Source of the DNA: Candidatus Gemmiger faecigallinarum
Lineage (GTDB): Bacteria; Bacillota; Clostridia; Oscillospirales; Ruminococcaceae
Reading direction: 5' to 3'
Assembly (NCBI GenBank): GCA_019120395.1
Contig: DWVD01000071.1
Span: 1-35,315 of the forward strand
Length of the DNA stretch: 35,315 nt
This document shows positions 1 to 35,315 of the stretch, in pieces (within the stretch, counting starts at the first letter, position 1; every line of letters starts with the position of its first letter). Made by a program: the position numbers and the translations under genes. The notes beneath the pieces are model-generated. The model was not told where the DNA came from and did no database searches. It was given only the letters and a program-made list of their open reading frames with translations.

Positions 1-1
1 G

Positions 2-322
2 TACCACTTCATGGATAACGAGACCTACGACGATATTCCGGTCAACGCCGCCGACGTGTCGGACAACTTCAAGTTCTGCAAGGAGAACGAGGTCTGCAAG
101 CTGCTGTCCTACAAGGGCAAGGTGTTCAGCGTCGAGATCCCCAACTTCATCGAGCTGGAGATCACCGAGACCGAGCCTGGCTTCAAGGGCAACACCGCCA
201 CCAACACCCTCAAGCCCGCCAAGGTCGAGACCGGCGCCGAGATCCGCGTGCCCCTGTTCATCAACGAGGGCGACAAGATCCGCATCGACACCCGCACCGG
301 CGAGTATATGGAGCGTGTCTGA
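2..322 (+). CDS. efp: Elongation factor P, C-terminal part (5' end outside window)
   Basis: The reading frame is already open at base 2 (Tyr-His-Phe before the first Met at 11) and closes with TGA at 320-322, so only about the last 106 codons of a protein of roughly 185 residues are present. They cover the second and third OB-fold domains of EF-P: the segments [19 protein letters not shown], a central [19 protein letters not shown] and the C-terminal [20 protein letters not shown] match the family closely. EF-P enters the ribosome next to the P-site tRNA and relieves stalling at polyproline stretches. The modified residue of domain I lies outside the window. The zinc-ribbon gene follows after 42 bases with no terminator, so the two are probably co-transcribed. 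Confidence 0.96.
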
Positions 323-364
323 CCGGGCGCTGTATCTGTTTTGAAAAAAGGAGGGGGAACCCCT

Positions 365-808
365 ATGGCTATGGATCTGAACGCCAAGGCTGCCTATATC
401 CGCGGCCTGATGACCGGCATGGAATTTGACCCCAACTCCAAAAACGGCAAGATCATCGCAGCGATGATGGACCTGCTGGAGGAGATGGCCGCCACTGTCA
501 CCGAGCATGACGACGCTCTCGACCAGGTGTACGAGGATGTGGACACTCTGGACGAGGACCTGACCGACCTGATCAACATCGTCTTTGACGTGGATGATGA
601 GGACGAGGAGGAGGACGGCGGGGACGCCGCCTACGAGGTGACCTGCCCCAACTGCGGCGCGGTCAGCACGGTGGACGAGGATGATCTGCTGGACAACGAG
701 CTGGTCTGCCCCAACTGCGGCGCGGCTTTCGACATTGAGCTGACCGAGGACGAGGAGGACGACGAAAAGCCCGTTCTTCCGGCCAATGGCGAGATCCCCA
801 TTGAGTAA
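365..808 (+). CDS. CD1247-type acidic double zinc-ribbon protein
   Basis: 147 residues. An earlier in-frame TTG at 341 exists, but AAGGAGG at 348-354 lies 10 bases before ATG 365, so 365 is preferred (371 is a close alternative). Residues 1-65 form a helical domain beginning LNAKAAYIRGLMTGMEF, which resembles the N-terminal domain named after Clostridioides difficile CD1247. An Asp/Glu-rich stretch follows. The C-terminal half carries two CPNCG knuckles about 25 residues apart, probably one four-Cys zinc ribbon, and then another acidic tail. The function of the family is unknown. The acidic tail and zinc ribbon suggest a protein- or nucleic-acid-binding accessory; placement directly after efp hints at a translation or general housekeeping link, which is inference. 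Confidence 0.8.
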   Translation: MAMDLNAKAAYIRGLMTGMEFDPNSKNGKIIAAMMDLLEEMAATVTEHDDALDQVYEDVDTLDEDLTDLINIVFDVDDEDEEEDGGDAAYEVTCPNCGAVSTVDEDDLLDNELVCPNCGAAFDIELTEDEEDDEKPVLPANGEIPIE

Positions 809-842
809 GCGGGAAATGCCGTAACGTCCAATAAACGCATCG

Positions 843-887
843 CTGCCCCGGCAAGGCCCCTGTGTGGGGCTTTGCCGGGGCAGTTTT
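843..887 (+). terminator. Rho-independent terminator after the efp operon
   Basis: An 18-base-pair stem (843-860 with 866-883, one G-T wobble) around a 5-base loop is followed by TTTT at 884-887. It separates the efp/zinc-ribbon unit from the next gene, whose ribosome site is only about 15 bases further on. Confidence 0.88.
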
Positions 888-917
888 GCGTTTGAGCCGG
901 GAAAGGAGGGAACGGCC

Positions 918-2156
918 ATGACATGGCAGACGGCCGGCATTTTGTTGGCGGCAGCCTGCACCGTGCTGTTTGTCTGCGCGGCGGCGGTGGGACTGCGGCG
1001 GCTGCTGGGCCGGCAGACCTGCGCCGCGCCTGCCGCAGGGCAGCCGGACGTCCGGGGGCAGAAACTGGCCGCGGCGGGCGCGCTGGCCTGGTGCTGCTGC
1101 ATGCTGGCCGCGCTGTGCGCGGCGGCATGCCTTCAGTCGCCCGGCACGTCCCCGCTGGAGGCCGTGCGCCAGACCCTGTGCGGCGGCCTGGACGCCAGGC
1201 ATTATCTGGACCTGGCGCGGTGGGGCTACGGCGCTGGGGAGGCCGGCTTTGCCGAACAGTACCTGATGATCGTGTTTTTTCCGCTGTGGCCCTGGCTGCT
1301 GCGCCCCTTTGCGCTGCTGGGGCTGGACCTGTGGCTGGTGGGCACGCTGCTGGCCGTGGGGCTGACGGCGGCGGGCGCCGTGCTTTTGTACCGCTGCGCC
1401 TTCCGGCTGTTTGGGGACGGCCGTGCGGCGGGCTTTGCCTGTGCGGTGCAGCTGCTGCTGCCGGGCAGCTTCTTTTTTGTGCTGCCGCAGACCGAGGCGC
1501 TGTTCTTTTGCTTGAACTTTGCTTTCCTGGATGCCATGCAGCGGGAAAAGCCGGGGCAGGCGGGGGTGTTCGGGCTGCTGGCGTCGCTGTGCCGCGCCAA
1601 CGGCGTGCTGCTGGCCGGCTACGCGGTGCTGTGGTGCGTGCTGGCGCTGCGCCGGGGGCGGCGTGCGCAGGCAGGGTGGCTGTGGCCCGTTCTGGGGCCT
1701 GCAGCCGGCATCGCGGTGTACCTGGGCATCAACTGGGCGGTGTACGGCAACGCCTTCCAGTTTGCGGTCTACCAGCGGGAGCACTGGGACCACAGTTTCT
1801 GCCTGTTTCCGCAGGCGGTCGCCATTATGAGCAATTACATCGGCGGCGACGGCGTGGGCGTTTACATCGGGCTGTGGACGGTGATCCTGATCCCGCTGGA
1901 GGTGCTGATCCTGACCCTGGCCGCCCGCAGGCTGCCGCCGGACTGGCTGCTTTTGGGCCTGGCCGGCGTGGCCATGATGAACGGCCAGACCTGGCTGATC
2001 AGCGCCCAGCGGTACGCGCTGGGCATGCCGGCGCTGCCTGCAGCCTTGGCGGGGCTGGCCCGCCGCGGCTGGCAGAAAGCTGCGGTTCTGGCTGCGCTGG
2101 GCGTTGCCTGGGGTGCATATTTCTCCGCCTTTGCGGGGCACGCCCCGATCTATTGA
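918..2156 (+). CDS. PIG-V-like integral membrane mannosyltransferase (GT-C fold)
   Basis: 412 residues from ATG 918, chosen over in-frame codons upstream because GAAAGGAGGG at 901-910 is an ideal ribosome site. About ten hydrophobic segments span the chain. The first outer loop has GGLDARHYLDLARWGYG and then FFPLWPWLLRPF, which correspond to the Asp-containing loop and the FFPLYP-like motif of the PIG-V / GPI mannosyltransferase 2 family. A later LPQTEALFFCLNFAFL and SLCRANGVLLAGYA match the TESLF and RsNG blocks of that family. Such enzymes use polyprenyl-phosphate sugars on the outer membrane face. A likely donor source is the dolichol-phosphate-mannose-synthase-like GT2 encoded nearby on the other strand (3023-3742). 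The acceptor is unknown. The gene sits alone between two terminators. Confidence 0.75.
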   Translation: MTWQTAGILLAAACTVLFVCAAAVGLRRLLGRQTCAAPAAGQPDVRGQKLAAAGALAWCCCMLAALCAAACLQSPGTSPLEAVRQTLCGGLDARHYLDLARWGYGAGEAGFAEQYLMIVFFPLWPWLLRPFALLGLDLWLVGTLLAVGLTAAGAVLLYRCAFRLFGDGRAAGFACAVQLLLPGSFFFVLPQTEALFFCLNFAFLDAMQREKPGQAGVFGLLASLCRANGVLLAGYAVLWCVLALRRGRRAQAGWLWPVLGPAAGIAVYLGINWAVYGNAFQFAVYQREHWDHSFCLFPQAVAIMSNYIGGDGVGVYIGLWTVILIPLEVLILTLAARRLPPDWLLLGLAGVAMMNGQTWLISAQRYALGMPALPAALAGLARRGWQKAAVLAALGVAWGAYFSAFAGHAPIY

Positions 2157-2165
2157 AAAGATACC

Positions 2166-2203
2166 AAAACCTCCCGCAGGCGGCTGCCTGCGGGAGGTTT
2201 TTT
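2166..2203. terminator. Bidirectional terminator between convergent genes
   Basis: A perfect 15-base-pair stem (2166-2180 with 2187-2201) surrounds a 6-base loop and is flanked by AAAA and TTTTTT. It can stop transcription of the PIG-V-like gene and also the end of the minus-strand glycan locus. Confidence 0.9.
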
Positions 2204-2233
2204 GCGTGTTGGCGCGTGCGGGGGGCAAAGGCT

Positions 2234-2524
2234 TTACGATTTGCCTTTCAGCTGGCCGCGCAGCATGATGTCGCCAAAGGACAGGGCGTTGTACAGGCCC
2301 GCCTTGTTGGCCTGGCGGACGATGCGCTCAGGCAGCGGCTTGGAATTGTCGGTGGACAGCAGCACGATATGCACTTTGTCGGCCACGTCGATGCCTTTTT
2401 CCTTTTTGGTGGTCAGCACCTGCAGATAGACGACGTAAGGCTCTTTCAGCGAGCCGTAGTAAATGTCGTTGCCGCAGCGCACCAGCGGGCGGCCCTTATA
2501 GGTCAGTTTGGGGGTATATAGCAT
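2234..2524 (-). CDS. Small conserved-looking protein of unknown function
   Basis: 96 residues, not recognised. The start is supported by a GGAAGG-type ribosome site about 9 bases upstream on the minus strand. The protein is soluble with no Cys pair or signal peptide. The N-terminal MLYTPKLTYKGRPLVRCGN runs into an alternating hydrophobic stretch (YVVYLQVLTT, VHIVLLST) that looks like beta strands, then a helical region and a basic tail. It is the last gene before the shared terminator and 135 bases after the DUF2304 gene. Codon use looks like its neighbours, so it is probably a real chromosomal gene. It may not belong functionally to the glycan locus. Confidence 0.6.
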   Translation of the reverse strand: MLYTPKLTYKGRPLVRCGNDIYYGSLKEPYVVYLQVLTTKKEKGIDVADKVHIVLLSTDNSKPLPERIVRQANKAGLYNALSFGDIMLRGQLKGKS

Positions 2525-2659
2525 GGGAAAACCTTCCTTCCTGTATGCGGGGCACAGCGGCGGGGCGTGCCCGACCTTGTCCCGCGCAGCCGGGCCGCGC
2601 GGGACGTCAATAATATGGACAGTTCACACTGGGTTTATTATATCAGATTCCATGCCGCT

Positions 2660-3019
2660 TTACAAATCCAATTTATCGCGCTCGGCCTTCTCCTCGTTCA
2701 GAGCGATGCGCTGGGTCAGGATACGCACCTTGGAGTCCAGCTGGCTGATCCGGATGGACATGAAAAACTGTTTGACGATCAGCAGGAAGATGATGACGAT
2801 GTAGACAAAGTTGATGGGGCTGACAAAACCCAGCAGCCGCGACGCCCAGAAGGCGATGTTGGGGAAGATGGCCAGGATCAGCAGGACGGCGGCCGCCGCC
2901 AGCCAGAAAATGGTATCCTCGATCTGGACCTTTGCCTGCCGGACACGGCGCAGCACAAAAAAAGCGGTGAACAGGCTGCCCAAAATCAGGCAGATGCGGA
3001 TGATTGGCTGGTCGATCAT
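2660..3019 (-). CDS. DUF2304 small membrane protein
   Basis: 119 residues with three hydrophobic helices (about 5-20, 37-62 and 67-88) and a C-terminal charged coiled-coil-like tail (ISQLDSKVRILTQRIALNEE). This layout is typical of DUF2304. Members very often sit directly after a polyprenol-phosphate GT2, and the same holds here: its ATG lies 3 bases past the GT2 stop, with AAAGGAG inside the end of that gene. By analogy with small membrane partners of dolichol-phosphate-mannose synthases, it may anchor or stabilise the GT2 at the membrane; that role is inference. Confidence 0.8.
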   Translation of the reverse strand: MIDQPIIRICLILGSLFTAFFVLRRVRQAKVQIEDTIFWLAAAAVLLILAIFPNIAFWASRLLGFVSPINFVYIVIIFLLIVKQFFMSIRISQLDSKVRILTQRIALNEEKAERDKLDL

Positions 3020-3022
3020 GGA

Positions 3023-3742
3023 TTACAGGCTCCTTTCCGGATAGGGATTTTCAGTGTCGCGCTTGCGGAACCACTGGATCAGCAAAATCGAGATGGACAT
3101 CTTGACCATATACTGGGCGCTGCGCCACAGGTTCAGATAGCTTTGGCCGGCAATGCGCTCGCCCATGGTCACCTGCACCTCCCTGACTTTGGCGCCGTTC
3201 TTGATCAGGTAGCTGATGGTATCCGGCTCGGGGCCGTAGTTCAGGTTCTGGGCAAATTCCTCCACCATGGCGCGGTTGAACATGCGCATGCCGCTGGTGG
3301 GGTCGCAGATGGCGCGCCCGGTGGTCAGCCGGATGGACCAGCTGATGATATAGCTGCCCAGCATGCGCAGCGTTTTGGGCTTTTTCACCGTCAAAAAGCG
3401 GCTGCCGATGACAATGTCCGCCCCGGCTTCCAGCGCTTCCAGCATGGGGGCGATATATTCGGGGCGGTGCTGGCCGTCGGCATCCAGCTGCATGGCGCAG
3501 TCGTAGCCGTTCTCGGCGGCGTAGCGCAGCCCGGTCTGGAAGGCCCCGGCCAGCCCCAGGTTGATGGGCAGGTCGATCAGGTGATAGCCGTGGGCGCGGC
3601 AGATGGCGGCGGTCTTGTCCCGGCTGCCGTCGTTGACGACCACGTAGTCGTACTGCGGGTACTGGGTGGTCAGCTCCTCGACCACGCGGACGATGTTTTC
3701 CTCCTCGTTGTGGGCGGGGATGACGATGAGTAATTTGGACAT
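3023..3742 (-). CDS. GT2 glycosyltransferase, dolichol-phosphate-mannose-synthase-like
   Basis: 239 residues from an ATG preceded by AAGGAG. GT-A family 2 features: LLIVIPAHNEEENI at the N-terminus, VVNDGSRD at 36-42 (nucleotide-binding Asp), MQLDADGQHRPEYI at 84-97 (DXD-like metal site), IGSRF and CDPTSGMRMFNR. This set matches DPM1-type polyprenol-phosphate mannosyl- or glucosyltransferases. There are no multiple C-terminal membrane helices, only a short hydrophobic segment (SISILLIQWF), so membrane attachment may depend on the adjacent DUF2304 protein. The expected product, a polyprenyl-phosphate hexose, would feed outward-facing GT-C enzymes such as the PIG-V-like and DUF2142 proteins in this window. 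Confidence 0.88.
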   Translation of the reverse strand: MSKLLIVIPAHNEEENIVRVVEELTTQYPQYDYVVVNDGSRDKTAAICRAHGYHLIDLPINLGLAGAFQTGLRYAAENGYDCAMQLDADGQHRPEYIAPMLEALEAGADIVIGSRFLTVKKPKTLRMLGSYIISWSIRLTTGRAICDPTSGMRMFNRAMVEEFAQNLNYGPEPDTISYLIKNGAKVREVQVTMGERIAGQSYLNLWRSAQYMVKMSISILLIQWFRKRDTENPYPERSL

Positions 3743-3865
3743 CTTGACTCCTTTTTGCAGCGCCGGGCAGGGAATGCGCGGCCGCTGCGCGCCTTGCGGC
3801 GGGGATGGCTTGGGCGGCAGGGAAAACCTCCCCGTCCCCCGTGGCCGGAACGCCCGGGGCGGGCG

Positions 3866-4993
3866 TTACAGGCTCTGTATCAGTTTATCAAACACGGCGT
3901 CCCATGTAAAGTGCGCCAGGGCGTTTTGTTTTGCGGCGGCAGCCCGTTTTTGGGCTTCGGCGGGGTCGTCAAGCAGCCTGGCCAGCCCGGCGCGGATGGC
4001 GTCCGGCGTGGTGTCGGGCAGAAAAAACGCGCTTTGGCCGGGCAGAAGCTCCTCGGTGCCGGCGGTGGGGGTGCACAGGATGGGGCAGCCGCAGCCGGCG
4101 GCCTCCAGCAATGTGGTGGGCAGGCCCTCGGCGTAGCGGGTGGGCAGGCAGTAGCAGTCGGCCCCGGCCAGCAGCCGCACCGCCCGGCCGTGGTCCAGTG
4201 CGCCCAGGTAATGCACGCGCGGCGGCGCTTCGGCGCGCAGCGGCTCCAGCAAGGGACCGTCCCCGGCGGCGGCCAGCACCACGCCGGGCAGGGCGGACAC
4301 CGCCTCCGCCAGCTCCCGGATGCCTTTTTCGGGGATCATGCGGCCCAGAAAGACCACCAGCTTTTCGCCGTTCGGGCAGAGGGCGGCGCGGGTCAAATCC
4401 GGCGGCTGGGGCGCGGCCAGCTCGGCGGCCAGGGCGTCGGGGTCGATGGCGTTGGGCATGGTACTGCGGGCGTCGACGCCAAAGGTTTTCAGCCAGCGGC
4501 AGCTGGCCAGCGACACGCCGTAGAAAGGCGCGCCGGTGCGGCGGACCAGCGCGCAGGCGGCGTGCTCGTACATACGGCCGGCCAGCCCGATGACGCCGCC
4601 GCCCATGGGCATGTACCCGGTGGAATGGTCGATGACCACCGCGGGGATGCCCCGGCGCTTTGCCGCGCGGGCGGCCCAGACGCTCTCGACATACATGCGG
4701 GTCTGGACCACGCACAGGTCGATGGACTGCGCAAAGATCCGGCGTTCCAGCGCCGAAAGCCGGCCGCCCGGCTTTGGCACCGGGAAACGCCCCTTCATCA
4801 CCGGCCACACCGGCAGGCGATAGATCTCGATGCCGTCGGGGTCGATCTCCTGCTCCGGCAGGCCGGGCAGGGCGCTGGTGACCACAAGGGCGCGGCAGCC
4901 GTGCTGCACCGCCTTGCGGGCCAGGTTCCAGGTATACCGCTCCACCCCGCCCGGTGTGGGCAGGTACTGGGCGGAAAAAAAGCAGATGGTCAA
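3866..4993 (-). CDS. GT4 family glycosyltransferase (TTG start)
   Basis: 375 residues. An open frame continues upstream into the next gene, but the family N-terminus (TICFFSAQYLPTPGGVERYT) starts at a TTG at 4991-4993, preceded by GGGAGG with an 8-base spacer, so TTG is taken as the start. The GT-B fold shows the glycine-rich GGVERYTWNLA loop, FLGRMIPEKGI at the start of the second Rossmann domain, AAGDGPL, and the donor-binding EGLPTTLLEAAGCGCPI (the EX7E motif). It is a retaining, nucleotide-sugar-dependent enzyme of the GlcNAc/mannosyl-type GT4 group, acting on the cytoplasmic membrane face. Donor and acceptor cannot be read from sequence. It lies 50 bases after the DUF2142 gene and 123 bases before the GT2 gene. 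Confidence 0.9.
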   Translation of the reverse strand: MTICFFSAQYLPTPGGVERYTWNLARKAVQHGCRALVVTSALPGLPEQEIDPDGIEIYRLPVWPVMKGRFPVPKPGGRLSALERRIFAQSIDLCVVQTRMYVESVWAARAAKRRGIPAVVIDHSTGYMPMGGGVIGLAGRMYEHAACALVRRTGAPFYGVSLASCRWLKTFGVDARSTMPNAIDPDALAAELAAPQPPDLTRAALCPNGEKLVVFLGRMIPEKGIRELAEAVSALPGVVLAAAGDGPLLEPLRAEAPPRVHYLGALDHGRAVRLLAGADCYCLPTRYAEGLPTTLLEAAGCGCPILCTPTAGTEELLPGQSAFFLPDTTPDAIRAGLARLLDDPAEAQKRAAAAKQNALAHFTWDAVFDKLIQSL

Positions 4994-5043
4994 AACAGTA
5001 TCCTCCCAAAGGGCAAACGGGGGCAAAAGCGCCCGGCGGGGCT

Positions 5044-7698
5044 TTACAGCGCGATGACGGCCAGCATGGTGTTCAAAAGCACGCCGGCGTTCACCATGCA
5101 CAGCGCGCAGACCAGGCCGGACCCGGCTTTTTGGCCGTCGGCGGCCTGCAGGCCGCGGGGGGCAAGCGCCGCCAGCATGGCCGGCAGCACCGGCAGGAAA
5201 TACCGTCCCTGCAGGCCGTACAGCGTCTCGCTGTAGGTGGGGGTCCAGGTCAGGCACCCCGCCACCGAGAGCGCGCAGCACAGCCCGCCCAGCACCAGCA
5301 GCGCGGCGCGGGCGCGGCGGCCGGGCAGGGCCTCGCCTTTGGCGGGCAGCGCCGCCCAGGCCAGCAGCAGGTACAGCGCCGTCACCCAGCCCCAGGCCAG
5401 GTCCATGGTGTAGTAGCCCAGGCTGCCGCCCACCAGCGTGCGGATGTAGTGGTCGCCGTTTTGGATCACCGAGTTGACCAGCAGCCGCAGCGTGTCGGCC
5501 GGGTGGGTCAGGATATATCCCGGCGTGTAGCAGATGGCGTCGTCGCCGGTGGCAACGCTCTGGCTCTCGCGGACGGCGGCGTTGGCCTCGGTCTCGGCGG
5601 AAAGTTCGGCGCGGTCCAGCGGGTAGCGCTCGGAGTCCTCGGTGCCGATGGTCACGCCGAACGCTTCAAACAACGCCACGGTCTCGGCGCTGGAATAGAT
5701 CGCCTTGAACTGGGAGGAACGCCCCTCGGCCGCGACGCGGTCAAGCCAGACGGGAAGCTCGTCCGGCCAGGGGGCGCGGTCCAGCATGCAGTAGGACAGC
5801 GCAAAGACAAAATCGCGGTCGGAAAGCCGGGGCTGGGTGATTTCCTGCGGGCTGAAGAAAAAACTTTGCGCCAGCAGCGCCATGGTCGTATCCCCGTTGC
5901 GCAGCGCGTCGGCCCAGAAGGTCACCTCGGCCTCCGGGGCTTCGGCGCCCTCGGCGTACCAGTACAGGCGGCGGACGTAGTTTTCCAGCGTGTTCTCAGC
6001 CAGGTCCTCGCGGTAGACCAGCGTGGAACCGGTATCCCCGGGATCTTCGGCGTCCGCCTGGGCGTCCCCGCCGGAAGATTCGGCCTCCGGCGCGCCGTGG
6101 GCAGGGCCGGAGGGGCCGGATGCATCGGCGGCCAGGGCGGCGCCGCCGGCCTGTACGGCAGTCTGCGCGGCGGAGGTATTCTCCGCCGCCTGGGGCTCAG
6201 CCGTGCCGCCGGTCATGGCGGTGCCCAGCATGGTGCTGTTCAGCGCCAGCGTCAGCGCCAGGCAGACGGTCAGGTAGCCGGCTTTCCACAGCGCGGGGCG
6301 GGGCAGGGCCAGCCGCCTGCCGGGGATGCACAGCACCAGCAGCGCCAGCGGCAGGTAGACCGCCTTGCCGGGGCACATCAGCAGGCCGGCGGCGGCCATG
6401 GCGGCCAGCAGCTTGCGGCCGGGGGCTTCGGGCGCAAAGGCCGCCCGCATCGCCAGCGCCGCAAAGGCAAAGCACAGCCCCAGCAAAAGCGAGTCCCGGC
6501 TGAAGGACGCCGCCAGGTGCAGCGTCATGGGCAAAAGCGCCGCCGCGGCAAACACCCGCCGGCCAAAGGGCGCGTATTTGACCGCCGCCGCGGTCAGCAG
6601 TGCAAAGCAGACAAGGTTGGCCAGCCGGCCCAGCACCAACGCCGGCACAAAGCCCAGCCGCAGCACAAAGGCCAGGAACACCGCCGCCGCGCTGGGCAGG
6701 TAAAGCAGCGGGTTCTCGTCGGTCTGGGCCTCCTGATACTCGGCATGGCTGTCGAACGCATCGGGCGAGAGGGTGAACAGGTCGTCGGCAAAGGCCTGCC
6801 AGGCCCACACGGTGGTGCCGGTCTCCTGGTCCTGCAGGGCCGTGTTCACGTCGTGCTCGCGGCGGTAGCTCATGCTGATGGGCACATGCCCCATCTGCCA
6901 GTCCTCGTCCGAGAGCGCGTTCGCCCACCGGCAGGCCAGCGTGAAGGACTGGTTGATGTGGTATTTCTCGTCCGGCGCGCCGTAGGGCGGGATGATGACG
7001 GTGTACGCCACGCCCAGCGCCAGCACCAGCACAAAAACCAGGCGGTGCAGCGCAAATCTGCCCCGCAGCGCGCTGCGCACGCCAAAGAACACCACCGCCA
7101 GCGCCAGCGCCGCCGCCAGCCAGTAATACCGGGTCAAAAACCCGCCGATCTGCCGGTAGGTCACCAGCAGGGCCAGCGTGCCGTCGATCTCGGCGCCGTC
7201 CACAGCGGCGTTTTGCTGCCACAGCGCGGTGGCGGCGGAGTGCCCCGCGCTCAGCCGGCCGGCGCCCTCATAATGGGGGGTCAGCGTGACGGTGTAGCTG
7301 CGGCCCTCGCCGCCCGTTACGGTGCGGTCCAGCCCCAGGCCGGTGTACTGGCCCGGCAGGATGGCGGCCATGTCTCCGGTGCTTTGGGCCAGCACCTCGC
7401 CGGTGGAAGCGTCGGTCAGCGTCAGCTCCAGCGTGCCGGCGGGCTGCTCGCCCTCCACGCCAAAGACAAAGGCCATGGCGATCAGGTCGTCGTCAAAGGC
7501 AAAGGTCTGGCTGACGCTTTGCTCCACCATGGTGTAGGCCGAGTAATCATCGCTGATGCGGGCGGACAGCGCCTTGCTGCCCTGGCCCCGCACCGCAGTG
7601 TACCAGGCCAGGACAAAAACGGCAAAGCACACCGCCGCGGCCGCCAGGGCTGCAAAGGTGTGCCGGTGCTGTTTGAAGGTCTGTTTCCAGTTTGCCAT
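5044..7698 (-). CDS. DUF2142 membrane protein with an inserted DUF4214-like pair
   Basis: 884 residues, AAGGAG before the ATG. A first membrane helix (16-34) is followed by an outside beta-rich region (45-180) and many helices. IIPPYGAPDEKYHI at 235-248 is the DUF2142 hallmark, and GLQGRYFLPVLPA at 828-840 is the conserved C-terminal block. DUF2142 proteins are GT-C-like and occur in teichoic-acid and polysaccharide loci. Between membrane parts, residues 497-560 form an Ala/Gly/Glu/Pro-rich linker. Residues 572-686 then look like two DUF4214 repeats: YVRRLYW, FWADALRNGD, FFFSPQE, then FVFALSYCMLDR, VWLDRVAAEGR, IYSSAETVALFEAFGVTIG. DUF4214 normally occurs in surface proteins, so this is an unusual extracellular insertion. 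The enzyme role is inferred, not shown. Confidence 0.82.
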   Translation of the reverse strand: MANWKQTFKQHRHTFAALAAAAVCFAVFVLAWYTAVRGQGSKALSARISDDYSAYTMVEQSVSQTFAFDDDLIAMAFVFGVEGEQPAGTLELTLTDASTGEVLAQSTGDMAAILPGQYTGLGLDRTVTGGEGRSYTVTLTPHYEGAGRLSAGHSAATALWQQNAAVDGAEIDGTLALLVTYRQIGGFLTRYYWLAAALALAVVFFGVRSALRGRFALHRLVFVLVLALGVAYTVIIPPYGAPDEKYHINQSFTLACRWANALSDEDWQMGHVPISMSYRREHDVNTALQDQETGTTVWAWQAFADDLFTLSPDAFDSHAEYQEAQTDENPLLYLPSAAAVFLAFVLRLGFVPALVLGRLANLVCFALLTAAAVKYAPFGRRVFAAAALLPMTLHLAASFSRDSLLLGLCFAFAALAMRAAFAPEAPGRKLLAAMAAAGLLMCPGKAVYLPLALLVLCIPGRRLALPRPALWKAGYLTVCLALTLALNSTMLGTAMTGGTAEPQAAENTSAAQTAVQAGGAALAADASGPSGPAHGAPEAESSGGDAQADAEDPGDTGSTLVYREDLAENTLENYVRRLYWYAEGAEAPEAEVTFWADALRNGDTTMALLAQSFFFSPQEITQPRLSDRDFVFALSYCMLDRAPWPDELPVWLDRVAAEGRSSQFKAIYSSAETVALFEAFGVTIGTEDSERYPLDRAELSAETEANAAVRESQSVATGDDAICYTPGYILTHPADTLRLLVNSVIQNGDHYIRTLVGGSLGYYTMDLAWGWVTALYLLLAWAALPAKGEALPGRRARAALLVLGGLCCALSVAGCLTWTPTYSETLYGLQGRYFLPVLPAMLAALAPRGLQAADGQKAGSGLVCALCMVNAGVLLNTMLAVIAL

Positions 7699-7767
7699 AG
7701 CTGCTCCTTCAATTTATCTGGGATCTGTCTGGCCGGATAGGGCCGGGAAAGGCGGCGGAAAGGCCGG

Positions 7768-8280
7768 TCAGCCGCCCAGGCGCACGCCGAAAGCCGCTTC
7801 CACCGCGGCGGCCCAGCGGCCGTCCCGGCGCAAAATCGCCTCCACCGCGCCCCGCACCGCGCCCTCGCCGCCCTTTTGGGGCAGGCGGCAGTCCGCGCGG
7901 GCGGCAACCTCCGGCGCGGCGTCGGCCGGGCAGGCAACAAAGCCGCACAGCGCCATGGCGGCCAGGTCGTTCAGGTCGTCGCCGCAGTAGGCGACCTCCT
8001 CTTTGCCATAGCCCTGCTTTGCCATAAAGTCCCGCAGAAACGCGGCCTTATGGTGGACATCCTGGTACAGGTATTCCACCTTCAGCTCGGCGGCTCGGCG
8101 GCGCACGGCCTCGCATTCCCGGCCGGTGCAGATCATCACCTGCATGCCCGCCGCATGGGCCAGCACGATGCCGGCCCCGTCCTTGATGGCAAACTTTTTC
8201 AGCTCGTTGCCGTTGGCGTCATAGTAGACGCCGCCGTCGGTCATGGTGCCGTCCACGTCCAGAACCAGCAGCCGGATCAT
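7768..8280 (-). CDS. KdsC-type HAD sugar-acid phosphatase
   Basis: 170 residues from ATG 8280; upstream codons in the open frame lack family similarity. HAD motif I is LVLDVDGTMTDGG (nucleophile Asp8, acid/base Asp10), motif II is CTGRE at 51-55, the conserved Lys is K78, and motif III/IV is GDDLNDL at 100-106. The absence of a cap domain and the TDGGVYYDANGNELKKF hairpin are typical of KdsC, the tetrameric 3-deoxy-manno-octulosonate 8-phosphate phosphatase, and of the HAD domains attached to CMP-sialate synthetases. It would remove the terminal phosphate from a newly formed 2-keto-3-deoxy sugar acid before CMP activation. Its neighbours, an aldolase and a KdsB-type enzyme, support this. The exact substrate is unknown. 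Confidence 0.85.
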   Translation of the reverse strand: MIRLLVLDVDGTMTDGGVYYDANGNELKKFAIKDGAGIVLAHAAGMQVMICTGRECEAVRRRAAELKVEYLYQDVHHKAAFLRDFMAKQGYGKEEVAYCGDDLNDLAAMALCGFVACPADAAPEVAARADCRLPQKGGEGAVRGAVEAILRRDGRWAAAVEAAFGVRLGG

Positions 8281-8336
8281 CTGCGTCACATCCTTGTCAT
8301 TGTTTTCAGCATGCCCCAAACTCCCGCAGCAGGCGC

Positions 8337-9908
8337 TCAGGCCTGTTCGTAGGCGCTGGGGGTCACAAAGGTCACCGGCAGCCCGCAGCTGCGGATGGCC
8401 TCGGCCATGGCGGCGTGGAAAGCCGGCCCGCGCCCGGTGTGGGCGTGCAGGCTGGCGTCGGCGTAGGCGGGCCGGCCGGCCGTGTAGCCGTCGGTGCCGG
8501 CCAGCAGCACCGCCTTTGCGCCGCACTGTGCCAGCAGCCGCAGCAGCATCACCACGCTGTTGCCGCCCTGGGCAAAGGTCCCGGCCACCCGGTCGTAACC
8601 CACCACGCAGCTCTGCGCGGGCTGCACCTGGGGGCGCAGGTTGCTGGTCAGGATCACCGGGCAGGGGAAAGCGGACATCTTGTCCAGCCGCTTGGCGTTG
8701 GTAAAAAAGGCGTAGTCCGGCGTCAAAAATTCCGGCACAAAGTTGGCCGAGACCACCGCGTCGGCGTCCGCGCCCCGCAAAGCGGCCACGCGGGCGCGGG
8801 TATCCGGGTCGGCCAGGGTGGCGCCGGGGGCCAGCACCAGCACCCGCCTGCCGGCAAAGGCGGCCTTTAAGCTTTCCAGCGCCGCGGCGTCGTCCACCCG
8901 GCGGCTTTGGTATTCCCGGTACAGCCGGTCGGCGTAGGCCTTGTCAAAGGCGGTCTTTTTGCCGGGTTCGATGCCGGAAAGAATGTGGTTGATGTCCCGA
9001 TTGGTCAGATCGCCCTTGGCCAGATAATGCTCGGCATAGTTGCGATGCAGGTTGTACCGCGCCGACAGGAAATAGGCCGGGGTGTAGCCCCATTGGGTCT
9101 CGCCCTTGATGGGGGCGATGTAGTCCTGGATGGCGTCCATCAGCTCGTCGATGTCATAGTGGGCACCCAGGGTATCGTTCATATAGTCGGCCACCAGCTC
9201 GATGGGCAGGTTGCCGGGGATGCGGCCCATGCCCATCAGGCTGGCGTCCACGGTGGTGTCCCGCTGCAGGTGCTTGTCGATAAACTCCTGCGCCAGGCAG
9301 AAGCTAAGCGCCATGTTCTCGTGCAGGTGCAGGCCCACCCGGATGCCGGGGTCGAGGTTGTGGTCCACCAGGCTGACGATGCGCTCCAGATCCCGCCGCC
9401 GCATGCTGCCAAAGGTGTCCACAATGGAGAACTGGTAGGGCAGGATGGCGTTGACCTGGTCTAAAATCCACAAAATATCCTTGTCGGCGTAGCCCATGAT
9501 GTTGATGGGGTTGATGGACAGCTTGTACCCGCGGGCCTTGACCTCGCGGGCAAAGTCCATGCCGTCGCGGATGTCGTAGTCGTGGGCGGTGATGCGGATC
9601 ATCTCGATGCCCTGGCCGGAGTATTCGCTCAGCTTGGAAATGTCGTAGTTGGAGCGCATGGCCATGCCGGAGTACATGGTTCCGCGGGAATCCTCCGGCA
9701 GCAGGCGGTTGAGCTCCTCGATGGTGTTGCAGACGGTGACGTCGGGGTCATACTCGCCCACATTGCGCAGAAAGCCGACTTCCACAATATCGGTGCCGGC
9801 GCGGGTCAGCGTGCGGATGATCTGGCGGGCCGGGGCAAAGCCCCACCGCCAGTCGTTCACATAGCCGCCGTCGCGCAGGGTGCAGTCCAGAAGTTTGACG
9901 TTGGGCAT
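8337..9908 (-). CDS. HMGL-type aldolase fused to an MptE/GT42-like Rossmann domain
   Basis: 523 residues, AAGGAG 8 bases before the ATG. Residues 1-290 form a TIM-barrel aldolase of the HMG-CoA lyase / 4-hydroxy-2-oxovalerate aldolase group. LLDCTLRDGGYVNDW carries catalytic Arg12 and metal ligand Asp13, GLHLHENMA at 192-200 carries the metal ligands His194 and His196, and MGMGRIPGNLPIE at 225-237 matches the conserved Gly-rich strand. Such enzymes join or split pyruvate and an aldehyde using a divalent metal. Residues 351-523 form a separate domain: VLVLAPGATL, SANFVPEFLTPDYAFF, GGNSVVMLLRLLA, LLAGTDGYTAG. This resembles DUF115/MptE-like and GT42 sialyltransferase-type Rossmann folds. Inferred job: forming a 2-keto-3-deoxy sugar acid for the KdsC- and KdsB-like neighbours. 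Databases may name it simply aldolase catalytic domain protein. Confidence 0.82.
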   Translation of the reverse strand: MPNVKLLDCTLRDGGYVNDWRWGFAPARQIIRTLTRAGTDIVEVGFLRNVGEYDPDVTVCNTIEELNRLLPEDSRGTMYSGMAMRSNYDISKLSEYSGQGIEMIRITAHDYDIRDGMDFAREVKARGYKLSINPINIMGYADKDILWILDQVNAILPYQFSIVDTFGSMRRRDLERIVSLVDHNLDPGIRVGLHLHENMALSFCLAQEFIDKHLQRDTTVDASLMGMGRIPGNLPIELVADYMNDTLGAHYDIDELMDAIQDYIAPIKGETQWGYTPAYFLSARYNLHRNYAEHYLAKGDLTNRDINHILSGIEPGKKTAFDKAYADRLYREYQSRRVDDAAALESLKAAFAGRRVLVLAPGATLADPDTRARVAALRGADADAVVSANFVPEFLTPDYAFFTNAKRLDKMSAFPCPVILTSNLRPQVQPAQSCVVGYDRVAGTFAQGGNSVVMLLRLLAQCGAKAVLLAGTDGYTAGRPAYADASLHAHTGRGPAFHAAMAEAIRSCGLPVTFVTPSAYEQA

Positions 9909-9970
9909 GGTGGGATCTCCTTAATTTGTGCAGATGTGCAAATTGGAAATTGGGAATGAAAAATTAGGAA
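9909..9970. repeat. AT-rich intergenic spacer with GGAATT-like iterations
   Basis: The 62 bases between the aldolase and VanZ-like genes are much richer in A/T than their surroundings. They contain repeated variants of AAATT-GGAA / AATTAGGAATTAAG plus a short GTGCA-ATGTGCA iteration. The aldolase ribosome site occupies the first bases. The rest looks like a remnant of a dispersed AT-rich repeat. No gene is seen. Confidence 0.4.
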
Positions 9971-10525
9971 TTAAGAATTCAGGTGCGGCCGCTGGCCGCG
10001 ATTGGAAGGGAAAAAACGGCTTGAGATCACTTTCGCAAGCAGGTAGCCGAGCAGGAAGCCGATGGCGTTGCACAGAATGTCATCGATATCAAAGATGCCG
10101 CGGCCGGCAAGGGCCTGTGCAAGTTCGATGGGAAGGATCGTCCCGAAACAAATGGCAACCGCGCTGCGCCAGGAATTCTTTTTCAGGTGATTCAAAATGC
10201 AGCAAATCAGCACGCCTTCCGGCAGATACATGATGACATTGAACAGATACAGTTCCAGGTCAACGTAACGGCGCTGTCGGAAAATGGAGAGCAGCTCCCG
10301 GAAGGGGATCAGGTTGACGGCGGAAACGGCGGCGTCGTTGCTGCTGCGGCTGAGGATGGTGACATAGACCAGTGCGATCAGATAGACTGCCAGCCAGCAG
10401 ATCAGCACGGCAAACAGAATGCGGGACGCGGGCAGGCGTTTGGCCTTGCCCACAATCAGGATCATGCCCGAAACCGCCAGCATCAAAACAAAGAGCACCA
10501 GCAGGACAGGAAGAACGACCCGCAT
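9971..10525 (-). CDS. VanZ-like membrane protein
   Basis: 184 residues, AAAGGAG 10 bases before the ATG. Four to five membrane helices. Family blocks: AVNLIPFRELL, NVIMYLPEGVLI, PIELAQALAGRGIFDIDDI, then LCNAIGFLLGYLLAKV, which together are the conserved acidic and Asn-containing segments of VanZ. VanZ-like proteins are linked to teicoplanin resistance and, more broadly, to the cell envelope; their reaction is unknown. GC content looks lower than in the flanking genes. Its position between the CMP-sugar synthetase (51 bases) and the aldolase (62 bases), on the same strand, suggests a part in the glycan locus, perhaps in handling lipid-linked or exported polymer. Confidence 0.85.
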   Translation of the reverse strand: MRVVLPVLLVLFVLMLAVSGMILIVGKAKRLPASRILFAVLICWLAVYLIALVYVTILSRSSNDAAVSAVNLIPFRELLSIFRQRRYVDLELYLFNVIMYLPEGVLICCILNHLKKNSWRSAVAICFGTILPIELAQALAGRGIFDIDDILCNAIGFLLGYLLAKVISSRFFPSNRGQRPHLNS

Positions 10526-10576
10526 ACAGGGACAGCTCCTTTCTTTCCGGAAAAGCGGTACAGGCAGCGGGAAAAC

Positions 10577-11317
10577 TCAGCCCTGCGTTTCGCCGCGCTC
10601 CTGCAATATGCGGGAGACCAGGGCCAGGTCCTTGGGGGTGTCCACGCTGACGGTCTTGTAGGGGCTTGTGATGGCATGTACCTTGTGGCCGTTTTCCACA
10701 AAGCGCATCATGTCGTTTTCCTCGGCCTTTTCCAGCAGCGACTTGGGGGTGTCGTGGTAGAAGGCCAGCGCCCGGCGGCTGTAAAGCTGGATGCCGGTGA
10801 CCTTCTCGTACTCGAAATCCAGCGTGCCTTTCGGGTAGGGGATGGGGCTGCGCGAGATCATCAAAATCTCCCGCGCCGCGTTGGTGACCACCTTCTGGTT
10901 GGAAAAGTCCACCACGTCGGCGGGGTGCTCCATGACGTTGGTCAGCACCGCCACGTAGTACGGGTCCTGCGGCAGCGTTTTGGGCAAGATCAAATCAAAG
11001 GCCGCGGCGTTGATCAGCGGCTCGTCCCCCATGACCTGCAAATAGAGGTCGGCCTCCAGTTTTGTGCTGACCTCCCAGATGCGGCCGGTGGGGGTGTCGT
11101 GGTCGGGGCTGGTCATGCAGTAGTCCATGCCGTAAGCCTTGCAGGCGTCGGCGATGCGCTCGTCGTCGGTGGCGACGACCACGCCGGAGAGCGCCGGGCA
11201 CTTTTTGGCTTCCCGCCAGACCCACCAGATCATGGGCCGGCCCAAAATATCCGCCAGCGGCTTGCCCGGCATGCGGGAGCTTTGATACCGCGCGGGGATG
11301 ACTGCGATGGTTTTCAT
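10577..11317 (-). CDS. KdsB-type CMP-sugar synthetase, divergent
   Basis: 246 residues. The start at ATG 11317 is set by GAGGTG 6 bases upstream and by the family N-terminus MKTIAVIPARYQSSRMPGKP. It matches 3-deoxy-manno-octulosonate cytidylyltransferase throughout: PLADILGRPMI, VVVATDDERIADACKAYG, the substrate loop MTSPDHDTPTGRIWEV, LQVMGDEPLI, and SVDTPKDLALVSRIL at the C-terminus. Two canonical positions differ: TDR of the substrate loop is TGR (77-79), and the QGDEP metal/nucleotide motif is MGDEP (96-100). Reaction by family: CTP plus a 2-keto-3-deoxy sugar acid gives CMP-sugar plus pyrophosphate. The changes suggest a substrate other than Kdo. In a Gram-positive host the product would serve a surface glycan rather than lipid A. 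Confidence 0.85.
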   Translation of the reverse strand: MKTIAVIPARYQSSRMPGKPLADILGRPMIWWVWREAKKCPALSGVVVATDDERIADACKAYGMDYCMTSPDHDTPTGRIWEVSTKLEADLYLQVMGDEPLINAAAFDLILPKTLPQDPYYVAVLTNVMEHPADVVDFSNQKVVTNAAREILMISRSPIPYPKGTLDFEYEKVTGIQLYSRRALAFYHDTPKSLLEKAEENDMMRFVENGHKVHAITSPYKTVSVDTPKDLALVSRILQERGETQG

Positions 11318-11453
11318 GGTAACACCTCGGATCTGTGATGCAAAAAACAATGTTGTGCGCCGGGGGAGCCCGGCGGCTGTATGGCGATGCCCATTCATGG
11401 GCACATTGCCCGGCGGGCGTGAACGGGGGTGAAAGGCTGCCGCCCCCTCGTAG

Positions 11454-11475
11454 GGGCCGATGATTTCATCGGCCC
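11454..11475. repeat. Perfect 10-base-pair palindrome with 2-base spacer
   Basis: GGGCCGATGA, TT, TCATCGGCCC. It belongs to the palindrome cluster of this intergenic region and follows a CGTAGG-like lead that also resembles the lead of the palindrome at 11886. Confidence 0.8.
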
Positions 11476-11496
11476 GTAAGGTCCGCGCCGCCGCAA

Positions 11497-11523
11497 GGTT
11501 TCCGGGACGATGCGAGCATCGTC
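11497..11523. repeat. 27-base direct repeat, copy 1
   Basis: Identical to 11791-11817. Each copy starts GGTTTCCGGGACGATGC and ends in the palindrome GACGATGC-GA-GCATCGTC. The bases after each copy (TCCTGCGAGA and CCCTACGCAA) remain similar. Confidence 0.85.
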
Positions 11524-11588
11524 TCCTGCGAGACACAGGGCAAGGCATTGCCGGGCTTTGCAGGATATTTCCATCGCCAACCGGCAAT

Positions 11589-11713
11589 GCACCCCTCTGT
11601 CTGCGCCTTGCGGCGCATCCACCTCCCCTTGCAGGGGAGGCTTTATCAAGCGCCTGCCACCCGGAAGGCTCCCCTGCAAGGGGAGCTGTCGCTGCCAGGC
11701 GACTGAGGGGTGC
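11589..11713. repeat. 125-base inverted-repeat element, MITE- or REP-like
   Basis: The ends GCACCCCTC (11589-11597) and GAGGGGTGC (11705-11713) are perfect inverted repeats, extending to 11 of 12 with the next bases. Inside, CTCCCCTTGCAGGGGAG (11623-11639) and CTCCCCTGCAAGGGGAG (11669-11685) are exact reverse complements. Smaller hairpins sit at 11604-11617 (GCGCC/GGCGC) and 11688-11703 (GTCGC/GCGAC). No coding capacity. The layout fits a small non-autonomous mobile or REP-type element. Confidence 0.65.
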
Positions 11714-11790
11714 GGTACCCGGCCTTGCCAATACCCTCCTGGTTTGCCGCAGCCTTGTAATGCAGGGCTGCGGGGGCAAAATCTGCCGTT

Positions 11791-11817
11791 GGTTTCCGGG
11801 ACGATGCGAGCATCGTC
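11791..11817. repeat. 27-base direct repeat, copy 2
   Basis: Exact copy of 11497-11523, 267 bases downstream of copy 1. The pair brackets the 125-base inverted-repeat element, as if duplicated or recombined together with it. Confidence 0.85.
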
Positions 11818-11885
11818 CCCTACGCAAGGCCGGTGCGGCTTGTATCGCTTATCGGTCTCGGCAGGGCGCTCCCAATGGTTTGTAG

Positions 11886-11905
11886 GGCGGGCGATTTCGC
11901 CCGCC
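11886..11905. repeat. Palindrome GGCGGGCGA / TCGCCCGCC
   Basis: Perfect 9-base-pair inverted repeat with a TT spacer, preceded by TGTAG. Confidence 0.75.
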
Positions 11906-11985
11906 GCCCAGCCTTGCGATATGACAGGGCCTTGCGGTGCGGCGCTTATACAAAACCGCAGCATTCCTCTGCCGCAAACTTCCCC

Positions 11986-12005
11986 GGCGGGCGTGAACGC
12001 CCGCC
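11986..12005. repeat. Palindrome GGCGGGCGT / ACGCCCGCC
   Basis: Perfect 9-base-pair inverted repeat with a GA spacer. The left arm plus flank (CCCGGCGGGCGTGAACG, 11983-11999) recurs exactly at 11409-11425, where the right arm is lost. Confidence 0.75.
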
Positions 12006-12065
12006 CTGCAATGCAGGTGAGACAGGCGGCGAACCGGGGGCGGCAGGCCGCTGGTGCTGCGGCGG

Positions 12066-13055
12066 TCAACCCTCTGCCATCGCCTTGGCCTCCTCCAGCC
12101 CGATGAAAATGTTCTCCTCCGCCGCGGTGAATCCCCGCAGCACCCAGCTCTGCACCGTCACGGCGCGCTTGAATTTGCCGGGCAGGCAGAAGTTCAGCAC
12201 CTCGCTGGGCATGGTGCGCTCCAAAACCACGGCGTCGGGGAACAGCGCCCCGTAGTCGGTCTCGTCCCGCGGGTGGGTCTTGATATACAGCGGGCCGTCG
12301 GCGTATTTGGCCGCCACGGCCCGGAACATCGCGTCCTGCTCGGCCTGGGTCATCAGGCCGTCGGCCACGAAGCTGCGGGGCAAAAGCAGGGTGGCGTTTG
12401 CCAGCGCGGCGGGGTCGTCGGGCAGCGGCCGGGTCAAAAACACCCCGCGCACCGCGGCCTTCTCGGCGGGGGTCAGGCTTTCCAGCAGCGCGCGCTTGGA
12501 GAAAGCTGCCAGCTTTTCCGGCGGGAAAATGCGGCACTTTGCCGCGTCCTCGCTCTCCACCAACCGGCAGCAGGGGCTGTCGCCCCAATAGAGATAGCCG
12601 CGGCCCTTCTGCCGGGCGGCAAAGTCCGGCGCGGCGCGCTGCTCGTCCAGCAGGTGCTGGTCGGGGTCCAGCGTGCCGCCCACCGTGTCCTCGCAGAGCG
12701 TATACCCCGCCCGCAGGTCCTGCAAATAGCGCCCCAGCGCGCTCCAGTCGTTGCAGATATAGATGGCGCTGTACCGGGCCGGGTCCAGCTTCAGTCCGCA
12801 CTGGCGCTCGAACATACGCCGGCCCTGCCAGTGCTGCAGCGGCCCGGCGGGGGCGATGCCGGGGCAAAGGCGCTCGTCCGCGATCTGCACCCCGGCAAAG
12901 GCGCCGCAGGCAACCAGCTTTTCCGCCAGCCGTTCGGCGCCCGGCACCTGGGCCGACAGCACCGCCGCCTGGCCGCCGCCCGCCCGCAGCGCCCGCACCA
13001 GCGCGATCAGCACGTGGTAGGCGGTGTGGCAGATGTAAAGGTCCGGCTTTGCCAT
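12066..13055 (-). CDS. GT52/polysialyltransferase-like glycosyltransferase
   Basis: 329 residues. GGAGGG lies 7 bases before the ATG, inside the end of the upstream Wzt gene (3-base gap). The N-terminus DLYICHTAYHVLIALVRAL matches the start of GT52 and polysialyltransferase-type GT-B enzymes, followed by CEDTVGG near 121-127. In the C-terminal half, PLYIKTHPRDETDYG (255-269) and TMPSEVLNFCLPGKF (281-295) correspond to the His-Pro and SxxE-type motifs of bacterial sialyltransferases that bind the CMP donor. By family the donor would be a CMP-activated sugar, and a CMP-sugar synthetase is encoded next downstream. No sialic-acid genes (neuB, neuC) are seen, so a different CMP-ulosonate is the more likely donor. 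Acceptor unknown. The family call is by motif and is moderate. Confidence 0.68.
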   Translation of the reverse strand: MAKPDLYICHTAYHVLIALVRALRAGGGQAAVLSAQVPGAERLAEKLVACGAFAGVQIADERLCPGIAPAGPLQHWQGRRMFERQCGLKLDPARYSAIYICNDWSALGRYLQDLRAGYTLCEDTVGGTLDPDQHLLDEQRAAPDFAARQKGRGYLYWGDSPCCRLVESEDAAKCRIFPPEKLAAFSKRALLESLTPAEKAAVRGVFLTRPLPDDPAALANATLLLPRSFVADGLMTQAEQDAMFRAVAAKYADGPLYIKTHPRDETDYGALFPDAVVLERTMPSEVLNFCLPGKFKRAVTVQSWVLRGFTAAEENIFIGLEEAKAMAEG

Positions 13056-13058
13056 CCC

Positions 13059-14348
13059 TCAGCCCTCCGTTTCGGTGCCCAGCAGCCTGACGGCGGGGAA
13101 GTGCACCCGCCCCCAGCCCGCCGCCCAGGTGGGCATGGACAGGTCGGCGCTGGTCACCTCGAAGGCAAACTCGGTCACCGGCTTGTCCAGGCAAACGGCC
13201 TGGGCCAGCGCGCCGTCAAAGATGTCCAGGTAGAAGAAATACTGCCCCTCGCCCAGCAGCGACGGGTCAAACTCGAACTCGGTGGCGTACAGGCGGCCCG
13301 GCTCGGCCACGCCCAGGTTCACCGGATGGGTGATGCCCACCGGCGTGGAATCCCGGTAATGCAGGTTCATCTTCAAATTGACGCCGGCAAACGGCTCCGA
13401 CACCCGCCAGGTGATGCGGATGCGCATTTTCTCGGTGTCGGCAAAGACGCTGGATTCCTTGCCCGCAAAGTCCAGGCTTTCCAGCCGCAGCCGCTTGCCG
13501 GCGCTCTGGTTCATGCGGGAGACGTCCTTCAAGTCGTAGTGCACCACGTTCACGTCGGTGGTGTCCATATAGATGGCGATGGCCTGCTCCACGTCGCCGT
13601 CAAAAATGACGCGGCCCTTGTCCAGCACCACGCAGCGGGTGCACAGCTGCCGGATGGTGGACATGTTGTGGCTGACGTACAGCACCGTGCGGCCCTCCTG
13701 GCCGGCCACGTCGCTCATCTTGCCCAGGCATTTCTGCTGGAACTTCATGTCGCCCACGGCCAGGACCTCGTCCATGACCATGATCTCGCTGTCCAGGTGG
13801 GCGGCCACCGCAAAGGCCAGCTTGACGAACATGCCGCTGGAATACCGCTTGACCGGCGTGTCGATGAACTCGCCGCACTCCGAGAAGGCGATGATCTCGT
13901 CCACCTTGGCGTCGATCTCGGCCTTGGTCATGCCCAAAATCGCGCCGTTCATGTAGATGTTCTCGCGGCCGGTCATCTCGTTGTTGAAGCCGGTGCCCAC
14001 CTCCAGCATGCTGGCGACGCGGCCTTTCAGCCGGATCTCGCCCTCGGTGGGGGCGGTGATGCGGGACAGGATCTTCAAAAGCGTGGACTTGCCTGCGCCG
14101 TTGCGGCCAATGATGCCCAGCGCCTCGCCCTGGTAGACGGTCAGGTCCACGCCATTCAAAGCCATAAAGGTCTGGCCGAACAGCCGCTGGTCGGTGCCGA
14201 TGACGGTGTTGGGGTCCTCCTTGCCGCGGACGCGGGCCCACCAGCTTTGCAGGTCGTGGGTCAGGGTGCCGCCGCCGATCTGGCCCAGCTTGTATTGCTT
14301 TTTCAGCCCCCGCACTTCAATGACGGGGTTTTTCTCGGTAACAGACAT
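13059..14348 (-). CDS. wzt: Polysaccharide ABC exporter ATPase with Wzt C-terminal domain
   Basis: 429 residues. ATG 14348 is chosen because TAAGGGGG precedes it and the N-terminal extension from 14387 would overlap the permease gene. Walker A is GRNGAGKST at 81-89, the signature loop is KRYSSGMFVKLA around 167-178, and Walker B is IMVMDEVLAVGD at 189-200, with the switch His in VSHNMS. This is the Wzt/TagH type. Residues 285-425 add a beta-sandwich Wzt-C domain (ITWRVSEPFAGVNLKMNLHY, GEGQYFFYLDIFDG, WGRVHFPAVRLL). In Gram-negative O-antigen exporters Wzt-C binds the modified non-reducing end of the glycan before export. Its presence here predicts export of a capped or specifically modified polymer. 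It works with the permease encoded just upstream. Confidence 0.9.
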   Translation of the reverse strand: MSVTEKNPVIEVRGLKKQYKLGQIGGGTLTHDLQSWWARVRGKEDPNTVIGTDQRLFGQTFMALNGVDLTVYQGEALGIIGRNGAGKSTLLKILSRITAPTEGEIRLKGRVASMLEVGTGFNNEMTGRENIYMNGAILGMTKAEIDAKVDEIIAFSECGEFIDTPVKRYSSGMFVKLAFAVAAHLDSEIMVMDEVLAVGDMKFQQKCLGKMSDVAGQEGRTVLYVSHNMSTIRQLCTRCVVLDKGRVIFDGDVEQAIAIYMDTTDVNVVHYDLKDVSRMNQSAGKRLRLESLDFAGKESSVFADTEKMRIRITWRVSEPFAGVNLKMNLHYRDSTPVGITHPVNLGVAEPGRLYATEFEFDPSLLGEGQYFFYLDIFDGALAQAVCLDKPVTEFAFEVTSADLSMPTWAAGWGRVHFPAVRLLGTETEG

Positions 14349-14358
14349 GGCGGCCCCC

Positions 14359-15234
14359 TTACACGGTATCCATAAAGGTTTTCTCAATGCGGCTGAACAG
14401 GATCACGCCGATAAACAGCGCCGCCGCCGTGAACACCAGGCTGTAAATGAACATGCCCATGTCCGCCGAGCCGGTGCCCAGCGTGGCGGTGCGGAAGATC
14501 TCCACCGGGGCGGTCATGGGGTTCAGGCGCATCAAAAAGGCAAGGCGCGGGCTGTTGCCCAGGGTGGACAGCGGGTAGACCACGGGGGAGACGTACATCC
14601 ACAGCTGCACGCCGAAGCTGACCGCGATGGCCAGGTCCCGGTACTTGGTGGTCAGGCTGGAGACAATGATGCCCACGCCAAGCCCCAGCAGCATGACCTG
14701 CACGATCACCACCGGCAGCACCCACATCCAGGCGGTCAGGTGCATTTCGGCGCCGGTGGCCCGGAAATACAGCCAGAAGATCACATACATGGCTGCCTGG
14801 ATGGCAAAGTTGATCAAACTGGTCAGCACCTGGCTGATGGGCATGGTCAGGCGGGGAAAATACACCTTGCCGAACACCTGGCTGTTGGCCACAAAGGTGT
14901 TGGCGGTGTTGTTGATGCAGCTGGCAAAAAAGGTCCACACCGTGTTGCCTGCCATGTAGAACAGGAAACTGGGGGTGCCGTCGGTGGAAAGCCCGGCGAT
15001 GCCGCCGAACACCACGTTGAACAGCACGCTGGTCAAAAGCGGGTTCAAAAGCACCCAGGCGGGGCCGAGGATGGTCTGCTTGTACAAGACCGCAAAGTTG
15101 CGCTTGACGAACATGACGATCAGGTCGCGGTAGCGCCACAGCTCCCGCAGGTCGATGTCGAACCAGCCGGTGCGGGGGCGGATAATGGTGGTCCACTCGC
15201 CCTGGACGCCGCCTGCTTTGGAAAGGTTTGGCAT
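14359..15234 (-). CDS. wzm: Polysaccharide ABC exporter permease (Wzm/TagG family)
   Basis: 291 residues with six membrane helices of the ABC-2 type. N-terminal amphipathic WFDIDLRELWRYRDLIVMFV, the conserved VLYKQTILGPAWVLLNPLL and the C-terminal LNPMTAPVEIFRTATLG are typical of Wzm, TagG and RfbA-type exporters. A GGGAGA ribosome site precedes the ATG. The gene is first in the run of minus-strand glycan genes and ends 10 bases before the ATPase ATG, so the pair is translated together. Partner: the Wzt-type ATPase. Role: flipping an undecaprenyl-linked glycan to the outer face. Confidence 0.92.
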   Translation of the reverse strand: MPNLSKAGGVQGEWTTIIRPRTGWFDIDLRELWRYRDLIVMFVKRNFAVLYKQTILGPAWVLLNPLLTSVLFNVVFGGIAGLSTDGTPSFLFYMAGNTVWTFFASCINNTANTFVANSQVFGKVYFPRLTMPISQVLTSLINFAIQAAMYVIFWLYFRATGAEMHLTAWMWVLPVVIVQVMLLGLGVGIIVSSLTTKYRDLAIAVSFGVQLWMYVSPVVYPLSTLGNSPRLAFLMRLNPMTAPVEIFRTATLGTGSADMGMFIYSLVFTAAALFIGVILFSRIEKTFMDTV

Positions 15235-15307
15235 AATATCTCTCCCGGTGATTTTGTTGAAGTCCTGGCAGGTTTTGCCTTGCCTGGCAAAATTTCATAC
15301 ACGCCCT

Positions 15308-15336
15308 ATTGTACCATGTACAGCCGGAAAATACAA
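15308..15336 (-). promoter_or_regulatory. Candidate promoter for the glycan-export genes
   Basis: On the minus strand, TTGTAT (15331-15336), a 17-base spacer and TACAAT (15308-15313) lie about 75 bases upstream of the exporter permease ATG. The -10 is good and the -35 is weak. Confidence 0.45.
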
Positions 15337-15396
15337 ATCATCCGCCTTTGCCGGGGCGCGCGCCGGCGGGGATCTGTAAAAAATTTCGTATAGGTC

Positions 15397-15425
15397 TTGA
15401 TTCCCGGCGCAATACTGAGTATGAT
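15397..15425 (+). promoter_or_regulatory. Enolase promoter
   Basis: TTGATT (15397-15402), a 17-base spacer and TATGAT (15420-15425) form a good housekeeping-sigma promoter. It leaves a leader of roughly 90 bases before the eno ATG. Confidence 0.65.
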
Positions 15426-15435
15426 AGATCCGTAG

Positions 15436-16818
<1,383 letters not shown>

Positions 16819-16851
16819 AGCTTCCCGCGCGCCCATCGGCCATATAGAGAT

Positions 16852-16905
16852 GCAAAAAGGGCAGGGCCGCCCCCGCAGCTGCGGGGGCGGCCCTGCCCTT
16901 TTTGC
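16852..16905. terminator. Strong bidirectional terminator
   Basis: A 54-base perfect palindrome (27 base pairs, centred at 16878/16879) starts GCAAAAAGGG and ends CCCTTTTTGC. It serves both eno and the convergent iron-uptake genes. Confidence 0.92.
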
Positions 16906-16913
16906 GCCCGGGT

Positions 16914-17105
16914 TCAGGGTTCGTCCTTGCCGTCGTTCTCCTCCGGCTTTTTGTCCGGTTTGGGGGCGCTGCACCGCTGCTGGCAGCTGGCGCAGTGGCC
17001 GGTGCAGCCGGACTTGAAGCCGCCGTTGTTGGCGATAAACAGGATCGCCAGCGCCAGCAGCACAAAAATCACCACGAGCACGATAAAACTTTGCAGGTTC
17101 CACAT
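16914..17105 (-). CDS. FeoB-associated Cys-rich membrane peptide
   Basis: 63 residues from ATG 17105, preceded by AGGAGGG with an 8-base spacer; the longer open frame upstream has no support. One N-terminal membrane helix (SFIVLVVIFVLLALAILFI) is followed by a Cys cluster, SGCTGHCASCQQRC, with spacing C-X3-C-X2-C-X3-C, and a charged tail. This is the pattern of the small peptides found directly after feoB in Firmicutes. It sits 94 bases after the feoB stop here. A metal-relay or FeoC-like role is assumed in the family but unproven. Confidence 0.85.
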   Translation of the reverse strand: MWNLQSFIVLVVIFVLLALAILFIANNGGFKSGCTGHCASCQQRCSAPKPDKKPEENDGKDEP

Positions 17106-17199
17106 GGGGAGATCCCTCCTGTCCGGCCCGGCGCGGTGTGTGCCGGGCAAAAATGCAGCCGCTGCTGCGCTAAACTGCAAACGGGAGCCTGCCGGGCGG

Positions 17200-19578
17200 T
17201 CAGGCCAGACCCAGCAGCAGGCCGACGGCGTGCACGGCAAAGGCCGCGACCCAGGCGATCAGGCACTGGGCCACCACCACGCCGGCCGCCGCCTTGGCGG
17301 AGCCCAGCTCCCGCCGGGCCGCCGCGATGGCCGCCACGCAGGGGGTATACAGCAGCGTAAAGGTCAAAAACACAAAGGCGGTAAAGGGGGTGAACAGGCT
17401 GCCCAGCAGCGCGGTATCGCCGCCCAAAAGCACCGTCAGGGTGGAGACGACGCTCTCCTTGGCGGTAAAGCCGGTGATCAGCGCGGTGGACACCCGCCAG
17501 TCGCCAAAGCCCAGCGGGGCAAAGATGGGGGCGATCCAGCCGCCGATCATGGCCAGCAGGCTGGAATCCGGCGACTCGACCACGTTCAGCCGCGCGTCAA
17601 AGCTCTGCAGGAACCAGATGATGACGGTGGCCACAAAGATGATGGTGAACGCCCGCTGGATAAAATCCTTGGCCTTGTCCCAGATCAGCTGGCCCACGCT
17701 TTTGGGGCTGGGCAGGCGGTAGTTGGGCAGCTCCATCACAAAGGGCACCGGCTCGCCGCGGAAGCGGGTGTGCTTCAGCACCAGCGCATACACCACCGCG
17801 AACGCCACGCCCATCAGGTAAAGGGCGACCATCACCACCGGCTGCCACCCCCGCGGGAAAAACGCCGCGGTGAACAGCCCGTAGATGGGCAGCTTGGCCG
17901 AGCAGCTCATAAACGGCGTCAGCAGCACCGTCATGCGGCGGTCCCGGTCGGAGGACAGCGTCCGCGTGGCCATGATGGCCGGCACCGAGCAGCCAAACCC
18001 GATCAGCATGGGCACAAAGCTGCGGCCGGAAAGCCCGATGCGCCGCAGCGGCTTGTCCATGACAAAGGCCACGCGGGCCATGTAGCCGGTGTCCTCCAAA
18101 ATGGACAGGAAAAAGAACAGCGTGACGATGGTGGGCAGGAAGCTGAGCACGCTGCCCACGCCGGCAAATATGCCGTCGATGACCAGCGAATGGACCACCG
18201 GGTTGATGCCGTAGGCGGTCAAGCCGGCGTCCACCCAGTCGGTGACGGCGCCGATGGCCAGCTCCATCAGATCGGACAGCGCCACGCCCACCACGCCGAA
18301 AGTCAGCCAGAACACCAGCGCCAAAATAGCGATAAAGCAGGGGATGGCGGTGTATTTGCCGGTCAGCACCCTGTCGATGGCCACGCTGCGCTTGTGCTCG
18401 CGGCTTTCCACCGGGTGGACCACCGTCTGGTCGCAGACGCCCTCGATAAAGCGGAAGCGCATATCCGCCAAAGCGGCCTCCCGGTCGGTGCCGGTCTCGT
18501 GCTCCATCTCGACGATGGTGTGCTCCAGGGTCTCCTTCTCGTTCTGGTCCAGGTCCAGCTGCTCCAAAATCGGCGCGTCGCCCTCCACCAGCTTGGTGGC
18601 GGCAAAACGGGGCGGCAGGCCGGCCCGGCGGGCGTGGTCCTCGATCAGGTGGACGATGGCGTGGATGCAGCGGTGCACCGCGCCGCGGGGGTCGTTGTCG
18701 CCGCCGGCCTCGCAGAAGTCGATGCGGCCGGGCGTTTCGCGGTGGCGGGACACATGGATGGCGTGGTCGATCAGCTCGTCGATGCCCTCGTTGCGGGCGG
18801 CGGAGATGGGCACCACCGGGATACCCAAAAGCCCCTCCAGCTCGTTGACGATGACGGTGCCGCCGTTGGCGCGCACCTCGTCCATCATGTTCAGCGCCAG
18901 CACCATGGGGATCTGCAGCTCCATCAACTGGATGGTCAGGTACAGGTTGCGTTCGATGTTGGTAGCGTCCACGATGTTGATGATGCCGGTGGGCTTTTCC
19001 TTTAACAAAAAGTCCCGCGTCACGATCTCCTCGCTGGAATAGGGCGAGAGGGAATAGATGCCCGGCAGGTCGGTGACGGTGGCCTCGGCATGGCCGCGGA
19101 TCTGGCCGTCCTTGCGGTCCACCGTCACGCCGGGGAAATTGCCCACATGCTGGTTGGAACCGGTCAGCTGGTTGAACAGCGTGGTTTTGCCGCAGTTCTG
19201 GTTGCCGGCCAGCGCAAAGGTCAGCGGCTGCCCCTTGGGGATGGCGTCGCCCGCCTTGCGGTCGTGATAGCTGGGCGCCTGGCGGATCTCGCCGTGACCG
19301 GGGTGGGGCGTGGGCGCGTGGCGGGTCTGGGGCCGGACGGCGCGGTCGGTGTCGTGCACGCCCTCGATCTCGATCTGTTTTGCGTCGTCCAGCCGCAGCG
19401 TCAGCTCGTAGCCGCGCAGCTCCAGCTCGATAGGGTCGCCCATGGGCGCCACCTTGCGCAAGGTCACTTCAATGCCGGGCGTCAGCCCCATGTCCAGCAG
19501 GTGCCGCCGCAAAGCGCCCTGCCCGCCCACCGACCGGATGCGCGCATCCTGGCCGATGGCAAGCTCCGCCAATGTCAT
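17200..19578 (-). CDS. feoB: Fused FeoA-FeoB ferrous iron transporter
   Basis: 792 residues from ATG 19578; about 150 upstream codons in the open frame show no similarity. Residues 1-73 are a complete FeoA SH3-like domain (LAELAIGQDARIRSV, RRHLLDMGLTPGIEVTL). Residues 74-113 form a linker with six or more His. From about 118 the FeoB G domain begins: G1 GNQNCGKTTLF (125-135), G2 around NFPGVTVDRKDG, G3 DLPG (170-173), G4 NMMD. The membrane part has the Gly-rich GFGCSVPAIMATRTL and a second Cys-containing segment, FMSCSAKLPIYGLF. It imports Fe2+ across the membrane using nucleotide hydrolysis. FeoA and FeoB are usually separate; here both are one chain. The Cys-rich peptide follows downstream. 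Confidence 0.95.
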   Translation of the reverse strand: MTLAELAIGQDARIRSVGGQGALRRHLLDMGLTPGIEVTLRKVAPMGDPIELELRGYELTLRLDDAKQIEIEGVHDTDRAVRPQTRHAPTPHPGHGEIRQAPSYHDRKAGDAIPKGQPLTFALAGNQNCGKTTLFNQLTGSNQHVGNFPGVTVDRKDGQIRGHAEATVTDLPGIYSLSPYSSEEIVTRDFLLKEKPTGIINIVDATNIERNLYLTIQLMELQIPMVLALNMMDEVRANGGTVIVNELEGLLGIPVVPISAARNEGIDELIDHAIHVSRHRETPGRIDFCEAGGDNDPRGAVHRCIHAIVHLIEDHARRAGLPPRFAATKLVEGDAPILEQLDLDQNEKETLEHTIVEMEHETGTDREAALADMRFRFIEGVCDQTVVHPVESREHKRSVAIDRVLTGKYTAIPCFIAILALVFWLTFGVVGVALSDLMELAIGAVTDWVDAGLTAYGINPVVHSLVIDGIFAGVGSVLSFLPTIVTLFFFLSILEDTGYMARVAFVMDKPLRRIGLSGRSFVPMLIGFGCSVPAIMATRTLSSDRDRRMTVLLTPFMSCSAKLPIYGLFTAAFFPRGWQPVVMVALYLMGVAFAVVYALVLKHTRFRGEPVPFVMELPNYRLPSPKSVGQLIWDKAKDFIQRAFTIIFVATVIIWFLQSFDARLNVVESPDSSLLAMIGGWIAPIFAPLGFGDWRVSTALITGFTAKESVVSTLTVLLGGDTALLGSLFTPFTAFVFLTFTLLYTPCVAAIAAARRELGSAKAAAGVVVAQCLIAWVAAFAVHAVGLLLGLA

Positions 19579-19760
19579 AAAATCACAACCCCCCAAAAGA
19601 TCCGGCCGGGCGGCGGGACCGCGCCCCGGCGTGCTGTGCACGGCCCGCGGCGGCTCCGCTGCGCCGTTGCCCCGGCGCAGACGCCCTGATAAAAACAAAT
19701 GGATACAGCAAATGCGCGGCCCGGCGGCTTCCCATGCCCCGCCGGGGATCCTGGCAAATC

Positions 19761-19799
19761 CTACTGAATCAGTGTAGCATCGGGGCGGAAGCGTGTCAA
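19761..19799 (-). promoter_or_regulatory. feoAB promoter with overlapping palindromic operator
   Basis: On the minus strand, TTGACA (19794-19799, perfect -35), a 17-base spacer and TACACT (19771-19776, -10). Over the -10 lies ACTGA-T-TCAGT (19763-19773, perfect 5+1+5), offset within a 17-mer whose ends CTAC/GTAG also pair (19761-19777). The placement fits repression by an iron-sensing protein of the Fur or DtxR class; the motif itself is not a textbook box. The leader to the ATG is about 185 bases. Confidence 0.6.
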
Positions 19800-19830
19800 T
19801 AGCGGGCGAACGGCGGAAAGGCGCGGCAGC

Positions 19831-19872
19831 GCAGGCGGCCGGCCCTCCCCGCGGGGAAGGCCGGCCGCCTGC
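19831..19872. terminator. GC-rich hairpin after the aldose-epimerase gene
   Basis: A 14-base-pair perfect stem (19831-19844 with 19859-19872) is capped by a loop that itself contains CCCC/GGGG. It lies just past the stop of the epimerase gene on the minus strand. The U-tract is poor, so it is a weak or Rho-assisted terminator. Confidence 0.55.
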
Positions 19873-19886
19873 CGGGAACCCCCGGC

Positions 19887-20759
19887 TTATTCGATGGTGA
19901 TGCCCCAATGGGCGGTCAGCGACGCGCCGGGGGCCAGCTCCTCGTGGCGGCCGGCCTCGTTGACGCTGTTGGCCCAGCCGTTCCACGGCTCCATGCAGAC
20001 AAAACGCTCGGCGTCCTGCTGCCACAGCACGCCGTTGCCAAAATGGCTGTCAAAGTCCACCGTGACCCGGTGGCCGTTGCCGGAATCGGTAAAGACCATG
20101 GGGCTCTCGACGCCGGTCAGCAGGCGGATGGAATCGGCCGCGCCCGGCTTGCGGGTCAGCGTGATGGCGGCGGGGGCGGCGGGCTGCTCGCCCTTGGCGT
20201 CCTCCGAGCAGGTGGCGGCGCGGACGTCAAACTTGACGTTTTCCAGCGCCGACGCGGCAAAATAGGGGTGGAAGCCAAAGCTGAAGGGCAGAGGCTTTTC
20301 GCCGGTGTTTTTGACGGTCAGTGCCAGCTCGGCGCGGTTGCCGGCCAGTGTGTAGCGCATGGTCAGCTGGAAGTCGAAGGGGTACAGGAATTTGGTCAGG
20401 CCGTTGGGGGTCAGCTCCAGCTCGACTGCCTCGTCGGTGGCGGAAGCGACCTTCCAGGGCACCAGGTCGGCAAAGCCGTGGATCTCCATGGGATAGGCGG
20501 CGCCGTCAAACAGATGCACGCCGCCGTCCGGCCTGCCGCAGTTGGGGAACAGGATGGGGACGCCGCAGCGGGGGCGGTCGGTGGATTCAAAATTGCCGTC
20601 CCGCAGCCAGAGGTATTCGTCGCCGTTTTTGGTAAAGCTGGTGGCCATGCCGCCCTTTTCGGGGGTCACGGTCAGGGCGCAGCCGCCGTCGGTCAGGGTC
20701 AGGGTGTCGTAACGGACGCCGTGCTTTTCGTAGACGCCCCGGGTCAGTTGAGAAGCCAT
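19887..20759 (-). CDS. Aldose 1-epimerase family protein
   Basis: 290 residues from ATG 20759, with AAAGGA 10 bases upstream. A galactose-mutarotase-like beta-sandwich: EKGGMATSF, RCGVPILFPNCGRPDGG, the catalytic His in EIHGFADLVPW, FSFGFHPYFAAS (second conserved His), and VCMEPWNGWANSVN near the C-terminus, with the likely general-base Glu in MEPW. The sequence is closer to the D-hexose-6-phosphate-epimerase and YeaD-like branch than to classic GalM. It interconverts alpha and beta anomers of a sugar. Divergent arrangement with uxaC, each with its own promoter, suggests shared sugar-related control; that link is inferred. Confidence 0.85.
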   Translation of the reverse strand: MASQLTRGVYEKHGVRYDTLTLTDGGCALTVTPEKGGMATSFTKNGDEYLWLRDGNFESTDRPRCGVPILFPNCGRPDGGVHLFDGAAYPMEIHGFADLVPWKVASATDEAVELELTPNGLTKFLYPFDFQLTMRYTLAGNRAELALTVKNTGEKPLPFSFGFHPYFAASALENVKFDVRAATCSEDAKGEQPAAPAAITLTRKPGAADSIRLLTGVESPMVFTDSGNGHRVTVDFDSHFGNGVLWQQDAERFVCMEPWNGWANSVNEAGRHEELAPGASLTAHWGITIE

Positions 20760-20843
20760 GGTGGGCACATCCTTTCGCATTGCGATTTGTTGGCCTGCCG
20801 GGGAAACTGCGCGGGCCTGCCCCGGCAGGAACTTCTGATTTTT

Positions 20844-20873
20844 ATTGTACTGCGCGGCGGGGGGCAAAATCAA
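20844..20873 (-). promoter_or_regulatory. Candidate promoter of the aldose-epimerase gene
   Basis: Minus strand: TTGATT (20868-20873), 18-base spacer, TACAAT (20844-20849), about 85 bases before the ATG. Confidence 0.5.
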
Positions 20874-21015
20874 TCCCGGCGGCCGGACTTTTGCGCAATT
20901 TTACGCTGTGCCGCTGTGCGCGCCCTTCCGGACGGGGGCGGCGGGGCGCGAAACGGGCCGAAACAGCCGCGCACACTGCACAAATTCCTTGTACGAATTT
21001 CAGTGGAATTACAGC

Positions 21016-21065
21016 CAACAGCGCAACTTTTGCAACTTGTTGAAGCCACCGCCATTTTGTATAAT
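21016..21065 (+). promoter_or_regulatory. uxaC promoter with a dyad-like candidate operator
   Basis: TTGTTG (21037-21042), a 17-base spacer and a perfect TATAAT (21060-21065) lie about 65 bases before the uxaC ATG. The -35 overlaps an imperfect dyad, CAACA (21016-21020) with TGTTG (21038-21042) and an inner GCAA/TTGC, plus a direct GCAACTT repeat. This could be an operator for a uronate-responsive LacI- or GntR-type repressor. Promoter likely, operator speculative. Confidence 0.55.
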
Positions 21066-21129
21066 AAGAATAAGTCAAGCCATACTACGCCGCCGGCTCC
21101 CGGCGGGCAGAAAAGGAGAATTGCCGGAT

Positions 21130-22572
21130 ATGAAAGCATTTATGGACAAGAATTTCCTGTTGGATACCCCCACCGCGCAGCATCTGTACCACGATTATGC
21201 GGCCAAGATGCCCGTCTGCGACTATCACTGCCACATCCCCCCGCAGGAGATCTACGAGGACCGCCGTTTTGAAAACATCGCTCAGGTCTGGCTGGGCGGC
21301 CATCAGGTGCTGGCCGACGGTTCCGACTATTATTTCGGCGATCATTATAAATGGCGCGTCATGCGTTCCAACGGCGTGCCGGAGGAGTATATCACCGGCG
21401 ACAAGCCCGACCGCGAGCGCTTCCAGAAATTTGCCGAGGCGCTGGAAATGGCCATCGGCAACCCGATGTATACCTGGTGCCACCTGGAATTGAAGAAATA
21501 CTTCGGGTATGACGGCGTCCTCAACGGCGACACCGCCGAGGAAGTCTGGAACCTGTGCAACGACAAGCTGCAGAACGACCCCGATATGACGGTGCGCGGC
21601 CTGATCCGCCAGAGCAACGTGGCTTTCATCGGCACCACCGACGACCCCGTCGACAGCCTGGAATGGCACAAGAAGATCAAGGAGGATCCCTCCATCCACT
21701 TTACGGTCGCCCCCTCCTTCCGGCCGGACAAGGCGGTCAATATCCAGAAACCCGGCTTTGCCGACTATATCCATCAGCTGGAAGCCGTCGTCGGCCGCGA
21801 GTTCAAATGCGTGAACTGTGTGGTCAAGGCGCTGGACGAGCGTTTGCAGTACTTTGTCTCGCTGGGCTGCCGCGCCGCCGACCACGGCCTGGATTATGTG
21901 CCCTACCGTGAGCCGGACGCCGACGTGGCCACCGCCGCTTTCAAGAAAGCCATGGCCGGCGAGCCGGTCAGCGTCGAGGAGGCCGAGACCTACCAGACCT
22001 ATCTGCTGTGCGCCATGGGCCGGCTGTACCACAAGTATAACGTGGCCATGCAGATCCATTACAGCTGCCTGCGCAACGTCAACGCCGCCATGTACAAAAA
22101 GCTCGGCCCCGATACCGGCTTTGACATGATCGCGATCAGCGACGGCAGCGCCTCCATCAGCAGCCTGCTGTCCAACCTGACCGGCACCGGCGAGTGCCCC
22201 AAGGTCATCCTGTACAGCCTGAACCCTGCCGACTTTGACATGCTGGGCACCCTGATGGGCGCTTTCCAGGACGACGAGGTGCCGGGCAAGATCCAGCTGG
22301 GCAGCGCCTGGTGGTTCTGCGACACCGACGACGGCATGTACCAGCAGATGCGCACGCTGGCCCGCCTGGGCCTGCTGGGCAATTTCATCGGCATGCTGAC
22401 CGACAGCCGCAGCTTCCTGAGCTATACCCGCCACGAGCTGTTCCGCCGCATCATGTGCAACCTGATCGGCGGCTGGGTCGAGAACGGCCAGTACCCCAAC
22501 GACGAAAAGCTGCTGAAGAAGATCGTCGAGGGCATCAGCTACGCCAACGCCGCCCGCTATTTCGGGTTGTGA
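21130..22572 (+). CDS. uxaC: Uronate isomerase (glucuronate/galacturonate isomerase)
   Basis: 480 residues, normal family length. ATG 21130 follows AAAGGAG. Amidohydrolase-fold landmarks: VCDYHCHIPPQEIYEDRRF near the N-terminus (HxH metal site), WRVMRSNGVPEEYITG, FIGTTDDPVDSLEWH, VAPSFRPDKAVNI, MQIHYSCLRNVNAAMYKKLGP (catalytic His), and the C-terminal MLTDSRSFLSYTRHELFRRI with the conserved Asp and the RHEYFRR-like block. It converts D-glucuronate to D-fructuronate or D-galacturonate to D-tagaturonate, the first step of pectin and glucuronide use, fitting a gut polysaccharide user. No other uronate gene (uxaB, uxuA, kdgK) is in the window. It has its own promoter and terminator. Confidence 0.97.
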   Translation: MKAFMDKNFLLDTPTAQHLYHDYAAKMPVCDYHCHIPPQEIYEDRRFENIAQVWLGGHQVLADGSDYYFGDHYKWRVMRSNGVPEEYITGDKPDRERFQKFAEALEMAIGNPMYTWCHLELKKYFGYDGVLNGDTAEEVWNLCNDKLQNDPDMTVRGLIRQSNVAFIGTTDDPVDSLEWHKKIKEDPSIHFTVAPSFRPDKAVNIQKPGFADYIHQLEAVVGREFKCVNCVVKALDERLQYFVSLGCRAADHGLDYVPYREPDADVATAAFKKAMAGEPVSVEEAETYQTYLLCAMGRLYHKYNVAMQIHYSCLRNVNAAMYKKLGPDTGFDMIAISDGSASISSLLSNLTGTGECPKVILYSLNPADFDMLGTLMGAFQDDEVPGKIQLGSAWWFCDTDDGMYQQMRTLARLGLLGNFIGMLTDSRSFLSYTRHELFRRIMCNLIGGWVENGQYPNDEKLLKKIVEGISYANAARYFGL

Positions 22573-22595
22573 TCGCCGGCTGAACGCAAAAACAG

Positions 22596-22644
22596 AAAAC
22601 GGGGCGCCCCGCATCGGCAATGACCGGCGGGGCGCCCCGTTTTT
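22596..22644 (+). terminator. Terminator after uxaC
   Basis: A perfect 17-base-pair stem (22596-22612 with 22627-22643) ends in TTTTT, and its A-rich opposite flank allows it to act on the convergent strand too. The 118 bases from here to the next gene hold nothing else obvious. Confidence 0.9.
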
Positions 22645-22762
22645 CCACAATATGGTTGAAAATTCCGTCGGACGCAGGGCAGACGCAAGGCTGCGGACCT
22701 CCGGCGGCAGGGCGGGTCCGCGGCCTTGTTTTGCGTTAATAAGCGCTGCGCCGCCGGGAAAA

Positions 22763-23245
22763 TTATTCCCCGGTCCGCCAGCCCTTGGCGACGTCCACCC
22801 AGCCGGCAAAGTTCTGCACGCTGCGCTCCAGCTCGGGCACGGCCAGCCGCACCGCCGAGCTGGCCGTGCCTGCCGCCGGGTAGACGGTGTCGAACCGTTT
22901 CAGGCTTTCGTCCAGGTAGACCGGCACGTCGTCGCGGATGGCAAAGGGGCAGACGCCGCCCATGGGGTGCCCCACCAGCTCCACCAGCTGGTCGGGGCGC
23001 ACCATGGCCGCCTTGGTATGGAAGGTGGCTTTATACCGGGGATTGTCCACCTTGCCGTCGCCGGCGACCACCACCAGCACGGCGCGGCCCGCCACCAGAA
23101 AAGCCATCGTCTTGGCGATGCGGGCAGGCTCGCAGCCCAGATCGGCCGCCGCCTCGGCCACCGTGGCCGAGCTGGCGTCGAACTCGATGACCCGGTCGTC
23201 CAGGCCGAAGCGGGCAAGATAATTTTTGACAGATTCAATGGACAT
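22763..23245 (-). CDS. YbaK/ProX-type aminoacyl-tRNA deacylase
   Basis: 160 residues, GAGAGGA before the ATG. The sequence follows the YbaK/EbsC/ProRS-editing domain: an N-terminal helix MSIESVKNYLARFGL, EFDASSATVAEAA, then CEPARIAKTMAFLV with the conserved Lys, VVVAGDGKVDN, and VGHPMGGVCPFAI with the Gly-Pro-containing active-site loop, then VYLDESLKRFDTVYPAAG. Proteins of this family hydrolyse mischarged aminoacyl-tRNAs such as Ala-tRNAPro or Cys-tRNAPro. It is a stand-alone trans-editing factor here. It is 32 bases downstream of the next gene on the same strand but has no obvious functional tie to it. Confidence 0.88.
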   Translation of the reverse strand: MSIESVKNYLARFGLDDRVIEFDASSATVAEAAADLGCEPARIAKTMAFLVAGRAVLVVVAGDGKVDNPRYKATFHTKAAMVRPDQLVELVGHPMGGVCPFAIRDDVPVYLDESLKRFDTVYPAAGTASSAVRLAVPELERSVQNFAGWVDVAKGWRTGE

Positions 23246-23277
23246 GGCAGATTCCTCTCTCTATGAAAAATGGGGTG

Positions 23278-25203
23278 TCAGGACAGGCGCGTTAGCTCGA
23301 CCGAGCGAACATTCAGCACCGTGCCGGAGTTTTGATATACCCGGAAGCTGATCCGCTCCGTTTTCGCTGGCAGTTGCAGGGAAAGCACAGTGGAACCGTC
23401 CGTCTCCACCGGAACGGAAGCCAGAAGCTGCAGTCCGTCCGGTCCGTTTGCGGTTGCCTGCAACTGGGCGGGGGCATCGGCGGGCATCTCCAAACAGTCG
23501 GCGTTTAGCACCGCCTGATAACTGCCCGGCATGAATGTGGTTTCCTCGGTCCAGAACGGATAGCCGGCGTCGGAAGAAGTGGTCAACGTCCCGTCTGCCA
23601 CCTCGCCGTTGGAGATATACAAATACCCGTTGGAGACAGAACATTCCCAATGCGCCAGATAAATATGACGGCTGGCCGGAATGGTCAGAATCTGCTTCTC
23701 TGTGCCAAGGTCGGCCAGTTGCTCTTCCAGCCAAACCAGATCCTCCGGCGAGTTGCTGCCCACTGCCTGCCTCACCATGTCTGCTTGCGATATGTCCAGA
23801 TACAACTTGCGGATCTCCTGATCATCGTCCATCCAGCCTTCTGGCAACCAGGGGCCGGTATTGGAACGCGATGTCAGCACCACAGGCAATGGCTGATACA
23901 GACTGGGGAAATGCTCCAGCAATTTCTGAGCGATGGGAGTAATGGCAAGATAATCTGTATTTGGAGCAGTGATGCCGCCGTACCAGGCGATTACACCGCC
24001 AGTATAAACAGCCGAACAGGTCAGCACGCCGGCCAGTACCCGGCGGGGGCGGACGCCATGCAGGATCGTCGGCGCCTGGGTGCAGACTGCCACCGCCATC
24101 AATGCAGTGGCCCAAGCCAGATAGCGGGAAATGCCCGACATCCCGTGGTTGATGTTTGCCATCAAAGAGACGCCCAGCAGTGCCGCTGCAAAACCGGCGC
24201 TCATCCACAGATAACGGCCGCAGTGCCGGATGGCAGCAATCAACAAGAATACCAGCCAGACGATCAGCAAGATCGGAAGGTAGGGCAGAATGCCAAAGTT
24301 CCAATCGGTAAAATATGCCCAAAAATGACGCAAAAGAGTCAGATCATTTAGAGGTATCCATTCGCCCTCATAGGAGGCGGTCAGATTGATGGCGCCGCAA
24401 ATGGAATAATTGTAGGCAAACGGTACCAGGCCCGGCAAATAGCAGCAGGCATAGACCAAAACCTCTTTCCAGCGGACAACCATCCCTTTCAACCGAGCAA
24501 AGGGGCGGCCCTGGCCCTGCTTCCATAGGCCCACCAGATATTCGCCGATCATGGCCAGCCCAATGGCAAGGATGCAGGGATTGGTAGTACCGGCAATGGC
24601 GTTCAGCAAGGCCGCTCGATGCCGGCGTCCAGTAGCCCAACAGAGTGCCGACAGAGCGACCAAAGAAAACTGGAAAACCTCGGAGGAAGGCCAACTGAGG
24701 TAAAAGATGGCCGGATGGATGCCCAGCAACAGGCACAGCAGGACTTTCTGCCCCAGTGCCAGGCGGCGGTCGACAAGCACTACCACCAGAACTGCCAAAA
24801 AGCAGACCAGATTGGTCAGACAGAAGGCGTATTCCATTGGCAGGTTCAGCAGACCCAACAGGCCGAACAGCGGCAGACAGGCTGCCGGATAGGTGGGAAA
24901 ATACCAAGGAACCGTACCTTGGTCGGTGGTATAGTGAGAACCGCCGAACTCCTGGTACCGATCCTCCCACTCAGGCAGCCAGCGCCGGGCAGCGGCCAGA
25001 TCCTCTTCCGAGATGATAGCATTGCCGTCGTTGGCCAACGAGACGGTGGTCAGCGTATAGCTGGCAGCCTCTCCGGAAAAAGTGCTGCCGGTACGCACTG
25101 TACACCAAGAGAGAAATATGGCGTACACAGTCACGGCCAGACACAGGATCACAAAAACAATTTTCTCCCGCTTGGAAGGCACGGCAGTCGAACGATCATT
25201 CAT
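23278..25203 (-). CDS. Large GT-C-like membrane protein with C-terminal ectodomain
   Basis: 641 residues from ATG 25203, with GAGGTG 9 bases upstream; the longer open frame to 25401 overlaps the upstream gene and is discounted. One membrane helix (about 15-35), an outside loop with GGSHYTTDQGTVPWYFPTYP, then roughly nine helices up to about residue 430, and a soluble tail of about 200 residues ending in a beta-rich segment (GSTVLSLQLPAKTERISFRV). The topology suggests a lipid-linked-sugar-dependent GT-C enzyme or related polymer protein; no family was recognised with confidence. Its GC content and codon use are clearly lower than in neighbouring genes (more A/T at third positions), suggesting acquisition by transfer. 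Confidence 0.62.
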   Translation of the reverse strand: MNDRSTAVPSKREKIVFVILCLAVTVYAIFLSWCTVRTGSTFSGEAASYTLTTVSLANDGNAIISEEDLAAARRWLPEWEDRYQEFGGSHYTTDQGTVPWYFPTYPAACLPLFGLLGLLNLPMEYAFCLTNLVCFLAVLVVVLVDRRLALGQKVLLCLLLGIHPAIFYLSWPSSEVFQFSLVALSALCWATGRRHRAALLNAIAGTTNPCILAIGLAMIGEYLVGLWKQGQGRPFARLKGMVVRWKEVLVYACCYLPGLVPFAYNYSICGAINLTASYEGEWIPLNDLTLLRHFWAYFTDWNFGILPYLPILLIVWLVFLLIAAIRHCGRYLWMSAGFAAALLGVSLMANINHGMSGISRYLAWATALMAVAVCTQAPTILHGVRPRRVLAGVLTCSAVYTGGVIAWYGGITAPNTDYLAITPIAQKLLEHFPSLYQPLPVVLTSRSNTGPWLPEGWMDDDQEIRKLYLDISQADMVRQAVGSNSPEDLVWLEEQLADLGTEKQILTIPASRHIYLAHWECSVSNGYLYISNGEVADGTLTTSSDAGYPFWTEETTFMPGSYQAVLNADCLEMPADAPAQLQATANGPDGLQLLASVPVETDGSTVLSLQLPAKTERISFRVYQNSGTVLNVRSVELTRLS

Positions 25204-25250
25204 AAAGAACAACACCTCAATTTCTTGATGAAAACGGCTGCAGCGTCCGG

Positions 25251-25790
25251 TCACCTCTTCTTTCTCAGCAGCACCGTGCGGATATAGCGGAAACAGGCGT
25301 CCTCGCCCTGGTCCTTCAGGATGGTCAGGGCGGTCTCCAGCTGGGCGCGGGTCTCGGGGTGCAGGATGTAGTGGTCCTTGCTGTGGTCGTAGTACTCCCA
25401 CGACGAGGCGTCGGTGTACTGATCGCCCTTATAGTTTTTGCTGGCGGCGATGCGGTCGCAGACCATCTCGGCCACATACTTTTCCGGCATGCGCATGCCG
25501 GCCATGGCGTGGTCGCCTTCGGGGGAATAGTCGATCCAGTATTCCAGATGGTGTTTGTTGCGCCCCTTGTGGTGCAGCCAGGCGGCGCTGTACCCTTCGG
25601 CCTGGCGCTGGGCGTTGTTGGGGCTGCAGTTGCCCTGCCAGTATCTGGCGCCGGCCAGGAACTCCACCGGGGCCAGCTTGCTCAAATCGTGGGTCAGCCC
25701 CTGCCAGTACAGCCCGCAGCGGAAACAGTACCGCCGCACCAGCACTTTGTGGTGGTGGATGGTCTTGAAATGCTTGATCGGATGCCACAC
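25251..25790 (-). CDS. DUF5662 family protein (GTG start)
   Basis: 179 residues. The frame stays open to a TTG at 25829, but a perfect AGGAGG lies 9 bases before GTG 25790, so translation most likely starts MWHPIKHFKTIHHHK. The protein is soluble and very rich in His, Tyr and Trp. GLTHDLSKLAPVEF, WLHHKGRNKHHLEYWID and YYDHSKDHYILHPETR give His/Asp clusters like a metal-binding helical bundle of HD-domain character, matching DUF5662. The biochemical role is unknown; metal-dependent phosphohydrolase activity is a guess from the HD-like THD motif. 47 bases before the low-GC membrane gene. Confidence 0.8.
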   Translation of the reverse strand: MWHPIKHFKTIHHHKVLVRRYCFRCGLYWQGLTHDLSKLAPVEFLAGARYWQGNCSPNNAQRQAEGYSAAWLHHKGRNKHHLEYWIDYSPEGDHAMAGMRMPEKYVAEMVCDRIAASKNYKGDQYTDASSWEYYDHSKDHYILHPETRAQLETALTILKDQGEDACFRYIRTVLLRKKR

Positions 25791-25933
25791 AGGGCAGTAC
25801 CTCCTGTATCGTTCAGTCAAAGATGCCAAAGCGTACCAAACAAATCATGCGGCGCCATCCGGCAGTTTCCGGCCGGCGGTACCGCATTTATTGTAATACA
25901 AAGCTCGCTGCAGCGCAAACGGAACCTGTGGAG

Positions 25934-27283
25934 CTATGCTTTTTTTCCGCGCCGGGCAACGGCGCGGAACAGCAGGGAGGCCGCCGCGCCTAGCAGGGCC
26001 AGGCTGGCGGGCACCGCCGTGATCTGGAACAGCACCGGGATCAGGTGGCTGTGCACGTCCGAATGGACCTTGCTCAGGATCAGCCAGGAGGCCGGGGCGG
26101 CCACCGCCAGCGCCCACAGGCAGGCCGAGGGCGCCAGGGCGCGCAGCAGGTCCCGGCGGCGCAGCGCCGGCAGGGCTGCCGCCGCCGCGGCGGCAGCGGC
26201 CAGCGCGGCGGCCAGCAGCGGGCCGGATGCGACCTCCAGCCCGCCCAGGCGCAGCGCCGGGGTGGCGTCGGCCGCAAAATACTTGAACAGCACGCCGGGG
26301 ATGGTCACGCCCTGCCGCACCGCGCCGTCGCTGACGCTGATGCGGCTGCCGGCCGCGCCCAGGATGTTGGTCAGGCTTTCGCCCCAGCTGCCGTAATAGG
26401 CATAGCCCTGGCACAGCCAGACCAGCAGCGCGGCGGCCACGCCGCCCAGCGCCGAAAGCCCCGCCCGCACCATGCGGAAAAACCAGGGCCTGCCCGGCTG
26501 ACGCCCGGCCAGCGCCGCAGCCCAGCAGAATGCCAGCGGGATCTCGGCCAAAATCAAAAACGAGGAGATAAACTCAAACCCGCACATGCACCGCAAAAGG
26601 CAGGCGGCACCCATCAGCAGATACGCCCAGCACGGCGTGCGCCCCCGCCGCAGCGTGGCGGCGCACAGCAGCACCCCGGCCAGCGCCGGCAACAGCCAGG
26701 TCCACAGGCACCAGTACAGGTCTTTCATGCCGGTCTGGACGCCGGGGGCCAGCAGCGCGGCGGCCAGCCAGCCCAGCGCCGGCAGCCAGCCGGCCGCCCG
26801 GCGCAGCGCCAGGCAGAGCGCCAGCGTCAGCCAGTAAAACAGCACGGCGTTGGTGGTGTACAGCATCGTTTCCCGCGCGGCGCCGTCCGGCTGGAACACC
26901 GAGTATATTTTGTTCAGCACCCCCAGCGCCCAGCCCTGCAGGCCGCTTTGGTGGGTGTAGCTGTGGAAATCGGCCGCGTCCACCGGGGTGTTGTCCCTGT
27001 ACCAGTAGCGGTTCTGGCTGTCGCCCCAGTCCGGGGTATACACGCCCATAAAGCCGCCGGGCGCGCTTTGGTCCTGCTGCATCTGCAGCATGCGGCCAAA
27101 TACCAGCTGCTGGGAATAGTCGTCCCAGCTGCCGGTGGCGTAGGTGCTGCCGTTTTGCAGCAATACCGCCAGCGCGGCGGCGCACACAAACAGGCCCAGG
27201 GCCGCACAGGCGGCCCAGAGCCCGGGATGCCGCTCCGCCCAGGACGGGCGGGGCAACGGTCTGGTTGAAAAAAGCTGCTGCAT
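25934..27283 (-). CDS. Multi-pass membrane protein, GT-C-like, unknown function
   Basis: 449 residues from ATG 27283; AAGGAG is 12 bases upstream, and the gene starts 16 bases past the stop of the beta-CASP gene. A first helix (about 25-42) is followed by an outside loop rich in aromatic and acidic residues (TGSWDDYSQQLVFGRML, DWGDSQNRYWYRDNTPVDA), and then about nine helices, one with a poly-Ala run. A first-loop acidic cluster after helix 1 is common in GT-C glycosyltransferases and in exporter-type O-acyl or polymer proteins. The family was not recognised. It ends with a basic tail, RAVARRGKKA. 143 bases to the next gene hold nothing clear. Confidence 0.6.
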   Translation of the reverse strand: MQQLFSTRPLPRPSWAERHPGLWAACAALGLFVCAAALAVLLQNGSTYATGSWDDYSQQLVFGRMLQMQQDQSAPGGFMGVYTPDWGDSQNRYWYRDNTPVDAADFHSYTHQSGLQGWALGVLNKIYSVFQPDGAARETMLYTTNAVLFYWLTLALCLALRRAAGWLPALGWLAAALLAPGVQTGMKDLYWCLWTWLLPALAGVLLCAATLRRGRTPCWAYLLMGAACLLRCMCGFEFISSFLILAEIPLAFCWAAALAGRQPGRPWFFRMVRAGLSALGGVAAALLVWLCQGYAYYGSWGESLTNILGAAGSRISVSDGAVRQGVTIPGVLFKYFAADATPALRLGGLEVASGPLLAAALAAAAAAAAALPALRRRDLLRALAPSACLWALAVAAPASWLILSKVHSDVHSHLIPVLFQITAVPASLALLGAAASLLFRAVARRGKKA

Positions 27284-27299
27284 GGGGAGAGGCTGCTCC

Positions 27300-28913
27300 T
27301 TATCTGTCCCATTTGTCGCACAGGGCCTGGATCTGGCTGGCAAACTTGGCCAGGTCCTTGTTGGCCCCGCCGCGGTTGTGCTCGATGACCACCAGCAGCC
27401 GCTTGCCCATATTGACCAGCCGCTCGAAAGCCGGGCTGGTGCGCACCACTTCTTTGGCGGGGGCGGCGGCCTTCTGGATGCGCTCCCGCGTGCCGGGGTC
27501 CAGGCAGACGGCGCGGCCGCCGGCCAGCTCGTAGACCGCGCCGTTGTATGGCGCGGCGGCCGTGTATCCCTCGTGGCGCAGGTGGCTTGCCCAGGCTTCG
27601 GCCACGTCGTCGTCGCCGTGGTTGACGAACACAAAGGCCGGCCGCGGGGCAAAATTGCCGATCCAGCGTTCCAGGCCCGCACGGTCGGCGTGGCCGGAAA
27701 GCCCGGTCATCTGGCGGATCTCGGCGTTGACCTGCACATCCTCGCCAAACAGGCGGACCTCGTCGGCGCCTTCCAGCAGGGCGCGGCCCAGCGTGCCGCC
27801 GGCCTGATAGCCCACAAACAGGATGGTACATTCCCGCCGCCACAGATTGTGCTTGAGATGATGGCGGATGCGGCCGGCGTCGCACATGCCCGACGCCGAG
27901 AGGATGACCTTTGGCGTGGCGTCGGCGTTGATGGCGATGGAGTCCTCCTTGGTCTGGCTGATGCACAGCCCGGGGAAGGACAGCGGGTTCTGCCCGGCGC
28001 GGATCAGGGCCAGGGTCTCCTCGTCGCAGCACTGGCTGTAATTTTCGCGGAAAACGGTGGTGGACCGGTTGGCAAGCGGGCTGTCCACATAGACGGGGAA
28101 CCCGTCGTGGCCGTGGACGCGGCCCTCGGCCTTGATCTGCCGGATAAAGTATAAAAGCTCCTGGGTGCGCCCCACCGCAAAGCTGGGGATGACCACGTTG
28201 CCGCCCCAGTCAAAGGTGCGCTGCAGCACGTCGGTCAGCTCGCCCAGATAGTCGGGGCGTGGCGGATGGTCCCGGTCGCCGTAGGTGGATTCCATCACCA
28301 CATAATCGGCGCGGGTCAGGTATTCCGGGTCGCGCAGCAGGGGCTGGTTCTGGTTTCCGATGTCGCCCGAGAACACGATGGTCTGGGTCTGGCCGTTCTC
28401 GGTGATGCGCAGCGTGATGCTGGCGCTGCCCAGCAGGTGACCCACGTCGGTAAACTCGGCCTCCACGCCGTCAAAGACGCGCACCGGGCGGTCGTACTGC
28501 TGGGGCACAAACAGCCGCATGGCTTCCTCGGCGTCGCGGGTGGTGTATTCCGGCTCGACGGGGGCGCGGCCGCTGCGCTGCGCTTTGCGGTTTTTCCACT
28601 CGGCCTCCTGCTCCTGGATGTGGGCGGAATCCTCCAGCATGATCTCGCACAGGTCCATGGTGGCGTCGGTGGCGTAGATGGGGCCGCGGAAGCCGTTTTT
28701 GTACATGTGGGGGATCTGCCCCGAGTGGTCGATGTGGGCGTGGGTCAGCAGGATCGCCTCGATCTCGGCGGGCGCGCAGGGCAGGGGCGTGTTTTCGTAG
28801 GCGTCGCGCCCCTGCTCCATGCCGCAGTCCACCAGGAAACGGTGCCCGGCGGCCACCACCATCGTACAGCTGCCGGTCACCTCGCGGGCGGCGCCCAGAA
28901 AATGCAGTTTCAT
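27300..28913 (-). CDS. Metallo-beta-lactamase/beta-CASP ribonuclease
   Basis: 537 residues. ATG 28913 follows AAGGAGGT with a 7-base spacer. Metal-site motifs: FLVDCG, LLTHAHIDHSG (His58, His60, Asp62, His63), GHLLGSA (His159), FSGDIG (Asp184). Beta-CASP motifs: A MESTYGDR (Glu208), B SASGMCDAGRIRHH, and C LSGHAD (His408). This matches the CPSF/Ysh1-like bacterial group, RNA endo- or 5'-exonucleases such as Thermus TTHA0252. The C-terminal 60 residues are helical. It is a cytoplasmic RNA-processing enzyme, distinct from RNase J (no long C-terminal domain). Co-transcription with the downstream membrane protein is likely, given the 16-base gap. Confidence 0.92.
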   Translation of the reverse strand: MKLHFLGAAREVTGSCTMVVAAGHRFLVDCGMEQGRDAYENTPLPCAPAEIEAILLTHAHIDHSGQIPHMYKNGFRGPIYATDATMDLCEIMLEDSAHIQEQEAEWKNRKAQRSGRAPVEPEYTTRDAEEAMRLFVPQQYDRPVRVFDGVEAEFTDVGHLLGSASITLRITENGQTQTIVFSGDIGNQNQPLLRDPEYLTRADYVVMESTYGDRDHPPRPDYLGELTDVLQRTFDWGGNVVIPSFAVGRTQELLYFIRQIKAEGRVHGHDGFPVYVDSPLANRSTTVFRENYSQCCDEETLALIRAGQNPLSFPGLCISQTKEDSIAINADATPKVILSASGMCDAGRIRHHLKHNLWRRECTILFVGYQAGGTLGRALLEGADEVRLFGEDVQVNAEIRQMTGLSGHADRAGLERWIGNFAPRPAFVFVNHGDDDVAEAWASHLRHEGYTAAAPYNGAVYELAGGRAVCLDPGTRERIQKAAAPAKEVVRTSPAFERLVNMGKRLLVVIEHNRGGANKDLAKFASQIQALCDKWDR

Positions 28914-29042
28914 GTCAGGACCTCCTTCTGTGTTCGCGGCGTCTGCCGCAGGCCGGCGGGAGGCAGGGCAGCCCCTGCCCCCGCCGGAAAGATGCTCGGC
29001 GTCCTTTCCCACTTTTCCCCTTACCACTCTGCCCGGCGGCGG

Positions 29043-31604
29043 TCAGCCTGTCACGTCGCCGCGGCCCACGCCGTAGCGGGGCGCTTCGGGCAGGACGAAC
29101 GCCTCGGTAAAGCCGCCGGTGGCGTCGTTGATGGCCATGCGCACGCACCAGAAAGCGTCGCCGTAATCCCGCAGCACCGTGTAGCTCTGGTCGGTCAGGC
29201 TGCGCAGGGTGCCGCTGTCGGTGACCAGCAGCATCTGGCCGTCGGGGATGGAAGCGCTGGTCAGGCTGTCGGTGTAAGTTTCGGTCACCAGGCCGGAGTC
29301 CAGCAGCTCGGCGTACATATCGCCGGTGACCAGCGCCAGCTGCAGCCGCTCGGGGGCGGGCAGCGCGTCGATCAGCATACCGCGGGTGACTTCGCCGGCG
29401 GCCAGCTCCCCAACGCCGCCGGCCAGCGCCACCGGCGTCATCTCCTGATACTCGGCCGGCCAGCTGGCGCGGTCGGCCTCGGCCAGAGACAGGTAAGTCT
29501 CGGCCACGTAGTTGCCAAAGCTGATGGTGCGCTCGCCTTCCTGATGGGTGAACAGCACCTGGGCGCGCACCTGCTCGTCGCCGGCGTCCAGGCTGTCCAG
29601 CGCCGCGGCGGCCTGTTCGTAGGCGTCCCGCTGCAGATCGGTGGCGGCGTCGGCGCGGGTGGTGGAGGCGGCGGCCTCCACCGTGCCGCGGGCGGTAAAG
29701 GTCAGTTCCAGGCAGCCCACGGCCTCCAGCCCGCCGCCGGCGGGCACCACCGTCACGGCGGTCCCGGTCACGGCCTCGGTCTCCCCGCCGGCAATCACCG
29801 CGTTGACGCCCAGCTGGGACAGGGCGTCCAGCAGCGGGGCATAGTCGGTGTCGGGGCCGACGACGCAGACGATGGCGTCCACGCCCTCGCCCCGCAGCGC
29901 GGCGACCTGTTCCGACGCGGTCTGCACCAGATCGGCGGCGGAAAGGACGCTGCTCTCGGAGGAGTTGCCCAGGCTGGCCAGCGAGAAGAAGCCGATGCGC
30001 TTGCCGGCGGATTCCAGCACGGCGTTCATGCCGTTGGTGATGCGGTTGCGGCTCCAGCTGGTGGAGCGGTAGAACAGCGGCACGCCCTCGGCGCTGCGCA
30101 GGTTGGAGGCCAGCGATTCGCCGGAAGCGGCGGCCACGTCCTGCAGCAGCCGCTCGGGGCCGTAGGCCAGGTCGCTGGCGTCAAAGCACTGCAGGTCGTA
30201 GCCCACGTCGCCGAACGCTTCGGCCATGTCCATGCCGCCGGTCAGGCTGTTGTTTTCGCTGCCCTGCAGGCTGCCGCCCGCGTCGATCAGCAGGGCGTCC
30301 TCGTTGGAGGCTTTCAGCGCGGCCACGTCGGCCAGGCTCAGCGCGTCGGTGCGCATGACGCCCTGCAGGCGGCCGGTGGCATAGATGGGTACCGTTACGT
30401 CGCCCACCCGCACGGTGCATTCGGCCCAGGTGCGGCCGTCGGCCAGCGTGGCGGTGACGGTGCACTGGCCGTCGGCCACCGCCGTGACTACGCCGCTGCG
30501 GCTGACGGTGGCCACGTCCTCGTTGTCCGAGGTCCAGTAGATGCGCTGGCCGCCGTCGTTCTCGCCCGGTTCGTCGGTGACCAGGGTGGCCTTGTCGCCC
30601 TCCTGCCCCAGCGAAAGCTCGCAGCGGTAGGTATTGTTGGTGAAGCTGGGCGCCACCACGCTGCCGGACGCCTCGGTGATGCCGGTAAACGTCAGATCCT
30701 CCATCACAAAGTCGATGTCCACCGTCTCGCTCTGCACGCCGTAGTCGGCGCCGGGCGCCTGATAGGTGGCCTGCCAGATGGAGTAGGTGCCGGTATAATT
30801 CAGGTCGGTGTCGTACCGGGCGATCCACAGGTTATCCCGCCAGGGGTCGAAAGCGGGGTCGCTGAAACGGGCGCGCACCCAGTTCAGCGAGGCGTACAGC
30901 CCCTGCGGGCCGGTGTAGCCGTATTGCTCCAGCTGGTCAAAAAAGGCGGTGACGATGGCGGCCATCTCCTCCGGGAACAGCCCGGTGATGGAGGCGTCCT
31001 CCAGATCGTAGTAGATCGGATAGCTCAGCTGATAATTTTTGTCGGTATAGCTGGGCAGCCCTTCCAGCGTCGGCTCGATCAGCCCCAGCAGCCGGGCAAC
31101 GTGGGTGGCCTCGCTGCGGGCCATCTCCTCGGTGGTGGCGTAGGAATACAGGTACACGCCGAAGGGGATGCCCAGCTCGGTGCAGGCGTCGGCGTTGTGT
31201 TCCCAGTATTCGTCGTCCTGATTGTAGTCGGCCGCGCTGCCCGCGCCGTCCCACTCGCTGCCGAAACCGCAGCGCAGGATGGCAAAGTCGATGCCGGTGT
31301 CCCTGGCTTTCTGCCAGTCCACCGCGCCCTGATAGCGGGAAACGTCGATGCCCTTGAGGGTGGCGGCCAGGATCGGTTCGCCGGCGTCGTTGAAATAATA
31401 GCCCTGCTCGTTTTTCATCCATGCGCCGGCGCTGACGCCGGTTTCGGGCACATCCGGCGCGCCCTCGTCCGGCAGGACCAGCAGGAACACCGACGCGATG
31501 ACGGCGACCAGGATCACGACTGCCAGCGCCAGCCCGGGCAGGATCAGCCGCCGGCGGGGGTCGGCCCTGCGGCGGGTGCGGCGTTTGCGGTAGGTGGTTT
31601 TCAC
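29043..31604 (-). CDS. Membrane-anchored GH25 lysozyme fused to a degenerate 5'-nucleotidase
   Basis: 853 residues from GTG 31604, supported by AAAGGA 10 bases upstream. A basic cytoplasmic tip and one helix (about 20-44) anchor it outside. Residues 85-302 are a GH25 muramidase: KGIDVSRYQGAVDW (Asp87), PIYYDLEDAS (Asp200 and catalytic Glu202), LWIARYD, VDIDFV. Residues 345-400 resemble a BIG2 Ig-like domain (IYWTSDNEDVATVS, SGVVTAVADGQCTVTA). Residues 404-640 follow the UshA metallophosphatase fold and about 690-800 its C-terminal domain (NYVAETYL, LAGGVGELAAGEVTRG). Metal ligands are lost: TND.HG is ATGRLQG, DAGDS is DAGGS, GNHE is ASDL and GGHTH is GGETE. Expected role: peptidoglycan cleavage, with a non-catalytic binding half. 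Confidence 0.85.
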   Translation of the reverse strand: MKTTYRKRRTRRRADPRRRLILPGLALAVVILVAVIASVFLLVLPDEGAPDVPETGVSAGAWMKNEQGYYFNDAGEPILAATLKGIDVSRYQGAVDWQKARDTGIDFAILRCGFGSEWDGAGSAADYNQDDEYWEHNADACTELGIPFGVYLYSYATTEEMARSEATHVARLLGLIEPTLEGLPSYTDKNYQLSYPIYYDLEDASITGLFPEEMAAIVTAFFDQLEQYGYTGPQGLYASLNWVRARFSDPAFDPWRDNLWIARYDTDLNYTGTYSIWQATYQAPGADYGVQSETVDIDFVMEDLTFTGITEASGSVVAPSFTNNTYRCELSLGQEGDKATLVTDEPGENDGGQRIYWTSDNEDVATVSRSGVVTAVADGQCTVTATLADGRTWAECTVRVGDVTVPIYATGRLQGVMRTDALSLADVAALKASNEDALLIDAGGSLQGSENNSLTGGMDMAEAFGDVGYDLQCFDASDLAYGPERLLQDVAAASGESLASNLRSAEGVPLFYRSTSWSRNRITNGMNAVLESAGKRIGFFSLASLGNSSESSVLSAADLVQTASEQVAALRGEGVDAIVCVVGPDTDYAPLLDALSQLGVNAVIAGGETEAVTGTAVTVVPAGGGLEAVGCLELTFTARGTVEAAASTTRADAATDLQRDAYEQAAAALDSLDAGDEQVRAQVLFTHQEGERTISFGNYVAETYLSLAEADRASWPAEYQEMTPVALAGGVGELAAGEVTRGMLIDALPAPERLQLALVTGDMYAELLDSGLVTETYTDSLTSASIPDGQMLLVTDSGTLRSLTDQSYTVLRDYGDAFWCVRMAINDATGGFTEAFVLPEAPRYGVGRGDVTG

Positions 31605-31746
31605 GGTGGCAGGTTCCTTTCTGTGGAAAAGTGGGGCCTGACGGGCAGCGGCCCCGCCTGGCGGCCGGCAGGCATACGGCGGGCGGCGGGACGCATACAG
31701 TGCATGTGTATGCGGCGGCGCGCGGCCGGATACAGCCGGGAAAAGC

Positions 31747-31775
31747 ATTATAATTATCGTACCATCTTGTCGAAA
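31747..31775 (-). promoter_or_regulatory. Candidate promoter of the GH25 gene
   Basis: Minus strand: TTTCGA (31770-31775), 17-base spacer, perfect TATAAT (31747-31752). It leaves a leader of about 135 bases. Confidence 0.45.
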
Positions 31776-31880
31776 AAAGTGCAATGCTGGCGCCGGGATA
31801 CAAGTGTAAAATTCCGGCATTTGCCGGTGAAAATTTTGGAAGTCCGCCGCCGCGCGCCGCCGGCGGGCCTTGCAGGGGTA

Positions 31881-31889
31881 TGGTATAAT
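31881..31889 (+). promoter_or_regulatory. Extended -10 promoter of the flavodoxin-fold gene
   Basis: TGGTATAAT is a perfect extended -10 (TGN plus TATAAT). There is no recognisable -35 at the right distance, as expected for this class. ATG lies about 58 bases downstream. Confidence 0.55.
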
Positions 31890-31947
31890 AAAAATGGTTT
31901 CCCCGGGGGAACCGACTATGCTTTGGAAACGGAGGCTGTATTGCTGT

Positions 31948-32568
31948 ATGAAGGTTCTTTTGATCAACGGCAGCCCGCATGAAAAGGGCTGCACCTACAC
32001 CGCCCTGGCCGAGGTGGCCGCCGAACTGGAACGCGCCGGCATCGAGACGACGATCTTCCACATCGGCCGCGCGCCGGTGGGCGGCTGCGTGGGCTGCGGC
32101 GGCTGCGCCAGGGCGGGGCAGTGCGTGTTCGGCGGGCCGGTCGTGGACGTGCTGCCGCTGGTAAAGGAGGCCGACGGCATCGTGTTCGGCGCGCCGGTGC
32201 ACTACGCCACCGCGGCGGGCAGCATGCTGGGCTTTATGCACCGGCTGAGCTATTCGGCAGGGCGGTATCTGCGCCGCAAGCCGGCGGCCGTGGTCACCAG
32301 CGCCCGGCGGGCGGGGACCACCACCGCGCTGGACGCCATGATGAAGGTGCCCGGGATCCTGGAGATGCCGCTGGTCAACTCCACCTACTGGCCGATGGTC
32401 CACGGCTCCAACGCCGAGGAGGCCCGCCGCGACGAGGAAGGCATGCAGGTCATGCGCAACCTGGGCCGCAACATGGCCTGGCTGCTGAAATGCATCGAGG
32501 CGGGCAAGGCCGCCGGCATCGAGCAGCCCCCGGCCGAGACCGAGCACCGCACCAATTTCATCCGCTGA
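31948..32568 (+). CDS. Flavodoxin-fold NAD(P)H-dependent FMN reductase
   Basis: 206 residues. ATG 31948 is preferred (GGAGG upstream, and MKVLLINGSPHEKGCT is the true family start); an in-frame ATG at 31918 would add ten residues. LINGSPHEKGCTYTAL is the FMN phosphate-binding loop, followed by the Cys-rich insert VGCGGCARAGQC (Cys-X2-Cys with later Cys) typical of the iron-sulfur flavoprotein-like / NADPH-dependent FMN reductase group, then GIVFGAPVHYATAAGSM and VTSARRAGTTTAL. It reduces a flavin, quinone or other small acceptor in the cytosol. Monocistronic, with a terminator after it. Confidence 0.88.
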   Translation: MKVLLINGSPHEKGCTYTALAEVAAELERAGIETTIFHIGRAPVGGCVGCGGCARAGQCVFGGPVVDVLPLVKEADGIVFGAPVHYATAAGSMLGFMHRLSYSAGRYLRRKPAAVVTSARRAGTTTALDAMMKVPGILEMPLVNSTYWPMVHGSNAEEARRDEEGMQVMRNLGRNMAWLLKCIEAGKAAGIEQPPAETEHRTNFIR

Positions 32569-32612
32569 GCGCGCCGGGCGGCGCGCCCGCGCAGCACGCC
32601 GGAAAATCGGCA

Positions 32613-32653
32613 CCGGACCGCCCCGGCCGGCGGTCCGGAGCTTTTGTTTTTTT
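32613..32653 (+). terminator. Terminator after the flavodoxin-fold gene
   Basis: A 10-base-pair stem CCGGACCGCC/GGCGGTCCGG (32613-32622 with 32629-32638) is followed by AGC and a T-rich tail (TTTTGTTTTTTT). Confidence 0.88.
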
Positions 32654-32660
32654 CCGTTCC

Positions 32661-32738
32661 AGCGTTTACCAGCGTTTACCCGCCCGAAAACTGCACAAAA
32701 AAGAGCCGGAGCCGGCAAAAGGGGTACACAAAACGCTG
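32661..32738. repeat. CAGCGTTT repeats upstream of the amino-acid ABC operon
   Basis: AGCGTTTACC occurs twice in tandem (32661-32670 and 32671-32680), one helical turn apart, with a preceding CC. The core CAGCGTTT returns inverted as AAACGCTG at 32731-32738, 18 bases before the -35. The arrangement looks like a transcription-factor binding array. Confidence 0.5.
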
Positions 32739-32755
32739 AAAATGCAAAATATTCA

Positions 32756-32784
32756 TTGACAATAGTAAGTTTATGCATCATACT
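32756..32784 (+). promoter_or_regulatory. Promoter of the amino-acid ABC operon
   Basis: TTGACA (32756-32761, perfect), a 17-base spacer and CATACT (32779-32784). Just upstream, AATGCAAAATATTCATT has one good ATTCA half of an ArgR-type box, which is only suggestive. Confidence 0.65.
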
Positions 32785-32856
32785 GGTAAAGTCGCCGGGG
32801 GAACGTCCTGCCGGCGGCACATGAAAGTATTTGCGAAGAATAAGAGGGAAATCACC

Positions 32857-33735
32857 ATGAAAAAACTGACTGCTGTTCTGCTGGCTTCGGTCATGGCCTT
32901 CAGCCTGGCCGCCTGCGGCGCCACTTCCTCGGAGAGCACCGCGTCCGAGAGCTCCTCGGCCGCGTCGGATGCTTCCAGCGAGGCTTCCTCGGAAGATACC
33001 TCCAGCGAGGCCGCTTCCGACGGCGCTTCTTCCGCCGAGACCGCTTCCTACGACGTGGAGACCGTCGAGGACGGCGTGCTGATCATGTCCACCAACGCCG
33101 CCTTCCCGCCGTACGAGATGACCAACGACGCCGGCGAGTTTGAGGGCATCGACGTGGAGATGGCCGGCGAGATCGCCAAGCGCCTGGGCCTGGAGCTGCA
33201 GATCGACGATATGGACTTTGACGCCGCTCTGCTGGCGGTGCAGCAGGGCAAGAGCGACATCGCCATGGCCGGCATCACCATCACCGAGGACCGCCTGGTC
33301 AACATGGACTTCTCCAACACCTACGCCAACGGCGTGCAGTCCGTCATCGTGCCGGAAGGCTCCGACATCACTAGCCCCGACGACCTGGCCGGCAAGCTGG
33401 TCGGCGTGCAGCGCGGCACCACCGGCTATACTTTCTGCATCGACGAGTTTGGCGAGGACGCCGTGGCTCCCTTTGCCGACGGCAACACCGCCGTGCAGAA
33501 CCTGGTCTCCGGCAAGGTGGACGCCGTGGTCATCGACAACGCCCCCGCCCAGGAGTACGTGGCGGCCAACCCCGGCCTGAAGATCCTGGACACCGCCTTT
33601 GCGGACGAGGATTACGCCATCGGCGTGGCCAAGGGCAACACCCAGCTGCTGGATGCCATCAACAGCATCCTGGCCGAGATGGAGGCCGACGGCACCACCC
33701 AGGCCATCATCGACAAGTACATCTCCGCTGACTGA
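32857..33735 (+). CDS. Polar amino-acid ABC transporter binding lipoprotein
   Basis: 292 residues from ATG 32857. A lipoprotein signal MKKLTAVLLASVMAFSLAAC has its lipobox Cys at 20. A Ser/Ala/Glu/Asp linker of about 45 residues follows, a long tether through the wall. From about residue 68 a family-3 (SBP_bac_3) fold: VLIMSTNAAFPPYEMTN, EGIDVEMAGEIAKRLGLEL, ALLAVQQGKSDIAMAGITIT, the ligand Arg/Asp region EDRLVNMDFSN, QRGTTGYTFC and the C-terminal YAIGVAKGNTQLLDAINS. It captures an amino acid (perhaps Cys, Arg or another polar one) outside and passes it to the permease. First gene of the operon. Confidence 0.93.
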   Translation: MKKLTAVLLASVMAFSLAACGATSSESTASESSSAASDASSEASSEDTSSEAASDGASSAETASYDVETVEDGVLIMSTNAAFPPYEMTNDAGEFEGIDVEMAGEIAKRLGLELQIDDMDFDAALLAVQQGKSDIAMAGITITEDRLVNMDFSNTYANGVQSVIVPEGSDITSPDDLAGKLVGVQRGTTGYTFCIDEFGEDAVAPFADGNTAVQNLVSGKVDAVVIDNAPAQEYVAANPGLKILDTAFADEDYAIGVAKGNTQLLDAINSILAEMEADGTTQAIIDKYISAD

Positions 33736-33737
33736 TC

Positions 33738-33853
33738 AGCGGCCCTGTGCAGGACGCGCAGGCGTCCGCGCATAAGCACAGCAGGGGGGGCGGTCTGGCA
33801 GGCATGGGCCTGCGCTTTCCGGCAGACGCCGGGGCAGGGCCGCTCTCCTTTTG
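33738..33853 (+). other. Structured RNA element between binding-protein and permease genes
   Basis: The outer stem AGCGGCCCTG/CAGGGCCGCT (33738-33747 with 33835-33844) closes a multibranch. Arm 2 is GGACGC/GCGTCC (33752-33767). Arm 3 is GGC-GTCTG/CAGAC-GCC (33789-33830) with an inner GCAGGC/GCCTGC. A CTCCTTTT tail follows. It sits right after the binding-protein stop, suiting partial termination or 3'-end protection that gives more binding protein than permease. Pairing was read by eye, not folded by computer. Confidence 0.5.
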
Positions 33854-33941
33854 CTGTATCTTCCCCCAAATCCCCAAACCGACCCGCCGGCGGCTGCCGG
33901 CAGGAAAATAAAATCGACCGTTCAGAAAGGTGGAGGTGGAC

Positions 33942-34715
33942 ATGGACCTGGCCGCACAGTTTGAGGCGTTGTCCGAACTGGCCCGCAGCGGCGGCGAGCT
34001 GACCTTCTGGCAGGATTTCTTCGTCAAATTCTACCAGGCATTCATCGAATCCGACCGCTGGCTGCAATACCTGGAAGGCGTGGGCACCACGCTGGTGGTC
34101 ACGGCGGCGGCGCTGGCCCTGGGCGTTATCCTGGGCAGCGTGGTGGCGCTGGTGCGCGTCACCCACGACCAGCAGCGCGCCGGGCACAAAAACCCGGTGC
34201 TGGGCTTTTTCAACCTGATCTGCAAGGTCTACTCCACCGTCATCCGCGGCACCCCCATGATGGTGCAGCTGCTGATCATGAGCATGGTGGTGTTTGCCTC
34301 CAGCCGTGACTTCACGCTGATCGGCGCGCTCAGCCTGGGCATCAACTCCGGCGCTTATGTGTCCGAGATCATCCGCGGCGGCCTGATGGCGGTGGATCCC
34401 GGCCAGATGGAGGCCGGCCGCAGCCTGGGCCTGAACTACACCACCACGATGTTTTTGGTGGTGGTGCCCCAGGCCATCAAGTCGGTGCTACCGTCGCTGG
34501 GCAACGAGTTCATCATCCTGCTTAAAGATACCTCGCTGATCACCGTCATCGGCGGCAAGGAACTGCTGTACGCGGCCCAGGGCGTTATGAACCGCACCTA
34601 CGAGGCCATGTTCCCGCTGTTGGGCACCGCGGCCATCTATCTGGTGCTGGTCATGATCTTTACCTGGCTGCTGGGCAAACTGGAAAGGAGGCTGGCGCAG
34701 AGTGATCGACGTTAA
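33942..34715 (+). CDS. Polar amino-acid ABC transporter permease
   Basis: 257 residues, AAAGGTGGAGG upstream of ATG 33942. HisM/GlnP-type permease with about five helices. [28 protein letters not shown] opens the conserved transmembrane region, [12 protein letters not shown] follows, and the cytoplasmic EAA loop is [16 protein letters not shown] with [20 protein letters not shown]. An N-terminal extension of about 45 residues is amphipathic. It pairs with the ATPase whose start overlaps its end by 14 bases, so coupled translation is expected. Confidence 0.93.
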
Positions 34716-35315
34716 GGGACTGCGTAAAAGCTACGACGGCGTGGAGGTGCTCAAGGGCGTGGACCTGACCATCCACAAGGGGGATGTGGTCTGCCTGGTA
34801 GGGCCTTCCGGCTGCGGCAAATCCACCTTCCTGCGCTGCCTGAACCGGCTGGAGGAGCCGGACGCCGGCACCGTCACCCTGGAAGGGCAGGAGATCACCG
34901 ACCGGGACATCGACGCCATGCGCGCCAGGATGGGGATGGTGTTCCAGCACTTCAACCTGTTCCCCAACCTGACGGTGCGGCGCAACATCACCCTGGCCCC
35001 GGTCCATCTCAAGCGGATGACCCAGGCCGAAGCCGACGCCAAGGCCATGGAACTGCTGGAGCGCATCGGCCTGGCCGACAAGGCCGACGCCTACCCGAAC
35101 ATGCTGTCCGGCGGGCAGAAGCAGCGCATCGCCATTGTGCGGGCGCTGGCCATGAACCCCGAGGTGCTGCTGTTTGACGAGCCCACCTCCGCCCTGGACC
35201 CCGAGATGGTGGGCGAGGTGCTGGAACTGATGAAGGAACTGGCCCACGGCGGCATGACGATTGTGGTGGTCACCCACGAGATGGGCTTTGCCCGGGAGGT
35301 GGCCAACCGGGTCAT
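34702..35315 (+). CDS. Polar amino-acid ABC transporter ATPase (3' end outside window)
   Basis: 204 residues visible, truncated by the window. The start is GTG 34702 with AAAGGAGG 10 bases upstream, inside the permease gene. Walker [12 protein letters not shown]-loop [14 protein letters not shown], signature [15 protein letters not shown], Walker [15 protein letters not shown] and the switch [16 protein letters not shown] are all intact. This is the GlnQ/HisP-type ATPase that drives the importer. Roughly 40 residues are missing. Confidence 0.95.

Follow-up and report, generated by a model that had tools for sequence, protein, structure and literature searches.

A KdsB-aldolase-KdsC gene set as a probable KdsA-independent route to CMP-activated ulosonic acids in a Gemmiger-like gut bacterium

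RESULTS

A conserved gene set beside a polysaccharide exporter

We analyzed a 35,315-nucleotide stretch of DNA, hereafter "the window," from a Gemmiger-like gut bacterium, an organism without an outer membrane. The first-pass annotation had described four same-strand neighbors encoding a phosphatase, an HMGL aldolase, a KdsB-like enzyme, and a GT52-like enzyme. We confirmed all four, each on the minus strand and each over a profile cut-off, and found that the set adjoins an ABC polysaccharide exporter. The features of the cluster are as follows (profile scores in bits):

3023..3742, minus strand: GT2-type glycosyltransferase (PF00535 104.1; cluster-conserved by synteny)
3866..5281, minus strand: GT1/GT4-type glycosyltransferase (PF00534 80.9; conserved by synteny)
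5044..7698, minus strand: DUF2142 membrane protein with a DUF4214 insert (PF09913 140.3, PF13946 25.5; synteny-conserved)
7768..8283, minus strand: KdsC-like HAD phosphatase (TIGR01670 139.9, cut-off 106.95; coordinates take in one codon ahead of the ATG)
8337..9908, minus strand: HMGL/DRE-TIM aldolase with a fused C-terminal domain, 523 amino acids (PF00682 52.6, cut-off 29)
8337..8894, minus strand: fused C-terminal domain of the aldolase, with a putative sialyltransferase/MptE-like fold (predicted structure, Foldseek, hhalign)
9971..10525, minus strand: VanZ-like membrane protein (PF04892 78.1)
10577..11317, minus strand: KdsB-like CMP-ulosonate synthetase with altered sugar-pocket residues (NF003952 215.7, cut-off 193)
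12066..13055, minus strand: GT52-like glycosyltransferase (PF07922 29.0, cut-off 26.1)
13059..14387, minus strand: ABC exporter ATPase, Wzt/TagH-like (PF00005 78.5), with a weakly Wzt_C-like tail (PF14524 24.2, below 30.4)
14359..15234, minus strand: ABC-2 exporter permease, Wzm-like (PF01061 63.4)

The order Wzm-Wzt-GT52-KdsB-aldolase-KdsC-DUF2142-GT1-GT2 recurred in all four congeners examined (loci L042 to L045); conservation of the set was a check that the first-pass annotation had proposed. Third-position GC was 0.87 to 0.90 in the four genes, with the enolase gene alike, and dN was well below dS in all four against two congeners (against G054, 0.026 versus 0.33 for KdsB and 0.060 versus 0.37 for the aldolase; simple Nei-Gojobori estimates), which together indicate that the genes are constrained and are not chance reading frames. 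To the earlier description we add the second domain of the aldolase protein, treated below, and the VanZ-like gene, which separates KdsB from the aldolase in the window. A tblastn comparison with 20 other loci gave no match to the VanZ-like gene at E 1e-4, its third-position GC is 0.72 as opposed to 0.88 in its neighbors, and its product probably stands outside the pathway.

Family assignment of the KdsB-, KdsC-, and GT52-like enzymes

The KdsB-like protein belongs to the NF003952 subfamily and scored under both NF009905 (232.5 bits, cut-off 255) and the equivalog TIGR00466 (123.2 bits, cut-off 155.2). Its pocket residues are unlike those of solved Kdo enzymes, with M replacing Q ahead of the GDEP motif. 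The Kdo-type glutamine is kept in 21 of 80 aldolase-linked KdsB sequences, so the argument against Kdo as the product does not extend to every locus. The KdsC-like protein, which we take to be a type C0 HAD phosphatase, likewise falls within its subfamily (TIGR01670) and under the equivalog NF007019 (134.8 bits, cut-off 208) as well as the KDN-9-P phosphatase family NF058599 (146.2 bits, below its 180). Its solved relatives are 3e81 and 2r8e, and it probably takes the phosphate off a 2-keto-3-deoxy sugar phosphate. The GT52-like assignment is the weakest of the four calls, and the polysialyltransferase profile PF07388 stayed under its cut-off at 15.8 bits. This enzyme probably uses the CMP-sugar; some GT52 enzymes use other donors.

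A pyruvate-aldolase-type barrel with a putative sialyltransferase-fold domain

The aldolase barrel (residues 1 to ~335) resembles pyruvate aldolases: The predicted model (pLDDT 92.1) gave 3dxi, 8ih7, and 1nvm as the best Foldseek matches. R12, D13, H194, and H196 did not vary in any of the 72 aligned rows and align with the Arg and the Asp/His/His metal site of 1nvm, a DmpG-type structure from which we take their roles as the arginine and the metal ligands. The barrel fold and this site are common to DmpG/BphI, the 4-hydroxy-2-oxovalerate aldolases of the DRE-TIM group, whereas the window enzyme lies in a polysaccharide context, carries an additional C-terminal domain, and has Tyr16 in the column of DmpG His21. 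His21 is the catalytic histidine of DmpG, and so either the details of the mechanism have to differ or a different reaction is catalyzed. The protein scored far under the 4-hydroxy-2-oxovalerate aldolase equivalog TIGR03217 (60.0 bits, cut-off 286). The nearest solved relative of the barrel is BVU_2661 (PDB 3dxi; 158 bits with the profile), a match that covers the barrel region and an entry named only "putative aldolase."

The C-terminal domain (residues ~339 to 523) had no Pfam match in the window's protein. Its predicted model (pLDDT 95.3) was closest in Foldseek to the sialyltransferase ST8SiaIII (5bo9; E 9.6e-4, prob 1.00, TMq 0.50), with 2wnb and 8sd5 (HPPK) also found, and hhalign gave 90% against the PF01973 family. 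When Pfam matches at E up to 1 were admitted, MptE-like entries appeared in 16 of 69 members, D-lyxose isomerase in 7, and CST-I in 2. The predicted fold resembles that of GT29/GT42 sialyltransferases and of MptE-like HPPK, with sequence similarity at noise level. A His-rich stretch near the C terminus is restricted to the closer relatives of the window's protein. Our literature search found no description of such an aldolase fusion, and the long form, where its annotation was seen, is called only "aldolase catalytic domain-containing protein."

The aldolase travels with a cytidylyltransferase

Across 80 named aldolase loci, a same-strand cytidylyltransferase (CMP-transferase) gene was present in 75, and in 64 it lay within 600 nucleotides of the aldolase (40 KdsB-like, 24 NeuA-like). 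In 45 of the loci, a HAD phosphatase gene of either of two kinds lay next to the aldolase, while 26 had no same-strand KdsC-type or HAD_2-type gene within the locus, so the phosphatase step is not universal. The cassette aldolase-KdsB-HAD also occurs on an alphaproteobacterial plasmid. At the genome level, the full-length aldolase was present in 35 of the 38 genomes of the family that carry this KdsB, as compared to 15 of the 259 that do not (Fisher p 3.8e-30, a descriptive value, as the genomes are related). A TPP enzyme resembling acetolactate synthase (at least 37% identity) is encoded close to the aldolase in ten loci whose aldolases are divergent; nine of these loci are without a cytidylyltransferase, which indicates that the aldolase product can have another fate.

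No KdsA scores over cut-off beside the aldolase, and KdsA and KdsD hold its place in sister genomes

The absence of KdsA, proposed from the window alone, held genome-wide: None of 50 genomes with a full-length aldolase scored over the KdsA cut-off (TIGR01362), including the window's own genome (83% complete; best match 113.8 bits, cut-off 314) and four nearly complete congeners. The A5P isomerase KdsD/KpsF (TIGR00393) was likewise over cut-off in 0 of the 50, and the single match in the own genome was to the C-terminal part of the profile, in a PtmE-like gene on contig C88. LpxC (PF03331) was missing in 20 of 20 genomes searched, the own genome and the four congeners among them, in line with the earlier remark that no lipid A gene is present.

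In genus g9, the same locus reads KdsB-KdsA-KdsD-KdsC in three genomes (G008, G202, and G257) and KdsB-aldolase-KdsC in a fourth (G127). These three are the exceptions among the 38 family genomes with the KdsB, and both their KdsA (386 to 389 bits, cut-off 314) and their KpsF/KdsD isomerase (300 to 305 bits, cut-off 203.7) score over the cut-off; G127, at 99% completeness, has no KdsA over cut-off. Between G127 and G008, identity is 93% for both Wzm and Wzt, 88% for KdsC, and 79% for GT52 but only 39% for KdsB, and the DNA alignment stops at the cassette and picks up again beyond it, the aldolase version being represented by one assembled genome. The g9 locus is a natural cassette swap of KdsB-aldolase for KdsB-KdsA-KdsD, and the aldolase most likely does the job of KdsA.

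Alternative roles for the aldolase

The swap also bears on two readings of the aldolase that we consider improbable. In one, the enzyme would run backwards, in the manner of KDG or sialic acid lyases, and cleave or recycle a 2-keto-3-deoxy sugar acid. Aldolases are reversible, and a KDG-kinase-like gene just after the aldolase in six loci, none with a HAD gene of either kind, fits poorly with a synthetic route; against this, the aldolase replaces KdsA and KdsD in an operon for synthesis, where it is flanked by KdsB and KdsC, and the window cluster, as far as its genes are recognized, encodes transferases, membrane proteins, and an exporter. In the other, of similarly low probability, the enzyme would use, say, a small aldehyde to make a 4-hydroxy-2-oxo acid that is not a sugar, and this acid would be CMP-activated and serve as a glycan decoration. 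This would suit both the nearest characterized fold relatives, which are 4-hydroxy-2-oxovalerate aldolases, and the departure of the KdsB pocket from that of solved Kdo enzymes, but the exchange leaves both the KdsC-type phosphatase and the GT52-type enzyme in place, and this speaks for a sugar phosphate of comparable size.

It is very unlikely that the ulosonic acid is legionaminic acid from the genome's NeuB, with the aldolase an unrelated neighbor. The first-pass claim that NeuB is absent stands for the locus, as the window has none, and fails for the genome: Own-genome matches lie on contigs C88 and C47, and the C88 NeuB (TIGR03569 457.9 bits, cut-off 399.65) sits with NeuC, LegC, and PtmE-like genes in a separate legionaminic-acid-type operon. 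Co-occurrence with NeuB, named beforehand as evidence against the aldolase route, is therefore literally present in the own genome. The aldolase route still stands, because a full-strength NeuB is present in only half of the aldolase genomes (25 of 50) and missing from the other 25, and because in the single-contig congener G220, the NeuB and aldolase loci are 121 kb apart, with a NeuA-like gene ~4 kb from NeuB there and in G054 (weak, at 34.9 and 29.4 bits with our profile). Furthermore, the window's CMP-transferase is KdsB-type, a NeuB-like frame occurred in only 1 of the 80 aldolase loci (L123, 47.8 bits), and in 18 genomes of at least 90% completeness, the aldolase and an adjacent cytidylyltransferase are present while KdsA stays under cut-off and NeuB matches do not exceed 47.3 bits.

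A role in phosphonate tailoring, in which PEP mutase would work with a DRE-TIM enzyme and the phosphonate would be CMP-activated, is hardly credible: PEP mutase was over cut-off in 2 of 20 genomes (~2 to 4 kb from the aldolase in both) and cytidylyltransferases are common in phosphonate clusters, but 18 of the 20 genomes were negative, with no match in the own genome or the four congeners, and the nucleotidyltransferases of such clusters are given as PF12804 and PF01467, not PF02348, in the portion of the source drawn on for both statements (PMC6697681).

DISCUSSION

Our data make it highly probable that KdsB-aldolase-KdsC forms a route to a CMP-activated 3-deoxy-2-ulosonic acid, with a metal-dependent pyruvate aldolase in KdsA's place. 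As a stand-in for the PEP-dependent synthase ahead of KdsC- and KdsB-type enzymes, the aldolase is strongly supported genetically; this part of the first-pass proposal is backed by the three sister genomes, and its chemistry, each reaction of which we infer, would run as follows. The aldolase would join pyruvate enolate to a sugar-phosphate aldehyde, giving a 2-keto-3-deoxy sugar acid phosphate; the KdsC-like phosphatase would take off the phosphate; the KdsB-like enzyme would activate the acid with CTP; and the GT52-like enzyme would transfer the sugar to a glycan exported via Wzm/Wzt, in a cell without lipid A.

The set has its KdsC-type phosphatase and KdsB-type CMP-transferase in common with the Kdo pathway (KdsD-KdsA-KdsC-KdsB), from which it differs by a pyruvate-aldolase-type enzyme instead of the PEP-dependent synthase and A5P isomerase, by a changed KdsB pocket, and by the lack of LpxC. 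Given that loci with the aldolase have no isomerase, central metabolism probably supplies the acceptor in the form of a sugar phosphate. The loss of KdsD and the change of KdsB pocket residues along with the synthase suggest a relative of Kdo rather than Kdo itself. In NeuB-type pathways (Neu5Ac, Leg, Pse, and Kdn), a keto acid is likewise made from a sugar, CMP-activated, and put on surface glycans. Some aldolase cassettes share their NeuA-like CMP-transferase, whereas the aldolase cassette is without NeuB; no amino-sugar gene was recognized among the window reading frames scanned.

A wider reading, to which we give slightly less than an even chance, is that CMP-activated ulosonic acids have a third route of synthesis, which does not involve the PEP-dependent KdsA/NeuB superfamily and is distributed among surface-glycan loci of Bacillota, Gastranaerophilales (Cyanobacteriota), and Alphaproteobacteria. 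The pyruvate aldolase would then yield acids that are octulosonate-like but not Kdo, with ribose 5-phosphate as one conceivable starting point that needs no isomerase, and the fused sialyltransferase-fold domain would bind the CMP-sugar, for its transfer or for control of its synthesis.

The two versions of the swapped operon predict one product class made via two chemistries, which is directly testable. If the proposed route is correct, ulosonic acid synthesis had its first step re-invented from an aldolase scaffold, the generically annotated family gains a function, and reversible pyruvate aldolases would be on offer for the making of rare sugars. Gram-positive gut bacteria would then bear acidic, CMP-activated surface sugars that searches for kdsA or neuB would overlook, and these would be further candidate ligands for host lectins.

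Gene neighborhood of the aldolase

The stretch is contig C52 of a 2.58-Mb assembly (completeness 82.85%, contamination 5.32%), and the closest named records to its aldolase are from Gemmiger (uncultured Gemmiger, 84%; G. formicilis ATCC 27749, 74%), hence the label Gemmiger-like. The cluster runs on the minus strand in the order permease, ATPase, GT52-like protein, KdsB-like cytidylyltransferase, VanZ-like protein, aldolase, KdsC-like phosphatase, DUF2142 protein and two glycosyltransferases, and its central genes are:

7768-8283, minus strand, KdsC-like phosphatase
8337-9908, minus strand, aldolase
9971-10525, minus strand, VanZ-like protein
10577-11317, minus strand, KdsB-like cytidylyltransferase
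12066-13055, minus strand, GT52-like glycosyltransferase

The first-pass annotation had singled out the KdsC-like, aldolase, KdsB-like and GT52-like genes as a same-strand set, an observation that was confirmed by the gene calls, by the gene order, which recurs without the VanZ-like gene in four congeners (loci L042-L045) and is partly kept beyond the genus, and by substitution rates, which indicate constraint on all four genes. It had also stated that lipid A genes are absent, and LpxC was indeed found in 0 of 20 genomes searched. We recognized no sugar-modifying enzyme within the window cluster, and a search of openly licensed papers turned up none that describes genes in this combination.

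The VanZ-like gene between KdsB and the aldolase has no tblastn match in 20 other loci and a third-position GC below that of the neighboring genes; it is probably a recent insertion. The 748-base spacer between GT52 and KdsB (11318-12065) contains palindromic repeats, which look like a dispersed repeat family: one 20-mer of the spacer has 21 matches in the assembly at up to one mismatch, and its reversed control has none. The whole cluster is present in a second copy on contig C38 of the same assembly (L041, 3434-14708), where the aldolase is 76% identical to that of the window, and this copy is either a paralogue or belongs to a second Gemmiger-like species (assembly contamination 5.32%). An enolase gene on the opposite strand (15436-16818) adjoins the exporter genes. 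A single 941-aa reading frame at 17200-20025 has FeoA and FeoB domains.

A probable cassette exchange in genus g9

A search with the window KdsB in a sample of 297 genomes matched 38, of which 35 have the aldolase. The three that lack it (G008, G202 and G257) all belong to one genus, g9, sampled by four genomes, and their locus reads Wzm-Wzt-GT52-KdsB-KdsA-KdsD-KdsC, with KdsA at 386-389 bits (cut-off 314) and KpsF/KdsD at 300-305 bits (cut-off 203.7). The fourth g9 genome, G127, has KdsB-aldolase-KdsC at the corresponding locus, and no KdsA over the cut-off was found in it. Between G127 and G008, Wzm and Wzt are each 93% identical, GT52 79% and KdsC 88%, and KdsB is 39% identical; between two of the KdsA-type g9 genomes, KdsB is 95% identical. 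The DNA alignment of G127 and G008 ends before the exchanged block (~2.2-2.4 kb) and picks up after it. We read this arrangement, seen on the aldolase side in one assembled genome (G127), as the replacement of a cassette that makes one ulosonate by a different ulosonate cassette, with the phosphatase and the transferase retained. The earlier proposal had been that the aldolase joins pyruvate to a sugar aldehyde in place of a PEP-dependent synthase; its core is right on the genetic evidence, and the chemistry remains putative.

KdsA and NeuB in aldolase genomes

An aldolase match was present in 98 of the 297 genomes, and the analysis continued with the 50 in which both domains of the protein occur (in G250, in two pieces). 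KdsA, without which the first-pass annotation had expected the route to work, exceeded its cut-off in none of these 50 genomes, and neither did KpsF. The sub-cut-off KdsA matches lie in frames of mostly 340-412 aa, B. subtilis likewise matches below the cut-off, and we read these matches as DAHP synthases; they score 92-120 bits, where the cut-off is 314, and were rejected as a hidden KdsA.

NeuB was considered as another source of the keto acid, and it reached at least 220 bits in 25 of the 50 aldolase genomes. The window's own genome encodes it on contig C88 (L005), where NeuC, LegC and a PtmE-like gene accompany it, and the claim that NeuB is lacking is therefore wrong if the whole genome was meant. 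This legionaminic-acid-type operon stands in a genome without LpxC. In the other 25 genomes, NeuB matches were at most 47.3 bits or absent, the low matches sitting where the KdsA/DAHP profile also matches weakly; 22 of these genomes are at least 90% complete, and the aldolase lies beside a cytidylyltransferase in 18 of the 22. Two findings led us to reject NeuB as the source: a full-strength NeuB is missing from half of the genomes with the aldolase, and each of two relatives examined has a NeuA-like gene, weakly scoring, close to NeuB. In the single-contig genome G220, 121 kb separate NeuB from the aldolase, and the NeuA-like gene 3.5 kb from NeuB scores a weak 34.9 bits. Among the best 80 of 551 aldolase loci, searched with the own genome's NeuB, a NeuB-like frame was found only in L123 (47.8 bits). 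NeuB would thus, in our reading, be a bystander to the aldolase route.

Linkage to cytidylyltransferase and phosphatase genes

Of the 551 confirmed loci, we scored the best 80 (the named loci) with in-house profiles, counting genes as adjacent at gaps of up to 600 nt; some loci end at contig ends, for which the counts are uncorrected. A same-strand cytidylyltransferase occurs in 75 of these best 80 loci (adjacent KdsB-like 40, adjacent NeuA-like 24, further away 11; none in 5). The adjacent phosphatase gene is KdsC-like in 32 of them and HAD_2-type in 13, one of the two types lies further off in 9, and neither was found in 26. In 47 own-family loci, a set that partly overlaps the 80 (L056 and L116, for instance, are one contig as judged by length) and includes the own assembly's second copy and three loci from one genome, the cytidylyltransferase is adjacent in 38 and absent in 9. 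Chance adjacency was rejected, since a KdsB or NeuA gene occurs in none of the nine loci of short aldolases (L176-L184), which were hand-picked at 25-32% identity. Wzm, Wzt, GT52, KdsB, aldolase and KdsC are all present in 24 of the loci analyzed, some of which are duplicates of one contig.

On a quick FastTree, usable only for showing label clustering, cytidylyltransferase type (six labels) required 34 changes against a shuffled mean of 76.4. The types therefore group on the tree, although enzymes belonging to one activity class seem to have repeatedly taken each other's place as partner. Other phosphatase families also occur: an inositol-monophosphatase-like gene follows the aldolase in a Paenibacillus (L089), and an aldolase-KdsB-HAD set on a Leisingera plasmid has another kind of HAD.

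The two domains of the aldolase

The window aldolase (523 residues) starts with a barrel that is followed by a C-terminal domain, and its model (mean pLDDT 92.1) gave 3dxi as the top Foldseek match, followed by the 4-hydroxy-2-oxovalerate aldolases 8ih7 and 1nvm. When the window protein was aligned with those of 71 of the 80 loci, R12, D13, H194 and H196 were invariant in all 72 rows; they align with the arginine and metal site of 1nvm. Tyr16 is the counterpart of what we take to be the catalytic histidine of DmpG. The window aldolase has the fold and metal site of the 4-hydroxy-2-oxovalerate aldolases, yet stands outside that family because it scores far below the curated cut-off for its true members.

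Modeled alone (window and 68 loci), the C-terminal domain reached a pLDDT of 95.3 and matched best human ST8SiaIII with CMP-3FNeu5Ac (5bo9; E 9.6e-4, prob 1.00), with 2wnb (mammalian sialyltransferase with CMP) and 8sd5 (MptE-type pyrophosphokinase) among the further top matches. Profile comparison with a PF01973 family gave 90%; the domain profile against PDB sequences returned only noise (best E 0.058). Pfam matches across 69 members were weak (MptE-like 16, CST-I 2, also D-lyxose isomerase 7), with none in the window's own domain. Assignment to a sialyltransferase/MptE-like fold is fair on these models, and the domain could be either a CMP-sugar transferase or a CMP-sugar sensor.

Hints about the possible sugar

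With KdsD lost along with KdsA, the aldolase would be independent of arabinose 5-phosphate from the KdsD isomerase, and a central-metabolism aldehyde, e.g., ribose 5-phosphate, would fit as acceptor. Because KdsC and GT52 were retained through the swap, the product should be Kdo-like in size. KdsB was also exchanged, and its pocket residues differ. The five aligned KdsB sequences of solved structure and the three KdsA-linked ones all have a glutamine before GDEP, presumably a Kdo contact, where the window has M. Of the 80 aldolase-linked KdsB sequences (window included), 37 have N at this position, 21 M, 21 Q and one C, and all 80 keep the S-x-R, K, DEP and VD residues without variation. At the Q-class loci, the product may well be Kdo itself. 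The histidine of the HxGIY motif, another canonical KdsB residue, is V in the window and is less discriminating, because it is also changed (to P) in the KdsA-linked set.

The best NCBIfam match of the window phosphatase, KDN-9-phosphate phosphatase, fell under the model cut-off and was rejected; the residues mutated in entries 4hgq and 4hgr, at positions which we assume to set specificity, are R and E in this protein. A phosphonate pathway was rejected because PEP mutase occurs in only 2 of 20 genomes.

Variants within the aldolase family

Ten loci (L095, L120, L123, L135, L147, L162, L166, L168, L170 and L172) combine a divergent aldolase with a nearby TPP enzyme of the acetolactate-synthase-like kind. 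A cytidylyltransferase is missing from nine of them and a HAD_2 gene is present in six, and the aldolase may serve a different pathway there. At L147, a SIS-only protein (7121-7720) matches the isomerase half of KpsF at 95.9 bits in a locus without a CMP-transferase, and adjoins the aldolase and an NTP-transferase/APH fusion. At six loci (L055, L060, L106, L124, L156 and L167), a KDG-kinase-like gene directly follows the aldolase, and a KdsC-type or HAD_2-type gene was found in none of the six; for the two kinases scanned (L106 and L124), the match is to a KHG/KDPG aldolase/kinase fusion model, in its kinase half, and the others match that of L055 by blastp. L060 and L192 carry PEP mutase (>400 bits) in one cluster with KdsB-aldolase-kinase, which suggests phosphonate decoration of the same polymer. 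On a Desulfobaculum plasmid (L141, 8846-13014), RfbH, two transketolase pieces and a barrel-only aldolase are consecutive, and the in-house profile found no cytidylyltransferase at this locus. Because the TPP-enzyme, kinase and SIS variants fit poorly, the aldolase family probably makes several products, with the proposed CMP-ulosonate route confined to its KdsB- and NeuA-linked forms.
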